Shown here: positions 1 through 64,000 of the stretch, piece by piece
How positions within the stretch are numbered: the stretch's first letter is position 1
How the letters are laid out: the number at the start of each line of letters is the position of its first letter
DNA from: Planctomycetaceae bacterium
Lineage (GTDB): Bacteria; Planctomycetota; Planctomycetia; Planctomycetales; Planctomycetaceae
DNA length: 64,000 nucleotides
Assembly (NCBI GenBank): GCA_018699955.1
Contig: JABISG010000046.1
Location: 1-64,000, forward strand
Reading direction: 5' to 3'
Notes under the pieces: generated by a model
Told to the model about the DNA's origin: nothing
The model's input: only the letters and a program-made list of their open reading frames with translations
Databases searched by the model: none
Translations under genes and position numbers: made by a program

Positions 1-1209
1 ATGGCCGATGGCATCGCTTGGAGAATACTCGCCCGGTTTCGGTGGGGTTCGTCGCGCCTTGGGATTCCCGTTGGCCCAGCGTTCTTTTCCGGTTCGCATT
101 TCGATGCAGCGAAAACTGCCGCGCGAAGCACGGTGTGCCTTCGCCTGCACGTCGCGCAGGTCAAAACCATAGAGATGCCCGTCAATCAGCACGCTGGAAG
201 CGACATCGTTCGACATCAACTGTGACTCCCAAACCCGCTCATAAGACGCGTCGGTGCCGCCGGTCAGTTTCAGCAACTGCGATCCCCCACGAAACGGGCC
301 GGAAATCCAGACGTACGGTTCGGAATAAATCGGCCACGCGGCGTGTTCGTCGTATCCCGATGACAACGGGACCCGCCAGAGTTGCCGCCCCGTCTTCAAA
401 TCGAACGCGGCCAGCACGTATTCGAGGTAACCCAGCACCTGCCGATGACCATCCACGGTAATGGGAAGAGCAGGGGTGTAGCTGGCCGAGTCGTCACCCG
501 ATTTCCAGAGGGTCGATCCATCGTTTGCATCGAGGGCCACCATGCTGGCGCCCTTACCGCCCACCGGTAAAATGACCATGCCGTCCACAACTGTTGGCGT
601 GCAGGAGTAACCGAATTCGGTGCCACGGCCGTCAAACTTCTCCGTCACATTGACCGACCAGACCAGTTTGCCCCGCTTGGACAAGCAGCCGACAAGACCA
701 CTCGGTCCGGCAAAGTAAATGCGGCCCGATGCAATCGTCGGTGTTGCACGCGGCCCCGGATACAAGCCGGTCGCCTCGAACGGCCAGTCGTACCAGTATT
801 CCCAGATGGTATCGCCGCTCTCGGCGTCGAGACAGACGACGTACTGTCCCGCGAGCGTTTGATACTGCGTGTAGACCCGGTCATCGGAAACGACAAATCC
901 CGAATACCCCTGCCCAAGTTCCCGCACCCACAACACCGGAGGCCCATCGGCGGGCCACGAATCGGCAAGATTGATTTCCGCCGAATGCCCGTCGTAGTTC
1001 GGCCCTCGCACAAATGGCCAACCCGCGTCGTCTGTTTCCGCCGGCAGAAACAAATTGACTGGGGTCTGCTCGGCAGTCGGTGAAGACGATCCCGCCGGCT
1101 GCCGGGAGGTGCCACTTTCCTTCACAGCCAAAGCATCGACTGTCCCCAGCAGCAGCAGCAATGCCGTCAAAGCAAACGTCGTTTTCGCCCAGTTGGATCG
1201 ATGAAACAT
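1..1209 (-). CDS. PQQ-binding-like beta-propeller protein, C-terminus cut by window edge
   Basis: I translated this frame directly: it is open from an ATG at 1209 to the window edge (403 codons) with no stop. It begins with a signal peptide (FALTALLLLLGTVDALA) followed by a secreted domain with recurring propeller blades such as VVCLDAESGDTIWEYWYD, MVALDANDGSTLWKSGD and LAAFDLKTGRQLWRVP. The pattern D-x-x-x-G-x-x-x-W is the tryptophan-docking motif of PQQ/WD-like (BamB-type) propellers. Planctomycetes carry many such secreted propellers of unknown substrate. It lies 57 bases downstream of fabI on the same strand, so cotranscription is possible. Whether it is an enzyme or a scaffold cannot be told from the visible part. 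Confidence 0.85.
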   Translation of the reverse strand, partial: MFHRSNWAKTTFALTALLLLLGTVDALAVKESGTSRQPAGSSSPTAEQTPVNLFLPAETDDAGWPFVRGPNYDGHSAEINLADSWPADGPPVLWVRELGQGYSGFVVSDDRVYTQYQTLAGQYVVCLDAESGDTIWEYWYDWPFEATGLYPGPRATPTIASGRIYFAGPSGLVGCLSKRGKLVWSVNVTEKFDGRGTEFGYSCTPTVVDGMVILPVGGKGASMVALDANDGSTLWKSGDDSASYTPALPITVDGHRQVLGYLEYVLAAFDLKTGRQLWRVPLSSGYDEHAAWPIYSEPYVWISGPFRGGSQLLKLTGGTDASYERVWESQLMSNDVASSVLIDGHLYGFDLRDVQAKAHRASRGSFRCIEMRTGKERWANGNPKARRTPPKPGEYSPSDAIGH

Positions 1210-1266
1210 GAACAATCCCACGCGAGGCGCCGTATGATTCGCCACTTTTCTCTCTGATCTTCCGTG

Positions 1267-2079
1267 CTACCCCTCACCACCATTCATAGCGTCTCGGACG
1301 ATGTCGGCATCGAAGTAGTTGGTCGACATGCCGGCATCGACGACGAGTCCTTGCGAGTTGATGCCGGAAGATCGTGGGCTAAGCAGGAAGGCAACGGTGT
1401 TGGCAACTTCGCCGGTCTCGACGGCACGGTTGCGGAGCGTGGCCTTCTCGGCGAACAGATAGCTATCGACGTAACCGGGAATGCCGGCCGAAGCAGACGT
1501 CTTCAGTAGCCCCGGACAAACGGCGTTGAAGCGAATGCCCGAGAACTTTGAAAACGATTTGGCCAGAAAACAAACGGATGAATCGAGAGCCGCTTTGACC
1601 GGGGCCATGTAACCGTAATTCTCAGCGGCCATGCGAGTCGTCGAAATCGAAATCGTCACGACGCTGCCGTCCGTTTTATCCAAGAGATCGCCGAAGGCGT
1701 TTGAAACGGCGACCAGAGAAAAACAGGAAATGTCAATCGCCTGCAGGAACGCCGCACGCGGTGTTTCGTGGAACGGCAGCCATCCGGCCGAATAGTCGGC
1801 AAACGCAATCGAATGCACGATGCCATGAATCTGCGTGTGTGATTTGCCCACGTCCTCGCGCAAACGATCGATTTGCGATTGATCTTCGACATCGCAAACG
1901 AAGACGCGTTCGGGATCGACGATCTTCGAGACGGTTTCCTTTCGCTGCTCGCTGCGCACCGAATAGATAACGTTTGCGCCGGCTTCTTCCAGCACGCGTG
2001 CCACATGCCAGGCAACGCTTTTGCGGTTGGCCAGACCGAAGATGAGGACCGTCTTGCCGTCGAGTTGCAGGAAATTCAT
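1267..2079 (-). CDS. fabI: Enoyl-[acyl-carrier-protein] reductase FabI
   Basis: A 270-residue short-chain dehydrogenase of FabI type, which reduces the enoyl-ACP double bond with NAD(P)H in the last step of each fatty acid elongation cycle in the cytoplasm. The nucleotide-binding segment [12 protein letters not shown] matches the FabI form (G-x5-S-x-A) rather than the usual TGxxxGxG. The active-site pair is Y155 and K162 (YGYMAPVK), with the Y-x6-K spacing of enoyl reductases. The C-terminal part ([18 protein letters not shown]) is typical of the family. The open frame extends 53 codons further upstream, but the extension is hydrophobic then basic and lacks family similarity, so I chose the ATG at 2079, where the Rossmann strand begins. 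It may share its role with the FabL-like reductase at 9261-10025. Confidence 0.87.
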
Positions 2080-2305
2080 TCGTTTCTCGGTTCGCGAAGC
2101 CGCAAGCGATTGGGTTGGTTCGCGGTGCCGGATTGCCAACCGCGAGTCAACGGCCACTCTGTCACAATCGGCCGACGAAAGCAACGAAATGAGAACTCCA
2201 ACCAGTGGAGCCGACAAAAGGATTACCTTTTGCGTCACAAAGCCGTAGAATCAAAGGGCGGGCTGCCGAGACCACACAATGATTACAGCGAGAGGATTCA
2301 GTGCT

Positions 2306-2881
2306 ATGAAGTGCCATCACGGAATTGTCTGTTTGTCGGCAGTGTTGTTTGCTCTTTTTACAGCAACACCGGTGGCGGCCGAGAAGCCGCGCACTTCAAA
2401 GAAGGAAGTAAAGCCTGCAGTCGAACTCAAAGTTCGTAGCTGGAAAGGGCTGCAGAAGCTGGTTGCCGCGCACAAGGGAAAGGTGGTTGTCGTCGATATC
2501 TGGACGACGACTTGTGGCACGTGTGTCGAGGAATTCCCAAAATTCGCCGCGTTACAAAAACAGTTTCCGAAGGACAAGATCGCGTTGATTTCGCTGAACT
2601 GCGACTACGACGGCATCAAAGACAAACCGCCCGAGTTTTATCGTGCGGATGTGACGAAGTTTTTGCGGAAGCAGAACGCGACGTTCGAGAACGTCATGCT
2701 GAACATTGCGTTTATCGATTTTCTCGATCAAGTCGATCTGTCATCGACGCCCGCCGTTCTCGTTTACCGTCCCAACGGAAAACTGGCCAAGCGGTTCGAC
2801 AACGACAAAGCCGAGAAACTCGAGGATGAATTCACAATCAAGGACGTGAAACAGCAAATTGCGAAACTGTTGAAAAAATGA
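2306..2881 (+). CDS. Secreted TlpA/ResA-like thioredoxin-fold protein
   Basis: A 191-residue protein with a signal peptide (hydrophobic residues 7-20, likely cleavage after VAA near residue 25) and one thioredoxin-like domain. The redox motif is C70-G-T-C73 inside VVVDIWTTTCGTCVEEFPKF, and the cis-proline region is SSTPAVLVYRPNGK near residue 160. Such proteins reduce or oxidise cysteines of exported proteins, for example in cytochrome c maturation; the partner is unknown here. The longer open frame has an extra ATG at 2279, but the ATG at 2306 has an AGAGGA Shine-Dalgarno about 10 bases upstream and begins the signal peptide. It is divergent from fabI. Confidence 0.85.
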   Translation: MKCHHGIVCLSAVLFALFTATPVAAEKPRTSKKEVKPAVELKVRSWKGLQKLVAAHKGKVVVVDIWTTTCGTCVEEFPKFAALQKQFPKDKIALISLNCDYDGIKDKPPEFYRADVTKFLRKQNATFENVMLNIAFIDFLDQVDLSSTPAVLVYRPNGKLAKRFDNDKAEKLEDEFTIKDVKQQIAKLLKK

Positions 2882-3030
2882 GTTTTTCATCGCCGATTCG
2901 TGAAACAACTTTGCTCACATTTCACGTCTTTGAAATAGACCGTCTTTGCGCGTCCTCTGCAACTTAGCGCCTTTGCGTCAAGCTTCCACCAGGACACGGG
3001 CATTCCCAATCATCCTGTAAGGTCACCTCT

Positions 3031-4092
3031 GTGTTCAGCTCCCGTCTTTCAACCAAATCGCTGGCGCACCTTTGCCGGTCGCTGGGGACGATGCTGGATT
3101 CGGGAATCGATGTTCAGCGTGCGTTTCAACTGGCCGCCGGCAAGACGAGTGACCCGCGTTCGAGAAGTGCGCTGGCTCGCATTTCGCTGGGGATCTCACA
3201 GGGCGAAGACATCACCGAGGCAATGCAGGAGCAAGGGCACACTTTCCCCGACCTCGTCATCGACATGGTGAGCGTCGCCGAGCAATCCGGCGCACTGCCC
3301 GAAATCCTGGAAGGTCTGGCAGATCATTACGACAATCTGCTGAAGTTGCGGAAGTCGTTCATTGCGGCCATTGCCTGGCCGGTGATCGAGTTGCTGATGG
3401 CGATTTTTATTATCGCGGCGGCGATCTGGATCATCGGCATGATCAGCGGAAGCGGCGACAGCGCCGGTGCCGATTCCGACCTCAATTTCGACATGTTGGG
3501 CTTCGGCCTGTCGGGCGGCAGTGGAGCCCTTCTTTGGCTGGCATGCACCTTGGGGCCGTTGATTGGAATGGTTGTCGGCTACAAAATCATCAGCAGCACG
3601 CTCAGCGGAAAACGCTTTGTCGATCCGATTTTGATGCGGATTCCCGTTGTGGGGAACTGTATGCGAGCGTTTGCCATCGCTCGTTTTTCGTGGGCATTCT
3701 ATCTGACGCAGCAGACCGGCATGCCGATGAAACAGAGCCTGATCGCCAGCCTGCGGGCGACAGCCAACGGTGCATTCATTGCTCGGACGCGGATCATCGT
3801 CGATCGAATCCAATCGGGCGATCACCTGACCGAAGCCTTGGCCGCAGCGGAGATCTTCCCCGAAGATTTTCTGCATATGGTCGATATCGGCGAGACATCC
3901 GGCACCGTCCCGGAAACGTTGCACCGCCTGAGTCCGAAGTTCGAAGAGCAGGCACGACGTACTCTGAAGGCGCTGTCGGTCGCCGGTGGCGTGATGGTGT
4001 TTTGCGTGGTCGCACTGTTGATCGGATACATCGTCATCAGTGCTGTCGCGAACTACGCCGGAATGATCGAAGACTTATCGAAACCGATGTAG
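3031..4092 (+). CDS. Type II secretion system F family protein (GspF/PilC-like)
   Basis: A 353-residue inner-membrane protein with the duplicated T2SSF domain. The first copy is at about residues 10-130 (LCRSLGTMLDSGIDVQRAF ... VAEQSGALPEILEGLADHYD), the second at about 215-335 (FYLTQQTGMPMKQSLIASL ... VDIGETSGTVPETLHRLSPKF). Membrane segments lie near 120-145, 165-185 and 325-345. The family forms the platform of type II secretion and type IV pilus machines that works with the assembly ATPase and pseudopilins. No ATPase or pilin gene is adjacent, so this is an orphan component. Translation starts at a GTG (3031) with AAGG about 8 bases upstream. Confidence 0.85.
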   Translation: MFSSRLSTKSLAHLCRSLGTMLDSGIDVQRAFQLAAGKTSDPRSRSALARISLGISQGEDITEAMQEQGHTFPDLVIDMVSVAEQSGALPEILEGLADHYDNLLKLRKSFIAAIAWPVIELLMAIFIIAAAIWIIGMISGSGDSAGADSDLNFDMLGFGLSGGSGALLWLACTLGPLIGMVVGYKIISSTLSGKRFVDPILMRIPVVGNCMRAFAIARFSWAFYLTQQTGMPMKQSLIASLRATANGAFIARTRIIVDRIQSGDHLTEALAAAEIFPEDFLHMVDIGETSGTVPETLHRLSPKFEEQARRTLKALSVAGGVMVFCVVALLIGYIVISAVANYAGMIEDLSKPM

Positions 4093-4212
4093 TGCAGGCG
4101 AATGTTGGTTCGGATGGGTGACAGCCGGCAGGGGAAACCGTACAACGGGGTCTGTCGCGTGACGCTCGGTTGCCATCGCTTCCATTTTCTGAAGTTACAC
4201 TGTTGCCAGATT

Positions 4213-4284
4213 GTAGCTGGATTCGCAAGAATTCAGACTTTGACGCGATGCGAAAATCATCTGAATTCTTGCGAATTCAGCTAC
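4213..4284. repeat. Large intergenic palindrome (25-bp arms, 22-base loop)
   Basis: Left arm 4213-4237 and right arm 4260-4284 are reverse complements with a single mismatch. The arms contain the core GCAAGAATTCAG / CTGAATTCTTGC. It sits between the GspF-like gene and tgt, ending 26 bases before the tgt start codon. As RNA it would form a very stable hairpin in the tgt leader. There is no T-run after it, so it is not a standard terminator. It may be a copy of an interspersed palindromic element. Confidence 0.8.
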
Positions 4285-4310
4285 GCCGGGCCAAAGGATC
4301 AGTTCTGTCT

Positions 4311-5429
<1,119 letters not shown>

Positions 5430-5513
5430 GATACGCAGAGCTTGGAGATGCCAATGTTTCGCATGAGGCGACTCATTTGTGCAGAACAACAGAGATCAAC
5501 GTGTCGTATTCCC

Positions 5514-5543
5514 CAAACCAGCCCGCCGCGCAAGCAAGGGTTT
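5514..5543. repeat. Copy of interspersed GC-rich repeat (ACCAGCCCGCCGCGCAAGCA type)
   Basis: The core ACCAGCCCGCCGCGCAAGC plus AAGGGTTT recurs in the window: near-identical in reverse orientation at 26721-26747, and twice as an inverted pair at 31231-31302. All copies are intergenic. Function unknown. Confidence 0.75.
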
Positions 5544-5611
5544 GACCAGTCGTTCTGCCGGGACGCACACTGCTTTCCCCGTGGATTGGTCTGCTTCATC
5601 AAGGCCGCTTA

Positions 5612-5986
5612 ATGCTCGATTCGATACAACAGTTCCTGATTTTTGCCGCCGACGAAGCGCCTAAACCACAGCCGGAGGGTCTCAGTGGTCCGCTGATGTG
5701 GATCATGCCCGCGTTCCTGATCCTGCTGTTGTGGCAGTTCATGTTCAATCCGCGCAGGCGGGACGAAAAGAAACGCGCAGAAATGGTGAGCGCGTTGAAG
5801 AAGAACGACCGCATCGTCACCATCGGCGGCATCACCGGCACAGTGGCAAGCGTTTCGGAAGACGGTAAGTACGTGACGATCAAGGTGGAAGACAACACGC
5901 GAATTAAGATGCTGGCATCGAGCATTCAGACTGTTGTGGGTGACGAAACCAGTGACGCGTCGGGGGATTTGGCCAAATCGAGCTAG
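5612..5986 (+). CDS. yajC: Preprotein translocase subunit YajC
   Basis: A 124-residue single-pass membrane protein: a transmembrane segment at about residues 27-45 (LMWIMPAFLILLLWQFMF) is followed by the family signature NPRRRDEKKRAEMVSALKKN and the beta-rich DRIVTIGGITGTVASV ... VKVEDNTRIKML-type domain. YajC associates with SecDF as an accessory to the SecYEG translocon. It stands between tgt and secDF, as in most bacteria. The gap to secDF is 132 bases. Confidence 0.93.
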   Translation: MLDSIQQFLIFAADEAPKPQPEGLSGPLMWIMPAFLILLLWQFMFNPRRRDEKKRAEMVSALKKNDRIVTIGGITGTVASVSEDGKYVTIKVEDNTRIKMLASSIQTVVGDETSDASGDLAKSS

Positions 5987-6118
5987 GTTGAACCACAGCG
6001 TTGAACCACGGCCATCCAACGGCAAAACGACTGTAGGACGGGTAGGAGTTCCCATCCTGCGAATGCAGTAACTAACCATTCGCCAATTCTGAGCGAATGC
6101 CAGGGAGAGAAGAGACAG

Positions 6119-9100
6119 ATGAACGATTTTGGACTGGGCGGGTTGTTGCTGGCACAGACAGACGAAGCGGCGGAAGCCGTTACCAGCGTCGCGAAAACCG
6201 TGGAGGTCGCGGAGACTTCTGATTCGAGCAGTTGGATAATTCTCGCGGTGATCGTCGCGATTTTCGCCGTGCCGATCCTGCTGGGAAATCTGTTAGCCAC
6301 GGCTCTCAAACTGAAGGACATGGGGGGCCGGTTTTCGGTCGTGCTGCTGGCCTTCACGTTGGGTGTCGCTCCATTCGCCTGGCATCTCTACGACGGCAAT
6401 CAGAACGGGCTGACCGTTCAAGCCAGCTTCAAGAATGCGATACGGCTCGGTATCGACCTGGAAGGCGGAACGAACCTCATCTTCGAGGTCGACCATAGTG
6501 CCTCGGAAAAGGAAATCACCGATCAGGTGATGGACCAGATGGTTGGCGCCATCGCGAAGCGGATCAACCCCGGCGGTTTGGATGAAATCGTTGTGCGGCG
6601 GGTCGGGTTCGATCGCATCGAAATCATCATTCCTGGTGTCGATCCCGATGAAGTGCAACGGGCCAAGGACAAAATGACGCGGCTCGGCAGCCTGGAATTC
6701 GCAATTCTGGCGAATAGTCAGGACCATGCCGACATCATCGCGAAGGCTCAAGCTCTCCCCGGAACGGAAAGTGACTTACGTGAGGGCGGGCGAGTCACCG
6801 CCAGCTGGCGAGAAGTCGGGCTTGCGGGAAAAGAGCCGAACCAGACAACCAAAGACGTGGGTGAAGGTGGGGGCGTTGTCACCCGACAAGGCCGAACGCT
6901 GGAAGACGGCAAAACCGTCGTGCCGGAATTTCTGGTCGTCTTTGAACGAGAAGACCGCCGCGTGACGGGACAGTTTTTAACGCGAGTCAGTCCCGGGACC
7001 GATGAAAGCGGTGGACTGTCCGTCGATTTTCGTTTCGACAGCGAAGGGGCACGACGCTTCTACATTCTGACCCAAAAGTACAGACCGGAATCGGACAAAT
7101 CGTTCCACCGTCGGCTGGCGATTTTGTTGGACGGCAACGTACATTCCGCCCCGCGGATCAATCAGCCGATTGGTGGCAGCGGACAGATCAGCGGTGATTT
7201 CGACCCCGACGAGATCACCGAGTTGGTATCAGTTCTGAACGCGGGTGCCTTGGAAGTACCGATCAAACCGACGCCCGTTAGTGAAATGACAATCGGCCCG
7301 ACACTGGCCCAGGATGTTCAGGAAAAAGGCGTCAACGCGATTCTGTTGGCCGGCGGGGCGGTGGTTGTCTTCATGCTGCTGTATTACTGGGTCGCCGGCT
7401 TCATCGCCGTCAAATGCCTCGCGTTGAACCTCGTTCTGGTGATGGGAACAATGGCGTCAATCAACGCCACCTTCACACTGCCGGGACTGGCCGGGCTGGT
7501 GTTAACCATCGGCATGGCCGTCGATGCGAACGTCCTGATTTTCGAGCGAATTCGTGAGGAATTAAATCGTGGCTCGAGTTTGCGGATGTCGATCAATAAC
7601 GGATTCGCCAAAGCATTCACCACCATCGTCGATGCGAACGTGACCACGCTACTGACGGCGGTCGTGCTGTACATGATCGGCACCGATCAGATCCGCGGTT
7701 TTGCGGTAACGTTATTCATCGGCATTATCATGAGTATGTTCACAGCGTTGTTCTACGGGCGGCTGATGTTCGACGTCCTCGAACGCAAGCGATGGCTGAC
7801 CAACCTGAAAATGGGCAGCTTGGTAGGCGCGACGAGTTGGGATTTCATCTCCAAACGAAGAGCGGCGCTGGTCGTGTCGGTGGTGTTGATCGGCGCGGGA
7901 ATGACCGCCTTGTTCTCACGGGGCGAACGAAACCTCGACATCGACTTCACCGGTGGCACAATGGTGACGATTGAGTTTGAAAGTGCAGTTGATCGTGACG
8001 CCGTCATAGAAGCACTCGAAACGAAATTCGACTCCCCTTCGCTGGAGGAGTTGCAGGTAGCCGACGCAACGCCGGGAACCCAATTTCGCATGCGAACCAC
8101 AATGCGCGATGCCGACGCATTTGAGGCGATTGATGGGGCTGACGACAGCGAAGAAGAAACGGTGGCGTCGCTGATAAACGACGCGTTTGAAGGCAACACG
8201 AAACTCGTGCTGAAAAAAGTGAAGTTGACGACGATTCAATTTGATGAGGGAGCGATTCCCCTTGTGATCGAACCGGCTGAGGGAGAAGAAAAACCGGCAG
8301 CCGCTAGCGACGACAAGTTTGGCGGCGGACAACGCGTCACGGTGACGTTTGACGCCATCGTCAAACCGACGACGGCGGCGAGTTATCTCGAAAAGGAATT
8401 GTCGAAATTTGAGAACGACGAGAAATTCAGTCGTTACGACAATCCAGGAGAGCTGATTGCGTTCGCGAAGATGGACGACGAGAAGGTGCTCGAGTTGAAA
8501 GTGACATCCGCCATTAACAAGGCCGACCTGGAAACGGCGCTGGTACAAATGCAAACCACACTGGCAAGCAGCCCCTTGCTCGATGAAATGAACAGTTTCG
8601 CCGGCTCGGTCGCATCCGAAATGCAACAATCGGCCGTGCTCGCCATGTTGGCCAGCCTGATCGCGATTGTGGCCTACATTTGGTTCCGCTTTCAGCGAAT
8701 TACCTTCGGACTGGCAGCGGTGGTGGCGTTGGTTCACGACGTCCTGGTGGTGCTCGGCATGGTTGCACTCGCCTCGTTCGCTTACGGCAAAGGCTTCACA
8801 TCGCTGGGGTTGGAAGAGTTCAAAATCAATCTACCAATGATCGCCGCGTTTCTGACGATCGTCGGTTATTCGTTGAACGATACCATCGTCGTCTTCGACC
8901 GAATTCGTGAGGTGCGGGGCAAGAACCCGGATTTGACGACCGACATGCTTAACACCAGCCTGAACCAGACGCTCTCACGAACGCTACTGACATCGCTGAC
9001 CACGTTGGTGGTGGTGGTGATTCTCTACGCCATCGGCGGAGAAGGCATCCACGGATTTGCGTTCTGTCTGGTCGTCGGCGTGATCGTCGGAACGTACAGT

Positions 9101-9184
9101 TCGATCTACGTCGCCAGCCCCGTGCTGCTATGGTTGATGAATCGCACCGAAGGCACCGCAGTCACCGCAGGCGGGCGGAATTAA
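6119..9184 (+). CDS. secDF: Fused protein translocase subunit SecDF
   Basis: One 1021-residue polypeptide carries both SecD (about residues 100-570) and SecF (about 585-1010), proton-motive-force-driven RND-type subunits that pull exported proteins across the inner membrane. Seen motifs are RLGIDLEGGTNLIFEV (SecD start), GMAVDANVLIFERIREE in the SecD membrane domain, LDIDFTGGTMVTIEF (SecF start, about 605), and the SecF counterpart YSLNDTIVVFDRIREVRGK. Unusual features are an N-terminal extension of about 100 residues with two extra predicted membrane segments, and a long acidic loop (about 660-790) in the SecF periplasmic region. The ATG at 6119 follows GGGAGAGAAGAG. A small CATTCGC/GCGAATG hairpin (6077-6099) lies directly before that Shine-Dalgarno. 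Confidence 0.95.
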   Translation: MNDFGLGGLLLAQTDEAAEAVTSVAKTVEVAETSDSSSWIILAVIVAIFAVPILLGNLLATALKLKDMGGRFSVVLLAFTLGVAPFAWHLYDGNQNGLTVQASFKNAIRLGIDLEGGTNLIFEVDHSASEKEITDQVMDQMVGAIAKRINPGGLDEIVVRRVGFDRIEIIIPGVDPDEVQRAKDKMTRLGSLEFAILANSQDHADIIAKAQALPGTESDLREGGRVTASWREVGLAGKEPNQTTKDVGEGGGVVTRQGRTLEDGKTVVPEFLVVFEREDRRVTGQFLTRVSPGTDESGGLSVDFRFDSEGARRFYILTQKYRPESDKSFHRRLAILLDGNVHSAPRINQPIGGSGQISGDFDPDEITELVSVLNAGALEVPIKPTPVSEMTIGPTLAQDVQEKGVNAILLAGGAVVVFMLLYYWVAGFIAVKCLALNLVLVMGTMASINATFTLPGLAGLVLTIGMAVDANVLIFERIREELNRGSSLRMSINNGFAKAFTTIVDANVTTLLTAVVLYMIGTDQIRGFAVTLFIGIIMSMFTALFYGRLMFDVLERKRWLTNLKMGSLVGATSWDFISKRRAALVVSVVLIGAGMTALFSRGERNLDIDFTGGTMVTIEFESAVDRDAVIEALETKFDSPSLEELQVADATPGTQFRMRTTMRDADAFEAIDGADDSEEETVASLINDAFEGNTKLVLKKVKLTTIQFDEGAIPLVIEPAEGEEKPAAASDDKFGGGQRVTVTFDAIVKPTTAASYLEKELSKFENDEKFSRYDNPGELIAFAKMDDEKVLELKVTSAINKADLETALVQMQTTLASSPLLDEMNSFAGSVASEMQQSAVLAMLASLIAIVAYIWFRFQRITFGLAAVVALVHDVLVVLGMVALASFAYGKGFTSLGLEEFKINLPMIAAFLTIVGYSLNDTIVVFDRIREVRGKNPDLTTDMLNTSLNQTLSRTLLTSLTTLVVVVILYAIGGEGIHGFAFCLVVGVIVGTYSSIYVASPVLLWLMNRTEGTAVTAGGRN

Positions 9185-9202
9185 ACTTGAGGCTGTTTCC
9201 AA

Positions 9203-9225
9203 CCCCTCTCCCTTTGGGAGAGGGG
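9203..9225. terminator. Perfect 10-bp GC-rich hairpin between convergent genes
   Basis: CCCCTCTCCC - TTT - GGGAGAGGGG, a perfect stem with a 3-base loop, lies between the 3' ends of secDF (+) and the FabL-like gene (-). Position suggests a bidirectional terminator, but there is no T-tract on either side. Confidence 0.5.
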
Positions 9226-9260
9226 GGTAATGAAACCAACTCTACGCAATCGCCAATTCC

Positions 9261-10025
9261 CTAGATGTGGATGGCCGAGCCGCCATCGACGGTGATCGTT
9301 TCGCCTTGAACGAGATCGCTCATCGGGCTGGCGAGAAATAGCACGGTGTTGGCCACGTCTTCGGCTTCCAACACTCGTTCGCCCATCATGCTCTTATCCG
9401 TGCGGCCGGCGAACATGCGATCGGCGAAGGGGATTTTGCGCGTCGAATCGGTCTCGACCAATCCCGCTTTCACCACGTTGACGTTCACGCCACGGTCGCC
9501 GACTTCCAGCGTGAGATGCCTGGCGACGCTTTCCAATGCCGCCTTCGATCCGCCGATCAACCCATACATGGGCAACGCCATGTGCGAACCGTGGCTGGAA
9601 ATGGCAATCACCTTTCCGCGCCCAGACGAAGTTTCCAGCATGGGCAGGGCACCGCGGACGACATGCACCAGCGATAGCACATTCGTACTCATCGTGTGCT
9701 GAAAATGCCGGGCGTTGGATGCCAGCAACGGACGGAAACCGCCGGTTGCTGCATTGCTGACGATGATATCGAGTTGGCCGATGTTCTCCCTGACGAAGTC
9801 CATCAGGCAATCGACGTCGTCCTCTTCGCTGACGTCGGCTTTGACGACGTAAGCGATGCGTCCCATCTGCTCGATTCGCTCCGCAACTTCCGTCGCGGCT
9901 GCTTTCGATGTCACGTAATTCACAATCACATCGGCACCGGCTTCGGCAAGCTTCAAGGCACACGCGCGGCCGATGCCCCGCGAACTCCCTGTTACCAAGG
10001 CAACTTTTCCAGTCAGGTCGATCAT
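9261..10025 (-). CDS. FabL-type enoyl-ACP reductase (SDR), last gene of the lipid-synthase cluster
   Basis: A 254-residue short-chain dehydrogenase. The N-terminus VALVTGSSRGIGRA is a classical NADP Rossmann motif. The active site is Y154 and K161 (YGLIGGSKAALE), that is Y-x6-K, the spacing of enoyl reductases of the FabL class, not the Y-x3-K of ketoreductases. VSNAATGGFRPLL and VQGETITVDGG also resemble Bacillus FabL. It is therefore more likely an enoyl-ACP reductase than FabG. It is co-oriented with the Rieske and synthase genes (150 bases downstream of 10176). The synthase lacks an enoyl reductase domain, so this protein is a good candidate for a trans-acting one; that role is inferred. 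A second reductase, FabI, is encoded 7 kb away. Confidence 0.75.
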   Translation of the reverse strand: MIDLTGKVALVTGSSRGIGRACALKLAEAGADVIVNYVTSKAAATEVAERIEQMGRIAYVVKADVSEEDDVDCLMDFVRENIGQLDIIVSNAATGGFRPLLASNARHFQHTMSTNVLSLVHVVRGALPMLETSSGRGKVIAISSHGSHMALPMYGLIGGSKAALESVARHLTLEVGDRGVNVNVVKAGLVETDSTRKIPFADRMFAGRTDKSMMGERVLEAEDVANTVLFLASPMSDLVQGETITVDGGSAIHI

Positions 10026-10175
10026 TTTCTACTCATGTTCCAAAAGGGTCTTGTTACGTATTTCCAATTTAGGCGATCGGCCGACAGCTATCAGCTTTCA
10101 GCCGGACAAAATCTGGATTTCCAATCGAATTGAGCCAAACGCGGATCGTTTGGTCGATTGTTCATGCTGTGATCG

Positions 10176-11360
10176 TTAGTCGCCATCGGTTGCAACAGTC
10201 ATTGGCTGCTGGCGTTCCTCTTCAATGTCTCGTTCTTTCGTGAGAAATGCGTCTTCTCCGGTCATTTTCAGCACGTAGTCCTGGAAGGGGAAGATCCGTT
10301 CTTCGCGGGTCGAAATGAGACCGCCGCGCGGTCGCATCGGTGCAGCGATTCCATCGTGGACGGCGGGATAGACGGCTTCGTCCTCGCCGATCACCTTCGA
10401 CATGAATCGTCTGCCCCAGAATCGCAACGCCTTACTGAGGATGCGTGACTTCAGTCGGCCACGTTTTCCCGGATAGCAGAAAATACGCCACATTGCGTGA
10501 CATTCCGACGGAGAAACCGGCAGCACCATTTGAACCCACGTGAACATCGCCATTTGGCCGAAGACCACATTCGGATACCGCAGCAGATGCTTCCATTTGT
10601 AGTCGGGTTCGTAGCCAATAAGTTTTGACATGATCCGATCCGGACGCGCGTTCATCGGCACGGTGGAGTAGTCGTCGATGTAGAGATCCCAGAACTCATG
10701 AAATTCGTGGCTGCAACATTTCTCATCGGGGTAGACCCCCAATGAATTCGGATGCACCTCGCCGATGTGATACCCTTCCAAAACGTTTTCGATAACCACT
10801 TTCCAATTGCACTCGTGAACGATGTCGAGCGGGCAGACCAAATCGTGGTCTGGAGTAAACCATCGCTCGCACATGTCGTACAGGTAGTCTCCCAAAAACT
10901 CCCGCAGGCCGCCGACCGTGTCGTTCAACGTGACGAAGATCAGCTGTCCTGCCGTCTCGGTGCGGAATTTGCGCAGGCCCAGTTCACCTTTCGCCATCGG
11001 CTTGAAACTCTGCGCGTCGGGGATTTTTTGCGTGTCGCCGTGGCAGTCGTACTCCCAACCGTGGTACTGGCATTTCAGGTGTTCGCCCATGTGTCCGCAC
11101 GGCTTGTCACGAAGAAGCGAGAATCGGTGCGTGCAAACGTTAAGAAACGTATGCACCTCGCCGCCGGTCTTCCAACAAATGAGGGGCTTTTCGAACAGCG
11201 TCCGCGTGAAATAGTCGCCTTCGTTCGGCAGGTCCGACAGCGCACCAATACAATGCCAGCCGGGCTGGAACATCCGCTCCATCTCGCGCTCGAGATGCTC
11301 GGCCGATGTATACAAACTGGGTGCCAAACGTTGCGGCATGTGTGTATCGTTGACAAACAT
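10176..11360 (-). CDS. Rieske non-heme iron oxygenase, paralogue B
   Basis: A 394-residue Rieske-type oxygenase (alpha-subunit-like). The [2Fe-2S] site is C76-x-H78 (NVCTHRFS) with C97-x2-H100 (LKCQYHGWEYD). The mononuclear iron site includes H198 and H203 (EGYHIGEVHP), with an acidic ligand probably within the GEDEAVY segment. These enzymes hydroxylate, dihydroxylate, desaturate or demethylate substrates using electrons from a ferredoxin and a reductase, which are not encoded nearby. It is a clear tandem paralogue of the gene at 11375-12526, from which it is 14 bases away. Both begin with AAAGGG Shine-Dalgarno sequences. The context suggests tailoring of the lipid-synthase product; the substrate is unknown. 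Confidence 0.83.
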   Translation of the reverse strand: MFVNDTHMPQRLAPSLYTSAEHLEREMERMFQPGWHCIGALSDLPNEGDYFTRTLFEKPLICWKTGGEVHTFLNVCTHRFSLLRDKPCGHMGEHLKCQYHGWEYDCHGDTQKIPDAQSFKPMAKGELGLRKFRTETAGQLIFVTLNDTVGGLREFLGDYLYDMCERWFTPDHDLVCPLDIVHECNWKVVIENVLEGYHIGEVHPNSLGVYPDEKCCSHEFHEFWDLYIDDYSTVPMNARPDRIMSKLIGYEPDYKWKHLLRYPNVVFGQMAMFTWVQMVLPVSPSECHAMWRIFCYPGKRGRLKSRILSKALRFWGRRFMSKVIGEDEAVYPAVHDGIAAPMRPRGGLISTREERIFPFQDYVLKMTGEDAFLTKERDIEEERQQPMTVATDGD

Positions 11361-11374
11361 GGTTGCCCTTTCTT

Positions 11375-12526
11375 TTATGAACCGGCCGCCATAGCCACAC
11401 CATTGGAATTCGCCGCTTCCGGCGAAGTAACACGCTCAATGTACTTTTGAAAATGAAAGCACCGCTCTTCGCGAATCGAAACCAACCCCTCAGAGGGTTG
11501 GTTCGGCGCTTTCAAACCGCGGTAGACCTCTTCGAGCACGGCGCAATCCTCACCTCGCAAAATCTCAAAGAATCCTGCTTCCCATTTTGCAAGCCGGCTC
11601 GACAGGATTCGCGAGACCAATCGTCCGGAACGTCCGCCGTAACAGAAGAACTTGCCAATCACCCGCGTGCGATCAACTGAAAGCGGAATCGTCCACTCCA
11701 TCCAGCTGAACAATTTCATCTTGCCGAACATGGTGTGCGGATAGAAATGGTAATGCTTGTATTCATCATCACTCTCGCCGTGAGCCAGCCGGTTCATAAT
11801 CCGGTCCAGCAGACGATGCCACGCCGTCGGAGCTTCCTGCACGGTCGCATAGGTTGTCCAACCCGATTCGAGTTCGTGCTCGCATTCTGCCTCCTCAGGT
11901 GCCCGGATGAACGTCTTAGGATGCACCATGTCTACGTGATAGCTCTCCAGCGAATTCTCAACCTTGCACTTCCAGTTCGTGTCGATTTCGTAATCGAGTG
12001 TGGCAGCAAGTCGGCGTTCGGGGCCGCACAACGTTTCGCCAATCTCAAATCCTGTCCCAAGATATTCGCGGAGGCTGGGAGCTTCGTCGTTCAGTGTGAC
12101 AAAAATCAACTGGCCGCAGGTTTCGGTTCGGTATTTCGTCAGACCGAGAGCGCCCTTCTTCATCGGTTTGAAGCTCTGCGCGTCGGGAATTTTCTGGGTG
12201 TTTCCGCTGCAGTCGAATTCCCAACCGTGGTATTGGCATTTCAGTCGTTCGCCGGCGTGTCCACATGGCTCGCCATGCAGGCGTGCAAATCGGTGTGGGC
12301 AAACGTTGAGAAAGGTGTGGTACTCGTCGCCGCTTCGCCAGAGAATGAGCGGATGGTCGAGCAGTTCAATCGTTAAGAAGTCACCGTCCTGCGGGAAGTC
12401 GGAGAAAGTGGCGATACAATGCCAACCCGGCAGAAACAATTGCTCGAGTTCGCGGCGATACTGATCCTCCGACGTGTAGTCCTGAGGAGTGAGCACCTGC
12501 GGCAGATGAGTCTCGCTGATGAACAT
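11375..12526 (-). CDS. Rieske non-heme iron oxygenase, paralogue A
   Basis: A 383-residue Rieske oxygenase. Its Rieske ligands are C76, H78 (NVCPHRFARL) and C97, H100 (LKCQYHGWEFD), and its mononuclear iron ligands H197 and H202 (ESYHVDMVHP). Shared stretches with the downstream paralogue, for example IPDAQSFKPM and GQLIFVTLND, show a gene duplication followed by divergence in the C-terminal catalytic domain. The open frame extends 24 codons further upstream, but the ATG at 12526 matches the start of the paralogue (MFISETHLPQ versus MFVNDTHMPQ) and follows AAAGGGCG. A 142-base gap separates it from the PPTase gene. No small (beta) subunit is present. Confidence 0.83.
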   Translation of the reverse strand: MFISETHLPQVLTPQDYTSEDQYRRELEQLFLPGWHCIATFSDFPQDGDFLTIELLDHPLILWRSGDEYHTFLNVCPHRFARLHGEPCGHAGERLKCQYHGWEFDCSGNTQKIPDAQSFKPMKKGALGLTKYRTETCGQLIFVTLNDEAPSLREYLGTGFEIGETLCGPERRLAATLDYEIDTNWKCKVENSLESYHVDMVHPKTFIRAPEEAECEHELESGWTTYATVQEAPTAWHRLLDRIMNRLAHGESDDEYKHYHFYPHTMFGKMKLFSWMEWTIPLSVDRTRVIGKFFCYGGRSGRLVSRILSSRLAKWEAGFFEILRGEDCAVLEEVYRGLKAPNQPSEGLVSIREERCFHFQKYIERVTSPEAANSNGVAMAAGS

Positions 12527-12668
12527 CCCATCGCCCTTTCTTTCGTTTCGCAACCAAGGGAGTGGCGACCGCCATCGGCGTGTGATGGTGGAAAACACTT
12601 CCCAAATAAGCTCGCTTGCGCGTCGGCCGAAACGATCGGCCGCTCTCCCAACTATTCCTGCTTGTCAA

Positions 12669-13409
12669 TCAACACGTTTCACAGAACTCCGTTCGATGCA
12701 GATCGTTTGTTTGTCTGCGATCCACAGCGACTGCTTCCAACATCGTCGCTACGACAGCGATGTGGCCGTCGAATTCACGTTCTTGAATGTCACCGACGTC
12801 GCGAAGATCGGTACCTCGATAATAACACCCGAAGCGACCCTCTACAGAATCGAAAACTTCAATTTTCCGTGGCGCGAAACTCTCTCCGTTCTGACAGGCC
12901 TTATAAACGGCCTCCTTAATCGCCCAGTAAGTCATCGCAAGCCGGGAATCGGCTGATTTCAATCTCTCTTGTTCGGCTTCGGTGAACCACATCCGCAAGA
13001 ATCCTGGCTTGACCGTTTCCGGTATCGTCAAATCGACGCCGATCGAGATTCCCGGCTGAGTTGTTACGCCCACCAGGACGGCATGCGTTGAGTGTGAAAT
13101 CGATAGGCTGGCAGAAATCGGTTCACCACTGACGGTGACCGCCGGCCGCATGCCCCGACCTTCCGCATCCCGCGAGAGAATCTCGATCAATTCCAGCTTC
13201 GTTGCCGGCAGGACACATGCTTCGCGAATAAGGTGTTTGCTGAGCCAGCGTCCGCACAGCCATGCCTCGCGGCGGCTTCCGTCGCGCAGCAGATCGAGTT
13301 CACGTTTCTCTGCGACGGACAGCCACGCGCTCCCGCACAATTCGCATGCCGAGCGAAGCTCGTCGAATTGGGCGAATCGCTCAATGCGGCCGTTAGCTGG
13401 AACTGGCAT
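12669..13409 (-). CDS. 4'-phosphopantetheinyl transferase, Sfp type
   Basis: A 246-residue transferase that attaches the phosphopantetheine arm of CoA to carrier-protein serines. Seen motifs are SLSISHSTHAVLVGV (about 101-115), the magnesium-binding GVD at 124-126 (GVDLTIPE), FLRMWFTEAEQERL, and WAIKEAVYK (162-170; catalytic Glu and Lys). The length and the pseudo-dimeric layout fit the Sfp/Gsp class rather than the short AcpS. Its ATG lies inside the end of the synthase gene (17-base overlap), so the two are translationally coupled. The likely targets are the four ACP domains encoded at 21528-23267. Confidence 0.88.
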   Translation of the reverse strand: MPVPANGRIERFAQFDELRSACELCGSAWLSVAEKRELDLLRDGSRREAWLCGRWLSKHLIREACVLPATKLELIEILSRDAEGRGMRPAVTVSGEPISASLSISHSTHAVLVGVTTQPGISIGVDLTIPETVKPGFLRMWFTEAEQERLKSADSRLAMTYWAIKEAVYKACQNGESFAPRKIEVFDSVEGRFGCYYRGTDLRDVGDIQEREFDGHIAVVATMLEAVAVDRRQTNDLHRTEFCETC

Positions 13410-16400
13410 GAGCCGGAACCTCGTAGACGATAACGTTCTCGTATCCGTCCACCTTCAGAATGACCGCTCCATCGTCGCCAAACAGTGCGAAGTCAAAAAT
13501 GCCGCCGTTTCCTTCACGTCCCCGGAAATGGATATGCAGCTTGCATGTCTCGCCGGGCCTCGGACTGCGACCGAGTGACAGGCAATCGATGTGCGCAGGA
13601 ATCGACACGCAACCGGGTATCAAACACCACAGGAAGACACCGCTGGCGAAAAAGCAACCGTCGAGAAGTGCCGTCGGGATCACCCAGCCGTCGCCGTTCC
13701 GCTCTCCGGTCACCTCATCGGCCGGCGGGGCAATCAGCTGCGACCAGGCGTCGTGCTCTTGCATCTGAAACTGCCGAAACGTGCGGAAGATCGGTCCATG
13801 ATAAATCACTTTGTCGTCTTCGGGATACCAGGTGTTGATCCAGGTATCGGGTGGTTCCGGGAAAACGGCCTCCGGTGAAAACGGACCGCAATTCACTTCA
13901 GCACGGCATCGCAGATAAGGCTGATTCGGTTTCAGTACCTTCCCACCGCGATTTTTGAAGTCGGCAGTGAATTCACACTGCAGACCGTCGCTCCCGCCTG
14001 TCACATTCAGCCGCGCGGTCAGCGGATCATCGGAGAGAAATCGTAAACCGTTCAGAATCTCAATGTCCTTCAATTCACACACGCGGCCCTCTTCACCGAC
14101 GAGCAGCGATGCCGCTTCAGCGAGCGATTCGAGCGTCATTACCACCGGCATCATCGGCCGCCCCTTGTAGCGGTGCTGACGCAGAAACACATCGGACGCA
14201 GGATTGAGAATCACCTCAGCCCTCAGCGACTCTCCCGGAACGACATCCGGCAGGGCATCGACCATCGGCATCGATTCGAGCCCCGAGTTTCCAGATGTTA
14301 CCGCTACCGGCTTCTCATTGGCGTAGTTGCTTTGGCAATAGGAAAGTTCCGTTATTACGATTTCGCCTTCCGGCAAGCCGGCACGCATTTCGTTCGTGAG
14401 ATGATCGACGCCTTCCAGCGACGGCATGAAGACGATGTTGTGCAGCTTGGCGATGTGCTTGGACTCGGGCCGAACCGCCATGCCGACGTCGTCCCAGGCA
14501 TGCCAGTGGAATACGGCCGCCGGACAATCGCTGCGCTGACGACGGAACCAGTCGATCAGCTTCGCAACCATTTCGTTTGCCACGCAGTAATCGGTCTGGC
14601 CAACGCCGCCGAATCGTCCACTGACCGATCCGAACGCGGCAAAGTAGCGAAGCGGGTCCTGCATCGTCAGTTCCATTAGTGCCGCAGCACCATCAACCTT
14701 GGCGGCAATCGTGCGATCGACAAGATACTGCTGTTTCTTCTCAAAGCGACAGGCCCGCTCGAATCCGGCACCGTGAATCACTCCCTGAATCGGGCCGTCG
14801 GCAGCGCGAACAGTGTTGAGCAATCCCGAGAGCGCATCGCGGTTGCTGATGTCGCAGGAATGGTAGGTCGCTTGAATGCCATCGTCGGCAAACGATTTTA
14901 GCGTCCGGGCTATTTCGAGCGACTTTTCATAGCGAGCCCAGGTGTCCATCGGTTTTTCACCGTTGGCCAAGCCTTCCTTCATGACCGTGGTGCGCAGTTC
15001 CTTGGTTTCCTCTTCCGACAGGTCAAGGTAGGCATCCGGCACGTTGGGGACAGGACTTGAACCGATCAGATGCAGCTTCGCCCCGTACTTCTCACCCAAT
15101 TGACGAGCGACGACTGCAGTAACGCCTCGCGCTCCGCCTGTGATGACAAACGTGGCACCGTGCGGAATCTCATTGGCCGGTCGCGTCGCAACCGATTCGA
15201 CAACGGGACGCGGCAGGCAGCGTTTTCCATTGTAGTAGCCAACTTCGACTTCATTGTCGTCGGCTGCCAACTCGCGGCAGAGCAGTTCGGCCACATCGGT
15301 CGCTGACGCCTGAGCGGTTGAATCGACGATCTTCGTCCGAAATCGATCCTCGCGAACCTGCATTTTCAATTCCAACGCGACGCCCTTGAGCAGACCGGCG
15401 ATCGCTCCGCTTTCCACGTTCGGCAGACCGCTGGAGAATCCAAAGTCGCCACCCATTGTCGTCGCGGCGACGAGCGAGGCTTCGCCAAGTTGTTTGGCTT
15501 TCGCAACCGATTCATACCATCGCTGACAAACAAGGTACGGGACCATCACGCCGCGCGTTCGCCGACGATTCCAACTCTCCGCATCGAGTGCAGTGACGGC
15601 ATCCTCGTCGTATGGTGTCATCAGGAATAGATGCAGTGGCTGACTTGTGCTGCAGATCGTCTCCAACTGCGACAAGATGCCCTCAATATCGTCGCCGGTT
15701 GGCAGCAGCGACACCTGTGTGCCTTGCTGTTCCAATCGTTGTTTTAATGCGACCGCGGCCGCATTGTCACCGAGGATTAACGCCGGCCCGTTCCGCGTGG
15801 AATTGGGTTGCGAATTGGGCGGAAGCGAGGCTTCAACAACCCGCATGACGAACCGACTGCAAACTCCCGAATCGGTCGGCGAGACGGCATACGCGTCGGC
15901 GAATTCTTCCGCTGAGAGAATCTCATCAACGCGAGTCTTTGGGCTGCCGTTGTTGTGATCGGCCGCAGTTGCCGTCGATTTCAACTCCGGCAGCAAATCG
16001 TGCAGATCGAGTTTGGTGAACTGGTTCTGGTGGCCGTTGGACATTGGTCCGCCGGTCACCCACAGTTGACCTTTTCCGGGCTGCATGACGACGCTGATCT
16101 GATTGTCGATGCGGCGGATGGTGTTGATCGTTGGCGATGAGACTTCTTGTCCGCGCGACGGATCAAAACGATCGCGGAGAGCATCGTGCACATCCGAAAG
16201 ACTGACATGCGACGCTCGGTCGCCGTCGAGCAATTCTTTCAGCCGATTGAGTCGGTGTTCCGAATGCGATGGCAAATCGCGAGCCGTTTCGTAGAAGTTC
16301 ATTAACAGGCGATGATTGGCAGCAAAGATAGATGGCATTGCCGGTTGGACTTTGAGGTTGGTTCCATCCCATTCAACGTAACAGACGCGATCTTCCGCTT

Positions 16401-19400
16401 CGCGGCTGATGCAAAGCCCCCACGTGCCGCCCGCCGACGTTTGGAATTCATGGATAATTTCAACGGCCGAATCAATGTCCTTTGCCTGCTCCAGCAACTG
16501 CCTGACCAGCAGCGTGTGGAGTCGCCCCTGTTGGGATACGGACTCTTTGGGGATGTCGGCGAGTGTCGCCGTGCTGATCGCCAGGCCGCAGCCGTTGATA
16601 CCGCTGAGGCTCCCCACTTGCCCCGCGACACCGAAAGTCACGTAGGGCAAAGTGCCATCGGGTCGGCGAACCTGAATACTGCGTGCGAGGCAGTCGCCCA
16701 GTCGAACACTTTTGGAAAGGTCTTCGTTTGCTGCGTGCAAAAGTCCGGTTTCGGGACTGGCTTCTGCGGAGAGAGCAAAATGCACGCCACCAACTTCCGC
16801 GTCGTAGAACAGTCGCAAGTTGTGAGCGATCACACTCGCCTCGGTGACATCAGCCCCTTTGGCGATGCCACGTAATTCTTCCAATTCTTGTGGACCAAAG
16901 AAGACTTCCGGTTGTCGGACTGCGTCATCGAGATTGAAAAGTTTTTCCCATCGCGAACCGGCGAGATCGGCGTAGCGGCGGAGAATCGTCCGGATTTCGT
17001 CGCGGTGCGTCTTGCCGTGTTGGAGTCCCATTTCGTAGGGCGAACCGGAAAGTCGATCGACGTTCAGGACGCTTTTGTGCGAAACGTCCTGTGTGTCTTC
17101 TGCCGCGGGCGACTTGTCGGTTAATGCGGCGACTGCCGAGACCCTGACACTGCGGTCTTCCGATTGAGAATCAAGTGCACCGGTCGTCTCGACACATGCG
17201 CGTGCGTAGAGCAGTTGTGCCATGCCGCTGCGTTTCGGATGGTCGCAACCAACCAGTGCGAGATCGCGGTCGGCGAGCGCCTGCCTGTTCAATCCGGTCA
17301 ATACCTGCCGAGGTCCGACTTCCACAACGACCGTGACGCCTTCATTCGCCAATCGCACGGCCAAGCCGCGCCAATCGACGGGCTGCGTCATCTGAACAAC
17401 CAGATTTTCGCGGACGTCTGCCGGGTCGGCCACGTACTTGTTTGTCACACTACTGAGTAACGGGATCTGCGGCGGCTCCACCGGAATCTGCTGAAGAGAG
17501 GCACGGAACGGATCTTTGACCCCTTCCATCAGCGGCGTGTGAAACGCGGCCGGGACATCGAGGATCTTTGTCTTGAACCCCTGGTCCTCGGCGGTTTCGG
17601 CAAGCTTTCGAACGGCCTGTTCGTCACCACCGGCGACAGTTTGCTCCGGAGCATTGAGATGGGAAACCGAAACTCGTCCTTCGGTTTTCTTGCACAGCCG
17701 ATCAAGAGTTTCTGCCGGAGCGGATGTTGACACCATTATGCCATTGTCGCCATCGCAGGCATCAATCGCTGCGCAGCGTGCGCGTGTCGCGAGAATGGCT
17801 TCATCAAACGTCCACGAACCGGCTGCTGTCAGCGCGGCCAATTCGCCGAAACTATGCCCGGCGACGCGATCGGCTCGCAATCCGATCGCCGTAGCAGCCG
17901 CATAAACAATTGTGTCGGCGGCAAGCAGCGACAACTGCGTTCGGCAGACGTCACTTCCTAATCCGTTGTCCTTCTGCCATGCCAGTTCGGCAAACGATGG
18001 CAGGTTGAGTCGCGATAGCACGGCATCGACTTCACGCATTGCTTCAGCGGCTGGAGCGAACTCCGCGACGAGCGACTGCAGCATGCCGTCGTATTGCGAT
18101 CCCTGACCGGGAAACACGAAAGCAACTTTAGGACGCTGTGAACTGGTCTCACCGTAAAAGATGCCCTTTTCGCCTAACAATTGGCGTGCTGCGGGACGGC
18201 CGAGTTGAGCGCCGGCCATCTTGAGTTTCGCCGCCAAATCATCCGCACTTTCCGCAACGATTGCCAATCGGAATCGGTCGGCAGGTTGAAACGAAGTCGC
18301 ATCCGCTGCTTCGTACAGTTTTCCGGCTTGAGCGATTTGTTGTGTTGCCCGTTCGCCGAGTGCCGACATCGATGAATCGACCAGACGAACGATGCGCCAC
18401 GGCGACAGAATTCCCGCGTTGGCGGTTGCAGGTGCGGACTTCACAATCGCCGACTGCGGCTTCTCGGCTTGCGGGATTTCTGTTCCGCCTTCAACAACAA
18501 CGTGGTACGCCAAATCGAATTGCGAGTATGTGCTGACGCCGGCCAATCCATGCTGTCGCGAATTGACCACTCGAACCGGGGTATCGGCCTCGGCAAGCCG
18601 GAGCATTTTGGCGTTGGCCTGAACGTAATCGGCCGGGTGAGCCGGTCCAAAGTTGCCGGGGATCTCACCGTGATTCAACTCGGTGACCGCCTTCATGATT
18701 TCGAGAATACCGGCTGCGCCGCAGGTGTTGCCGATTTGTCCCGCCAGAGCGCCGACCCGCAATTCATCACTGCGGCTGTCTGAAGCATAGGCTTCGGACA
18801 GTCCGGCAAACTCTGATCGATCGGCCGCCGGCAGGCCGGACGATCCAGACTCGACGACCGCGATTTCTTCGGGACTGACGCGAGCCGCTTCCAACGACCG
18901 CTTCGCAGCACGATGAACGCCTTTTTCCAGCGTCTCACCTCGGGCGGCAGCAATGCCTCGGATCACCCCATGAATTTTGTCGCCGTCACGCTGGGCGTCG
19001 GAAAGTCGCTTCAGAATGACAACGCCAACACCTTCTCCCGGGACGTAGCCCGACGCATCGGCATCGAACGGACCTTTCGGATCGTCGGTTTGCGACAACA
19101 ATCCGAGTTTCGCCATGAACTCATAAATGGACAGCCCCATTTCGCGGTGACCGGTCGCGCAGAGCATCATGTCGCAGTCGCCGGCTCTCAGCAGGTCGAT
19201 CGACGAAGCCAAGGCCGACATCGCCGAGGTGTTCCCCGAATCGACGGCTGTCGCACCGCCCATTAGATCAAACGTCTTTGTGATCCGCGAAGCGAGCGTG
19301 CTGGACGTGAAGCTTCCGGTTTCGTCAACCAACGCCGGCATATGCTTCAACAGGATCTTTTCATACTTCGCGGCGACGTCGTCGATATCAGCGTCCGGAA

Positions 19401-21339
19401 TTCCACGGTCGCGAAGAATATCGGCAAGCATCATCTTGAATTCGGGCAGCCGCAATCCCATGTTGAGCTGGCTGGAAAACTCGCCACAGAAAATGGTGCC
19501 GACGATCACGCCGGTTCGGCTCTTGTCGAATTCTCGTTCGTCGAATCCGGCATTCTTCAGCGCCTGATCGGCTGCATCGAGCAGCATGAACTGCAGTGGA
19601 TCGGCACTGGAAATCTGCTTCGGCGGAACTTTGTGCCGCTTCCAATCGTATGCAAAATCGGAAATGAATCCGCCGGTTTTTGTGGGTACCCGCCACAACT
19701 CGTTGGAATTCGGTTCGTGTCCGTAACGGGGGTCCCAACGCTCCGGCGGAACTGCACTTTTCTGATCTTCACCGGAGTGAATGACGTCCCATAATGCATC
19801 GATGGTCCGCGCTCCTGGGAGAACAGCGCCCATACCGATGATGGCAATGCCCTCTTCTTCGACGTCCGTCGCTGCGTTCTGCTCGGTTGGTGTGGCAATC
19901 AGTTTGCGGCTGACTTCGGGCAGATGTTCGTCGAGGACGACATGCACATTCAACCCACCGATGCCGAAGGCATTGACGGCTGCGCGCCGCGGACTGTCCG
20001 GTGCCGGTGAGGGCCAGGCCGTCGTTTCTTGCGGGACGTAAAACGGGACGTTTTCCCAATCGATCTTTTCGTTCAGCTTCTTGATATTGATCTGTGGAGG
20101 AATCGTTGCGTGCTGCATTGCCAGCACGGTTTTCAACAGGCTGGTCAAGCCGGCCGACTCCAGCGTGTGTCCGACGTTGGCCTTTACGCTGCCGACGGCC
20201 ACCTTTTTCCCGGTCGGCAGAACGTCCTTGAGGACACGTGTCAGGGCGTCGATTTCCGTCGCATCACCGACCTGCGTTGAGGTGGCGTGCATTTCGATGT
20301 ATTGCAGATCGTTCAGTGACAGGTCCTGTCCATAAGCGCGGTGAATCGCTTCGACTTGGCCTTCTGCCCGCGGAGCCCAAAGGCTCTTACCTTTTCCGTC
20401 CGATGAAATGCCGATGCGGCGGATGACTGCCTGAATGGGATCGCCGTCAGCCATTGCACGATCGAGCGTTTTGAGCACCACCGAGATATAGCCCTCTGCG
20501 GCGACGAGTCCGTCGGCGTCGTTGTCGAACGGGCAGGTTCCATTGTTCGCGCTGACCGATTGGGCCTGCGAGAAGAGAACCAGCGTGTCGGCGTGGCAAT
20601 ACGAGGCACCACCCACAATCGCCATGTCGATTTCGCCCAACTGCAGCGCGCGGGCGGCATGTCCCAATGCACGCAGCGACGAGGCGCAGGCGGCATCAAA
20701 GCACATTGAAGGGCCGCTGAGATTGAAGCCTTCGGAGATGACTGATGCCGCGCGATACGCGCTGGCCTGCGTTTGCAATCTTCGGTCGTCGCGCTGAAAG
20801 TCGGCGCGGACCCGGCCGATAATTTCCTTAATGATGGCATCCTGCGCGCCGCCGGTGAGTTCATCGAAATTGGGAATCTCGCGCAGATATTGAGCCGTTT
20901 GCTCTATCAGACGAGCGTAAACGGCGTCGCCCGAAAGTGAACTGGGCGGGGTGTGTCCGATGTAGACGCCGACGTCCATCGACGGCGACAACGCAAATGG
21001 ATCGAGACCGGCATGACGGCAAGCGGAAGCGGCCACCTCGCAGAGCAGCAAATGCACGTCGTGCGATTGATCGATCAATCGCTGCGGGATTGGGCACGCT
21101 TGGTGATCGAACGGTTTGTTAGTCACCACGCCGCCGATCGATGCATACGACTTATTCAGCATCCCCTTTTCGGGATGGTAGCGCATCTCGTGATCGAATC
21201 GTTCGGGAGGAAGCTGGCCCAACTGGCTGCCTCCTTCTGCCAGCAGCGTCCAGAATTCATCGAGGTTATCGGCACCGGGCAACCGACAGGCCATACCCAC
21301 AATTGCCAGCGGAATGTCCGCAATGTTTTGCTTCGTCAT
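13393..21339 (-). CDS. Iterative lipid/polyketide synthase: KS-CLF-AT-C45-KR-DH
   Basis: 2648 residues. Domains in order are as follows. KS about 8-475, with an intact triad C218 (DAACASS), H351 (MHATST) and H391 (NVGHTLESAG). A second KS fold about 495-955 has all three positions changed (N703 in DSGNTSA, G832, N871 in IGNTCGAAG), like a chain-length factor. AT about 1070-1385, with S1163 (GHSFGE) and H1267. A C45/penicillin-acyltransferase-like domain about 1425-1785 (GSPYEMGLQHG, LLHAANEDL, GSLSGINGCGLAIST, AANHRLL) has no cysteine between 1511 and 1549, where the nucleophile belongs. KR with its structural half about 1850-2335 (ITGGARGVTA, Y2251). DH about 2375-2640 (H2389-x3-G-x4-P, D2560). 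There is no ACP, ER or thioesterase domain. KS-CLF adjacency and the KR motif resemble Pfa-type PUFA/secondary-lipid synthases. The product is unknown. Confidence 0.9.
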   Translation of the reverse strand: MTKQNIADIPLAIVGMACRLPGADNLDEFWTLLAEGGSQLGQLPPERFDHEMRYHPEKGMLNKSYASIGGVVTNKPFDHQACPIPQRLIDQSHDVHLLLCEVAASACRHAGLDPFALSPSMDVGVYIGHTPPSSLSGDAVYARLIEQTAQYLREIPNFDELTGGAQDAIIKEIIGRVRADFQRDDRRLQTQASAYRAASVISEGFNLSGPSMCFDAACASSLRALGHAARALQLGEIDMAIVGGASYCHADTLVLFSQAQSVSANNGTCPFDNDADGLVAAEGYISVVLKTLDRAMADGDPIQAVIRRIGISSDGKGKSLWAPRAEGQVEAIHRAYGQDLSLNDLQYIEMHATSTQVGDATEIDALTRVLKDVLPTGKKVAVGSVKANVGHTLESAGLTSLLKTVLAMQHATIPPQINIKKLNEKIDWENVPFYVPQETTAWPSPAPDSPRRAAVNAFGIGGLNVHVVLDEHLPEVSRKLIATPTEQNAATDVEEEGIAIIGMGAVLPGARTIDALWDVIHSGEDQKSAVPPERWDPRYGHEPNSNELWRVPTKTGGFISDFAYDWKRHKVPPKQISSADPLQFMLLDAADQALKNAGFDEREFDKSRTGVIVGTIFCGEFSSQLNMGLRLPEFKMMLADILRDRGIPDADIDDVAAKYEKILLKHMPALVDETGSFTSSTLASRITKTFDLMGGATAVDSGNTSAMSALASSIDLLRAGDCDMMLCATGHREMGLSIYEFMAKLGLLSQTDDPKGPFDADASGYVPGEGVGVVILKRLSDAQRDGDKIHGVIRGIAAARGETLEKGVHRAAKRSLEAARVSPEEIAVVESGSSGLPAADRSEFAGLSEAYASDSRSDELRVGALAGQIGNTCGAAGILEIMKAVTELNHGEIPGNFGPAHPADYVQANAKMLRLAEADTPVRVVNSRQHGLAGVSTYSQFDLAYHVVVEGGTEIPQAEKPQSAIVKSAPATANAGILSPWRIVRLVDSSMSALGERATQQIAQAGKLYEAADATSFQPADRFRLAIVAESADDLAAKLKMAGAQLGRPAARQLLGEKGIFYGETSSQRPKVAFVFPGQGSQYDGMLQSLVAEFAPAAEAMREVDAVLSRLNLPSFAELAWQKDNGLGSDVCRTQLSLLAADTIVYAAATAIGLRADRVAGHSFGELAALTAAGSWTFDEAILATRARCAAIDACDGDNGIMVSTSAPAETLDRLCKKTEGRVSVSHLNAPEQTVAGGDEQAVRKLAETAEDQGFKTKILDVPAAFHTPLMEGVKDPFRASLQQIPVEPPQIPLLSSVTNKYVADPADVRENLVVQMTQPVDWRGLAVRLANEGVTVVVEVGPRQVLTGLNRQALADRDLALVGCDHPKRSGMAQLLYARACVETTGALDSQSEDRSVRVSAVAALTDKSPAAEDTQDVSHKSVLNVDRLSGSPYEMGLQHGKTHRDEIRTILRRYADLAGSRWEKLFNLDDAVRQPEVFFGPQELEELRGIAKGADVTEASVIAHNLRLFYDAEVGGVHFALSAEASPETGLLHAANEDLSKSVRLGDCLARSIQVRRPDGTLPYVTFGVAGQVGSLSGINGCGLAISTATLADIPKESVSQQGRLHTLLVRQLLEQAKDIDSAVEIIHEFQTSAGGTWGLCISREAEDRVCYVEWDGTNLKVQPAMPSIFAANHRLLMNFYETARDLPSHSEHRLNRLKELLDGDRASHVSLSDVHDALRDRFDPSRGQEVSSPTINTIRRIDNQISVVMQPGKGQLWVTGGPMSNGHQNQFTKLDLHDLLPELKSTATAADHNNGSPKTRVDEILSAEEFADAYAVSPTDSGVCSRFVMRVVEASLPPNSQPNSTRNGPALILGDNAAAVALKQRLEQQGTQVSLLPTGDDIEGILSQLETICSTSQPLHLFLMTPYDEDAVTALDAESWNRRRTRGVMVPYLVCQRWYESVAKAKQLGEASLVAATTMGGDFGFSSGLPNVESGAIAGLLKGVALELKMQVREDRFRTKIVDSTAQASATDVAELLCRELAADDNEVEVGYYNGKRCLPRPVVESVATRPANEIPHGATFVITGGARGVTAVVARQLGEKYGAKLHLIGSSPVPNVPDAYLDLSEEETKELRTTVMKEGLANGEKPMDTWARYEKSLEIARTLKSFADDGIQATYHSCDISNRDALSGLLNTVRAADGPIQGVIHGAGFERACRFEKKQQYLVDRTIAAKVDGAAALMELTMQDPLRYFAAFGSVSGRFGGVGQTDYCVANEMVAKLIDWFRRQRSDCPAAVFHWHAWDDVGMAVRPESKHIAKLHNIVFMPSLEGVDHLTNEMRAGLPEGEIVITELSYCQSNYANEKPVAVTSGNSGLESMPMVDALPDVVPGESLRAEVILNPASDVFLRQHRYKGRPMMPVVMTLESLAEAASLLVGEEGRVCELKDIEILNGLRFLSDDPLTARLNVTGGSDGLQCEFTADFKNRGGKVLKPNQPYLRCRAEVNCGPFSPEAVFPEPPDTWINTWYPEDDKVIYHGPIFRTFRQFQMQEHDAWSQLIAPPADEVTGERNGDGWVIPTALLDGCFFASGVFLWCLIPGCVSIPAHIDCLSLGRSPRPGETCKLHIHFRGREGNGGIFDFALFGDDGAVILKVDGYENVIVYEVPAHASSS

Positions 21340-21417
21340 GTTGCTCTAGCTGCTTTCGTAATGCCGTTATTTCTTCCCGCGCGTTGGTCGGGCTTGCCTG
21401 CACCCACAAAAGAATGG

Positions 21418-21440
21418 GGCACGGATTTCACACCCGTGCC
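21418..21440. repeat. Hairpin GGCACGG...CCGTGCC between ACP and synthase genes
   Basis: A 7-bp perfect stem (21418-21424 with 21434-21440) lies in the 188-base gap between the ACP-array gene and the synthase gene. It could be a short interspersed repeat or could tune expression between two cotranscribed genes. There is no T-run. Confidence 0.45.
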
Positions 21441-21527
21441 ACGAGATTCCCGGAATTAACGACCGTTCACGAGTCGCAATTCCTGTCCACGATTATCTGT
21501 CACTGAATGAAAGTTAAACGCCTGAGT

Positions 21528-23267
21528 TCAGGCGGTGACTCTCTGTGGAGCTCCCTCAAGAAACTTCATCACGTCCCTGAGCGTTGGAAAGTCGTCGAGC
21601 GACAACTCCTCGTCCGACTGAACGTTCACCTCAAACTGCTCGGCCAATTCGCCAAACAGCTGCGCCTTCTTGATGCTATCGATGCCCAAGTCGGATTCGA
21701 GGTCAGCGTCCATTTCGACCATCTCCGGTGGGTAACCGGTCTGCTCGACGACAAAGTTGACTAGAAATTCTTCCAGCTCCACACCACTCATCGCAGCACC
21801 GGCTGGCGGTGTCGATGACTCGGAAACCGAGGGACTTTCAGAGGAAGGACTCGGGGGTGGAGTCGGTTGACTGGAAACAACATCGCTCTCGGCCGGTGGC
21901 TGCGTTGCGGACTGAGAATTCCCTTGCAGGAATTCCTTCACGTGCCGCAGTGTGGCAAAATCGTCCAGCGAAAGATCGTCTGCCGATTGCATATCGATCG
22001 TAAACTGTTCGGCCAATTCACCGAAGAGTTGTGCCTTTTTGATACTATCGATTCCGAGATCGCCTTCGAGATCGGCGTCGAGTTCGACCATCTCTTCGGG
22101 ATAACCCGTCTGCTCGACAACGAAATCGATGAGGAACTTTTCCAGGTCAACGTCGTTGAGACTGGTTCCGGCCGATGTTTCGGCTGCTGCAACCGGTGAC
22201 GTTGTTTCGGCAACGGGAGCTTGCACGCGTGCCTGTGCAACCGGCTCTGGTGTCGATGCCGCGACAGTCGTCGATGATGCGCCTTCGAGAAACGCCATCA
22301 CGTCTCGCAATGTTGCGAAATCGTCGAGCGAGAGATCGTCTGCCGACTGCATATCAATCGTAAACTGTTCGGCCAATTCACCGAAGAGTTGCGCCTTCTT
22401 GATACTGTCGATACCGAGATCGGCTTCGAGGTCCGCATCGAGTTCGACCATTTCCTCGGGGTAGCCGGTCTGCTCGACAACAAAGCCGATCAAAAACTTT
22501 TCCAAGTCTGCGCCGTGAGGAACCGAAGTTCCCGTGGATGCGACTTCGGCCGATGCCGGCTCAATTGCCGTCGGAGCAATTTCAGTCTGAACGGGAGCAG
22601 CAGCAACGGGTGCGGGAGTGACAACAGACGGAATCGGTTCCGGGGCAGGAGATGTTTCCGTCGCCGCTCCGGAGCCAGCCGACTCGAGGAAGCTTTTCAC
22701 ATGTCGCAACGTGGAGAAGTCGTCCAACGAAAGTTCGTCGGCCCCCGCGACATTCACTTCAAATCGCTCGGCAAGTTCGCCAAACAGTTGAGCTTTCTTA
22801 ATGCTGTCGATGCCGAGATCGCCTTCGAGGTCGGCATCGAGTTCGACCATCTCTTCTGGGTACCCGGTTTGTTCGACGACAAATTCGACCAGAAACTTTT
22901 CGAGTTCCGGGCCAGCGGGCATAGCCGCCGAACCGTTACTTTGTGGCGAACCATTTCCCTGCGCTGAGCCGTTGCTGTTTGGGGCAGCCACCGGGGCGAC
23001 AGGTTTCGCAGCCGCCGGGTGGGCAAAGGCACCATTGTTTTTGGGTGTTGCGGCGGGAGCAGGAGCTTGGGCCACTGGTTGTGTTGGCGCAGTCGGCGGT
23101 GCGACGGCTGTTGTCTCAGGCTGCTGCGTCTTAGGCTCCGCTGTCGCCTGGAGTCGCATTTTCTCCTTGCGACGCACTGTGGCATCAAAATGCACAATCC
23201 GCGAACCAGTTTGGCCGTTTGATGACTCTTCGGCCGACAAAGCAGAACGATCGATTATGGTACTCAC
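21528..23267 (-). CDS. Tandem acyl carrier protein (four ACP domains)
   Basis: From the chosen start the protein has 579 residues. A disordered N-terminus rich in Ala, Pro, Gln and Asn is followed by four ACP domains joined by Ala/Pro/Thr-rich linkers. Each carries LGIDSIKKAQLFGELAE, with phosphopantetheine serines at 155, 288, 408 and 531. ACP2 and ACP3 are almost identical (EQFTIDMQSADDLSLDDF in both), whereas ACP1 and ACP4 share FEVNV. Tandem ACPs with LGIDSIK are the hallmark of PUFA-type synthases, where copy number raises output. Here they form a separate protein that would serve the ACP-less synthase in trans. The frame is open from a GTG at 23363; I prefer the GTG at 23267 because GGAG lies 7 bases upstream. 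The start is uncertain. Confidence 0.88.
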   Translation of the reverse strand: MSTIIDRSALSAEESSNGQTGSRIVHFDATVRRKEKMRLQATAEPKTQQPETTAVAPPTAPTQPVAQAPAPAATPKNNGAFAHPAAAKPVAPVAAPNSNGSAQGNGSPQSNGSAAMPAGPELEKFLVEFVVEQTGYPEEMVELDADLEGDLGIDSIKKAQLFGELAERFEVNVAGADELSLDDFSTLRHVKSFLESAGSGAATETSPAPEPIPSVVTPAPVAAAPVQTEIAPTAIEPASAEVASTGTSVPHGADLEKFLIGFVVEQTGYPEEMVELDADLEADLGIDSIKKAQLFGELAEQFTIDMQSADDLSLDDFATLRDVMAFLEGASSTTVAASTPEPVAQARVQAPVAETTSPVAAAETSAGTSLNDVDLEKFLIDFVVEQTGYPEEMVELDADLEGDLGIDSIKKAQLFGELAEQFTIDMQSADDLSLDDFATLRHVKEFLQGNSQSATQPPAESDVVSSQPTPPPSPSSESPSVSESSTPPAGAAMSGVELEEFLVNFVVEQTGYPPEMVEMDADLESDLGIDSIKKAQLFGELAEQFEVNVQSDEELSLDDFPTLRDVMKFLEGAPQRVTA

Positions 23268-23387
23268 CACGACGCTCCGTGATTTGGATGGAAAAACAAT
23301 TGTTGCCCCGGCTGACGACGGTCCAGTCGTAGCCCCCCAGCTTTTTTCGGGAACAGCGAGCACAGCCGCTGCCCGACGTAAATCAAA

Positions 23388-24914
23388 TTAACTCTGCTTC
23401 GGCTGTTCGTGCGGCTTGGCAGCCACACCCTGCAAAATGTCAGCAAGTTTGCCGAGAGGAACACCGTTCCCCTCAATCAGCACGCCCCCAGTGTTAATCA
23501 GGTGGTTGACGTTCGACTGTCGAGTCGCCAACTTCTTGAATGTGTTTGAATTCAAATAGTACGTGGCAGTGCAGCGTTCACTGAGCCCTTGCGACGCGGA
23601 GACGATCTGTCCGTCCCGCAGCGACAACTCCCACTGCCCGCCTCCCTCGCCATTCACTTGAAGCCCCAGGAAGGTGTCGCCTTCCGTCTTGGATTCGGCA
23701 GTCAGATCTGTCAATTCCTGCAGATGTTCATGGACGTCGAATTGCAATTTCACTGCAGGTTCGCGCGGCCATCCAAAATTCGATTCAATCGCGAACCGAC
23801 ACATCATTGTGAACATCTCTTCGTCGAGGTCGGGACAGGGAAGATCCGGCGCGGCTCGACGCGTGTTGGCGTCGTCAAACAGCGGATCGTCGCCCCAGTA
23901 CGATCGGTAAACGCCCATTCCTTCGAGAAAGAATTGCTCAAACTCCGCCCAATCGACTTTGGCGTCGGAATTCTGGCCCTTTAATTCTTCGCGATGTTGG
24001 AGTGTGTATTTCAGAATCACCTCTTCCATGACCGTCTGGAACAACTGCACCGGGACGCGCGAACGCGGTGTTAAGTGGTAGGTCTCGTTGTGCAATTCCG
24101 GCTCGACATAGACGCGGGCCATCATTTCCGAGACCCAATCGACCGGAACGAAGTTCTTCGCCTCTTTGCCGTCGAGCTGAAGAATCGTTCGCAACCGAGC
24201 ACCAGCCATACGAATTCCCTGCTCAGCCGCTTCCGGCGAAGCGCTGGCAGCAGCCGACTTCATCGTCAACGATGCCACCAGTTTCAGCGGCACGTAGAAA
24301 CCGTGATAGGTGGACGTATAACCCGTCTTGGAGTCGCCCAGAATGATGCCGGGGCGGTAGACCGTGACCGAATCGAGGAAGTCGGCTTCGCGGACCATCG
24401 TCTCCGATTGAAACTTACTGATCTCGTAGTCGTTGCCGTGCTTTTGGCCGACATCGAGTTCGCCTTCCAGAACACGGTCGCGGCGCTGACCGCAAACGTA
24501 GGCCGTCGAAACGTGATGGAATTCGCGAATTCCAACCGACTTGACGAACTGGAGCACATGACTGGTGCCGTGCAAGTTTGATCGCCACGGTTCCGATTCC
24601 GGACTTTCGGCCTGAAACGTGAGGCTGGCGGCGTTATGCATTAACGCGCTACAGTTTTGAGCAACCCAGGAACGCGAGGCATCGTCGAGACCCAAATTGG
24701 GTTTCGAGAGATCCCCCTCGAAGACCACCGGGCGCTCAATCGCGTGCCCCGCTTGCTTCTCCCAGCGCGCAACAGAACTTTCAATGCGATGCTGCGCCGA
24801 TGCAAATCGCGTCGGCCGCACCAACACTGCCAGCTTTACGCCCCTACGCGACAGATCGCGTATGAGATATGATCCCAGCAGCCCGGTGGCGCCGGTGAGG
24901 AAAAGGTAGGACAT
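23388..24914 (-). CDS. Acyl-thioester reductase-like SDR with C-terminal SCP2-like domain
   Basis: A 508-residue protein, first gene of the cluster. Residues 1-370 form an extended SDR of the male-sterility/thioester-reductase (NAD_binding_4) type: FLTGATGLLGSYLIRDL, a catalytic Y163-x3-K167 (YEISKFQSE), STAYVCGQRRD and VYRPGIILGDS. Residues about 395-500 look like an SCP2/sterol-carrier lipid-binding domain (FLGLQVNGEGGGQWELSLRDG ... NTGGVLIEGNGVPLGKLADIL, quoted in parts). Such SDRs reductively release carrier-bound acyl chains as aldehydes or alcohols. The synthase has no thioesterase, so this is the best candidate for chain release, with the SCP2-like part holding the lipid. Both roles are inferred. 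The start at 24914 begins exactly at the Rossmann strand. Confidence 0.8.
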   Translation of the reverse strand: MSYLFLTGATGLLGSYLIRDLSRRGVKLAVLVRPTRFASAQHRIESSVARWEKQAGHAIERPVVFEGDLSKPNLGLDDASRSWVAQNCSALMHNAASLTFQAESPESEPWRSNLHGTSHVLQFVKSVGIREFHHVSTAYVCGQRRDRVLEGELDVGQKHGNDYEISKFQSETMVREADFLDSVTVYRPGIILGDSKTGYTSTYHGFYVPLKLVASLTMKSAAASASPEAAEQGIRMAGARLRTILQLDGKEAKNFVPVDWVSEMMARVYVEPELHNETYHLTPRSRVPVQLFQTVMEEVILKYTLQHREELKGQNSDAKVDWAEFEQFFLEGMGVYRSYWGDDPLFDDANTRRAAPDLPCPDLDEEMFTMMCRFAIESNFGWPREPAVKLQFDVHEHLQELTDLTAESKTEGDTFLGLQVNGEGGGQWELSLRDGQIVSASQGLSERCTATYYLNSNTFKKLATRQSNVNHLINTGGVLIEGNGVPLGKLADILQGVAAKPHEQPKQS

Positions 24915-25911
24915 TCTGCTTCACTCGATTCATCGGCAGGCGCATCCCTAGCGTCCTCTCGAATCACCCACTCCCTGAACGACCGGCAAGAGGCCCGTTT
25001 GATTTGCCGACCGCAATTCACAAACAGTTTTTCATGGTCTTTCGCGACGCTCTGGTAGCGCCAACTCGTCAATCGCCGTCAAAAGCGATGCGAATTCCGC
25101 GCTACCGACGCGAAAACTTCCTATGCGGTCAGCTGTCGAATTTCCCAGCACGACAGTGACCGCGGTCCCCTGAATCTATGACTATACCCTCGCCAAGAAC
25201 CGTAATCAAGCACTCAAACCGGGTATTCCACCCAGTTTGACCGGGTTTTCTTCGTCCCCCCATCCCCACAAATGGCAGTATCGACAGCAAGAGCAACCGG
25301 CCCGATTGACTGAGCTACGACTTCACCGCGATGGGAAGTGTGACACCCAGTCAAAACACTCACGAACCAAAATCCGAACCCGAAACACGTTCCCGGAGAA
25401 ATTCGAGGGACAACGCTATCGAGGCCCACCAATGCTGACACCTTGTCGTAACACAACTCACTACTGTAGGTTACAAATTCGCATTTTGTGTTGGCTTACC
25501 GTTCCGATTCTTAATCCCAATCTCCCCTACAATTGCCGTGCGCATTTCAGGGATGGGCCAATCGTGCCTTGATGCAGTCAGCGGCCGACAAACTGTTACG
25601 CGTCGCCTCTGTATTGCCGACTCCTTTCGCGTGGACATTTGCGGGTTTTGCGAGCTTCAGGACACTTGCATCAACTTTAGTTTTCCGCTCGCCTCTTAAG
25701 AAGAAAGGATGGGCCGGCGGCAAACAGTCCGTCAAACTGGGACGCCCTAATCACCCGGCACCATTCGTCATGCCTTGCCGCCTATTGCAAGTGATGGGAA
25801 GCACAGGAATAATGAAGTCAACGCTCGGCGAACTCATCGCTCGGCGCAAAATCCGATCATGGATGCGGATCGAGTTTGACATGACGCAGTTGGTGACCGG
25901 AAATTTCAGGC
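24915..25911. other. About 1 kb intergenic region between divergent genes
   Basis: I find no convincing gene here; the open frames on both strands lack family similarity and start signals. It must hold the promoter of the minus-strand lipid-synthase cluster and that of the plus-strand gene at 25912. A small imperfect hairpin (AAACCGGGT - ATTCC - ACCCAGTTT, about 25216-25240) stems with a G-U wobble when read as minus-strand RNA. It may be a leader or relic structure. Confidence 0.55.
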
Positions 25912-26625
25912 ATGCCCGACAAGACAAGCACATCGGCCCCCATCACACTTGAGGACGACAGTCTGCCTCAGGATCAACTTGAGACGACAGACGCAACTCA
26001 TGCGAATTCGCCGAAGCACAGCGAGTTCGTTCGCAAGTTGTTGCACATGTCGCCGGGACTGCTGCCGTTCGTTTTCGCCCTTGTGCCCCATTTTGACCCG
26101 CTGGACTGGATCGCACAGGCGGCCATCGTCACTTGCTGCGTTGTGATGACGGCTGTGTTTCTCTCGCTGTACCGCACCGTTCGCCGCCCCGGTGAAGACA
26201 ATCTGCTGAGTACCGCCATCAGCTATCCGGCCATCATCATTGTCACCGTCCTGCTGTTTCCGGCGCACGTGGAATTGATGGGCGTGGTGGTGGTAGTGCT
26301 GGCCTTGGGTGACGGCGCGGCATACATCGGCGGCAAGACATTTGGCAAACGTAAGTTGCCGTGGAATCCCGATAAGACCTGGGTGGGAAGCCTGTCGTTC
26401 ATCGCGGTTTCAGGACCGATCGCAACCTTGGCATACATGGCTCTCGCCGACGCCGACGGACGACATTGGGAAATCGCCACCGCTTGCGGTTTCGCCGCCG
26501 CAATTTGCGGTTCGATGGCGGAATCACTGCCGGTAAGACTCACCGACAATCTGCGCGTCGGCGTGTCAGCGCTATTGGCAGTGACCGCGATGCAGTACGC
26601 ACTCGTCGGGTTGACTCTGTTCTAA
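25912..26625 (+). CDS. Diacylglycerol/polyprenol kinase family membrane protein
   Basis: A 237-residue integral membrane protein with about six hydrophobic segments. RKLLHMSPGLLPF and LALGDGAAYIGGKTFGKRKLPWNPDKTWVGSLSF are the conserved signatures of the dolichol kinase / phytol kinase / CTP-dependent diacylglycerol kinase family, in which GDG and K-T-x-G contact the nucleotide. It probably phosphorylates a prenol or lipid alcohol using CTP. The first 35 residues are hydrophilic and probably cytosolic. It is divergent from the lipid-synthase cluster; a link to that pathway is possible but not shown by the sequence. Confidence 0.77.
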   Translation: MPDKTSTSAPITLEDDSLPQDQLETTDATHANSPKHSEFVRKLLHMSPGLLPFVFALVPHFDPLDWIAQAAIVTCCVVMTAVFLSLYRTVRRPGEDNLLSTAISYPAIIIVTVLLFPAHVELMGVVVVVLALGDGAAYIGGKTFGKRKLPWNPDKTWVGSLSFIAVSGPIATLAYMALADADGRHWEIATACGFAAAICGSMAESLPVRLTDNLRVGVSALLAVTAMQYALVGLTLF

Positions 26626-26667
26626 CGCGAACCTTCATCTCGCGTTGCGAACGTCACGCCCCCAAAG

Positions 26668-26689
26668 CCCACGGGCTACGCCCCTTGGG
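26668..26689. repeat. CCCACGGG/CCCGTGGG-type hairpin, minus orientation
   Basis: On the minus strand the element reads CCCAAGGG - GCGTAG - CCCGTGGGCTTT. It is the same pattern as at 44246-44270 and 44932-44959. All three follow the 3' end of a gene. Confidence 0.6.
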
Positions 26690-26720
26690 ACCGAACCGGC
26701 AACTCTTACCTGAGCCACCA

Positions 26721-26747
26721 AAAACCTTGCTTGCGCGGCGGGCTGGT
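26721..26747. repeat. Interspersed GC-rich repeat, reverse copy
   Basis: AAAACCTTGCTTGCGCGGCG followed by GGCTGGT is the reverse complement of the copy at 5514-5543. It lies between two convergent genes. Confidence 0.75.
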
Positions 26748-26759
26748 AAGCCGAAGATT

Positions 26760-28058
26760 TCAAACTTCCGCGCTCGCTAACAATGCCGGCTCGGCCTGAC
26801 CGTGGACCGGGTACAGGTTTCCGTATTCGTCGAATTCCATTTCCTGCGGTTCGGTCATCACTTCGAGATCGTCGCGGGATGCGAGTTCTTCCGCAAAGGC
26901 TTCGCTCACCAGCACTTCGCCAACGTGAAGCGTGTTGGAAATCTGCACAACGCGGCTCCGGTCCATTTCGACGAGGCCGACTGTTTGCAGCGCGGTTTCG
27001 ACTGCTTCGCGATCATTCGGTAACGCCACCGGCAGCGCGGCAGCAGTGGGATGTCCGCCGGTGACGGCATTGATTCGCGTGGCGACCAGGTTGACGCTGT
27101 CAACGGTTCGCTGATTGGTGAACTCCGCCATCCCCAGCCCGCAGGCGTTGCCATGCGTTTCGGGAGTCAGTCCGCGAACAAAAATCCGCTTGCACGAAAC
27201 ACTGTCTCTATCGGTGGCAGCATGGTCGCGAAACTTGCGACCGACAACGTTGGTGTCCATTCCCGAACCACTGATGTTCTTGCCGATTTCATCGACAACC
27301 AGCAGGTCGATCTTCTCAAACGGCAAACGCGGCATCCACTCTTTGGATGTCGCCAGCAACTCTTTTTCGCGTTCCAGAAAATCCCCCGGCGCGACCGCTT
27401 CAATCAGCCCGGTTTCGTCATACGCATTTTCGACCAACGCCAAGCCGCAAATGACTTTACATTTTTCAAGGACGACATCGGCGACCGCGGTGATGATCTC
27501 CAGAAAACTGTAATCGAGAATCGCCCGGTGATAGATTTTTGCGCCGGCGTGTTTGCCCAAGCCGATCAGCATCATTTTGTGCAGACCCGATTCGATATCC
27601 CCTACGAATCCGGTGTGCGGTTTCACTCGACCACAAACGACAACGTGATCGCATTCAAACGCATTCTTGTCGAAGTGGACCGGAATTCCCTGCGGTGTCG
27701 TGTCGATGATGACGGTCTCCATCGACGATCGGATTTCGGCTCCCGTGAATTCCTCGGTAATGCCGTAGCTTTCGATGATCTCGCGTTGCCCCTCGGCCGT
27801 TCCGCCACCGTGACTGCCCATCGAGGGAATAATCACCGGCACACCACCAAGCCCGCGGAAGTGATCGCAAGTGGCTTTGATGATCTCGGCGATATTGGCG
27901 ATGCCGCGACTGCCAACGGTAATCGCGACCGTCTCACCAGCTTTGATCGTCCCTCCCAAATCAAGCGACGCCAGCTGCCGTTCGACTTCACCGGCCGGAT
28001 CATCAATCCGCGGCGCATCAAACTTCTGCCGCAACCGCAACATGCGAGGGAACGTCAT
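26760..28058 (-). CDS. LarA-like (lactate racemase N-terminal domain) protein
   Basis: A 432-residue soluble protein. The segments VAITVGSRGIANIAEII, PVIIPSMGSHGGGTAEGQ and VKPHTGFVGDIESGLHKMM resemble the N-terminal domain of nickel-dependent lactate racemase LarA and the wider DUF2088 family, which act on 2-hydroxy acids using a nickel-pincer nucleotide. Histidines in SHGGG, PHTGF and GLHKMM are candidate catalytic residues. No larB, larC or larE maturation gene is in the window, so racemase activity is not assured. Position-specific assignment is tentative. The ATG at 28058 begins a region without a signal peptide. Confidence 0.6.
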   Translation of the reverse strand: MTFPRMLRLRQKFDAPRIDDPAGEVERQLASLDLGGTIKAGETVAITVGSRGIANIAEIIKATCDHFRGLGGVPVIIPSMGSHGGGTAEGQREIIESYGITEEFTGAEIRSSMETVIIDTTPQGIPVHFDKNAFECDHVVVCGRVKPHTGFVGDIESGLHKMMLIGLGKHAGAKIYHRAILDYSFLEIITAVADVVLEKCKVICGLALVENAYDETGLIEAVAPGDFLEREKELLATSKEWMPRLPFEKIDLLVVDEIGKNISGSGMDTNVVGRKFRDHAATDRDSVSCKRIFVRGLTPETHGNACGLGMAEFTNQRTVDSVNLVATRINAVTGGHPTAAALPVALPNDREAVETALQTVGLVEMDRSRVVQISNTLHVGEVLVSEAFAEELASRDDLEVMTEPQEMEFDEYGNLYPVHGQAEPALLASAEV

Positions 28059-28083
28059 TTGGTCTTATCCTTGAAGAAAACAA

Positions 28084-28103
28084 CACCGCCCGTTTCGGCG
28101 GTG
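28084..28103 (-). other. Hairpin in the leader of the LarA-like gene
   Basis: CACCGCC - GAAACG - GGCGGTG read on the minus strand, followed by TTGTTTTCTT. It starts 45 bases and ends 26 bases before the ATG at 28058. It has the outline of a weak intrinsic terminator, so it could be an attenuator, or a terminator for an upstream transcript. Confidence 0.4.
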
Positions 28104-28268
28104 AAAGTGCAACGAATCGACATGCACCAGTGTATTGTGATTCGCGGAAGGAGTCTATCCAGCGAACGCCTTGAGCAGCCATGTCTTCCTTTTTCACCGC
28201 AGTAGACGCGGCCACAACCACGGAATAGACTCAAACGGTTTCAACCGCGCGATTGTCAGGAGCTGGTC

Positions 28269-29705
28269 ATGTTTTCGATTTTCGGTCGATCGGCGCGGAT
28301 GTGCGATTCGTGGTCGCGACGCGAATTGTTGACGATGGGCGGGTTGTCGTTGTTCGGCCTGGGACTGCCGGAATTGTTGACGCAACGTGCGGCAGCGAAA
28401 CCGCAGCGTCAAAGCATCCGCCGCGATGGTTTCGGCAGCGCCGATTCGGTCATCCTCGTGTTCCTGCAAGGCTCGCCGAGCCACATCGACCTGTGGGACC
28501 CGAAACCGGAAGCCCCCGCCGAGATTCGTGGCGAGTTCAAACCGATTGCCACCTCGACACCGGGGCTGTTTGTGGGCGAAGTGCTGCCGATGCTTGCACA
28601 GCAGGCAAAACATTTTAACCTGGTGCGATCGATCGGCGTTGATCCCAAAGGACTGCGGAATCACGGGGCGGCCATCTACATGCTGATGACCGGCCACGAT
28701 CCACGAAATTTCTCGCCCACCGGGTTGGCGGTGCCTCCTTCGCGTGAAGATTTGCCGTCGGTCGGCGCAGTCGTCGCGCGTTACAAGCCGGCCGAACAGG
28801 GGCGATTCAATAATATTGCCGTCGGCGCGTCGGTGAAAGAAGGAAGAGAAGTTGGTGTCGGTCAAGGTGCCGGACTGTTGGGCGGTGCCTACGATCCCTA
28901 CACCATGTACGACGATGCCACCAAGCCGCTCAATCCACAGGGGTTCGCACTGCCGGCCGACATGTCGCTCGAACGGCTGCAGTCGCGCGTCGATTTGAAG
29001 GCGATTATTGAAACGCGGACGCAGTCCGAAGCGGCGTCGTTCGACGCCTACTACGACACGGCTCTCTCATTGATTCAATCGAACCGTGCGGTCAGAGCGT
29101 TTCGCTTGCAAGACGAGGCAGCCGAAACACGCGAACGTTACGGCAAGACACAATTCGGACAAAGCTGTTTGCTGGCCCGCCGGCTGATTGAAGCCGACAC
29201 GCGATTCGTGCAGGTGACCTGGCCGGCCCGCTCCGACGACGAACCGGCGCCCGGTCCGGACGGCTCGTGGGATACGCACCGCAATAATTTCCCCATGCTC
29301 CGCGACCACCGCTGCCCGGTCTTCGACCAATCATTATCGGCGTTGATCGAGGACATGGCCGCCCGTGGCTTGCTCGAAAAGACGATGGTGGTCGCCATTG
29401 GCGAGTTCGGCCGCTCGCCAAAAATCGGATCGCCGACAACAAACAACGTCGGCCCCGGTGGTCGCGACCATTGGCCGGAGTGTTACAGTTTCCTCATCGC
29501 TGGCGGCGGTGTGCAGCCCGGCGCCGTCTACGGCGAATCGGACCGTCACGGCGGCTGGCCGAAAAACGACGCCGTTCATCCCTACGACCTCATCGCGACA
29601 ATCTACCACGCCCTGGGCATCAACCCCAAAAGCGTCTACCACGACACCCTGAACCGCCCACGACGGTTGGTGCAGAGTGGCATGCCAGTGCTGGGGCTGT
29701 TTTGA
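28269..29705 (+). CDS. DUF1501 protein with Tat-like signal
   Basis: A 478-residue member of the DUF1501 family, which has an alkaline-phosphatase/sulfatase-like fold and is hugely expanded in planctomycetes. The N-terminus has a twin-arginine motif, SRRELLTMGGLSLFGLGLPELL, in which RR precedes a hydrophobic stretch, implying export in folded form. Family signatures are [68 protein letters not shown] and GGRDHWPECYSFLIAGGG. It has no adjacent PSCyt partner on its own strand, unlike the other DUF1501 genes here. Its 3' end converges with the next gene, with only 23 bases between. Confidence 0.85.
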   Translation: MFSIFGRSARMCDSWSRRELLTMGGLSLFGLGLPELLTQRAAAKPQRQSIRRDGFGSADSVILVFLQGSPSHIDLWDPKPEAPAEIRGEFKPIATSTPGLFVGEVLPMLAQQAKHFNLVRSIGVDPKGLRNHGAAIYMLMTGHDPRNFSPTGLAVPPSREDLPSVGAVVARYKPAEQGRFNNIAVGASVKEGREVGVGQGAGLLGGAYDPYTMYDDATKPLNPQGFALPADMSLERLQSRVDLKAIIETRTQSEAASFDAYYDTALSLIQSNRAVRAFRLQDEAAETRERYGKTQFGQSCLLARRLIEADTRFVQVTWPARSDDEPAPGPDGSWDTHRNNFPMLRDHRCPVFDQSLSALIEDMAARGLLEKTMVVAIGEFGRSPKIGSPTTNNVGPGGRDHWPECYSFLIAGGGVQPGAVYGESDRHGGWPKNDAVHPYDLIATIYHALGINPKSVYHDTLNRPRRLVQSGMPVLGLF

Positions 29706-29728
29706 CGGTGTGGGACGTCGAGGATGAC

Positions 29729-31192
29729 TCAAACGCCCGTTGCTGCCTGAACGGGCCGTTCCAACACGTCGGCCACCACCTTGGCCGGGCGGTTGTTGGT
29801 GATGATTTGCTTTTGGCCGTTGAAGAAGAACTCCAACTGTTTATGGTCGAGGCCGAAGAGGTGTAGGAGGGTGGCCTGATAGTCGTTGGGGGTGACGATG
29901 TTGGTGACGGCTCGGTGGCCGACTTCGTCGGTTTCACCGTAGGTCATGCCCGGTTTGATGCCGCCGCCGGCGAGCCAGATGCTGAAGCCCTGGCCGTTGT
30001 GATCGCGGCCCGCTTTCTTCGGGTTGGCGTTACTTTGAGTAACCGGCAGCCGGCCGATTTCTCCACCCCAATGCACGATGGTGCTGTCTAACAGGCCGCG
30101 TTGCTTGAGGTCTTTGACCAAGGCGGCGGCCGGCTTGTCGGTCCGGCGGCAGATGCCAGGCAGCGCGGTGGCAATGCTGTTGTGATTGTCCCACGGCTGC
30201 CCGCCGTGGAAGAGTTGCACGAATCGCACGCCGCGCTCGATGAGGCGGCGGGAAATGAGGCAGCGGGTGCCGTACTCGCGAGTGGTGGGTTGGTCGAGAC
30301 CGTACAGTTCCTGTGTCGCTTTGGTTTCCTGCGAGATGTCGAGCGCCTCGCGGGCGGCGGTTTGCATGTGCGCGGCAAGTTCGTAGCTGGCAATTCGAGC
30401 TTCGAGGTCGGATTCACCGGGGTGACGTTCCAGGTGTCGACGGTTGAGCGTTTGCAGTAAATCGAGATTCTGCCGTTGAACTTCGCCGCGCAGGTGGGGC
30501 GGGGCATCGAGGTTGAGAATGCGCGGCTCTTTGGGACGCAGCACGGTTCCCTGATACAGCGATGGCATGAAGCCGTTCGACCAGTTGGTGACGCCATCGA
30601 CCGGCAGTCCGCCGGGATCGGTCAGTACCATGTAGGCGGGCAGTTCCTGCGTTTCCGAGCCGAGCGCATACGTCAACCACGAGCCGAGCGTCGGCCGGCC
30701 GAGTACGCCGGGAATGCCGCCGTGGAAGTAACGAATCGAAACTTCGTGGCCGTTGGCGCCGGTGTGCATCGAGCGGATGAGACAGATGTCGTCAACGATT
30801 TCCGCCAGATGTGGAAGGATTTCCGAGACCTCGGTTCCGCATTCGCCGTGCTTCTGAAATTTGAACGGGCTGGCGAGTAACTTCTTGCTGGCCTGATTGA
30901 CGAAGCTGTATTGGATGTCGCCTTTGAAATCCATGCCGCCGCGTTTTTGCAGTTCCGGCTTGGGGTCGGTCAGGTCCATGTGGGCCGGTCCGCCGTGCTG
31001 AAACAACGAGATCATCGCCTTCGCTTGCGGCTCGAAATGCGGCTGCTTTGGCTTGAGGTTGAGGTGCGCGGTTTCGCTTTCGATCCCCTTGGGCTTTGCC
31101 AGCAGGTTGTCCTGGTTGAGCAGCCAGGCGAGCGCGACCGAGCCGATGCCCATGGCGTTTTCGGCGAGGAATTGTCGACGAGTAGGAAGCAT
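29729..31192 (-). CDS. DUF1501 protein, partner of the PSCyt/PSD1 gene upstream
   Basis: A 487-residue DUF1501 protein with an N-terminal twin-arginine motif (TRRQFLAENAMGIGSVALAWLL) typical of the family. Further signatures are AMISLFQHGGPAHMDLTDPKPE, EYGTRCLISRRLIERGVRFVQ, TIVHWGGEIGRLPV and AGRDHNGQGFSIWLAGGG. It is the second gene of a minus-strand pair with the large cytochrome-type protein at 31314-34457 (121-base gap filled by a palindromic repeat). In planctomycetes these two families almost always occur as such pairs and are suspected to act together on polysaccharides or other extracellular polymers; the reaction is not known. Confidence 0.87.
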   Translation of the reverse strand: MLPTRRQFLAENAMGIGSVALAWLLNQDNLLAKPKGIESETAHLNLKPKQPHFEPQAKAMISLFQHGGPAHMDLTDPKPELQKRGGMDFKGDIQYSFVNQASKKLLASPFKFQKHGECGTEVSEILPHLAEIVDDICLIRSMHTGANGHEVSIRYFHGGIPGVLGRPTLGSWLTYALGSETQELPAYMVLTDPGGLPVDGVTNWSNGFMPSLYQGTVLRPKEPRILNLDAPPHLRGEVQRQNLDLLQTLNRRHLERHPGESDLEARIASYELAAHMQTAAREALDISQETKATQELYGLDQPTTREYGTRCLISRRLIERGVRFVQLFHGGQPWDNHNSIATALPGICRRTDKPAAALVKDLKQRGLLDSTIVHWGGEIGRLPVTQSNANPKKAGRDHNGQGFSIWLAGGGIKPGMTYGETDEVGHRAVTNIVTPNDYQATLLHLFGLDHKQLEFFFNGQKQIITNNRPAKVVADVLERPVQAATGV

Positions 31193-31230
31193 GGGATTGT
31201 CCGATGATTGATGTCAAAGTGTAATCGATA

Positions 31231-31302
31231 ACCAGCCCGCAGCGCGAGCGAGGGTTTTGGGTTGCGATCGGCGTTCAAACCCTTGCTTGCGCGACGGGCT
31301 GG
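31231..31302. repeat. Inverted pair of the interspersed GC-rich repeat
   Basis: The left copy (31231-31258, ACCAGCCCGCAGCGCGAGCG then AGGGTTTT) and the right copy (31277-31302, AAACCCTTGCTTGCGCGACG then GGCTGG) are imperfect reverse complements separated by about 18 bases. Together they can fold into one long hairpin. It lies between the two cotranscribed genes of the PSCyt-DUF1501 pair. Confidence 0.75.
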
Positions 31303-31313
31303 AATCCTCGTGT

Positions 31314-34300
31314 TTATTCGTTGTAGAGAAACTCGTTGGAACTCATCAGCGCCTGGCAGAAGTTCGTCAGTGCCTGCTGGCTGACGGTTGTGCCTTTGGG
31401 CAACTGATTCTTCTGTTTGGCCAACTGACCAAGTTGATGCGACAGGAAGTCGATTGTGATTTTCAGTTCGTCGGCGTTTGGTTTGCGGCAGTAGGCGAGT
31501 TGCCAGGCACGGGCGGCCTGCGCGGGAAGAGCGGCGTAATTCTCAGCTTCAACCGGACCGTGGAAACCGGAATTCGATGCCCACTTTCCTGCCGTTGCGT
31601 CTTTCCCCTTGAGCGTCAACTCAACCGTCCAGGCGAACGAGTCGGATGTGACGGTGGTGATGCCATCGGTGACAAAATCGATGGTGTCGCCCGCTTCGAC
31701 TGGGATGCCGGCAACATTCGTATCAGCGTCTTTGTTGTGAACGGTCCACTCACCGGCGAGTCCGCTGCGGCTCGAAACAACGCGGCTGCGAACACCGTCT
31801 CCGTTTCCACTTCCGTGCGAAAGTTTGCCGGTGATTGTAAGTGTTCCCGATGCGGGCGCAATCCAACGGCGAATGGCGTTGTTCCCGGGACTGCTTCCCG
31901 GGTGTCCACCATTCGCGTTCACAATCGCCCAGCCGGTTTTGGGGTCGGGCATTTTCGGACCGCCTTGCCATGCCGAGCCGGTGAAGTGGGGCAGGGGGGT
32001 GAATTGCACTGTCTTCTTCTCGGCATCGAAGCCGCCATGTCCGAATTGCCAGATCGGCTTAGCCGTTGGGGGAAGCTTGGGCAATGCGGCGGAAACTTCG
32101 GACGTCAGCGGCGTGGTCTCTTTGGCAACACGACCGGCCAGCGCTTTTGCCTGCGTGAGAATGAACTGCCCGTTGAGCAGCATCAGCGATTGCGTGGCAA
32201 CGGTTGAAGCAGTGCGGATGTCGCAGTTAATCTCCATCACCGGGGCATCGAATGCCTGCAGCATGCCGACCGGTTGGCTGCGACGGACCTGCACGTAAAT
32301 GCTGCGGCGTTTCTGTTCGCCGTTGACGACGACCATGCCGGCGTCGTCTTCCTTAATTGCCAACGGCGGGCCGAACATCGTGCGGTCGAGCACGCCGGCA
32401 ACCGCCAGCATGCGATCGCGAATCGTCTCGGCTTCCAACCGCATCATTGGTTTACGTGAATAGTAGAAGTTGTCGGGGTCGAGGGCTTTGCTCTGATCGC
32501 TGCGAACTGACGACTGACGGTAGGCGGTCGAAAGCATGATCTCACGGTGCATTGCCTTCATGCTCCAGCCTTGTTGCATGATTTCGTCGGCCAGCCAGTC
32601 GAGCAATTCGGGATGCGAGGGCGTTGTGCCGAGCCGTCCGAAATCGCCCGGCGTGCCGACAATGCCACGGCCGAAGTGATGCAGCCAGATGCGGTTGGCA
32701 ATGACCCGCGCAACGAGCGGGTTCTCGCCGTTGGTCAGCCAACGAGCAAACGCGAGCCGGCGTCCGGTGGTGGGCCTCCGGGGATCGTTGGCGGAAAATT
32801 CCTGCCGCCCTCCAACGGGTGAAATGACCGACAAACCACCCGGCTGAACCACCTGCTTGGGCTGTTTGTGGTCGCCCCGGTGAAACAGTTTTGTGTCAAT
32901 TGCCTGGTCCGGCTGTTCGAGCAGCACCCGCAGGAATTCTTCCTTCGGCTTGCCGGCGCGTGTTTTGGCAATCTTCGTATCGAACTTCTTCAGGTCTTCT
33001 CTCGACTTCGGAATATACTGATACAGATTTCCGGGGGTGATGTTGATGCTGGGGTGTTTTTTCAGCAGTTGCTTCTGCGCGTCGCTGCGTTTGTTCCCGG
33101 CGGTATTGTACGCTTCGTGCAATTGGTCGCGCAGCGGTTGTTCGTATTTCTTCAACTCCGCCGCGATCGCTTGCGCCATGTATTCGGCTTGTTTCTTGCC
33201 TTTCTCCACTGCGATCTTTTGCGCCGCGGCCTCAACCTCGGCCGCCTTCTTTCGGTCAGCTGCGGTATAAAGTGAGACGCGACGTTGCGCCGGCGTCTGC
33301 CACTTCTGCCAATTCAACGCCGGTTCCAACACCGCTCGCAGCGCGTAATAGTCGGTCTGTGGGATGGGATCGTAACGATGGTCGTGGCATTGTGCACAAG
33401 CGACGCTGACTCCCAGAAGCGATGAAGTGACGATCTTGATCGTGTCGGCCATCACCTTGTTGCGACCTTCGGCGTTGTTCGCACCACTACCGGTGCCATC
33501 GGCTGCCATTCGCAAGAATCCGGTGGCAGCGAAGAGTTCCAACTGCTCCGGCGTCAAGTCGCCCGAATGCGGGCCAACCAATTCGTCGCCGGCGAGCTGT
33601 TCGACGACGAACTGATCAAACGGCTTGTCCTTGTTCAGCGAAGCGATGACATAATCGCGATATTTCCAAGCCCAGGGGCGAATGTCGTCTTTTGTTGTGT
33701 GGCCTTCCGAATCGGCATAGCCGGCGACGTCGAGCCAATGGCGGCCCCAGCGTTCGCCGTAGTGTGGCGATTCGAGCAAACGGTCGATCAGTCTTCCGTA
33801 CCAGTCGGCCGCAGTATCGCTCAACGCCAGCGTCAATTCCTTCTCGGTCGGCGGCAGGCCGATGAGATCGAAATAGGCCCGTTTGATCAACGCCATGCGA
33901 TCGGCATCGGGAGCGAATGACAAGCCTTCCGGCATCGCCTTCAACAACAATGCATCGATGGGCGAGCGGACGCGTGCTGCCGGAGGAAACTGCGGCGGTT
34001 GTGGACGTTTGATCGGTTGGAACGCCCAGTAGTCGCGTTCTTCCGGGGTGATCCCCAAACCCGGCCCGATGGATTCCGGCTCGGGCCGCGCGGTCTTGGC
34101 TCCCTCGGCGAGCCATTGTTTGAGGATTGCAATTTCTTTCGCCGATACCCGTTTGTCATCGCCCGGCGGCATCTCACCGCTGGTGACGCGTTCCAGCAGG
34201 AAACTGTCGGCCGGTTTGCCGGGTACGATAGCCGGGCCGCTTTCGCCCCCTTTAGTCATGCTCCGCACAAGCCGCAAATCGAGCCCACCCTCAAGTTCTG

Positions 34301-34457
34301 CCGTTGCGCCGTGACAGTCGAAGCAGTGGGTGCGAAAGATCGGCCGCACATGTTGCTCGTACGTCAACGCCTTTGGCTCGGCGGCGTAGCCTGTTGCTGT
34401 AAAGAGCACCAGCAAGGACGCGAAAACAGAGATTCGCAAGCGAAGCTCACTAACCAT
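31314..34457 (-). CDS. PSCyt1-DUF1549-DUF1553 (PSD1) exported cytochrome-type protein
   Basis: 1047 residues from the ATG at 34457, which follows GGGAGC and starts a signal peptide (ISVFASLLVLFTATGYAA). A planctomycete cytochrome C domain has a single haem motif C45-x2-C48-H49 (THCFDCHG) and the later GEMPPGDDKR. DUF1549 follows (about 180-400, including VACAQCHDHRYDPI), then a charged coiled region, then DUF1553 (about 590-790 and the C-terminal end, SNEFLYNE). Unusual: a beta-rich segment at about 795-950 (WQFGHGGFDAEKKTVQF ... DTIDFVTDGITTVTSDSFAW) interrupts DUF1553 and looks like an added carbohydrate-binding-like sandwich. An upstream in-frame extension of 51 codons lacks a signal peptide and is rejected. 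Confidence 0.88.
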   Translation of the reverse strand: MVSELRLRISVFASLLVLFTATGYAAEPKALTYEQHVRPIFRTHCFDCHGATAELEGGLDLRLVRSMTKGGESGPAIVPGKPADSFLLERVTSGEMPPGDDKRVSAKEIAILKQWLAEGAKTARPEPESIGPGLGITPEERDYWAFQPIKRPQPPQFPPAARVRSPIDALLLKAMPEGLSFAPDADRMALIKRAYFDLIGLPPTEKELTLALSDTAADWYGRLIDRLLESPHYGERWGRHWLDVAGYADSEGHTTKDDIRPWAWKYRDYVIASLNKDKPFDQFVVEQLAGDELVGPHSGDLTPEQLELFAATGFLRMAADGTGSGANNAEGRNKVMADTIKIVTSSLLGVSVACAQCHDHRYDPIPQTDYYALRAVLEPALNWQKWQTPAQRRVSLYTAADRKKAAEVEAAAQKIAVEKGKKQAEYMAQAIAAELKKYEQPLRDQLHEAYNTAGNKRSDAQKQLLKKHPSINITPGNLYQYIPKSREDLKKFDTKIAKTRAGKPKEEFLRVLLEQPDQAIDTKLFHRGDHKQPKQVVQPGGLSVISPVGGRQEFSANDPRRPTTGRRLAFARWLTNGENPLVARVIANRIWLHHFGRGIVGTPGDFGRLGTTPSHPELLDWLADEIMQQGWSMKAMHREIMLSTAYRQSSVRSDQSKALDPDNFYYSRKPMMRLEAETIRDRMLAVAGVLDRTMFGPPLAIKEDDAGMVVVNGEQKRRSIYVQVRRSQPVGMLQAFDAPVMEINCDIRTASTVATQSLMLLNGQFILTQAKALAGRVAKETTPLTSEVSAALPKLPPTAKPIWQFGHGGFDAEKKTVQFTPLPHFTGSAWQGGPKMPDPKTGWAIVNANGGHPGSSPGNNAIRRWIAPASGTLTITGKLSHGSGNGDGVRSRVVSSRSGLAGEWTVHNKDADTNVAGIPVEAGDTIDFVTDGITTVTSDSFAWTVELTLKGKDATAGKWASNSGFHGPVEAENYAALPAQAARAWQLAYCRKPNADELKITIDFLSHQLGQLAKQKNQLPKGTTVSQQALTNFCQALMSSNEFLYNE

Positions 34458-34784
34458 CGAAAGCTCCCAATCGGATTTTTCAAGCGGGTTGCAAGTCAGG
34501 TAAGGCAAGTCGGTATCGAGGCAGGGCAGGGGATGTTCTGGGGGATTACTGTCCCGTCGATTATCGTTTATCGAATGGCCGTCTTGCAAGGGCTGACCGG
34601 ACGAATGCAAACCACTGCCATCACCCCATATCTGCCGAAATCACTTGGACTTCCGGCTACGATACTGTAACATACCATGCATCACTTCGTCCCGTCTGAT
34701 AGACTACCCGCGACATGTGGGCCAAGCGTCGAATGTGAGCGGGCCTTGTGTTGTCGAATTTGAATCAATCTTGGGAGTTTCACA
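34458..34784. other. Intergenic region between divergent PSD1-type genes
   Basis: 327 bases between two divergent gene sets (minus at 34457, plus at 34785). No gene is seen. It should contain promoters in both directions; I could not pick a convincing -35/-10 pair. Confidence 0.5.
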
Positions 34785-36779
34785 ATGTCTGTTCAACCGG
34801 TGCGATGCGCAGGATGGGTATCGAGGCGCTGGATAATCGGCGGCTTGTGTGGTGTGTTGACGTTGGCAATTGCCGGCTCGGCGATGCTGCCGCGTTCGGA
34901 AGCGGCTCAAAAAAAACGCCGCCCCACCGCGAAGAAGAAGGCTGCGGCTAAAAAGCCGGAGCCATTGCCGCCGCGCTTCATGGTGGAGTCGAAAGAGGTC
35001 GATCCGAGCAAGCTCTCGCGAGCACTGCAGTCGGCCAACAAAATCGACTCACTGGTTGCAGCGAATTACAAAAAATATAAAGTGCAACCAAACCCCAAGT
35101 CGACCGACGCCCAATTCCTGCGACGGGTCTACCTGGACATCACCGGGACCATCGCCACCTATCAGCAGGCGCGAATTTTTCTCGTCTCACGGCACCCGGA
35201 CAAACGCAAGCGTTTGATCGACCGACTGCTCAACAGCGATGGCTACGCCAGCCATTACTTCAACTACTGGGCCGACACCTTGCGCTACGTCGATCGGCTG
35301 AACAACAACGTTCGCGGCGAGCCGTACCGGCAGTGGATTAAACAATCGCTGGCCGAGAACAAGCCCTGGGACAAAATGGTCTCGGAGATGATCACCGCAG
35401 AGGGACGCGTCTGGGAAGACCCGGCGACCGGCTATCTGCAGCGTGATTCGGGCATGCCGCTCGACAACATGAACAACACCGTCCGCATCTTTCTGGGAAC
35501 GCGGATTGGTTGTGCGCAATGCCACGATCATCCGTTCGACCGCTGGACGCAAAAAGAATTCTACGAAATGGCGGCGTTCACTTTCGGCACAACCACACGT
35601 GCCGGCGGCCGCGACAAGCGGTATTTCACTCGCAAGGATGCCCCAAACACCCGTCTGAAAGAAGAATACTACGAGATCGATCAGGACGAAGAAATTCAGC
35701 GGCGAAACTACTACCGCATGACGCGGCTGATTCGCTTCAACATGATGATCGTCAACGATCAGGTCAGGCGGCAGATTCGATTGCCCCACGATTACGCTTA
35801 CGACAACGCCAAGCCGAAACAGGTCGTCCCACCGAAAACGCTGTTCGGCAATCCGGCCGACATCAAGAAGGGCGAAGCACCGCGCAAGGCGTTTGCCCGC
35901 TGGTTGACGTCGAAAGACAATCCGCGCTTTGCATTAACCATTGCCAATCGGCTCTGGAAGAAAGCCTTCGGTCGCGGCCAGATTGAGCCGGTTGACGACA
36001 TGATGGACAGCACGGTTGCAGAGAATCCTGCGTTGATGAAGTATCTCGAATCCGAAATGACGCGGCTCGACTTCGACATGAAGGAATATCTGCGGATCAT
36101 CTTCAACACCGAAACGTATCAGCGTGAAGCAAGCGTGGGTGACACACCGTTGGCCGAATCGTATCACTTTCCCGGTCCCGTTCTCCGCCGTATGTCGGCC
36201 GAGCAGGTGTGGGATTCGTTCCTCACGTTGGCCGTCGTCAAGCCGGATGAGTACCGCGAGTTCCCCTCGAACATCCGCACCAAACTCATCTCCGCCGACC
36301 TGAATACGGTTTCACCGCTGGAACTGTTAGCCGGCGATGACGAAGCTCGCAAGCAAGTGGACCGTACGCGAGGCAAGCGTGAGAAGAAATACCGGTACAA
36401 GGGCCAACTGCTGGGGCGTGCCTCGGAGTTGCCTTCACCTGTTCCGGCCAGTCACTTCCTGCGAATGTTTGGCCAATCGAACCGCGAGCTGATCTCGGCA
36501 TCGTCCGATACCGGGTCGGTCCCGCAGGTGCTGTTCATGTTCAATGGCCCGGTCACACACATGATGTTGGAGAAGAACTCCACGCTGTACAACAACATCA
36601 TGCGAAAGAAGACAATCGCAGACGGTATCGATGTCGTCTTCCTGACGATCTTGAATCGTTACCCGGACAAGGAAGAATCGAGTATCGCAACGCAGGAAAT
36701 CAAAAAGAACGGCGCAGCCGGCTACGGCGACGTCGTCTGGTCGCTGGTCAACACCCGCGAGTTCTTGTTCCTGCAATAA
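34785..36779 (+). CDS. DUF1549/DUF1553 exported protein without cytochrome domain
   Basis: 664 residues. The N-terminus has an arginine pair and a hydrophobic helix (WIIGGLCGVLTLAIAGSAML), then a Lys/Ala/Pro-rich tether. DUF1549 runs at about 80-330 (FLRRVYLDITGTIATYQQA, ASHYFNYWADTLRYV, IGCAQCHDHPFDRW) and DUF1553 at about 365-660 (RKAFARWLTSKDNPRFALTI ... NTREFLFLQ). The CxxCH in DUF1549 could bind haem or metal. It lacks the PSCyt1 haem domain present in the protein at 31314-34457. It is followed 86 bases downstream by a DUF1501 gene on the same strand, the usual partnership. Function unknown. Confidence 0.87.
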   Translation: MSVQPVRCAGWVSRRWIIGGLCGVLTLAIAGSAMLPRSEAAQKKRRPTAKKKAAAKKPEPLPPRFMVESKEVDPSKLSRALQSANKIDSLVAANYKKYKVQPNPKSTDAQFLRRVYLDITGTIATYQQARIFLVSRHPDKRKRLIDRLLNSDGYASHYFNYWADTLRYVDRLNNNVRGEPYRQWIKQSLAENKPWDKMVSEMITAEGRVWEDPATGYLQRDSGMPLDNMNNTVRIFLGTRIGCAQCHDHPFDRWTQKEFYEMAAFTFGTTTRAGGRDKRYFTRKDAPNTRLKEEYYEIDQDEEIQRRNYYRMTRLIRFNMMIVNDQVRRQIRLPHDYAYDNAKPKQVVPPKTLFGNPADIKKGEAPRKAFARWLTSKDNPRFALTIANRLWKKAFGRGQIEPVDDMMDSTVAENPALMKYLESEMTRLDFDMKEYLRIIFNTETYQREASVGDTPLAESYHFPGPVLRRMSAEQVWDSFLTLAVVKPDEYREFPSNIRTKLISADLNTVSPLELLAGDDEARKQVDRTRGKREKKYRYKGQLLGRASELPSPVPASHFLRMFGQSNRELISASSDTGSVPQVLFMFNGPVTHMMLEKNSTLYNNIMRKKTIADGIDVVFLTILNRYPDKEESSIATQEIKKNGAAGYGDVVWSLVNTREFLFLQ

Positions 36780-36865
36780 GCGCTGAGGCCAGGAAGCGAG
36801 AAAGATTGCGAGTCGGCATCACATAAAACAAATCATCATTTAGAGATGACAGGATATAAACCACA

Positions 36866-38173
36866 ATGAGAGACTTCCTTTCAAAACTTGACGGCATCGA
36901 TCGCCGACGTTTTCTGGAATACACCGCCAAATCGGCTTTGGGTGTCAGCCTGCTACCCGGTTTGGAGACGGCCCTCACGGCTGCTCCGGCCCGAAAAAAG
37001 CCAGCGGCGACGGCAAAGGGCGGAAAAGCGAAGCGAATCATCTACCTGTTCATGACGGGGGCGATGTCGCATCTGGACACCTTCGACCTGAAACCGGGAC
37101 ACGAAAACCAGGGCGAAACCAAGCCGATCAAGACCAACGTCCCCGGTAAACAAATCAGCGAGTTTCTGCCGACGTTGGCCGGCCAGTTCGACAAGATTGC
37201 CGCCATCCGCTCGATGTACACAGAGACGGCCGCCCATGAGGGGGCCGAATATCTGATGCGAACAAGTTACAAGCAGATTGCGACAACGCGACATCCAACT
37301 ATGGGCCCGTGGGTCCAACGGTTCGAGGGACGGCGCAACAAAACCCTGCCCGACACCGTGCTCATCAGCACGCCGGCTCGGCATCCCAGCGCGGGATTCT
37401 TCGATCCGTCGTACAGCCCGTTGCCCATCGGCGACCCGAACCGCGGTCTGGAGAACACACAGGCCCCCGCCTACCTGAAAAAAGACTCCTTCAGGAATCG
37501 CCTGGGATTGATCGACAAGTTTGATCGCAAGTTTCGCAACAAGTTCAAGGCAAGAAAGGTCGGAGCCTACACCGACTTCTATTCGCAAGCGACGACGTTG
37601 CTTGCGAGCACCGAACTCAAAGCCTTCGACCTGAACGAAGAAAAGAAGGAAGACCGCGATCGCTACGGCCGCGACCGCTTCGGGCAGGGTTGTCTGCTGG
37701 CCCGAAGGTTGATCGAAAACAATGTCCGCTGCGTCGAAGTCAGCTTCGGCAGTTGGGACATGCACCGCGACATTTACGGGACAACTGCATTGCCGGCGCG
37801 AACCGCCATCATGGACCGCGCGGTCGGAAACCTGCTGAAGGACCTTGGGGAGAAAGGACTGCTGAAAGATACGATGGTTGTGCTGACCACCGAATTCGGC
37901 CGCACGCCGGTCATCAACCAGAATGCCGGACGCGACCATCACCCCGGCGCCTTCTCCGCATTCCTGGCCGGCGGCGGAATCAAAGGCGGCCAGTTCTACG
38001 GCCGGTCGGACAACGAAGGGTACAGCGTCGATGAAGACGGCGTGCTACCGGCCGACTTAAACGCCACCATCGCCACGGCCCTCGGCTTGCCGTTAGGCAA
38101 AGAAATCTTCTCCCCCACCGGTCGCCCCTTCAAAGTCGCCCACGACGGCGAACCGGTGTTGAAACTGTTGTAG
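36866..38173 (+). CDS. DUF1501 protein, partner of the DUF1549/1553 gene
   Basis: 435 residues. The Tat-like N-terminus [22 protein letters not shown] is followed by [56 protein letters not shown] and [22 protein letters not shown], the conserved blocks of DUF1501. It is shorter than the other two copies in the window. It ends just before a strong intrinsic terminator (38199-38234), so the pair 34785-38173 is a clean two-gene operon. Confidence 0.87.
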
Positions 38174-38198
38174 ATCTGGCGAATTTGAACGACATTCA

Positions 38199-38234
38199 GA
38201 AACCCGGTTTCTTCAAGAAACCGGGTTTCTTTTT
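38199..38234 (+). terminator. Rho-independent terminator after the DUF1501 gene
   Basis: GAAACCCGGTTT - CTTCAAG - AAACCGGGTTTC followed directly by TTTTT. The 12-bp stem is perfect and can extend inward. It starts 26 bases after the stop at 38173 and is the clearest intrinsic terminator in the window. Confidence 0.9.
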
Positions 38235-38274
38235 GGATAATGAACCACATCCCGACTATCGCTGTGAGAAGGCT

Positions 38275-39309
38275 GTGAACACAGTAGGCGAAACATACCG
38301 GGCAGGCATTGGTGAAAACATCGCTCTCATCGTGATTGCCTTCATTTTTCTTGGCTGTTTCATTCACTTGTGGTCTGCACCAGTTCGTCAACTATTGAGA
38401 GCAAGAGGACTTCGGCTCTTGAGGGCGGGGAATCGATTGTTGCGAGATCGTGATTTTGGCGGGGCGATTGCAAAGTACACCGAATCAATCGCGAAACACC
38501 CCTCCCTCGTGGAAGCGTACTTGGGCAGGTCGAGCGCATACATCGAGATGGGTGACACGGAGAAGGCGTTTTCCGACTGCAACAGAGTGATCGAACTTGA
38601 TGATCGAAATCACTCCGCGTATCTCAACCGAGGATCAGTCCACCGAATCAATCAGGAACACGAGCAGTCAGTAGCAGACTTCTCACAATGCATCAAGCTA
38701 CAGCCCGATTGTGCTGAGGCTCGATTCAACAGGGGATATGTCTTGATGGAGCTTGACCGCTATGACGGAGCACTTGAGGACCTGTCAAATGTGATTCTCC
38801 TCAATCCATCGGATGCGCACGCTCATTACTATCGTGCCCGCATTTACTACAAGAACAATCGGTTCAATGAGGTAGCAGTAGACCTGTCGAACGCGATCGA
38901 TTTGGGACTCAAGTCGGCCGTCACATACAAATTCCGGGCGCACGCGAATAGCCAGACGGGCGAATTTGAGAAAGCACTTTCAGATTATAAATCCGCACTT
39001 CAGCACGCGCCGGACGATGCAGAAGCATTGAACGGCCTCGCATGGTTTTTAGCAACTTGCCCCATTCCACATTTGCGAGACGGCGCGAGAGCTGTTGAAG
39101 CGGCAACCCGAAGTTGTGAACTATACAAGTACGCCGAATGGTTTTGCGTGGGAACGTTAGCCGCTGCTTTCGCCGAGACAAACAGATTTGATGAAGCAAT
39201 CAATTGGGCTGCGAAATCGCTGCAACTGGCGCCGGACGAGGAAAAGCAAGCCTGTTCTGAGCGGCTAAAACTGTACGAATCCAATCAACCATATCGTATT
39301 CCTCACTAG
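38275..39309 (+). CDS. Membrane-anchored TPR-repeat protein
   Basis: About 344 residues. One N-terminal membrane segment (NIALIVIAFIFLGCFIHLW) is followed by at least six tetratricopeptide repeats, for example AYLGRSSAYIEMGDTEKAFSDC, in which A, G, Y and A/F recur at 34-residue intervals, ending with a Sel1/TPR-like C-terminus (AEWFCVGTLAAAFAETNRFDEAI). TPRs mediate protein-protein contacts; the partner is unknown. The frame is open from an ATG at 38185, but that start lies upstream of and through the terminator. I therefore favour the GTG at 38275 (AGAAGG nearby), with modest certainty. Confidence 0.72.
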   Translation: MNTVGETYRAGIGENIALIVIAFIFLGCFIHLWSAPVRQLLRARGLRLLRAGNRLLRDRDFGGAIAKYTESIAKHPSLVEAYLGRSSAYIEMGDTEKAFSDCNRVIELDDRNHSAYLNRGSVHRINQEHEQSVADFSQCIKLQPDCAEARFNRGYVLMELDRYDGALEDLSNVILLNPSDAHAHYYRARIYYKNNRFNEVAVDLSNAIDLGLKSAVTYKFRAHANSQTGEFEKALSDYKSALQHAPDDAEALNGLAWFLATCPIPHLRDGARAVEAATRSCELYKYAEWFCVGTLAAAFAETNRFDEAINWAAKSLQLAPDEEKQACSERLKLYESNQPYRIPH

Positions 39310-39328
39310 ACCGAGTGCGACCACTTGC

Positions 39329-39439
39329 CTACCCAAACAGCGCATCAATCGGCATCCCATCGCCAACGTCTGCGGGCGAATCGCGAATCCGCGTTTCCGG
39401 ATCGATGGGGGACGTCTGATAGATGCTGTAGCAATGCGA
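39329..39439 (-). pseudogene. Probable 3' remnant of a DUF1501 gene
   Basis: On the minus strand a 37-codon stretch between two stops reads SIYQTSPIDPETRIRDSPAD then VGDGMPIDALFG-stop. The pattern I-Y-x4-ID-P-E-T ... G-x-P-I-x-x-LFG resembles the C-terminal end of DUF1501 proteins; compare IYHALGINPKSVYHDTLNRP ... GMPVLGLF in the copy at 28269. There is no start codon or upstream domain. It is a likely leftover of a decayed DUF1501 gene, but short enough that chance cannot be excluded. Confidence 0.45.
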
Positions 39440-39672
39440 CTAATGGCCGCGACCGTTGGCGTCGGCTCCGGAGCACAGAGTAATTCTCCTCAGCTTGGCC
39501 TTCCGGCCGAATTCTGCCATCGCGACAGCCAGCGTCCCATCCTGCCTGCCGCGATCATTACGCGCGAAATCCCCGCGAACCCCGCCGTTTGTGAGCTATG
39601 TTTCCGGTTGGACACCGGTCGAATTGCGCCTTGTCACCGCGGCTGCTTTAATTCCTCAAATTCTGCATTGCC

Positions 39673-40827
39673 ATGAAAACCGAAACCATCGAGACGAACG
39701 GAAGAGTTCCTTCAAGAGCTGAAGGATCGCAACGGGGTAATGCGAACGTGGGCGCGGTCGATGCGGCCAAAGCCATCGCCGCCGAGAGCAAAGGGCGGTC
39801 CGGCAACACCGAGGAAGTAAGCGACGGTACGTTGTGTGTCAATTGCGAGGAGCGTAGGGACTGGGACGGCAGGTCTTTTTGTCCGGCGTGTGGTTTTCAC
39901 CCCGCGTTGAATCGGTGTGTGGAAGTCGAAAGACCGCAACCGGTGGTTGAAACCGGCCCAGAGAACTTGTGGGAGGCCATTCCAACCTGGGCGTGGGTCT
40001 TGATCTTCGGTGTGGTTGGAATTGTGGCGGGCAGCGTTGCCGTTCGGCTTTCGTTCTCCGGCAGCCCACGGTTGCTGGCAGGTTGGGGAGTCGCTCAGAT
40101 CGCCATCGCCGAATTTACATCGCTGGTGGCACACGTGCTGGCATTGATTCACGCTTCGAGTAAATCAGATCGCTACTCCCCGTTCGATTTGCTGATGAAA
40201 CCATTGGCCTTGTGGCGACCGACGTTTTCAACGCTGCCCAAGAGTGCCTGGCGAGTGTGGATGTTTGCGTGGGGACAAACCGCCATGATCTGCGCTGTCT
40301 TGATTATTGGGGGGCTGAATTTTTCTGCGTTGTTCGACGACTGGGGGGTGAAAAAAAACAGTAGTGCGAACCTGGTACAAGCGATTGCCGATCAGGCACG
40401 CGAAAATGGCGAGGATGAAGAGTCACTGGAAGACGCCCTGAACAAGACAGCGACTGCCGGAGACGATATCGCACCGAAAGAGGAGCTTCTGCCGGTTGAA
40501 GATCCGATAGTCGAATGTCTGATCTTCGGTTATCGCAAGAACCTAGAGGAAAAGCCGACGGCCCTGTTGCTGGCAACAATCGTCAAAGGCCGTATGAAAT
40601 ACGTCGGCATGATTTCAGTCGTCGGAATTCCCGATGAAGCCATGCAAACACTTACCGAACGGATGCCCAATCTCACTCAGAAGAACCCATTCATCAAGTG
40701 TCGTTTCAAGGCTGTCTGGCTGCGTCCACAATTGATGTGCGAGGTCGAGTACAAAGAATGGACGCGAAGCAATCAATTGCTGAAGCCGAAATTCCGAGAA
40801 TTGCTTGCAGAAATTGACGTGCGATAA
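39673..40827 (+). CDS. Membrane protein: zinc ribbon, TM segments, DNA-ligase-like OB domain
   Basis: A 384-residue protein of unknown function. A zinc-ribbon motif lies at C55-x2-C58 and C70-x2-C73 (CVNCEERRDWDGRSFCPACG), followed by hydrophobic segments at about 103-122, 133-160 and 195-220. The C-terminal domain (about 278-384) closely follows the OB-fold C-terminus of ATP-dependent DNA ligases of LigD type: TALLLATIVKGRMKYVG, then DEAMQTLTERMPNL, then NPFIKCRF and AVWLRPQLMCEVEYKEWTRS. In ligases this domain binds DNA and helps nucleotidyl transfer. The nucleotidyltransferase domain with its KxDG motif is absent, so it cannot be a ligase. Function unknown. Confidence 0.75.
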   Translation: MKTETIETNGRVPSRAEGSQRGNANVGAVDAAKAIAAESKGRSGNTEEVSDGTLCVNCEERRDWDGRSFCPACGFHPALNRCVEVERPQPVVETGPENLWEAIPTWAWVLIFGVVGIVAGSVAVRLSFSGSPRLLAGWGVAQIAIAEFTSLVAHVLALIHASSKSDRYSPFDLLMKPLALWRPTFSTLPKSAWRVWMFAWGQTAMICAVLIIGGLNFSALFDDWGVKKNSSANLVQAIADQARENGEDEESLEDALNKTATAGDDIAPKEELLPVEDPIVECLIFGYRKNLEEKPTALLLATIVKGRMKYVGMISVVGIPDEAMQTLTERMPNLTQKNPFIKCRFKAVWLRPQLMCEVEYKEWTRSNQLLKPKFRELLAEIDVR

Positions 40828-40869
40828 AAACGCTCCGCTGCGAAGACTCCGCGTCGCGGCTAACCAGGT

Positions 40870-42543
40870 TTATGGGGCATCGGGGTCCAGCGGTTTGGTG
40901 CAGTCAATAAAGAGCCAGCACAGCGACGAAATGAGATACAGCACCCCCAACGCAATAAACAGCATCGCCCAGCCGTTTGTGTAGTCGATGTACTTGTAGT
41001 CGACGACCAAACTCTGATCTTCTGGCGGTGCGTCCCATTCGATGCCGATGACGCCACGCGTGCGATTCAGCCGGCAACGGGGGACAGTCGGGATGGCCGA
41101 GTCTTCAACGAGCGGCTTGAACGTGAATTCCCCCCGCTCATTCACAGAGAACGTGTGTGTCTTCGTTGCACCGCTATAGATGTCACCCGTGAGCGATCCC
41201 TGCGCAACGTTCATGTTCTCCAGGGCGGCGAATGTGGTGCGCACACTGGAACGTTCCTCGACTGCTTCGGTCTTTTCGGCCGCGACTGTTTCTCGGGTCG
41301 TCGAATGCGAATCACTGAAGTACATGATCGTCAAACCCATCAACGGGCCGGCCATGACGGCGGCGATTGAGCCGACGGTATTGATGATGCCAAACACCGA
41401 AGCGGCGTTTCGGCCGGCGATGTCGGTAATCGTCCCCCAGACGGTTGGCTGACTCCAATCGCTGAAGAACTTCACAATGAAGAACACCGAGACGATCCAA
41501 ATGGCGTCGCTGAACGCGAGACTGACAAAGATAAAGACCGTTGCCAACAGCTTGCCGATCAACCCGATCCAGCTTCGAGACCAACGGCGATTACCGGTTC
41601 GCACGATGAGATAACTCTGTAGCGTCCCGCCAATCATTCCGCCGATCGCTCCGCCCAACAACGGCATAGCCGCCATCCACCCGGCCGACTTGGTATCGAT
41701 GCCCTTGGCGGTAAACAGGAACAGCGGAATCCAGTAGACATAGACGTTATCGGCGAACGCGCTGGTGAACTGCTGGACGAAGAAGACCTTCATGTTGGTA
41801 CTCTTCAGGACGGTCGACCATCGCAGTGCCGAGCGCGTCGCGCTGACTGTTTCGGTCTCGCCCTCATTGATCAGATCGGCTTCGGCATCGTTGGCCTGGG
41901 GGTGATCCTTGGGGGTGTTGCGGAACAGGTAAAGGAATATGCCGCCAAAAACACAGCCCAGCACCGTAAGCACGACCACCGCCTGACGCCACGACAGCCC
42001 CATCCAGCCGATAAGCACCGTCCCGAATAACACGAATGAAGCCGCCCCCCCGCCGCGTCCGAAAAAGGTGGCAATCCATCCCTGCACGGTGGTCCGTTCC
42101 GACAACGGGAACCACAGTTTTGTCACCTTGCTTAACGTTGGGTAACAACCCGCCTGAGTTAAACCGAACAGCAGCCGCGCGGAAAACATTGAGACGTACC
42201 CAGTGGCGAGCGCGACGGCTCCCATTGACAACGACCACGCCAGAATGATTGAACCGAGCAGCACGTGCGGCCCAAACCAGTCGCAGAGTATGCCGGATGG
42301 AATCTGGCCGAAGCCATAGCTGGCGCTGAACACGCTGTCGAGCAAACCGAGTTGCCACTCCGACCAACCAAACTCTTCCCCGACAAACGGCTTGATGAAC
42401 CCCCACGTGTATCGGTGCAGATACAAGACAAACGACGTGCCGCAGGCCAGCATAAAAATGATGGCTCGAACCCGTGATGGGCGCTCGGTTGACGTGCCAT
42501 CGGTTGGAGCGCTTGCAGGCAGTTCGGGGGGAGTCGGATTCAT
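40870..42543 (-). CDS. MFS transporter with extra extracytoplasmic segment
   Basis: 557 residues with about 12 predicted membrane helices, resembling sugar-phosphate/anion:cation-symporter MFS proteins (LHRYTWGFIKPFVGEEFGWS, FGQIPSGILCDWFGP, RLLFGLTQAGCYPTLSKV). Before the last helix there is an insert of about 105 residues (about 410-515), hydrophilic and beta-rich (GDIYSGATKTHTFSVNERGE, VIGIEWDAPPEDQS), which is not part of the usual fold. The substrate is unknown. The ATG at 42543 follows GGGAGA; the longer open frame upstream is basic and not family-like. Confidence 0.83.
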   Translation of the reverse strand: MNPTPPELPASAPTDGTSTERPSRVRAIIFMLACGTSFVLYLHRYTWGFIKPFVGEEFGWSEWQLGLLDSVFSASYGFGQIPSGILCDWFGPHVLLGSIILAWSLSMGAVALATGYVSMFSARLLFGLTQAGCYPTLSKVTKLWFPLSERTTVQGWIATFFGRGGGAASFVLFGTVLIGWMGLSWRQAVVVLTVLGCVFGGIFLYLFRNTPKDHPQANDAEADLINEGETETVSATRSALRWSTVLKSTNMKVFFVQQFTSAFADNVYVYWIPLFLFTAKGIDTKSAGWMAAMPLLGGAIGGMIGGTLQSYLIVRTGNRRWSRSWIGLIGKLLATVFIFVSLAFSDAIWIVSVFFIVKFFSDWSQPTVWGTITDIAGRNAASVFGIINTVGSIAAVMAGPLMGLTIMYFSDSHSTTRETVAAEKTEAVEERSSVRTTFAALENMNVAQGSLTGDIYSGATKTHTFSVNERGEFTFKPLVEDSAIPTVPRCRLNRTRGVIGIEWDAPPEDQSLVVDYKYIDYTNGWAMLFIALGVLYLISSLCWLFIDCTKPLDPDAP

Positions 42544-42841
42544 GCGGCGGCATCTCCCTGGTGGCGTGAGAGAATCGAACCTTTGCGATGCTACGCGCCT
42601 TGTTCTGGAACAATCCCGTTCCCAAGGCACGGCCATCCTAGCGCGAATCTCGGTGTGACGCAAGCAGTTGCGCTGTTGTGTCATGTTTCGCCACGGCTTG
42701 CGCAGCGGACTGGTAATTGACGGGTGGACGCTTTACGACGCCCGATGCTGCCATTACGATCTTCTGGATGGTCCCACCGGCCGCTGCCAGTGGGCTTTTA
42801 CACAATTTAGGTTCCTGTTTGCATCAATAATTTGAGCGCTA

Positions 42842-44236
42842 ATGTCTGCTACCGGTCCATCGAATATTACTGCCATCGACTGCTCGGACGACGACGCAGA
42901 GCAACTGTTTGCAGATTTGCGCGACCGATTAAGCCCGCGGGGCGATGTTGTTTCCGAGGCGGGCAAGCAGCGAACGATGGAGCTGTTCGGTCGGCCACTT
43001 TCGCCGCAGCAAGTTGTCGAAACGATTTGCGCCGATGTTGCCGGTGACGGACTGCAGGCCGTTCTCGAATACACGCGCAAACTCGATGGCAAACAGCTGA
43101 CATTGGAAACAATGCGTGTCTCGCAGGATGAGTTGGAAGCCGCCCATCGCGCGGCCGATGCCAGTTTTCTGGAAACCATTCGCCGCATTCGAGACAACAT
43201 CCTCGAATTTCAACGGGCCGTGCTGACCGAAGATGTGACCTTGGTTCGGCAGGACGGGGCAGGGCGGGTTGAACTACGGCAACGGTATTTGCCGCTGCAG
43301 CGGGTCGGCATCTGCGTTCCCGGTGGTGCGGCCGCGTATCCCTCGACAGTGTTGATGACAGCCGTCCCCGCACAAGCCGCCGGCGTGAGGGAAATCGTCG
43401 TCGTCGTTCCCCCAACGGAGTTCGGCGGATACAACACCGACCTGCTGGCCGCCTGCCACGAAATTGGCGTGACGGAAATCTACCGGATTGGCGGCGCACA
43501 AGCGGTTGCGGCCTTAGCCTACGGCGTCGAGGGGATTGCGAAAGTTGATAAAATTGTGGGGCCGGGTAATTTGTTTGTCGCACTTGCGAAGAAGCACGTA
43601 TTCGGCGAAGTCGATATCGACAGCATTGCCGGCCCGAGCGAAGTGATTGTGTTGGCCGACGATTCGGCGCGGGCTGACTTTGTCGCGGCCGACCTCATTT
43701 CACAAGCCGAACACAGTCCCGGGGCGGGAATTCTGATCACGTGGCACGAACCGCTGATTGCAGAAGTTCACGCACAGCTTGACGCCCAACTGGAGCGCCT
43801 GCCGCGTGGTGAACTTGCGCGGCAAAGCTTGGAGAACTACGGGGCGTTGATTCTCGCTCGTGATGCGGACGAAGCTGCCCGGTTGACCGACCTGCTGGCA
43901 CCGGAGCATCTGCATATTTCAACGGCCGAACCGGAAGCGATGCTCGAAATAGTGCAGAACGCGGGGGCAATTTTTCTGGGGCATCACACCCCCGTGGCGT
44001 TGGGCGATTATGTCGCTGGGCCGTCGCACGTTTTACCAACGGGTGGCACGGCGCGTTTTGCCAACGGATTGTGCGCGATCGATTTTCTCAAGCGATCGTC
44101 CATTATCGCGTACAACAGCGAAGCGCTGGCCGCAGCCGCCGACGACGTGCGATTGATGGCCGAGAAGGAAGGTCTGACAGCTCACAGCGCAAGTGTCGGC
44201 GTGCGAATTGATGACGATTCCGCACGATCCGAATAG
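42842..44236 (+). CDS. hisD: Histidinol dehydrogenase
   Basis: 464 residues. Oxidises L-histidinol to L-histidine in two NAD-dependent steps, the last of histidine biosynthesis, using a zinc ion. Conserved blocks are RVGICVPGGAAAYPSTVLMTAVPAQ, TEIYRIGGAQAVAALAYGVEGI, DKIVGPGNLFVALAKKHVFGEVDID, AGPSEVIVLADDSA and AEHSPGAGILIT, plus DLLAPEHLHIS and GPSHVLPTGGTARF carrying zinc-site and catalytic histidines and glutamates. It is a single gene, not in a his operon here. A CCCACGGG hairpin follows the stop by 10 bases. Confidence 0.95.
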   Translation: MSATGPSNITAIDCSDDDAEQLFADLRDRLSPRGDVVSEAGKQRTMELFGRPLSPQQVVETICADVAGDGLQAVLEYTRKLDGKQLTLETMRVSQDELEAAHRAADASFLETIRRIRDNILEFQRAVLTEDVTLVRQDGAGRVELRQRYLPLQRVGICVPGGAAAYPSTVLMTAVPAQAAGVREIVVVVPPTEFGGYNTDLLAACHEIGVTEIYRIGGAQAVAALAYGVEGIAKVDKIVGPGNLFVALAKKHVFGEVDIDSIAGPSEVIVLADDSARADFVAADLISQAEHSPGAGILITWHEPLIAEVHAQLDAQLERLPRGELARQSLENYGALILARDADEAARLTDLLAPEHLHISTAEPEAMLEIVQNAGAIFLGHHTPVALGDYVAGPSHVLPTGGTARFANGLCAIDFLKRSSIIAYNSEALAAAADDVRLMAEKEGLTAHSASVGVRIDDDSARSE

Positions 44237-44245
44237 GATCTCATT

Positions 44246-44270
44246 CCCACGGGCCGCAACCCGTGGGCTT
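44246..44270 (+). terminator. CCCACGGG hairpin after hisD (repeat-type)
   Basis: CCCACGGG - CCGCAA - CCCGTGGG followed by CTTTGAGG. A perfect 8-bp stem starts 10 bases past the hisD stop. It may act as a terminator, but the same unit recurs at 44932 and, reversed, at 26668, so it is also an interspersed repeat. Confidence 0.5.
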
Positions 44271-44353
44271 TGAGGGAAACAATTGTCTCAATCGATGCTA
44301 TGGCGGCGCGATTGCTCTTCATCCAACATGACTTTGGCAATAGTGATCGAACC

Positions 44354-44908
44354 GTGAAACGAATATTTTTGGTGCTTGCCCTTTTCAGCACTCTACTGAC
44401 TGCCTCTGCGTTCGGCCTGGGGCTGAACATTCAAGACGCAAAAGCGATCGACGAGGCATCGCGAAGTGACGTACGGTGGCACATGCTGACGGCGCTGGCA
44501 ACGTTGTGCACTGCCTCGCTGGTCCATGCCATCTGGCTGACGTACTTCATGGGAACCGGCCGCTGGATGGAAGAGACCTGCCGCGCATATGGGTTGTCGG
44601 AGGATTTTCAGAAGGAAAACCGTTCGATGAAATACGGAACGATGCTGGCAGTTTTCGGCGTGTTTTTGCTGCTGCTGCTGACCGGTGGCTTAGGCGCGGC
44701 GGTCGATCCGGGATCGTCGGTTGATTTTCGCGGATGGGGAGGCCTCTCCGGCCCATCGACTCATTTCTTTGTGGCGTCGCTGACCATCGGCACGAACCTC
44801 GTCGTCAATTTGTGGGAGTACTCGACGATCGCTCGCAATCACGCGTTGATCGAGCGCGTGATGACCGACGTGCGACGCATCCGCACCGAGCGCGGACTGC
44901 CCGCCTGA
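44354..44908 (+). CDS. Small integral membrane protein, unknown
   Basis: From the GTG at 44354, 184 residues with four predicted membrane helices: FLVLALFSTLLTASAFGLG, MLTALATLCTASLVHAIWL, MLAVFGVFLLLLLTGGLG and FFVASLTIGTNLVVNLW. The cytosolic part between helices 2 and 3 is charged (RWMEETCRAYGLSEDFQKEN). I recognise no family. The frame is open from further upstream (ATG at 44300, or an ATG at 44270 inside the repeat), so the start is uncertain. GTG places the first helix at the N-terminus but has no clear Shine-Dalgarno. Confidence 0.6.
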   Translation: MKRIFLVLALFSTLLTASAFGLGLNIQDAKAIDEASRSDVRWHMLTALATLCTASLVHAIWLTYFMGTGRWMEETCRAYGLSEDFQKENRSMKYGTMLAVFGVFLLLLLTGGLGAAVDPGSSVDFRGWGGLSGPSTHFFVASLTIGTNLVVNLWEYSTIARNHALIERVMTDVRRIRTERGLPA

Positions 44909-44931
44909 ATTCTCTAAACAAGATAGACGTT

Positions 44932-44959
44932 CCCACAGGGCGCGGCCCGTGGGCTTTTT
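44932..44959 (+). terminator. CCCAC(A)GGG hairpin with T-run between convergent genes
   Basis: CCCACAGGG - CGCGG - CCCGTGGG followed by CTTTTTA. The stem has one bulged A. With its T-run it is a plausible terminator for the gene ending at 44908. It touches the stop of the minus-strand gene ending at 44958. Confidence 0.65.
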
Positions 44960-45629
44960 AGCGGCGTCCTCGCGATGCGCGGAATCCGTACTCGATTGCG
45001 AACCAGTTTGCGTACCGTTCCCGGTCGTTGAAGTTCGTATTCCGTTCGTCGTTGATGTGGCCGATTTCGTGAATCAGCACGTTGTTCAGGTAGAAATCAC
45101 TGATGGTCTCCTCGGTCCAGGTGAGCCGCCAGAGTTCCCCCTCCTGCGACCACTGGCCGCCGTACATCTGGGCTTCAATCACTTGCTCGGGCCTGGGCGG
45201 CCTGACGTACAATTCAACGAGCGATTCTTCGATGGGATACAGGTAAACGCTCGGCCCCCATTGCATTCCGTAACACGGAAACAAGTTTCGCTTGTGGGTC
45301 ATGGGGCTGAATTGAATGACCTCGATGCCGTGGGTGAACTTTTCCGGAAGTTCTGAAATGCGGTCGGCAACTTCGTCGGCAGTCACCGGATGTACGAACC
45401 CGGCGCCGGCCGATTCGGTGACGTAACGGATCGACTCACACCCGGTCGGTTCGTGCCAGACTTCCGGCGCATTGAAAGCTTCGGTGGCGATGTCGGTATT
45501 TCCACGCCGACGGTAGGCAGCGGTCGGCAGGGCATTGTGCCGACGGTGCCGCCGCGCACGCTGTTTCTTGACGTGCTGGCTTCGGTGTACCGGTCTCGAA
45601 CGTTGCTTGAGTCCTGAGGTGCGTTTCAT
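44958..45629 (-). CDS. Putative zinc metallopeptidase (HExxH)
   Basis: A 223-residue protein of unknown family. The segment LNNVLIHEIGHINDERNTNF contains HExxH (H187, E188, H191), with E204 or a nearby acidic residue as possible third ligand, which is the zincin pattern. The first 32 residues are extremely basic (KKQRARRHRRHN) with no signal peptide, so it is probably cytosolic or nucleic-acid-associated. The middle part has many Trp, Tyr and Pro residues (YPIEESLVELYVRPPRPEQV). GGGAG lies ahead of the ATG. The short spacing after HExxH and its small size suggest a minimal gluzincin-like domain; the substrate is unknown. Confidence 0.6.
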   Translation of the reverse strand: MKRTSGLKQRSRPVHRSQHVKKQRARRHRRHNALPTAAYRRRGNTDIATEAFNAPEVWHEPTGCESIRYVTESAGAGFVHPVTADEVADRISELPEKFTHGIEVIQFSPMTHKRNLFPCYGMQWGPSVYLYPIEESLVELYVRPPRPEQVIEAQMYGGQWSQEGELWRLTWTEETISDFYLNNVLIHEIGHINDERNTNFNDRERYANWFAIEYGFRASRGRR

Positions 45630-46222
45630 CTGCGATAACTCCCTTGACGCGATCGGCGGGGAACCGCCTCGCGGCGTTTTTCCAGACGGATGGCAGTCAT
45701 GTCATCCGTGACTGAACAAAACGTCCCACTACAAGGGAAACCAACTCCGTAATCATCCTACGGAGAGACTGAGCCTGGTCGCAAGCTGTACACCACAAGT
45801 TGTTTTTCAATAGTGTGTTACAGCAATTGGATCGGCCTGACAGTTTGGGATTTGTGCGCGGAAGAGAGTCGGGCCGACTGCTCAGTGGTTCAGCAAACGG
45901 CCTTGGTGGCACGACTTACGCACAATTTGCCCGAGTTAGGCCGGCAATTGGCCGATGTCTTGTTCCCGGCGACGTTCACTATAAGGTTTTAACTTATTAC
46001 CCAGACAGGTGTTGCGAATTTCCCCCATTCCGGATTTACGGGTCAGGCAGAGCCTGCTGGGGGCCAGTTCGCCGGAAACGCGGTGAGGAGAACTTGCCCG
46101 GCGGAGATCGATTGCACCGCGCGACCTGGCGAATATGCAGGGGGAGCAAGAGACCGACACGCCCCGCAAGCGCGCCGGCTTAATGGCGGGCCCGACGAAT
46201 CGAATGCGAAACAGATCGCCGA
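45630..46222. other. 593-base region without a recognisable gene
   Basis: It lies between two minus-strand genes. Open frames on both strands lack similarity and are rich in Arg and Cys, typical of non-coding GC-rich DNA. Several nested complementary segments occur (CCCCCA at about 46022 with TGGGGG near 46060, AGGC-AGA-GCCT, TTCCGG with CCGGAA), so a structured RNA is possible but unproven. Confidence 0.4.
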
Positions 46223-49200
46223 TCAGGGGCTGACCGCGCCGGAATACGACTTCAGATCGGTTTTCGCATCTTCCGGCAGTCCCCCCGCCCACGGCGCACC
46301 TGCGGTGGGGGCTAGAAAACGGTCGCTGCTTGCATCGACTGAGACAAAATCAGTCTTTGTTTCCCAATGCCCGTTGTTGCTGAAGATGTTGAACTCGCCT
46401 TCTGCAGGCGCAGTCGGCTGCGGCCGGCTGGTCCAATTCGATCCGGTCGCGCGTTCAGCCGCGCCACCAAACATGAAGAGCATTGCTTTCGGGTCGAAGT
46501 CGCTTTCGACAACCGCTTCCACCCCCTTTAAATCGCTGAACACATTGCGCGTGATCATCAATCCAAAACTCTTGTCGGATGGCAAGCCGGTGAAGACAAC
46601 GCCCCGGTCAAGCTTGAAAAACGTGCAGTTGCCGATTGTGATGTTCTTCAACTGCATGTTCGATCCATCGAACTTAATACCCGTTTCACCTTCCGAAAAA
46701 ATTGATCGACGTATGGTAATGAAGGCTGGGCTGTTCTGTAGCAAAATGCCAACCGAAAGCGGTCCATGAAAGCGGCATTCGATAATCTTGAGCTGCGCCG
46801 TATCGCTGTTTCCCTGTTGAATTCTCACGCCAACCGCCTTGGGGTCCTTGGCCCGAAATTCGATCTGTTCGAGACGAACTTCCTGGTCTGACACGCCGAC
46901 ACCGACGGCACCGTTGGCAAGAACACCGGTTTTGGTGAAGCCATTCACACTCAGGTCTTTGATGTCGCAGTCGGTTAGGTAACCTGCAAGTTCGACAGCC
47001 GCCGGCTTGCCTTGGGCGTTCAAGTCAAAGCCTTCGATTGAAAAACGCTCGACGCCGTCCAGCTTGATTATCGGCTCGCTGCCGGCCGGTGCGAGAACGG
47101 GCCGCTCTCCCTCTTTTGCGACAATACGAATTCCGGCAGGGTAGCTGCCATCGGCAACGATACGCTCCGCGTAGGTTTTTCCGCCGGCAACTTGAATGAC
47201 CAATTGGGATTTGAGTCTGCGAGGTTCGTAATTGTCGCGGGCGTGTTTTAGCGCAGCGGCGATCGTCTTGAACTTTGCACTCGGCCCAACCTCGACCGTT
47301 CCTTGACCGAGAGCTTTTGGCGGACCGTCGTCAACAACCGTGCGTGAATCAGTCGATGTGTCGTCTGTCGAACTCTCGTCGGCTTCGCTGGTTTCGTCGT
47401 CACTGCTATCGGCGGCGGCCTTTGGTTTTGAGTCTCCCTCTCCATCCCCGGCAAAGAACGAGATTCCAGTAAATATAGCGGCCCCCAACAGGCCAACCCC
47501 CACGACTGCGGCCAGACCGATGCGCACATGTTTATTCTTGGCCAATCCGATCAGCGGCTGGAACATGCTCGCACCGCCACTCCCCTTGTTGCGTCCTTTC
47601 GCCCTACGCGCGAATGAACGCTCGGGTATTGCAGCAGGAGAGGCCAATTCAGCGGTCGCAACGGGGACGGCCTCTGCCACCGGCATCGCTGCAGCAACTA
47701 CGGGAGCCGCGGCAACCGGTTCGGCAACAACAGGCGCAGCGGCAACAGGCGCAGCGGCGACAGGAGCAGCAACAACAGGCTCGATGACCACGGGTTCGAC
47801 GATGACCGGTTCGGCAACAACCGGTTCGGCAACAACTGGGGCAGCAACAACAGGGGCAGCCGGAACCGGAGTCGCCGTAGGTGGGGCGGCTTCTACGGGA
47901 ACCGCTTCAACCGGGACGGCATTCGCTGCCACCGGCGCGGTGACGGGCGCCTGTTTCTGGGTATCTGATTGAGGGCTGTCTGTTTCGGTCGCCGATGAAG
48001 GTGGTGACGTTTCGATTTGGGGCGGTGGCTGCGGCGTTTCAACAGTTGGTGGAGCCGGCGCATCGAGGTTTGTCAGGAATGCCGCGAGATTGTCATCCCC
48101 GCCGCCGACGTTAGCATCTGCAGGACTCGTTGAAGGAGCAGTTGGAAAATCAGTGGCAGCTGGCGGCGGCTGAGGCGCAGCCTGGACGACAGGAGAGGCT
48201 GCGACCGGCGTGACGGCGGGGGGTTCGGCGGCGGCTGGCTGGGCGGCGGCATTTGGCTCACTCAAGTTTTTCAATGATGGGGTTCCTTGGCCGTGGGTGG
48301 TACTTGAATCACTGCCGATAATGGCAGAGTTTCGCATTCTCCAATCGTCGCCGGCGTTCTTCAGCAGCCAACTTTTCAGTTCCTCGTTCACTTCGTCGGC
48401 CGACTGATACCGATCGTCAAGGCTCTTGCCCATCATGCGTTTGATGATTGCCAGGAAATCGATGGGAATGCCCGGACACTCGGCTTCAAGTGGGGGCGGC
48501 TCTTTGGTCTGGTGTGCCATCAACCGTTGCGCGAGTGTTCCTTCGGTGAAGGGCGGATGCCCCGACAACAGGAAATACGCGGTGCAACCAAGGCTGTAGA
48601 TGTCGGCCCGCGAATCGACCGAATGGCTGTCGAGCGCCTGTTCCGGAGCAAGGTAATCGGCCGTTCCAAGTACCTTTTCATCATGGGCGACGGTCAAAGA
48701 TTCCTCTTCTTCTGCGTGCTCGCCACTGATGAACCGTGCCAGCCCAAGATCGAGAATCTTGACAACGCCATTCTCGTCAACAAGCAGGTTACCGGGTTTG
48801 ATGTCGCGGTGGACCATGCCGGCCTGATGTGCGTGCGTCAGGCCGTCGGAGGCTTGTCTAATGAAGTCGGCCGCCTGCACGAAATTTACGGGGCCGTCTT
48901 GCAGGACGATTTCAAGCATGCTGCGGCCATTAACAAACTCCATGACCAGGAAGTGGATTTCCGCGTCGCCCTCGTTCTCCTTGTCAACATCGTAAGCACG
49001 AACGATGTTCACGTGGTCGAGTGCTGCGACAGCCTGGGCTTCGCGATGAAAGCGGCCGAGATACGACGTGTCGTGAACACGTTTGGCGGGCAGGACTTTG
49101 ATGGCGCAGCGACGGCGCATTAGTGTATGTTCGGCGAGGTAAACCGATCCCATGCCTCCCTTGCCCAACAGAGACAGCAGGCGATACTTGCCGAGGAAGA

Positions 49201-49411
49201 ACCCTTTGTGTTTTCCCTGCAGCAGCTTGTCGGCTTGCCATCGCGTCAGGCCGCTTTTTTCGACCAGCGTGTTGGCAATTTCCCGAGAGTCTTCAACGTT
49301 CGTACCAGCCGCCTTGGCTTCGGCCAGCACCCTCTGCAACTGATCGGGTGAGACCAGCCGACTGCGTTTGACTAATTCAAGAAAGGATTCGGCGGTAAAC
49401 TTGATTGCCAT
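46223..49411 (-). CDS. Membrane Ser/Thr protein kinase with extracytoplasmic beta-helix
   Basis: 1062 residues. An N-terminal 70-residue helical region common to planctomycete kinases (SGLTRWQADKLLQGKHKGFFLG) precedes a PknB-type kinase at about 75-345: LLGKGGMGSVYLA, AIKVLP, the catalytic HRDIKPGNLL, DLG in place of DFG, GTADYLAPEQ. Then comes a low-complexity Pro/Ala/Val linker (about 370-610) with repeated VVAEP and PVAAAP units, one membrane helix (about 628-652), an acidic tether and a C-terminal domain (about 700-1062) with the rhythm of a right-handed parallel beta-helix (IRIVAKEGERPVLAP, ITIRRSIFSEGETGIKFDGS). The outer beta-helix may sense a cell-surface polymer and the kinase pass the signal inside; this role is inferred. 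Confidence 0.87.
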   Translation of the reverse strand: MAIKFTAESFLELVKRSRLVSPDQLQRVLAEAKAAGTNVEDSREIANTLVEKSGLTRWQADKLLQGKHKGFFLGKYRLLSLLGKGGMGSVYLAEHTLMRRRCAIKVLPAKRVHDTSYLGRFHREAQAVAALDHVNIVRAYDVDKENEGDAEIHFLVMEFVNGRSMLEIVLQDGPVNFVQAADFIRQASDGLTHAHQAGMVHRDIKPGNLLVDENGVVKILDLGLARFISGEHAEEEESLTVAHDEKVLGTADYLAPEQALDSHSVDSRADIYSLGCTAYFLLSGHPPFTEGTLAQRLMAHQTKEPPPLEAECPGIPIDFLAIIKRMMGKSLDDRYQSADEVNEELKSWLLKNAGDDWRMRNSAIIGSDSSTTHGQGTPSLKNLSEPNAAAQPAAAEPPAVTPVAASPVVQAAPQPPPAATDFPTAPSTSPADANVGGGDDNLAAFLTNLDAPAPPTVETPQPPPQIETSPPSSATETDSPQSDTQKQAPVTAPVAANAVPVEAVPVEAAPPTATPVPAAPVVAAPVVAEPVVAEPVIVEPVVIEPVVAAPVAAAPVAAAPVVAEPVAAAPVVAAAMPVAEAVPVATAELASPAAIPERSFARRAKGRNKGSGGASMFQPLIGLAKNKHVRIGLAAVVGVGLLGAAIFTGISFFAGDGEGDSKPKAAADSSDDETSEADESSTDDTSTDSRTVVDDGPPKALGQGTVEVGPSAKFKTIAAALKHARDNYEPRRLKSQLVIQVAGGKTYAERIVADGSYPAGIRIVAKEGERPVLAPAGSEPIIKLDGVERFSIEGFDLNAQGKPAAVELAGYLTDCDIKDLSVNGFTKTGVLANGAVGVGVSDQEVRLEQIEFRAKDPKAVGVRIQQGNSDTAQLKIIECRFHGPLSVGILLQNSPAFITIRRSIFSEGETGIKFDGSNMQLKNITIGNCTFFKLDRGVVFTGLPSDKSFGLMITRNVFSDLKGVEAVVESDFDPKAMLFMFGGAAERATGSNWTSRPQPTAPAEGEFNIFSNNGHWETKTDFVSVDASSDRFLAPTAGAPWAGGLPEDAKTDLKSYSGAVSP

Positions 49412-49821
49412 CGCAATTCAGCCTGATAGACCGCCAGCGGACGGGCGTCGCGAATGGCGGCGTCAGTCGTGGAGCCGGATGTGATTTCGACGAGTTGACG
49501 GCAGCCATCATTCGGCCGATTCAGACCAACTGACCACCACGATTACCATACCAACCGCGACATTCCGTTTCCACCCATTGTAAACAAGCGGACCACTTTC
49601 ACCGCACCGGCAGGCTGCAAGACCGACGTGTTTTCCCTAATTCAATTCGTGTCCACTCCGTACAGCCAATTCGTATTCCCTTTGTGTTGGCAACAGCGCC
49701 GGCGCGAGATTCCTCATTTCTGATGATGACGGTCACTCGACCGATTCTGTATACTCACTCCGCTTTTGTCAAAATCGCTGCAGGCGCTCCCCTAAATCAA
49801 CATGACGTGATAAATCGGCAT
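49412..49821. other. Intergenic region between divergent genes
   Basis: 410 bases between the kinase (minus) and the glutaredoxin-like gene (plus). No gene is seen. Apart from the candidate promoter at 49726-49755 I find nothing specific. Confidence 0.55.
49726..49755 (+). promoter_or_regulatory. Candidate sigma-70-like promoter
   Basis: ATGACG (-35-like, 4 of 6 matches) and TATACT (-10-like, 5 of 6) are separated by 18 bases, about 67 bases before the ATG at 49822. The match is moderate. Confidence 0.35.
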
Positions 49822-50361
49822 ATGACAGCGGACTCTTCAAAACACGAACAACACGTCCTCCGCGTGCAGGCATATCTGGGAACGGCCGCCTTGTTACTGG
49901 GGGTGGCTTTGATTTTCCTGGGCCTGATTGGCGAAATGAGCGGCGGAGTGCCGTTCTTTATGCCTCGCAGTTGGTACGTCAATCGTTCCCTGTGGTATTT
50001 TCTGGCAATGGCGTGCTTTGTCGGTGGCGGATATCTGTTGAAAACCCAGCCGATGTCATCAGAGCTGTGGGAAGCAAGCCAACCGGGCATCCGATTCCGC
50101 CGCGTGGTAATTTACACACGGACCGATTGCGAATTGTGCGATGATGCCAAGCAAATGTTGGACGGATACGAGAAGTACCTGCCGGCCATTCAGGAAATCA
50201 ATATTGAAACCGACCAATCTTTGATCGCGCGTTACGGCACCTGTGTGCCGGTGATCGAAATCGACGAGAAAGTACGTTTTCGTGGGCGTCTGAACGAGAT
50301 GTTGTTACGGCGTTTGATCGAGGGAACACCACCGCTCGAATCGCAGCAAACCGACAGTTGA
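49822..50361 (+). CDS. Membrane protein with glutaredoxin-like (DUF836-type) domain
   Basis: 179 residues from the ATG at 49822. Two membrane helices (about 18-36, GTAALLLGVALIFLGLIG, and 57-73, LWYFLAMACFVGGGYLL) precede a cytosolic glutaredoxin-like domain with C103-x2-C106 (IYTRTDCELCDDAKQML) and the later INIETDQSLIARYGTCVPVIEID (quoted in part), where the Pro is the cis-proline site. It probably acts in thiol-disulfide exchange near the membrane. The open frame begins 46 codons earlier at 49684, but those residues are not family-like. It is followed 32 bases later by the glycosyltransferase-like gene. Confidence 0.75.
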   Translation: MTADSSKHEQHVLRVQAYLGTAALLLGVALIFLGLIGEMSGGVPFFMPRSWYVNRSLWYFLAMACFVGGGYLLKTQPMSSELWEASQPGIRFRRVVIYTRTDCELCDDAKQMLDGYEKYLPAIQEINIETDQSLIARYGTCVPVIEIDEKVRFRGRLNEMLLRRLIEGTPPLESQQTDS

Positions 50362-50393
50362 AACTGTTTGTAAGACGGAAGTTCAATTTGCAT

Positions 50394-51071
50394 ATGAACG
50401 CTCTGGGTATTTTCGTCAAGCAGCCGATTCCGGGACATGTGAAAACGCGGCTGGCGGCCGATGTGGGTACTGATCGCGCGGCTGCTTTGTATGCCGCTTT
50501 CACGGAAGATGTGGTGAATCGCTTTCGCGGCGTGGCCGACCGACGGCTGCTCTGTCATACGCCGGGCGATGAACCGGCATGCGACCACTTTCGCGGCCTC
50601 GGTAGTCGCGACTACGAACTGTGGCAGCAACCGGAAGGGCCTTTAGGGGAGCGGCTGGACCGTTTTTTTGGCGACGCCTTCGATGCCGGGGCTGAACGAG
50701 TTGTGGCCATTGGTTCCGACAGTCCGACGCTGCCGTCGTTTCTGATCACCGAGGCATTTGAAAGTCTGGTCGAGAACGATTGCGTCATTGGGCCGGCGAC
50801 GGACGGTGGCTATTATCTGATCGGGCAAAGCGAACGGCATCGGCCGCTGTTCGATCACATCGACTGGAGCCAACCGACGGTTTTACGTCAGACCATCGCC
50901 CAAATGGAGAGCGTGTCAGCACTGCCGGCGTTATTGATGCCGTGGTACGACGTTGACACCGTTGACGATCTCGAATTGCTGCGAGGCCATATTGCCGCGA
51001 TGCGGGCCGCCGGCGAATCGATAAGCGTGCCGAAAACGGAATCGTGTCTGGTGAAACTGAACGACAGTTGA
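50394..51071 (+). CDS. TIGR04282/DUF2064 glycosyltransferase-like protein
   Basis: 225 residues. MNALGIFVKQPIPGHVKTRLAADVG is the nucleotide-binding start of the family, in which K-T-R-L binds the phosphate; I quote the key part KTRLAADVG. GSDSPTLP and IGPATDGGYYLIG are the metal and substrate motifs seen in MobA/GT-A-like nucleotidyltransferases. The family was named for a proposed arsenosugar role, but the substrate is generally unknown. A TTG start at 50358 would overlap the upstream stop; the ATG at 50394 matches the family's N-terminus, so I use it. It is probably cotranscribed with the gene before it. Confidence 0.8.
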   Translation: MNALGIFVKQPIPGHVKTRLAADVGTDRAAALYAAFTEDVVNRFRGVADRRLLCHTPGDEPACDHFRGLGSRDYELWQQPEGPLGERLDRFFGDAFDAGAERVVAIGSDSPTLPSFLITEAFESLVENDCVIGPATDGGYYLIGQSERHRPLFDHIDWSQPTVLRQTIAQMESVSALPALLMPWYDVDTVDDLELLRGHIAAMRAAGESISVPKTESCLVKLNDS

Positions 51072-51162
51072 CGGCGATCCAAAACAGGCCAGTGGTTCGT
51101 ACCGCATGACTGTGGTCACTACGAACTTGCCGCCATCCTGGCGTGGGAAATACGCTTCGACG

Positions 51163-51190
51163 TTGCCCTTGCTATAATGCTGCCTATAAT
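51163..51190 (+). promoter_or_regulatory. Promoter with duplicated TATAAT box
   Basis: TTGCCC at 51163-51168 and TATAAT at 51185-51190 are 16 bases apart. A second perfect TATAAT lies at 51173-51178 within a direct repeat of CTATAATGCT/CCTATAATGCT. It is about 90 bases ahead of the response regulator gene. Confidence 0.55.
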
Positions 51191-51281
51191 GCTTGCGCGT
51201 TGGTTGAAAAACAGGTAGAAAACGAACACCGCGAATTTTCCAGGCGGTGATCGCCGTTGGCGTTCAGATGGATGAGCAAAC

Positions 51282-51764
51282 ATGTCACAGGATGCTTCCC
51301 CCTCAAAATATCAGGCAGGTCCGGTTAGTGGTTCGAAGGTTTTGATCGCCGACGACAACCAGCAGAACTGCGAGTTGCTCGACGCGTACCTTTCCGATGA
51401 AGGCTACGAAATCTCGATGGCTTTCGATGGTCAACAGACGCTGGATGCCGTGGCAGACAGTCAGCCCGATTTAATATTGCTGGACATCATGATGCCCCGG
51501 CTAAGCGGCTACGAAGTTTGCCAGCAATTGAAGCAGGACAAGCGGACGAAGGACATCCCGATTCTGATGGTCACTGCGCTGGCGGAGAAAGCCGACATCG
51601 AAAAAGCGGTCGAAGCAGGCTGCGACGATTTCCTTTCCAAGCCGGTCAACAGTCTGGAATTGAAAACCCGCGTTCGCTCGTTGTTGCGCGTGCGGCATTT
51701 GACCAACGAACGCGACCGACTGCTGGCGTATCTGTCGGAAGTGGAAGCGTCGCAGGAGGGGTGA
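51282..51764 (+). CDS. Single-domain response regulator (CheY/DivK-like)
   Basis: 160 residues: a 15-residue leader, a complete receiver domain (about 17-132) and a short helical tail. Phosphorylation-site residues are all present: D24 and D25 (VLIADDNQQN), phospho-acceptor D68 (LILLDIMMPRLSGYEV), T98 (LMVTAL) and K120 (FLSKPV). It has no output domain, so it must act by protein contacts. The tail LTNERDRLLAYLSEVEAS is amphipathic and could be a coiled-coil contact. No histidine kinase is adjacent. A strong candidate promoter precedes it. Confidence 0.9.
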   Translation: MSQDASPSKYQAGPVSGSKVLIADDNQQNCELLDAYLSDEGYEISMAFDGQQTLDAVADSQPDLILLDIMMPRLSGYEVCQQLKQDKRTKDIPILMVTALAEKADIEKAVEAGCDDFLSKPVNSLELKTRVRSLLRVRHLTNERDRLLAYLSEVEASQEG

Positions 51765-51936
51765 CGGCTGGCGTTATCGTTTTTCGAATGCTTTTCTCTT
51801 GTCGCCGTGACACTGTGATTCCCAGAGGGGGAGACACGGAGTGGGGGAGAGGGGGAGCCAGGCCGACAGCGACGCTGCAATCCGTTTTCATACGATCCGG
51901 CGTTGCCTCATTTTTTGAATTCTCTCATTACGATCG

Positions 51937-53157
51937 GTGTCCGTTATCTCATCTTCGATTACCACACTTCCTAAAGTGACCGTGAAGCCGCGCCGTGCGT
52001 TGCCGTTTTTTCATCGGCATCCGTGGGTGTTTGCCGGTGCCATCGCCAAGGTCGAGGGCGAACTCGCACCCGGAACGGAAGTCGCGCTTGTTTCAAACAA
52101 GGGCGAATTCATCGGCCGTGGCCTGTTCAATCCCAACAGTAATATTCGCGTTCGGCTATACGGGTGGGAAGAGGATGTGCCGCTCGACCGCGACTTCTGG
52201 TCGGCCCGCCTCGATGCAGCGATCGCGGTAAGACGCGATTGGACAAAGGGCGAACAGAGTCGTTCGGCAGAGCGACTCGTTTTCAGCGAAGGCGATGGCA
52301 TGTCCGGACTGGTCGTCGATCGATATGGCGACTGGTTGTTGTTGCAATTGACGAGTCTGGCGTTGTCGCAGCGGGTGGACGAAATTGTCGAACTGCTCCA
52401 GGTGAAGCTGAAGCCGGCGGGAATCTGGCTTCGCACCGAAAAGGGAATGCGCGAAAGTGAAGGGCTGGAGCTAAGCGACGGATTGCTAACGGGAAGCGAA
52501 CCGCCGCGACCACTTTTCATCGAAGAAGCAGGCGTGCGACATAGTATCGATGTGTGTCAAGGACATAAGACCGGTTTTTATCTCGACCAGCGAGAGAACC
52601 GCGCTGCCGTCGCGCGTTACGTGAAGGGGCATCGCGTACTCGACCTGTTCTGTTACACCGGCGGTTTCGGCTTGGCTGCTCTCGTTTGCGGCGGAGCGCA
52701 GGAAGTGATCGGTGTCGATTCGTCAGAGCCGGCGCTGACGCTCGCTCGCGCAAACGCTGAAAGCAACGAAGTGAGCGACCAAATTCACTTTGAGAAAGCG
52801 AAAGTTTTCGAGTCACTGGAAAAGATGAAGGCGGCCGGCGAGCAGTTCGACACCGTGATTCTCGATCCACCGAAAATGACGCGTCATCGTGCCGGAACCA
52901 AGCAGGCACTGCGGGGTTATCACAGTTTGAACCGTATGGCGGTCGATGTGTTGCGACCGGGCGGCTTGCTGGTGACGTGTAGTTGTTCAGGCTTAATCGA
53001 CCGCGCTGACATCGATCAAATGTTGGCCGACGTCTCGCTGCAGGCCAAACGCCCAATCCGCATTCTCGAATCCCGTGGACAGGCACCGGATCACCCCGTG
53101 TCGGTCCATTGCCCGGAAACCAGCTACCTGCAATGCAATATTTGCCACGTTGAGTAG
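51937..53157 (+). CDS. RlmI-like 23S rRNA (cytosine-C5) methyltransferase
   Basis: 406 residues from a GTG start. An N-terminal PUA-like RNA-binding domain (FFHRHPWVFAGAIAKVEGEL, GLFNPNSNIRVRLYGW) precedes a Rossmann-type SAM methyltransferase: KTGFYLDQRENRAAVARYV, VLDLFCYTGGFGLAALVCGG (SAM loop), DTVILDPPKMTRH and a cysteine in VTCSCSG. Layout and length match E. coli RlmI, which methylates C1962 of 23S rRNA. Target-site specificity cannot be judged from the sequence alone. Confidence 0.88.
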   Translation: MSVISSSITTLPKVTVKPRRALPFFHRHPWVFAGAIAKVEGELAPGTEVALVSNKGEFIGRGLFNPNSNIRVRLYGWEEDVPLDRDFWSARLDAAIAVRRDWTKGEQSRSAERLVFSEGDGMSGLVVDRYGDWLLLQLTSLALSQRVDEIVELLQVKLKPAGIWLRTEKGMRESEGLELSDGLLTGSEPPRPLFIEEAGVRHSIDVCQGHKTGFYLDQRENRAAVARYVKGHRVLDLFCYTGGFGLAALVCGGAQEVIGVDSSEPALTLARANAESNEVSDQIHFEKAKVFESLEKMKAAGEQFDTVILDPPKMTRHRAGTKQALRGYHSLNRMAVDVLRPGGLLVTCSCSGLIDRADIDQMLADVSLQAKRPIRILESRGQAPDHPVSVHCPETSYLQCNICHVE

Positions 53158-53421
53158 TCAATTTGGCAAAAATATCGGGATTACGGACCCCTCGAATAAC
53201 GGAAAAAACCGGGAATTTCAGGAATTCCAAGATCCGGCACGTCTGTTGCTTCGTTTCCCGCGTATGTGCCGTTGTCGAGCCGTTGTTTCGGTTCCATGTG
53301 AGATCGGCCCCGGCAAATGGGCGGAATTCCCGCTTAAGCAACACTTTCGGCCGTTGCACACCGGTGTCCGATCCGACAACATTGCTTGTAAGAATTGCCA
53401 TCGAATAGCACGGAGACGCGA

Positions 53422-54105
53422 ATGTCGATCTTTCTGCTTGCCGCCACGCTGACCGCCACTCCTGCAGCGGTCGAGTCGTTTTCATCACAGCATGCTGCTG
53501 CAATGGCATTGGCCGCCAAAGTGCAAACCGGCACGCTGTTATTCAATCGCGGCGACTGCTTGGCAATTAAGGTGTATACCAACAGCCCATACACTCACGT
53601 CGCGGCCGTCGTGATGGAGCAGGGCAGTCCGTTTGTTTATGACAGCATGAACGGTGCCGGAGTACGTCGGCTGTCGCTCGAAAAATATCTCAAGACGCAG
53701 CGCCCCGATGTGATTCATGTCTTTCAGCCAACCAAAGCATTCACCCGCCGTCGTTCAAAAGTATTCAAGGATGCCCTCGAAAGTGAACTCGGCCGCCCCT
53801 ACGCGGTCAAACATCACTTGACCGGCAAACGTTCCAATGGACTGCATTGCTCGGAGTATGTGACCGATGCGCTGAAATCGACACGGATGATTCAGGTGAA
53901 ACGTCCGCCGAAGGTTTCACCCGCCAGTTTGGTGGAGGGCATCCTGCAGGCCGAACTGTATTACGCGACCCGAAAGATCCAGGTCGTCGAGCCTCGACCG
54001 CCAGTGGCAAAAGGTGACAACTGGTGCGAACAAATGTGGATCGACACGAAAGTCTGCTCGTCACGCTGCTGCGTGAAGATGCGCCGCTGGTTTTTGTGCC
54101 ATTAA
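53422..54105 (+). CDS. YiiX/NlpC-P60-like cysteine hydrolase
   Basis: 227 residues with a signal-like N-terminus (FLLAATLTATPAA). The circularly permuted papain-like core has its catalytic His at H59 (NSPYTHVAAVVM) and Cys at C143 (NGLHCSEYVTDAL), the pattern of YiiX/YebB-type lipid or peptide amidases. TGTLLFNRGDCLAIK (about 36-50) is the usual first strand. Unusual: the last 25 residues hold six cysteines (DNWCEQMWIDTKVCSSRCC), perhaps disulfide- or metal-linked. The ATG at 53422 has GGAG upstream; the open frame begins 9 codons earlier with a TTG. Confidence 0.75.
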   Translation: MSIFLLAATLTATPAAVESFSSQHAAAMALAAKVQTGTLLFNRGDCLAIKVYTNSPYTHVAAVVMEQGSPFVYDSMNGAGVRRLSLEKYLKTQRPDVIHVFQPTKAFTRRRSKVFKDALESELGRPYAVKHHLTGKRSNGLHCSEYVTDALKSTRMIQVKRPPKVSPASLVEGILQAELYYATRKIQVVEPRPPVAKGDNWCEQMWIDTKVCSSRCCVKMRRWFLCH

Positions 54106-54164
54106 ATCCTGCGCCCGTTGTTTTGCACCCGAAATCTCGAATGACGGACCGGGTGCCACTGGCG

Positions 54165-55532
54165 TCACTTCTTCGCGGCCCGTTGCTGCTTGACGAGATC
54201 GACGATGACCGCTTCGAGTTGCTTCAGTCCTTGGTCGGGCTTGATGTTGAAGAAGCCGGTGCTGTAGTGGGCAATCTTTCCGTCGGTTCCAATCACAACC
54301 CACAGCGGTAATTTCTCGTCCAGGCGACGCGGGTCGCCGAATTTTCCGATCAGCGTTCCGTCATCGATCAAGATCGGATAGCCCAAATTGAAAAACTCCC
54401 GTAACTGCCGGGCCGATCGAACTGCGGCTGACCGCTGCGAGGCATCGGCGAACCGCTTGTCAACCGCAATGCCATACGTTTTTACATTGAGCCGTCGCTT
54501 GATGTTCTTGTTGTTGAGGAAGTCGAGATACCCGACCTGACCGTAAGGCTCGACGAGCGGTTTGTTGCGATATTCCCAGAAGTGCAGCACGATAATACTG
54601 TCTGCATATTCCTTGGGAGAAACCGTCCCGCCCGTCAGCTTCTTCAATGTCAGCCGGGGCGCTTTGTTGCCGACGAACTTCTTGGCCAGCCCGGCAACAT
54701 CGGTCACGCGTTGCTGTTGCGCTGCAACATCGCGACGAATAATTTTGGCGTAGCGTTCAAAAGGAGTTTTGACCGCTTCGGTTGCCAAGCGATCGACGAC
54801 CGCCGCAGCGGCCTTGAGTTGAGCATCGGTCAGCTCCGGCTTGACTTCCTGAGACTGTGATCGTTTGAGCGTTTCTTTCAATGCGACAATCGTCTGCAGT
54901 GGTTTTTGCAGTACCGGTAGCGAATCCTTCTTCAACGGCTTGGCCGACTCGAGTTCGTACTTCAACGAATAACGATCACCCTGTCCCATCGTGATGCGTT
55001 GCTCGGCCGAGACGATGAGGTGACTCGCCTTTTCGACGAACAGCGTCTGCTGGTGACCAAAGTTTGTCGAAACATCGACGACCCAGCAATCGCGATCTTT
55101 GAATTTGCGCGAACGCAGAACCTCAAATGCCTGCTTCCCGTCTTTCCATTCCGCTCCAGCCTTGAGTTTGTCACCGAATTCAAAAATTGGCGAGCGCACC
55201 GTAACCGGAAACTTCGATTCATTGTGATTGTGCAACAAACGAATGCGCGTACGATTGGTCGCCTTGTTCGCCTTGTTGAGCGATATCACGCCAAAACGCT
55301 CCGGCCAAGACCAACCACCACCACCGGCTTCATCGACCAGAAACGCGAGATCGCTTCCGGCATCCCGTTTTACGAGCAGGCAGAAGATGTCGAATTGTTT
55401 TGATTCAAAACCGTCAGAGTTTCGGCCGGTCGGTGTGAGCTTGCCGTTGTAACGAATTTCAGTGGCCGGTCCTTCATCCAGCACCGAGTTCAACAACGAC
55501 ATCAGCAACAGACCGTGCGATAGAATGCTCAC
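54165..55532 (-). CDS. Exported TlpA/redoxin-family protein lacking CxxC
   Basis: 455 residues from a GTG at 55532 with AGGAG about 8 bases upstream, beginning with a hydrophobic segment (SILSHGLLLMSLLNSVL). Residues about 20-200 are a beta-rich region. A Lys/Ala-rich helical part follows, then a thioredoxin-like domain (about 290-450: NKAPRLTLKKLTGGTVSPKE, IIVLHFWEYRNKPLVEP, KLPLWVVIGTDGKIAHY). Where catalytic redoxins have WCxPC, this protein has WEYRNKP, so it is probably redox-inactive. Unrelated N-terminal domains joined to redoxin domains are common in planctomycetes. Function unknown. Confidence 0.75.
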   Translation of the reverse strand: MSILSHGLLLMSLLNSVLDEGPATEIRYNGKLTPTGRNSDGFESKQFDIFCLLVKRDAGSDLAFLVDEAGGGGWSWPERFGVISLNKANKATNRTRIRLLHNHNESKFPVTVRSPIFEFGDKLKAGAEWKDGKQAFEVLRSRKFKDRDCWVVDVSTNFGHQQTLFVEKASHLIVSAEQRITMGQGDRYSLKYELESAKPLKKDSLPVLQKPLQTIVALKETLKRSQSQEVKPELTDAQLKAAAAVVDRLATEAVKTPFERYAKIIRRDVAAQQQRVTDVAGLAKKFVGNKAPRLTLKKLTGGTVSPKEYADSIIVLHFWEYRNKPLVEPYGQVGYLDFLNNKNIKRRLNVKTYGIAVDKRFADASQRSAAVRSARQLREFFNLGYPILIDDGTLIGKFGDPRRLDEKLPLWVVIGTDGKIAHYSTGFFNIKPDQGLKQLEAVIVDLVKQQRAAKK

Positions 55533-55934
55533 CAAGGAGTCTCCTCGAGAGTACGTTGCCGCCAAACACAAATTGCGGGCGGTGGGGCGGGGCAGGGGGA
55601 TTGGCGTCAACCCTGACGACCAATGACCCGTTCATCTTCCCAGAACAACCGACCGCGGGCAAGTCTCGGTGGGAGTTTGCGACAGAGTTGGGCCGAATGA
55701 CGATCGCAACATTCCCAGGCGAGCCGAGGGTGTCGATCCTCGGGTTCTCCAAAGTGTGGATCGGCGAACACCGACGGCTTTTCGCCGCCGATTCTCCAGA
55801 CCAATAAGCCGCGAAGCTGACTCGTCCCCTGTTGACAGCATCCAGAGCGACGCCTACGCTAGAATGGTTGAATCAACATGTTGCGAAGGAATTGCGTCTG
55901 GCAATGCGCCAGGCATGCGAGTGGGGAGAGCACT
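55533..55934. other. Intergenic region between divergent genes
   Basis: 402 bases between a minus-strand and a plus-strand gene. No gene or clear repeat is seen. Promoters of both neighbours must lie here. Confidence 0.5.
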
Positions 55935-57074
55935 ATGCCATTTAGACAGCGCGTCCGTCGGGTCGGCCTGCTGTTGTTTTTCGTATTGTCTGTGTCGTTT
56001 ACCGCAGCACATTCGCAGCCGCCTTCGGCCGGGGAACAGCCTGGCCAACAGGCCAAAGCTGAAGAACGTGTGGTGATCCAGCGCGAGGCAATGCGGCTGA
56101 TCGATCCGAAGCGTTATCAGGTCGCCTTGCCAGTGGAACCAGTCCGCAAATTGACGATTGCCGCGCCCATTGCAGGCCGCGTCAAATCGATGCTGCGAAA
56201 GCCGGGCGACAAAATCATTTCCGGTACAACGGTCGCTCGCTTGGACGATACCGAGCAGTCACTGCTCGTCGAGCAGGCAGAAGCGAATCTGAAGGTCGCG
56301 GAAATCGAATTGCGTCGTGCCAAGAAGCAAGCCGAAACCGATCTCATTGAACTGTCCGAAGCACGGCTCGATGCAGCAAAAGCAGCGCACGATTTGGCAA
56401 AGTTTCGAATCGAACAGACGAATATTCGCGCTCCATTCGCCGGTGAAGTTTTTCGGATTCACGTGATTGAGGGGCAGGTAGTCAGCGTGGGAACACCGCT
56501 GTGCGAGTTCGGCGATGCGACGCAACTTCGAGTGGAAATTCCCGTCGAGCGCAAATCCGTCAAGGCCAAGCAAAGCATCAAGCTCACCATCGAAGACACG
56601 ACCGTCGATGGTACGGTGGAAAGCGTCCTTCCGCTGGCCGACAGGTTTGGACCGTTGCGCGAACTGGTTAAATCGCTCGCGTCGGCAACAGTGTTAATCG
56701 ACAATGAAAGCGGGCGAATTCGCCCCGGGCAATTGGTTGATGTTGCAATCATTCCCCAACAGTTTGTCACTCAAGTTCCCAATCGCAGCCTCACGAATGT
56801 TGCAGAGGGCGGACGCAAGGTTCAGGTTGTGCGGAGTGGCGTCATTCGCAACGTCCTCGTACAACTGTTGGGTCAAGTGGGAACCGATCTCTCGTACGTC
56901 GGCGGCTCCTTCGCTCCCGGCGACGAGCTGATTGTTAGCGCGTCGCAGGAGTTGGCGGATGGAACCCAGGTGCGGCCGGCCAACGTCGCCGCCAAACCGG
57001 CCCCAGGTAACACACGTGGCAATACGGGTACCAAATCGGGGACAAATCTACCACGGAGGGGGGCCGGATTCTGA
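55935..57074 (+). CDS. HlyD/RND-type membrane fusion protein
   Basis: 379 residues. A signal or anchor helix (VGLLLFFVLSVSFTAAH) is followed by a lipoyl-like half-motif (IAAPIAGRVKSMLRKPGDKI), an alpha-helical hairpin (about 105-165, LVEQAEANLKVAEIELRRAKKQ), the second lipoyl half (IRAPFAGEVFRIHVIEGQVV) and beta-barrel domains. The family bridges an inner-membrane transporter to the outer envelope. No ABC or RND transporter gene is next to it, so its partner lies elsewhere. The short helical hairpin suggests an RND/MacA-like rather than long HlyD form. The ATG at 55935 follows GGGGAGAG. Confidence 0.83.
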   Translation: MPFRQRVRRVGLLLFFVLSVSFTAAHSQPPSAGEQPGQQAKAEERVVIQREAMRLIDPKRYQVALPVEPVRKLTIAAPIAGRVKSMLRKPGDKIISGTTVARLDDTEQSLLVEQAEANLKVAEIELRRAKKQAETDLIELSEARLDAAKAAHDLAKFRIEQTNIRAPFAGEVFRIHVIEGQVVSVGTPLCEFGDATQLRVEIPVERKSVKAKQSIKLTIEDTTVDGTVESVLPLADRFGPLRELVKSLASATVLIDNESGRIRPGQLVDVAIIPQQFVTQVPNRSLTNVAEGGRKVQVVRSGVIRNVLVQLLGQVGTDLSYVGGSFAPGDELIVSASQELADGTQVRPANVAAKPAPGNTRGNTGTKSGTNLPRRGAGF

Positions 57075-57103
57075 TTTCCACCCCACTCGGGGGGCAGTTC
57101 GTT

Positions 57104-57109
57104 TATAAT
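57104..57109 (+). promoter_or_regulatory. Perfect TATAAT box ahead of the kinase gene
   Basis: TATAAT without a recognisable -35 at the right distance. If used, it would give a leader of about 190 bases before the GTG at 57307. Confidence 0.3.
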
Positions 57110-57306
57110 TGGTTAGCACCGACAGCACAGGGCAAATTTCGGAACGCGTTACAGCGACAATCGGGCAGGGGGGCGGACTACGCACTGTGTCTTTGCGATT
57201 GACGGAATTGACCGCAGCAACGCAGCCGGACAAATACAGCCGGAAAATATCGCGACCACCCAACGGCTATTCACCCGCCACTCAAGAGAGGCAACGGAGC
57301 GGAAAC

Positions 57307-58839
57307 GTGTCGGACGAACAAAACACCTATGACGGCCTGGAGCTAATCAATTGCGTTGCCTCGGGTACGCACTCACAGATATGGGAGTGCGCCGAACCGG
57401 CCGGCACCCAGCACTTTGTCGCCAAGCTCCTGCTGCCCGAAGCGATAAAAGACAAGGAGTGCTTGTCGACGCTTAAACACGAAGCGAAAGTGCAGAAGTC
57501 GCTCGTGCATCCCAATTTCCTTCCGTTTCACCGTATTGTTACGAACAAGGAACACGCCTACATTTTAATGGACTATTTTCGTGCCCCGAACGTGAAGACA
57601 CAGCTGATGGCCGATGTCATGGCGCTTCAAATCAGGGCACAGAAGTTGATTGAAGGATTGTGCATATCGCTGGCGCACATGCACGACAAAGGCTGGATCC
57701 ACCGTGACATTAAGCCTGAGAACATCTTGTTCAACAAGTCGGGCGAATTGAAACTGATCGATTTTTCGTTGACGGTCCGCAATTCCAGCGGACTGGGCAA
57801 AATGTTTGGGGGCGCACCAAAAGTAGTTCAGGGAACCCGGACCTATATCGCGCCGGAAACGATTCTTAAGAAGGCCCCCACAGTGCAGACTGACATGTAC
57901 AGCTTGGGTATCACGCTGTTCGAGGTCCTGGCCGGGCAAAGACCCTTCACCGCACCAACTCCCGACCTGCTGCTGATCAAGCATCTCAAAGAGCCGGCTC
58001 CGGCCCCCTCGGAATTCAACAAAAACATCACTCCCGAAACCGACCAATTCGTTCGGCGCATGCTATTCAAGAATCCGAAGAAACGGCACGCGAACATGAA
58101 CGAACTGCTAGCCGAGCTTCGCTCGCTCAAACTCTTCAAAGAGGATGTTGCCCAACTCAAGGCCGCAGCTGATCAGAAGAAAAAAGAAACTGCTGATGCC
58201 GGCGGAGACCTCAGTAAGGCCTGGTCACTCGACAGCCGTCGCGACGCATTGCTCACCGAAAAGGGTATCGCCCCTCCGGTCAAACCAAAAAAGAAAAAGC
58301 CAAAATTGGCTGCATCCAAGCCGCCGGCTGAGCCAGCCGCACCGGCTCCAGTTGCGGCTCCGCAGCAACCGCCGCCCGCCGCGGCATTTCCCGGGCAACC
58401 ACAGCCGGGGCAGTTTCCGCAGTTCGCACCGCCCGGCTATTACCCACCCGGAATGGCTCCACCGATGCCAGGGCAGCCGGGCGTCCCCATGCCGCAAATG
58501 CCCCAGCAGCCATTCCCTCAACAACAATACCCTCCACAAGGGTATCCGCCTGGCTATCCGCAATACCCGCCGGGTGTGGCTCCGGTTGGGCAACCACCGA
58601 TGCAACCGCCAGCGCAGCAGCCACCTGACACGCCGCCAGTACCCTCGGCACAGGACCAACCACCACAACAGCAGCAAACTGCTGCGCCCGTTCAACAACA
58701 GCCTCCCAGTGCTGATGTCATCTCACGAGAAGAAGCCGAACTGCAACCGCAGGCTCCCGTACCCAACGAACGGCACGCCAGCCAAAGCGAAGAAGACGCT
58801 GATCTGCCGCTGATGGACGAACTTCCCGACGTCCTCTAA
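57307..58839 (+). CDS. Ser/Thr protein kinase with Pro/Gln-rich tail
   Basis: 510 residues from a GTG at 57307 with GGAG upstream. The kinase domain is at about 8-280: the nucleotide loop CVASGTHSQIWE is atypical (no GxGxxG), the lysine lies in FVAKLL, the catalytic loop is WIHRDIKPENIL, the metal motif is DFS instead of DFG (KLIDFSLTVRN), and the activation end is GTRTYIAPE. The rest (about 290-510) is a disordered tail: lysine-rich, then Pro/Gln/Gly-rich (QYPPQGYPPGYPQYPPG), then acidic. There is no membrane helix, so it is probably cytosolic. It likely retains activity, although DFS and the loose glycine loop make that uncertain. Confidence 0.82.
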   Translation: MSDEQNTYDGLELINCVASGTHSQIWECAEPAGTQHFVAKLLLPEAIKDKECLSTLKHEAKVQKSLVHPNFLPFHRIVTNKEHAYILMDYFRAPNVKTQLMADVMALQIRAQKLIEGLCISLAHMHDKGWIHRDIKPENILFNKSGELKLIDFSLTVRNSSGLGKMFGGAPKVVQGTRTYIAPETILKKAPTVQTDMYSLGITLFEVLAGQRPFTAPTPDLLLIKHLKEPAPAPSEFNKNITPETDQFVRRMLFKNPKKRHANMNELLAELRSLKLFKEDVAQLKAAADQKKKETADAGGDLSKAWSLDSRRDALLTEKGIAPPVKPKKKKPKLAASKPPAEPAAPAPVAAPQQPPPAAAFPGQPQPGQFPQFAPPGYYPPGMAPPMPGQPGVPMPQMPQQPFPQQQYPPQGYPPGYPQYPPGVAPVGQPPMQPPAQQPPDTPPVPSAQDQPPQQQQTAAPVQQQPPSADVISREEAELQPQAPVPNERHASQSEEDADLPLMDELPDVL

Positions 58840-58895
58840 AACTACCAACACGTACTTTCTGATCTCTGACTTCTGATCTCTGGTACCCAACCCTC

Positions 58896-59879
58896 ATGCC
58901 ACCACCACAAATCCTGCAATTTGAACGTCCCATCTTCGAGATGGAAGAACAACTCCAAAAGCTTCAGGAACAATCGAATCCGTCGGCCCATATCAAAGCC
59001 GCCATTCGAAATCTGCGCGTCGAAATCAAACGCAAAACCCGTGAGATTTTCGACAACCTCGATCCGTGGCAAACCGTCAAAGTTGCGCGGCATCCTGAGC
59101 GTCCGCAAACCCTCGATTATCTGGAACTTGTCTTCGATGAATTCATCGAACTTCACGGCGACAAATCGTTCCGCGACGATCCCGCCATGCTCTCCGGTTT
59201 CGCCAAGCTCGAAGATCGCAAAGTGATGTTCGTTGGCCAGCACAAAGGCCGAACTCTCGACGAACGCAATGCCCACAATTATGGCATGCCCAATCCCGAG
59301 GGCTATTGCAAAGCCCTTGCGAAAATGGAAACTGCCGCCAAGTTCGGCCTGCCGATTATTTGCTTCATCGACACGCCCGGCGCGTATCCCGGAATCGGCG
59401 CCGAAGAGCGCGGCCAGGCCTATCAAATCGCCGTCAATCTCCGCGACATGTCGCGGCTCAAGACGCCCATCATCTGTGTTGTGATTGGCGAAGGCGGTTC
59501 TGGCGGCGCGTTGGGAATTGGTATCGGCGATCACATTTGCGTTTTGCAATTTGCCTACTATTCGGTCATCAGCCCCGAGGGCTGCGCCGGGATTCTCTGG
59601 AAACAAGCGACCCCCGAAAATAGCGCCGCCGCCGCGCAGGCGTTGAAATTCACAGCGCCGAATCTGCTCGAACTCGGCGTCATTGACGAGGTCATTCCTG
59701 AGCCACTCGGCGGCGCTCATCGCGATCACCGTGCGATCGCGTCCACGCTCAAGAAATCGCTGCTGAAGAATCTCAAATCGCTCTCGAAGGTTCCCGTCGA
59801 TGAATTGCCTGATCACCGCTACGAGAAATTTCGCCGCATCGGCGCTTTCGATGAGGGCGGCATCTCAGATGCATCGTAA
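58896..59879 (+). CDS. accA: Acetyl-CoA carboxylase carboxyltransferase subunit alpha
   Basis: 327 residues. Transfers the carboxyl group from biotin to acetyl-CoA, forming malonyl-CoA for fatty acid synthesis, as a complex with AccD. The N-terminal helix FEMEEQLQKLQEQ-type start (IFEMEEQLQKLQEQSNPSA) and the crotonase-like core (GQHKGRTLDERNAHNYGMPN, ICFIDTPGAYPGIGAEERGQ, GEGGSGGALGIGIGDH, YYSVISPEGCAGILWK) are clear. The length matches E. coli AccA (319). It starts 56 bases after the kinase stop. Its malonyl-CoA is also the extender for the lipid-synthase cluster in this window. Confidence 0.95.
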   Translation: MPPPQILQFERPIFEMEEQLQKLQEQSNPSAHIKAAIRNLRVEIKRKTREIFDNLDPWQTVKVARHPERPQTLDYLELVFDEFIELHGDKSFRDDPAMLSGFAKLEDRKVMFVGQHKGRTLDERNAHNYGMPNPEGYCKALAKMETAAKFGLPIICFIDTPGAYPGIGAEERGQAYQIAVNLRDMSRLKTPIICVVIGEGGSGGALGIGIGDHICVLQFAYYSVISPEGCAGILWKQATPENSAAAAQALKFTAPNLLELGVIDEVIPEPLGGAHRDHRAIASTLKKSLLKNLKSLSKVPVDELPDHRYEKFRRIGAFDEGGISDAS

Positions 59880-60114
59880 TATCAGCCAACTCAACTTCAG
59901 CCACGAGACCCATCCCTGGTAGAGCTGAAACCCCAACGTCCGATAATGTCTGTTATGTTTACTTAAAGACGTGTTTTCTGCAGGAAACAGGCGGTATTCT
60001 TCGCTGCCAGAAATGTCTTTTCGGCCTGACAGCATCCCCTTCCCCTCGCAATCTCGTACTCGTCGTGGGGCCGGATCGACTGTCAACGAAGCTCGATTGG
60101 AGCGATTTGCAGGC

Positions 60115-60633
60115 ATGCTCGACACCTACAAAGAGATGATTTCCCAACAATTCGAGGCGACCTTTTGCATGTTGGGAGCGTGCATCAATCGATGCCCCGA
60201 AACGAGCTGGAACGCGCCGGTTGCCAATCTCCAGTTCTGCCAGGTGACATTTCACACGTTGTTTTGTGCGGACATCTATCTCGGATCAAACCCAGCGTCA
60301 CTTCGCCAGCAGCCGTTCCATCGGGAGCACGCTCACGTCTTTGCTGACTACGAAGAACTTGGAGACGGACTGCAGCAGGCAACGTACGACAAATCCTTTA
60401 TCAACACCTACCTTCAACATTGTCGCCAGAAGGCTTCCCAGGTGCTCGCGGCTGAATCGACAGAGACGCTGCAGCAGATGGCAGACTTCGAGTGGTTGAA
60501 TTTTTCTCGCACCGAATTGCATGTCTACAACATCCGTCACATCCATCACCACGCGGCTCAATTGAGTCTTCGTTTGCGACTCGATGCCGACATCGAAATC
60601 CCCTGGGTCGGCTCCGGTTGGCGTGACGTGTAA
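60115..60633 (+). CDS. DinB-like four-helix protein
   Basis: 172 residues from the ATG at 60115. The pattern fits the DinB/YfiT superfamily: an N-terminal helix MLDTYKEMISQQFEATFCML, an early His in FCQVTFHTLF, and the C-terminal HIHHHAAQLSLRLR, where the histidines would complete a metal site. Such proteins include metal-dependent thiol transferases, but most are uncharacterised. The frame is open from 59971, but the extra 48 residues are low in similarity and Ser/Arg-rich; an ATG at 60013 is an alternative start. Confidence 0.68.
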   Translation: MLDTYKEMISQQFEATFCMLGACINRCPETSWNAPVANLQFCQVTFHTLFCADIYLGSNPASLRQQPFHREHAHVFADYEELGDGLQQATYDKSFINTYLQHCRQKASQVLAAESTETLQQMADFEWLNFSRTELHVYNIRHIHHHAAQLSLRLRLDADIEIPWVGSGWRDV

Positions 60634-60931
60634 CTCCCCATCGCCTGCCCTTTTCACAACAAACAGCCGCAGAGCGGGGACAGCAAACCCATTTTTCAGT
60701 TTGTGTTCCTCGGCTTACAAATCGGAATCCGCTTGTATCCTCCGTGGACACTGGTAGCATGGGCGGTGGGTGGTTGCCCGCGATCGTTGCGAGATTTCGG
60801 CCGTCACCATTTCTGGCAGGAGATTCCAATTTGATGGAGCAGTTTGTGACAAACTGATGGTGACCGCGCCGAAGTTGGCCAATTTGCGAAGCCGACGGGA
60901 CAGCGGCCCATCGACCGGAAAGGGGCCAAAC

Positions 60932-61720
60932 ATGTCGTTACTCGACAGCGTGTCCGGTTTGATGAAATCCGCGAAGAACCTGAGGTCGATTGCCGAAACT
61001 CTCGGCGACGTGGAACTGAAATCTCAGATCGTCGATGAGATGCTGCAGTTGCAGGAAATCCGCGAGCAGCTCACAGCGGCGGGGCCGACAAACGGTGATG
61101 GCGAGGCCACTCCCAATCCGTCGGATCGCGAACAGAAGGACAAGGTTTTGTCCTTCGACGACAAGCAGAAGATGGTCCAATTCAAACCGTCTGCCGATGG
61201 CGAAACCTACGGTCTGCATCCGGATGGCGCTGGGCCGGATTCCAAGTCCGGCGCAGCGGCCAGTCCGCCGGAGTCCGCCGTCATTTCGTCCGCCAAAACC
61301 GATACCGACATTCCGACGGACACCGTGGACAAATCGGACTCCCCTGCCGGGTCGCAGTTTGCACATCTTTCGGAAGAAGACCGTTTCCGATTGGCCGAAG
61401 AAAACATTCGCGACCTTGAGCCGCTGAACCTGGCGACCCTGAATAAGATGAACGACATCCTCACGGGCGAACAAAAGAAGAAGAAAGCCGCCGCCACCAA
61501 GGCAGGCATTCGAGCCAACAAGAAGGGCCGCGAACTGCAACAAGCCGTCATGGCAGCCATCGACCTTGACGACGAACAAAAGGAGCAGATGGCCGAAGCC
61601 AGATCCGAACTGCAACGCATCCGCACGGCTATCAGTAAGCAAGTCGAAGGTTTACTCACACCAGAGCAGACGTCCCAGTTGCTCAAGGATTTGGGTAAGG
61701 GAAATAAGAAGGACAACTGA
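60932..61720 (+). CDS. Hypothetical helical protein with LTPEQ motif
   Basis: 262 residues from the ATG at 60932 with AAAGGGG upstream. The N-terminus LDSVSGLMKSAKNLRSIAET is predicted helical. The middle (about 60-145) is disordered and rich in Ser, Asp and Pro. The C-terminus is a charged coiled-coil-like region (DDEQKEQMAEARSELQRI) ending with GLLTPEQTSQLLKDLGKG. LTPEQ echoes the LTxxQ motif of Spy/CpxP-like proteins, but there is no signal peptide, so this similarity may be superficial. I do not recognise a family. Confidence 0.62.
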   Translation: MSLLDSVSGLMKSAKNLRSIAETLGDVELKSQIVDEMLQLQEIREQLTAAGPTNGDGEATPNPSDREQKDKVLSFDDKQKMVQFKPSADGETYGLHPDGAGPDSKSGAAASPPESAVISSAKTDTDIPTDTVDKSDSPAGSQFAHLSEEDRFRLAEENIRDLEPLNLATLNKMNDILTGEQKKKKAAATKAGIRANKKGRELQQAVMAAIDLDDEQKEQMAEARSELQRIRTAISKQVEGLLTPEQTSQLLKDLGKGNKKDN

Positions 61721-61839
61721 CCAAGCGCGATCGGCGGTCGATTCTGAATTCATTCCAAGATGTCGCCCGCCGCTTTTCCTCTTGTCATATGGACATGCGA
61801 GTCGGGTTAAAACGCCCCGTCAAACCGGGAAGACGAATC

Positions 61840-62184
61840 ATGGAATGGTATACGATTCTCATTTCGCAAGTCCGGGTGGTCCCCTTTCTCATCATTTATT
61901 GCGTCGGCTCTATTCTGGCGGCAGTTCGATGGAACCGGCATCCCACCGTGTCGCTTCTCGCACTTTGCGCATTCGGAATCCTGCTCGCGAATCTTGCCAT
62001 GAGCGTCGTTCTTCAAGTCTGGCAATTCGGAGCGCACGACCGAGGTGTGGATGCTGAGGAAATCGGTCGAGTTTTTGGTGCTGTTGCTATGATTCGCACG
62101 TTCTTGAGCGTCATCGCATGGTCGCTGTTACTGACCGCTCTGTTTGGATGGCGTCACACCGACCAGGCTTTGTACGATGAATGA
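61840..62184 (+). CDS. Small integral membrane protein
   Basis: 114 residues with three hydrophobic helices ([41 protein letters not shown] quoted in part, [20 protein letters not shown]). I recognise no family. The ATG at 61840 gives a protein that starts at the first helix ([10 protein letters not shown]); an earlier ATG at 61789 would add 17 basic residues. Confidence 0.55.
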
Positions 62185-62240
62185 GGTGGCATCTGTCCCC
62201 AAATTCTCTTTCGCGTGTTCGTTGTGAATTGAGAAATATC

Positions 62241-63259
62241 ATGTCCGCCTCGTCCCGCCGTCGGGCATTCACCTTGATTGAGTTGTTGGTCGTGATCGCG
62301 ATCATTGCGATTCTGGTTGCGCTGCTGCTGCCCGCCGTCCAACAGGCACGCGAGGCGGCCCGGCGAATGCGATGTAAGAACAACCTCAAGCAAATCGGCA
62401 TCGCCCTGCACAACTACCACGATGTCCACAGTACGCTGCCACCGGGGTTTATTTCCGCCACAGGATATATTGGTGCGACAAATCGAAACCAATGGGCTTG
62501 GGGTGCGTTTCTGCTTCCCTATCTGGACGGGCAGCCGCTGTATCAATCGATCGATTTCAATCGACTGATGACCGATGAGACCCCCTCAGCGAATGGAGTC
62601 TCGAATCTTGCAGCAGCCGGTAGCGTTCAACCGTGGAGTCTGTGTCCCAGCGATGTCGGGCCGGAACTGATCGATCGCCGCTGCCTTCCCAACGGCGGCC
62701 CCAGCTCATCGCGCGAGCAAGTTACGCGGCAGTCACCGGCATCCAATGGATGTTCCTGCCATGCAAAACGAACGTCGCCCCATCGACGACACAAAGTCAA
62801 GGTGCAGCATTCCTGAATCCACCACCCGTTTACCCATGTAAGCCCCCTAACGGCGTGTTCTACCTCAACAGTCAGGTTCATTTTCGGGACGTAACCGACG
62901 GCACATCAACCACCATGGCAATCGGCGAGACGAGTTGGAGATTCGATAGCCACTTCTGTGCAGGCACGCTGGCGAATCCACTTCTCGTCGCGCAGGGTGG
63001 TTCGACATGGGCCGGGACAACGAAACCGTTTCTTCAGGAACACGTGTTGGCCGCGGCCATCGACCCGATCAATCGCGGCGACTTCGCCGGGCGTTCCCGC
63101 GGCTTCAACAGTTTCCACACTGGCGGCGCGCAATTCCTCATGCTCGACGGCTCGGTACGATTCATCAGCGAGTCCATCCAACAAGTCACCCAACCGCCGT
63201 ATGGAGTGTTTCAACACCTCGCATCCAAGTCCGGCGGAGAAGTCATCGGGGAATTCTGA
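62241..63259 (+). pseudogene. DUF1559 prepilin-like protein, interrupted by a frameshift
   Basis: The first part has the type IV prepilin leader [20 protein letters not shown] and the DUF1559 start ([36 protein letters not shown]). The rest ([45 protein letters not shown]) is also standard DUF1559 but lies in another frame. The switch falls near 62700-62715, where a one-base deletion would explain it. With the frame restored the protein would have about 340 residues. It could be a real pseudogene or a sequencing error. DUF1559 genes are abundant in planctomycetes, so loss of one may be tolerated. Confidence 0.8.
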
Positions 63260-63300
63260 AGCCTTACAGCATCTGGGGTGCCTGTGTCAGAGTTGGAAAA

Positions 63301-63510
63301 ATGAAAAGAGTCATCGCCGAAACGATTGCACTCTTCTTCGCAGCCTTGGGGATGATGATCACGTTCATGATGATCGATGTCATGTTTCCAGGTCGCGGAG
63401 ATGACCGCGGCACCGAGATGCAGAACTTCTTCGTCGCCCTCGCTATTGGAACCCTATTCGCAGTTGTGAGCTACAACGTCGCCCGTCGGCTGCTAAAACT
63501 GCGTAAATGA
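63301..63510 (+). CDS. Small two-helix membrane protein
   Basis: 69 residues from the ATG at 63301: helix 1 ALFFAALGMMITFMMIDVMF, a short charged loop (GRGDDRGTEM), and helix 2 FFVALAIGTLFAVVSYNVA, ending KLRK. It lies just after the frameshifted DUF1559 gene. No family recognised. Confidence 0.5.
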   Translation: MKRVIAETIALFFAALGMMITFMMIDVMFPGRGDDRGTEMQNFFVALAIGTLFAVVSYNVARRLLKLRK

Positions 63511-63529
63511 CAGCTGTCTTTTACTGAAG

Positions 63530-63567
63530 GGGTGCCTGTGGCAGAGTCTTCGATGCCACTGGCACCC
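63530..63567. repeat. Interspersed hairpin GGGTGCC..TGGCA / TGCCA..GGCACCC
   Basis: A 7-bp plus 5-bp stem with a 2-base internal mismatch and a 10-base loop. A half copy (GGGGTGCCTGTGTCAGAG) lies at about 63274-63292. Confidence 0.7.
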
Positions 63568-63597
63568 ATTCGAATCTAGCCGAGACGTAGAAACGAT

Positions 63598-63837
63598 ATG
63601 AATGGGCTTCTTCTTGTTGCCGAATGTGACGGCAACCGTTACGAAATAGTCGTCGACGAAACCGTCGGGTACTACGTGTTCCGATATGTTGGGGACGGGC
63701 CGCGAACAACTCACGACTACTTACAAGACGACCTTGAAATGGCGAAGTCGTGCGCTGAAAATGAATTTGATGTTCCGCCTGCAGCCTGGCGGTCAGCCGC
63801 AGTTCATGAGGAACCTGCTTACAACCGGGTGAAATAG
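63598..63837 (+). CDS. Conserved-looking small hypothetical protein
   Basis: 79 residues: LLLVAECDGNRYEIVVDETV, then VGYYVFRYVGDG and DYLQDDLEMAKSCAENEFDV. The balanced composition and lack of bias suggest a real cytosolic protein. I do not recognise the family. Its TAG overlaps by one base the GTG of the next gene, so the two are probably translationally coupled. Confidence 0.6.
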   Translation: MNGLLLVAECDGNRYEIVVDETVGYYVFRYVGDGPRTTHDYLQDDLEMAKSCAENEFDVPPAAWRSAAVHEEPAYNRVK

Positions 63838-64000
63838 TGACTCCATATTGGCTGAAACATTTTGCACTGGCGGTCGTGTGTCTTGCATTCCCCGCCATCG
63901 TATCGAGTGCCGAGGTTTCCAAGTCGGCCCCTGCAACCGAGAAGACGTTTCGCGCACCCGATGGCCGCAGCGTACACGGTCGCACCGGGAATGTAGGTCG
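63837..64000 (+). CDS. Exported protein, C-terminus cut by window edge
   Basis: I translated this frame directly; it is open from a GTG at 63837 to the window end. It begins with a signal peptide (HFALAVVCLAFPAIVSSAEV; likely cleavage after SSA) followed by KSAPATEKTFRAPDG. GGTGAAATA lies before the start. Too short to assign. Confidence 0.5.
   Translation, partial: MTPYWLKHFALAVVCLAFPAIVSSAEVSKSAPATEKTFRAPDGRSVHGRTGNVG

Follow-up and report, generated by a model that had tools for sequence, protein, structure and literature searches.

Pfa-like synthases make products of ecological and commercial weight, such as omega-3 fatty acids, heterocyst glycolipids and zeamines, and the heterocyst glycolipid (hgl) synthases give long-chain alcohols. 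Most of the recognised Pfa-like architectures have no known product. In the survey by Shulse and Allen (2011; PMC3098273), the Pfa secondary lipid synthases were divided into 20 types, A to T, which include both split and fused gene forms (PfaA is split in types D and H) and in which planctomycetes are already represented (types I and J). The hgl synthases, type F, combine a Pfa-like synthase carrying a chain-length factor (CLF) with a phosphopantetheinyl transferase (PPTase) and a thioester reductase (TR) (PMC11804610), and some planctomycete clusters are labelled hglE-KS-like by antiSMASH (PMC13190842).

The locus analyzed here lies in a window of 64,000 nucleotides (the whole stretch of DNA studied) from a Planctomycetaceae bacterium. 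It shares KS, CLF, acyltransferase (AT), tandem ACPs, ketoreductase (KR), dehydratase (DH) and PPTase with the Pfa synthases (PMC3098273), but it has a single KS-CLF-AT-C45-KR-DH protein, an ACP array on a protein of its own, a C45 domain, a TR and Rieske genes, and an SDR-type FabL instead of PfaD; among the 20 types, the available part of that survey describes no type with this gene set. No PfaD FMN enoyl reductase was detected in the cluster by Pfam/NCBIfam searches, the only candidate being the FabL-like SDR. A TR and a PPTase accompany the Pfa-like synthase as in the hgl island, whereas the gene split differs from the hgl form and the KS of a cyanobacterial plasmid hgl-like cluster formed a separate long branch in the KS tree; neither C45 nor Rieske genes appear in the available part of the hgl account. 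The zeamine and fabclavine clusters (PMC3547906, PMC9113149) likewise have a Pfa-like synthase and a stand-alone TR, together with a condensation-like protein encoded on its own and an additional SDR, annotated as a ketoreductase, but they also contain a PfaD-aminotransferase fusion and NRPS partners, none of which occurs in the window. The type P phenolic-lipid synthases of Azotobacter and Beijerinckia resemble the present one in being large and iterative, with an ACP array, a KR and a nearby PPTase (L106), and differ from it in their KAS III/type III-PKS-like partner genes, their KS-AT-ACP-KR order and the position of their KS on another branch. No characterised match to the cluster was found in open-access papers and limited collections, in keeping with the novelty claimed for this combination by the first-pass annotation. 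The same open-access literature yielded nothing matching a planctomycete cluster with TR and Rieske genes, an absence which is weak evidence.

Organization of the cluster

The seven genes run from 24914 to 9261, all on the minus strand, and the co-oriented Pfa-like set described in the first-pass annotation was borne out by the coordinates, the domain matches and the catalytic motifs. The features are as follows:

23388..24914, minus: TR, 508 aa, the likely release enzyme, with an SCP2-like lipid-binding domain at its C terminus (Pfam NAD_binding_4, 4.8e-47; SCP2, 2.8e-5)
21528..23363, minus: protein with four tandem ACP domains (four PP-binding stretches); likely start Met69, at about 23159
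13393..21339, minus: iterative synthase, 2648 aa, KS-CLF-AT-C45-KR-DH (Pfam/NCBIfam profiles)
19900..21339, minus: KS domain (CFDAACASS, EMHATSTQ and KANVGHTL; active-site triad present)
18460..19854, minus: CLF domain, a KS fold without Cys and His (VDSGNTSA replaces DAACASS)
17170..18132, minus: AT domain, malonyl type by motif (GHSFG and AFH)
16060..17067, minus: C45/Ntn-hydrolase-fold domain without autoproteolytic Cys; probable pseudoenzyme (NF040521, 5.5e-39)
16786..16788, minus: Gly1518 codon, position of the lost nucleophile Cys (alignment with relatives)
14305..15702, minus: KR domain with structural subdomain (Pfam KR, 1e-30; Ser and Tyr present)
13396..14292, minus: double-hotdog DH domain (PS-DH, 4.7e-7; His and Asp motifs)
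12669..13409, minus: Sfp-type PPTase (ACPS, 1.7e-12), overlapping the synthase stop by 17 bp
11375..12598, minus: Rieske oxygenase 1 (Pfam Rieske and ring-hydroxylase alpha); likely start Met25, at about 12526
10176..11360, minus: Rieske oxygenase 2 (Pfam Rieske and ring-hydroxylase alpha), 47% identical to Rieske 1
9261..10025, minus: FabL-like SDR enoyl reductase (Tyr154-X6-Lys161), likely a dedicated trans enoyl reductase
25912..26625, plus: CTP_transf_1 (phytol/dolichol-kinase-like) gene, divergent; doubtful member (Pfam PF01148, 5.5e-8)

The Pfam/NCBIfam profiles thus detected in the cluster comprise SDR/FabL-like, two pairs of Rieske and ring-hydroxylase alpha, ACPS, two KS with AT, C45, KR and PS-DH, four PP-binding domains, and NAD_binding_4 with SCP2. 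As called, the intergenic gaps do not exceed 188 bp; with the later starts that are likely for the ACP protein and Rieske 1, two of them become about 225 and 140 bp. Terminator-like hairpins separate the ACP gene from the synthase and make a single operon no more than presumptive, although the total from the promoter/terminator scan is at chance level. The idea of a horizontal island was dropped, the base composition of the region resembling that of the rest of the window. The CTP_transf_1 gene was considered as a core member (an alcohol kinase); since a homolog adjoins FabL in one relative only, L011, its membership was left doubtful.

The synthase family and its C45 domain

The synthase is the sole full match within its own genome. 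Motif inspection showed an intact Cys-His-His triad in the KS, while the second KS has no active-site Cys (VDSGN), as expected of the CLF in a KS-CLF pair. One PDB chain, 6riw (labelled ORF10), which we take to be PfaC of Moritella marina, matched both domains in a single stretch. The KS, ACP and KR domains of a Pfa-like secondary lipid synthase in the broad sense are all present, and the KS is related to PfaA/PfaC. The ACP protein carries four GIDSIKKA sites (Ser186, 319, 439 and 562), and the PPTase motifs are intact (GVDL for GVD; WAIKEAVYKA for WxxKEA).

Synthase relatives were identified in 40 of the 170 genomes of the host family, about a quarter, including complete single-contig genomes (e.g., G152, G283 and G291), with a patchy distribution over 24 of 58 genera. 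Their commonest domain order is KS-CLF-AT-ACPn-C45-KR-DH (profile scan), with one to four ACPs within the synthase, whereas the sequences with ACPs in trans form a single clade in both the KS tree (100) and the FabL tree (93). Within this larger planctomycete family the trans-ACP arrangement is thus a derived state, and the window cluster is therefore one variant of a conserved pathway: the unusual split noted in the first-pass annotation is real as regards the separate ACP protein, but it is not a one-off. The order TR-ACP-synthase-PPTase-(Rieske)-FabL, the neighbourhood that the annotation had proposed to look for in related genomes, recurs where the synthases share only about 36–55% identity.

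The C45 domain scored 134 bits against a family cut-off of 85 (NCBIfam). The best fold match of its AlphaFold model (pLDDT 76.9, pTM 0.81) was isopenicillin N acyltransferase (E 1.3e-18), and the fold is that of the Ntn-hydrolases acyl-CoA:isopenicillin N acyltransferase, acid ceramidase and NAAA, from which the window domain differs in being embedded in a synthase and in having no Cys nucleophile. Since Gly1518, a substitution that had escaped the first-pass annotation, aligns with the Cys of the Gly-Cys autoproteolytic site of the relatives, the domain is probably a pseudoenzyme performing no working step; a release step by this domain was rejected for the window on the same grounds. This Cys is absent from every trans-ACP member examined and is kept by many relatives with ACPs inside the synthase. 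The domain is nevertheless probably under selection, to judge from its identity among the trans-ACP relatives (44–54% where intact), which is close to the CLF and DH values. A catalytic role through another residue, releasing or transferring the chain, would agree with this conservation and with the retained HAxNED motif, but we regard it as very unlikely in view of the consistent loss of the Cys, the absence of a conserved substitute nucleophile at the site in the alignment of relatives, and locus L015, in which a profile scan showed most of the domain to be gone. Mutual exclusion between a TR and a live C45, as it seemed from the loci, was discarded, TR-less synthase loci having a TR elsewhere in the genome.

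No description of a C45/Ntn-hydrolase domain within a PKS was found in the open-access literature, where absence is weak evidence. Tentatively, these proteins might represent a separate lineage of iterative synthases, organised around an embedded Ntn-hydrolase domain. The Gly-Cys relatives' synthase would cut itself between the ACPs and the KR-DH half, and the Cys exposed at the new N terminus could pass on the acyl chain or set it free. In the window clade, with the Cys lost and the ACPs moved to their own gene, gene fission would replace self-cleavage, and the dead domain would persist to give the trans ACPs a site for docking or for binding substrate. Whether C45 acts as a self-cleaving or acyl-transferring PKS domain is a directly testable question, and the family provides a natural comparison between cis and trans ACPs, Cys-bearing and Cys-less C45 domains, and alternative chain ends (ester, amine or alcohol).

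Enoyl reductase, thioester reductase and Rieske oxygenases

The FabL model (NCBIfam) was the best family for the SDR (1.4e-75), whose Tyr-X6-Lys motif reads Y154GLIGGSK; the score of 253.8 bits lies under the equivalog cut-off of 328, and we therefore call the protein FabL-like. It also matched the FabL-type enoyl-ACP reductase 3oic in the PDB (1.7e-51). A FabL gene is present in 33 of the 40 genomes with the synthase and in 3 of the 130 others (Fisher p=7e-25). Because 33 of its 36 genomes also have the synthase, this gene is likely to encode the pathway's enoyl reductase, in line with the proposal that this function acts in trans; it would be an extra one, since a FabI-like gene occurs at 1267-2238 of the window. 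The fact that the gene order recurs with divergent synthases and that FabL co-occurs with them shows that the association exceeds chance, and the pathway is conserved in pieces across the host family.

The TR, the single match in its own genome, scored 1.2e-40 with the TIGR01746 thioester-reductase model, under its cut-off, and its closest PDB chain was the MxaA reductase (8e-20). It was found in 154 of the 170 family genomes irrespective of the synthase (p=0.77), which rules out a dedicated pathway gene: it is a near-universal host-family gene recruited into the cluster and so is in itself no evidence of a dedicated pathway. Its role here is argued from its position and from its being the genome's only copy. 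The release reductase previously proposed is thus present and likely to release the chain, but it is not pathway-specific. Its SCP2 domain had not been noticed in the earlier annotation.

Both Rieske proteins contain the CxH/CxxH cluster ligands, the His-His-Asp iron site and the bridging Glu of their class, and these ligands are conserved across alignment A2, except for the cluster ligands of L016:18273. The closest PDB match of Rieske 1 was the carnitine monooxygenase CntA (5.5e-25), which has the same bridging Glu (E205 in CntA); the similarity is distant, however, the context differs, and the cluster has no CntB gene. Four trans-ACP loci (L009, L011, L015 and L059) are without Rieske genes. 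Rieske tailoring, as first suggested, is supported, but these genes are optional to the pathway.

Proposed pathway and alternatives

The domains, active sites and KS-CLF match uphold the iterative Pfa-like pathway first suggested, and on balance we favour a synthase of secondary lipids, of one kind with the Pfa and heterocyst-glycolipid enzymes; the long-chain aldehyde or alcohol that it yields would be oxygenated by the Rieske enzymes. The PPTase would charge the four tandem ACPs, the AT would load malonyl units, and the KS and CLF would carry out iterative condensation and set the chain length. The beta-keto group would be processed by the KR and DH, and reduction would be completed in trans by the FabL-like enzyme in some or all cycles. 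C45, without self-cleavage, would be a structural or binding module. The TR, whose SCP2 domain would shield the lipid, may release a long aldehyde or alcohol, and one or both Rieske oxygenases, with a reductase partner presumably encoded elsewhere, may add hydroxyl groups to the chain either before this step or after it. The product is most likely an unusual reduced, oxygenated long-chain lipid, probably of the envelope; we infer the order of the steps, the degree of reduction, the form of release, the oxygenation site and the location.

Trans-acting enoyl reductases of other iterative PKSs are often selective, and the product might instead be a partly reduced polyketide or polyene of antibiotic or pigment type, a specialised metabolite rather than a membrane lipid, FabL acting only in selected cycles and the Rieske enzymes forming rings or hydroxyls. 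The patchy distribution and the optional Rieske enzymes would suit this reading, which we consider rather doubtful, given the KS-CLF and ACP arrays of Pfa type, the almost invariable retention of FabL, the SCP2 domain on the release enzyme, and the lack of any obvious resistance or regulator gene beside the cluster (Pfam profile search). A true polyunsaturated fatty acid synthase of EPA/DHA type is hardly credible: the PfaA model does match the synthase and the ACP protein, but at 701.7 bits against a cut-off of 1010.1, the pair of PfaD-type reductase and FabA-type isomerase is absent, a release reductase is present, and the KS stands on a branch apart from the other PKSs compared, in a tree built without gammaproteobacterial PfaA.

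Conversion of a reductase-released aldehyde to an amine or polyamine, as in the zeamine and fabclavine pathways, which join Pfa-like synthases to a TR and a class III aminotransferase (PMC3547906, PMC9113149), recalls four relatives in which such an aminotransferase follows the TR (L061, L064, L068 and L069); for the window this route is distinctly improbable, the Pfam profile search having found no aminotransferase in the cluster or its flanks. Returning to the favoured aldehyde or alcohol product, it is one that the enzymes added in relatives fit, namely this aminotransferase and a WS/DGAT-condensation-like acyltransferase at 12 loci. MMPL exporters also occur near the TR or the synthase in relatives.

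Gene set and catalytic residues of the cluster

The cluster is real and conserved, and represents a variant form of Pfa-like secondary lipid synthase, which is apparently undescribed in the open-access papers searched. The seven ORFs of the first-pass annotation were found at their coordinates on the minus strand with the domains assigned to them, and their transcription order is thioester reductase (TR), four-ACP protein, synthase, PPTase, Rieske 1, Rieske 2, and FabL-like SDR. The unusual combination of functions claimed for them holds for the window's gene set, but this set is one member of an internally variable family. Judging by its relatives, the host (assembly of 7.1 Mb) is a planctomycete.

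6119-9184, SecDF, flanking the cluster
9261-24914, minus strand, seven-gene cluster
13393-21339, minus strand, synthase (KS-CLF-AT-C45-KR-DH, 2648 aa)
21417-21534, gap separating the ACP gene from the synthase, two terminator-like hairpins
25912-26625, CTP_transf_1 gene, divergent, flanking the cluster
28269-38170, repeated DUF1501 and PSCyt/PSD1 gene pairs, a set typical of planctomycetes

The total count of terminator-like hairpins over the region is at chance level, and those in the gap may be either meaningless or involved in read-through control.

The synthase KS carries its Cys, His, and His residues, while the second KS, lacking Cys and His, is the CLF. The AT motifs (GHSFG and AFH), the KR Ser and Tyr, and the DH His and Asp are present. 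The FabL-like protein shows a Tyr154-X6-Lys161 motif, and FabL-type enoyl reductases are its top NCBIfam and PDB matches, the FabL equivalog cut-off not being reached. Both Rieske proteins retain the bridging Glu as well as the ligands of the Rieske cluster and of the iron; the solved structure nearest to Rieske 1 is that of the carnitine monooxygenase CntA, which likewise uses a bridging glutamate (PMC7948474). No Rieske reductase partner was found within the cluster, and four FAD_binding_6 loci elsewhere in the host genome are candidates.

Distribution and phylogeny

Synthase relatives occur in 40 of the 170 host-family genomes (24 of 58 genera) and in two further families of the class. The genome collection yielded 13 related loci, 12 planctomycete and one from an acidobacterial MAG; since it was queried with six exact peptide patterns only, the spread outside planctomycetes is underestimated. 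In the Acidobacteria MAG ACD2 (L020:8081-16720), a KS-CLF-AT-ACP-KR-DH synthase has a thioester reductase fused N-terminally to it and is accompanied by a FabL-like gene: this is a fused version of the same pathway, found beyond the planctomycetes.

The neighborhood comparison proposed at first pass revealed a TR-ACP-synthase-PPTase-(0 to 3 Rieske)-FabL order recognizable in many related genomes, TR being located after FabL or elsewhere in some. In the profile scan, where several loci are partial contigs, the common synthase order is KS-CLF-AT-ACP(1-4)-C45-KR-DH, and the window's group carries the ACPs on a protein of their own (trans-ACP). The cluster at another related locus (L017:10151-18408) has ABC-2 transporter genes beside it, together with a second synthase-like protein that is degenerate, its KR motifs having been lost.

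The eight trans-ACP rows form a single clade in the KS tree (SH-aLRT 100), as do the trans-ACP loci in the FabL tree (93); in the C45 tree, they fall within one set of 11 that includes L086. In the KS tree, which was built without gammaproteobacterial PfaA, a long branch separates the whole family from planctomycete Pfa-like synthases, the phenolic-lipid synthases of Beijerinckia and Methylosinus, and cyanobacterial hgl-like synthases.

FabL relatives (E<=1e-65) were detected in 36 host-family genomes, 33 of which carry the synthase (Fisher p=7e-25, independence being overstated as the genomes are related). In the other three, which are probably cases of broken contigs, a Rieske gene adjoins FabL. 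Rieske 1 relatives are also associated with the synthase (p=1e-10, at a threshold admitting other Rieske genes). Of the 170 genomes, 154 contain TR, without any association with the synthase (p=0.77), and the window genome has only the cluster's copy. Six regions where TR is away from the synthase were read, and three of them have an MMPL-family exporter near TR; TR is therefore read as a general planctomycete lipid gene recruited into the cluster. In the synthase-less genomes of L110, L111, and L115, an MMPL-type exporter is located near this almost universal thioester reductase, some copies of which carry an SCP2 domain; the window TR has one at its C-terminus.

The C45 domain

The most interesting point is the presence of an embedded Ntn-hydrolase domain, the nucleophile of which is present in some relatives and absent in the window synthase. 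This domain scores well on the C45 family model, and its predicted fold is that of isopenicillin N acyltransferase (model pLDDT 76.9, pTM 0.81; Foldseek E 1.3e-18). Gly1518 occupies the position of the relatives' autoproteolytic Cys. Nine relatives whose ACPs lie within the synthase keep the Gly-Cys pair (L016, L021, L063, L067, L071, L072, L080, L081, and L087); the pair is gone from all the trans-ACP members examined, from L086, and from the f2 family (described below). In L015, the domain is reduced to about 100 residues. Where intact, the dead domain shares 44-54% identity across the trans-ACP relatives, approaching the CLF and DH values; sequence conservation thus suggests that it has probably been retained for a non-proteolytic role.

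Additional genes in relatives and the possible product

A WS/DGAT-condensation-like acyltransferase adjoins the pathway in 12 loci (L016, L019, L020, L021, L084, L085, and L088-L093). This recurrent 470-500 aa HHxxxDG-motif protein, weakly condensation/WS-DGAT-like and adjoining FabL or Rieske genes, is possibly a PapA-type acyltransferase. The four f2 loci (L061, L064, L068, and L069) have a synthase with two KR domains, three cis ACPs, and a degenerate C45, together with a single Rieske, FabL, TR and, directly after TR, a GSA-aminotransferase-like class III enzyme; MMPL exporters also adjoin the pathway. The f2 cluster looks like a long-chain amine version. In five loci (L063, L071, L072, L080, and L087), a GH3-family gene of the adenylating acyl-amide synthetase type adjoins FabL, and the synthases combine a Cys-bearing C45 with two DH domains.

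By analogy, these genes would fit alcohol or aldehyde chain ends, esterified or aminated later; such ends would resemble those of heterocyst glycolipids (PMC11804610) and of zeamines and fabclavines (PMC3547906, PMC9113149). Since none of the acyltransferase, aminotransferase, GH3, and MMPL genes occurs in the window cluster, the simplest guess as to its product is a hydroxylated fatty alcohol or aldehyde. Several loci encoding the HHxxxDG-motif protein also carry genes resembling those of polysaccharide export.

What the first reader, a model, noticed from the sequence alone, without database searches (positions are those of the whole stretch)
15985..17067. Penicillin-acyltransferase (C45/Ntn) domain embedded in a megasynthase, without its cysteine
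Synthase residues about 1425-1785 follow the C45/AAT fold blocks (GSPYEMGLQHG, LLHAANEDL, INGCGLAIST, AANHRLL). No cysteine lies at 1511-1549, where the self-processing nucleophile should be (GGVHFALSAEAS). An acyltransferase-fold domain between AT and KR is not a standard PKS element. It may bind the acyl chain or replace a docking or release domain.
Basis: partly seen in the sequence, partly recalled or inferred. Interest (0 to 1): 0.82.

Follow-up and report, generated by a model that had tools for sequence, protein, structure and literature searches.

The report
Nucleophile-dead penicillin-acyltransferase domain inside planctomycete PKS
A giant lipid-building enzyme from a planctomycete bacterium carries, built into its chain, a complete domain of the penicillin-acyltransferase family whose catalytic cysteine has been replaced by glycine; close relatives of the enzyme keep the cysteine and may therefore cut themselves in two, which makes the natural dead version a ready test of what the domain does.

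Summary
Residues 1425-1785 of the 2648-aa synthase (window 15985-17067, minus) are a full-length C45/AAT domain (NCBIfam C45_proenzyme 139.6 bits, cut-off 85; predicted fold matches penicillin acyltransferase at Z 30). Sequence and structure both put Gly1518 where the nucleophile cysteine belongs; the partner Asp1540 and Asn1675 are kept. It is not a freak. The same domain sits before the reductase domains in over 30 planctomycete synthases of the order KS-KS(CLF-like)-AT-[ACP]n-C45-KR-DH. The cysteine was lost in two clades. In one (9 rows, several double-KR) the rest of the site decays too. In the window's clade (9 rows, support 100/98) only Cys became Gly, while the rest of the site stays conserved. 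In that clade the ACPs lie outside the C45 chain; some of its genomes carry a stand-alone Cys-bearing copy. Most likely the window's domain is a pseudoenzyme that holds the acyl chain or carrier protein, release having passed to the neighbouring thioester reductase. That Cys-bearing relatives cut themselves is inferred, untested. No published description was found.

The parts
13393..21339 (-). Iterative type I synthase, 2648 aa: KS - KS2 (CLF-like, no Cys) - AT - C45 - structural KR - KR - DH
   Evidence: Open frame; Pfam domains; domain map against relatives; catalytic motifs
15985..17067 (-). C45/AAT (Ntn hydrolase fold) domain, residues 1425-1785
   Evidence: PF03417 34.5 bits; NF040521 139.6 bits full length; model Z 30.2 to 2x1c
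16786..16788 (-). Gly1518: position of the nucleophile Cys (Cys103 of penicillin acyltransferase), changed to Gly
   Evidence: Alignments, PDB profile match, structural alignment starting at model residue 94
16720..16722 (-). Asp1540, retained active-site Asp (Asp121 of penicillin acyltransferase)
   Evidence: Invariant in the 9 Gly-type and 17 Cys-type fused copies; aligned
16315..16317 (-). Asn1675, retained active-site Asn (Asn246 of penicillin acyltransferase)
   Evidence: Invariant in Gly-type and Cys-type copies; aligned
19900..21339 (-). KS1, active Cys present (DAACASS)
18460..19884 (-). KS2, Cys absent (DSGNTSA), chain-length-factor-like
17140..18159 (-). AT domain (GHSFGE)
14350..15939 (-). 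Structural (psi) KR and catalytic KR
13396..14289 (-). DH domain
21528..23363 (-). Separate gene with four tandem ACPs, which in Cys-type relatives mostly lie inside the synthase just before the C45 domain
   Evidence: Pfam PP-binding, 4 stretches; domain map
23388..24914 (-). Thioester reductase with C-terminal SCP2-like domain, likely chain release
   Evidence: PF07993 160.7 bits, PF02036
12669..13409 (-). Phosphopantetheinyl transferase
   Evidence: PF01648
10176..12598 (-). Two Rieske oxygenases of the same gene cluster
   Evidence: PF00355, PF00848
9261..10025 (-). FabG-like SDR of the same gene cluster
   Evidence: PF13561

Best explanation
The domain is a built-in, long-standing part of a planctomycete family of iterative lipid/PUFA-like synthases, and in the window's clade it is a pseudoenzyme. 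Shown by sequence: most fused copies carry the domain after the ACPs with an intact Gly-Cys; the window's clade has Gly instead of Cys but keeps the rest of the site. Follows from known Ntn chemistry: without the N-terminal Cys it can neither cut its own chain nor form an acyl-enzyme, so this synthase stays in one piece. Inferred: in Cys-type relatives the domain takes the finished chain from the adjacent ACPs onto its Cys and hydrolyses it or passes it to an acceptor; in the window's clade the ACPs lie on their own gene, release passed to the neighbouring thioester reductase, and the domain was kept as a non-catalytic pocket or docking surface for the acyl chain or ACP.
For: Full-length C45 match and fold. 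Same place in over 30 synthases. Cys invariant in 17 fused copies, Gly invariant in 9; of 36 columns invariant in the Cys type, 26 hold the same residue invariantly in the Gly type, including Asp1540, Asn1675, His1676, Arg1696, Arg1699. One Cys-to-Gly event, clade support 100/98. Constraint: dN/dS 0.066 for C45 against 0.048-0.065 in the other domains for L035/L052; in close pairs of the decaying clade 0.12-0.15 against 0.02-0.10. ACPs outside the C45 chain in all Gly-type loci; L055 and L198, which keep Cys, branch next to them (81/79, weak) and also have separate ACPs. Local thioester reductase wherever the upstream flank of a nucleophile-less locus is complete.
Against: No function was tested. 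Some Cys-type loci (L037, L055, L063, L065) also have a local thioester reductase, and several without one have a reductase elsewhere in the genome, so 'release handed over' is a soft association and not phylogenetically independent. Purifying selection may reflect only structural need in a long chain. The model is of moderate confidence (pLDDT 74). dN/dS rests on one Gly-type pair near saturation (dS about 2).
Confidence: 0.55

Rival explanations
1. Purely structural spacer: the domain only holds AT and KR apart or supports dimerisation, and its pocket has no ligand.
For: It is always kept between AT/ACP and KR, even in the decaying clade where Cys and most other site residues are gone.
Against: In the window's clade the pocket residues Asp, Asn, His and Arg stay invariant across sequences that are mostly only about 45-55% identical, unlike in the decaying clade.
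Confidence: 0.2
2. Division of labour in trans: the catalytic step moved to a stand-alone Cys-bearing C45 protein, and the fused dead copy recruits it or pairs with it.
For: Stand-alone ACP-like + C45 proteins with Gly-Cys occur in G152, G394, G396 and G400, whose synthases are Gly-type or of that layout, and in none of the 14 Cys-type genomes searched; in the trees they group among Cys-type fused copies, which suggests excision from a synthase.
Against: Not found in the window's own genome (95% complete), nor in G392, G393, G395 or G519 (98% complete). Three of the four carriers are of one genus. The companion gene is not next to the synthase.
Confidence: 0.15
3. The domain is still catalytic through another residue or a water nucleophile.
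For: Asp and Asn of the site are kept.
Against: No conserved Ser/Thr/Cys near the nucleophile position; Gly at the N-terminal position of an Ntn strand leaves no side chain.
Confidence: 0.05

Closest known systems
Acyl-CoA:isopenicillin N acyltransferase (Penicillium, PDB 2x1c/2x1d; MEROPS C45)
   Same: Same fold over the whole length (Z 30.2, 328 residues, 21% identity), same pro-segment and aligned Asp and Asn
   Different: Stand-alone and self-cleaving with Cys103; here fused in a synthase and Gly at the nucleophile
NCBIfam NF040521 C45 family autoproteolytic acyltransferase/hydrolase
   Same: Scores over the curated cut-off, full length
   Different: The autoproteolytic Cys is missing in the window; the other members seen outside this group here are not in synthases
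Acid ceramidase and NAAA (precursors and mature forms)
   Same: Fold match of the precursors Z 26-27.6; both act on fatty acyl amides (general knowledge)
   Different: Lysosomal stand-alone enzymes with Cys
PUFA (Pfa) and heterocyst glycolipid (Hgl) synthases
   Same: Iterative KS, CLF-like KS, AT, tandem ACPs, KR, DH; TIGR02813 PfaA matches the synthase, though below its cut-off; a thioester reductase also occurs in hgl islands (PMC11804610)
   Different: The word search of the Pfa survey PMC3098273 gave no mention of a penicillin-acyltransferase part, and the planctomycete types listed there have other layouts

Membership tests
C45 / AAT (Ntn hydrolase) family | Profile match over curated cut-off | tested here: met
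   PF03417 34.5/23.2 bits; NF040521 139.6/85 bits
C45 / AAT (Ntn hydrolase) family | Ntn alpha-beta-beta-alpha fold | tested here: met
   Predicted model, Z 30.2 to 2x1c, rmsd 3.3 over 328 residues
C45 / AAT (Ntn hydrolase) family | Catalytic, self-processing Cys | tested here: not met
   Gly1518 in its place. So: a homologous domain, not an active C45 enzyme
C45 / AAT (Ntn hydrolase) family | Active-site Asp and Asn | tested here: met
   Asp1540, Asn1675
C45 / AAT (Ntn hydrolase) family | Acyltransferase or amidase activity | not testable with these tools
   Needs purified protein
Pfa/PUFA-type iterative synthase | KS, CLF, AT, tandem ACPs, KR, DH | tested here: met
   ACPs on the neighbouring gene
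Pfa/PUFA-type iterative synthase | NCBIfam PfaA model over its cut-off | tested here: not met
   701.7 bits against 1010.1; a relative, not a PfaA
Pfa/PUFA-type iterative synthase | Product is a long-chain polyunsaturated fatty acid | not testable with these tools
   No product known

The most novel reading that the evidence does not exclude
The Cys-type relatives are self-splitting megasynthases: their embedded C45 domain cuts the polypeptide at Gly-Cys into a KS-KS-AT-ACP half and a KR-DH half that stay bound through the Ntn domain, with the new N-terminal Cys acting on the ACP-bound chain; the window's clade is the natural uncut, nucleophile-dead version that kept the pocket for chain or ACP binding.
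Probability: 0.35. Interest if true: 0.85.

Novelty: new variant of a known kind. Interest (0 to 1): 0.62.

Why it matters
It adds an Ntn/C45 domain to the known parts of fatty-acid/polyketide megasynthases, suggests a synthase that matures by cutting itself, and provides natural live and dead versions side by side. Comparing the two would show directly whether the domain releases chains or only holds them.

Tried and rejected
Alternative nucleophile (Ser/Thr/Cys near 1518): none conserved. Sequencing error or pseudogene: Gly in nine separate domains, frame open through the domain. Chance match: excluded by scores and fold. Release handed to thioester reductase as a strict rule: rejected as strict, since 4 of about 10 Cys-type loci with usable flanks also have a local reductase and others have one elsewhere. 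Companion as an obligate partner: rejected as strict. Nine literature searches found no description of a C45 domain in a synthase, but the library holds open-licence papers only.

Full report
What is there. The minus-strand frame 13393-21339 encodes a 2648-aa synthase with KS, a second KS, AT, KR and DH domains. Residues 1425-1785 match Pfam AAT (34.5 bits, cut-off 23.2) and NCBIfam C45_proenzyme (139.6 bits, cut-off 85, positions 1-312 of 313). An AlphaFold model made from eight family members (pLDDT 74, pTM 0.81) is closest to penicillin acyltransferase, precursor and mature forms (Foldseek E 2e-16; Z 30.2, 328 residues).

The nucleophile. In the alignments most fused relatives read PGC[STAV]QFA or close to it where the window reads VGGVHFA. 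Independently of sequence, the structural alignment to mature NAAA, acid ceramidase and penicillin V acylase, whose chains begin at the nucleophile, starts at model residue 94 = Gly1518. There is no Cys at 1511-1549, and no conserved Ser/Thr replaces it. Asp1540 and Asn1675, equivalent to Asp121 and Asn246 of penicillin acyltransferase by the profile alignment (roles from general knowledge), are kept.

The family. Searches of whole genomes and of genome contigs found the same domain at the same place in over 30 synthases, nearly all planctomycetes; two (L066, L068) come from MAGs whose titles name no phylum. The common order is KS - CLF-like KS - AT - ACPs - C45 - KR - DH. In the family of the window, 23 of 170 genomes carry a match at E 1e-40 or better (stand-alone copies included).

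Two losses. On a tree of 43 rows the three states (Cys, Gly, lost) need only two changes. In one clade (9 rows, 95/93; most with two KR pairs) Cys went together with Asp and other site residues in most members, and in close pairs the dN/dS of the C45 part is about one and a half to eight times that of the other domains. L070, with Thr at the nucleophile position and a long branch, was left out of that tree; its first placement is uncertain. In the window's clade (9 rows, 100/98) only Cys became Gly. There 63 of 345 gapless columns are invariant, and of the 36 columns invariant in Cys-type copies 26 keep the same residue. For the only close Gly-type pair, L035 and L052, dN/dS of C45 is 0.066, like its neighbours; dS is near saturation, so this is indicative. 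The window's copy is thus a conserved pseudoenzyme, not debris.

Surroundings. The window's cluster has four ACPs on a separate gene, a thioester reductase, a phosphopantetheinyl transferase, two Rieske oxygenases and an SDR. All Gly-type loci have no ACP in the C45 chain; L055 and L198 share separate ACPs but keep Cys and branch beside the clade with weak support (81/79), which suggests, but does not show, that the ACPs left first. Nucleophile-less loci with a complete upstream flank all have a local thioester reductase; Cys-type loci have one in about 4 of 10, and others have one elsewhere in the genome.

Companions. Stand-alone proteins with an ACP-like N-terminus and a Cys-type C45 domain occur in G152, G394, G396 and G400 and in none of the 14 Cys-type genomes; they group among Cys-type fused copies. 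The window's genome and several other Gly-type genomes lack one, and three of the four carriers belong to one genus, so this is a lead only.

Mechanism. C45 enzymes cut themselves before the Cys and then use it to take up acyl groups (general knowledge). In the Cys-type synthases all 17 fused copies keep the Gly-Cys pair, so self-cleavage of the synthase and acyl transfer from the ACP are predicted; neither is shown. In the window's clade both are ruled out by the missing nucleophile if Ntn chemistry holds, and the preserved pocket argues for chain or ACP binding. Release is most simply assigned to the thioester reductase. All functional steps are inference.

Known or new. The fold and family are known; their place inside a synthase, with live and dead clades, was not found described in nine searches of an open-licence library, which is limited evidence. 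I call it a new variant of a known kind.

Noticed in passing
18460-19884: The second KS of the synthase lacks its active Cys (DSGNTSA), CLF-like; so do all relatives checked except L066 and L068, whose second KS keeps it.
   Followed up: partly
L038:9330-10820, L057, L060: Stand-alone C45 proteins begin with an ACP-like domain; in L038 and L057 the phosphopantetheine Ser is replaced (FIDGCMQ).
   Followed up: partly
L157:4816-11997: G394 has a second Gly-type synthase in which no AT domain was detected, next to a KS-KS protein.
   Followed up: no
L198:3196-13872: A synthase with a doubled KS-KS pair (KS1-KS2-KS1-KS2-AT-C45-KR-DH), Cys-type, with ACPs on a neighbouring gene.
   Followed up: no
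23388-24914: Thioester reductase with a C-terminal SCP2/alkyl-sulfatase-like domain.
   Followed up: no
28269-29705 and 29729-31192: Two DUF1501 genes side by side on opposite strands.
   Followed up: no
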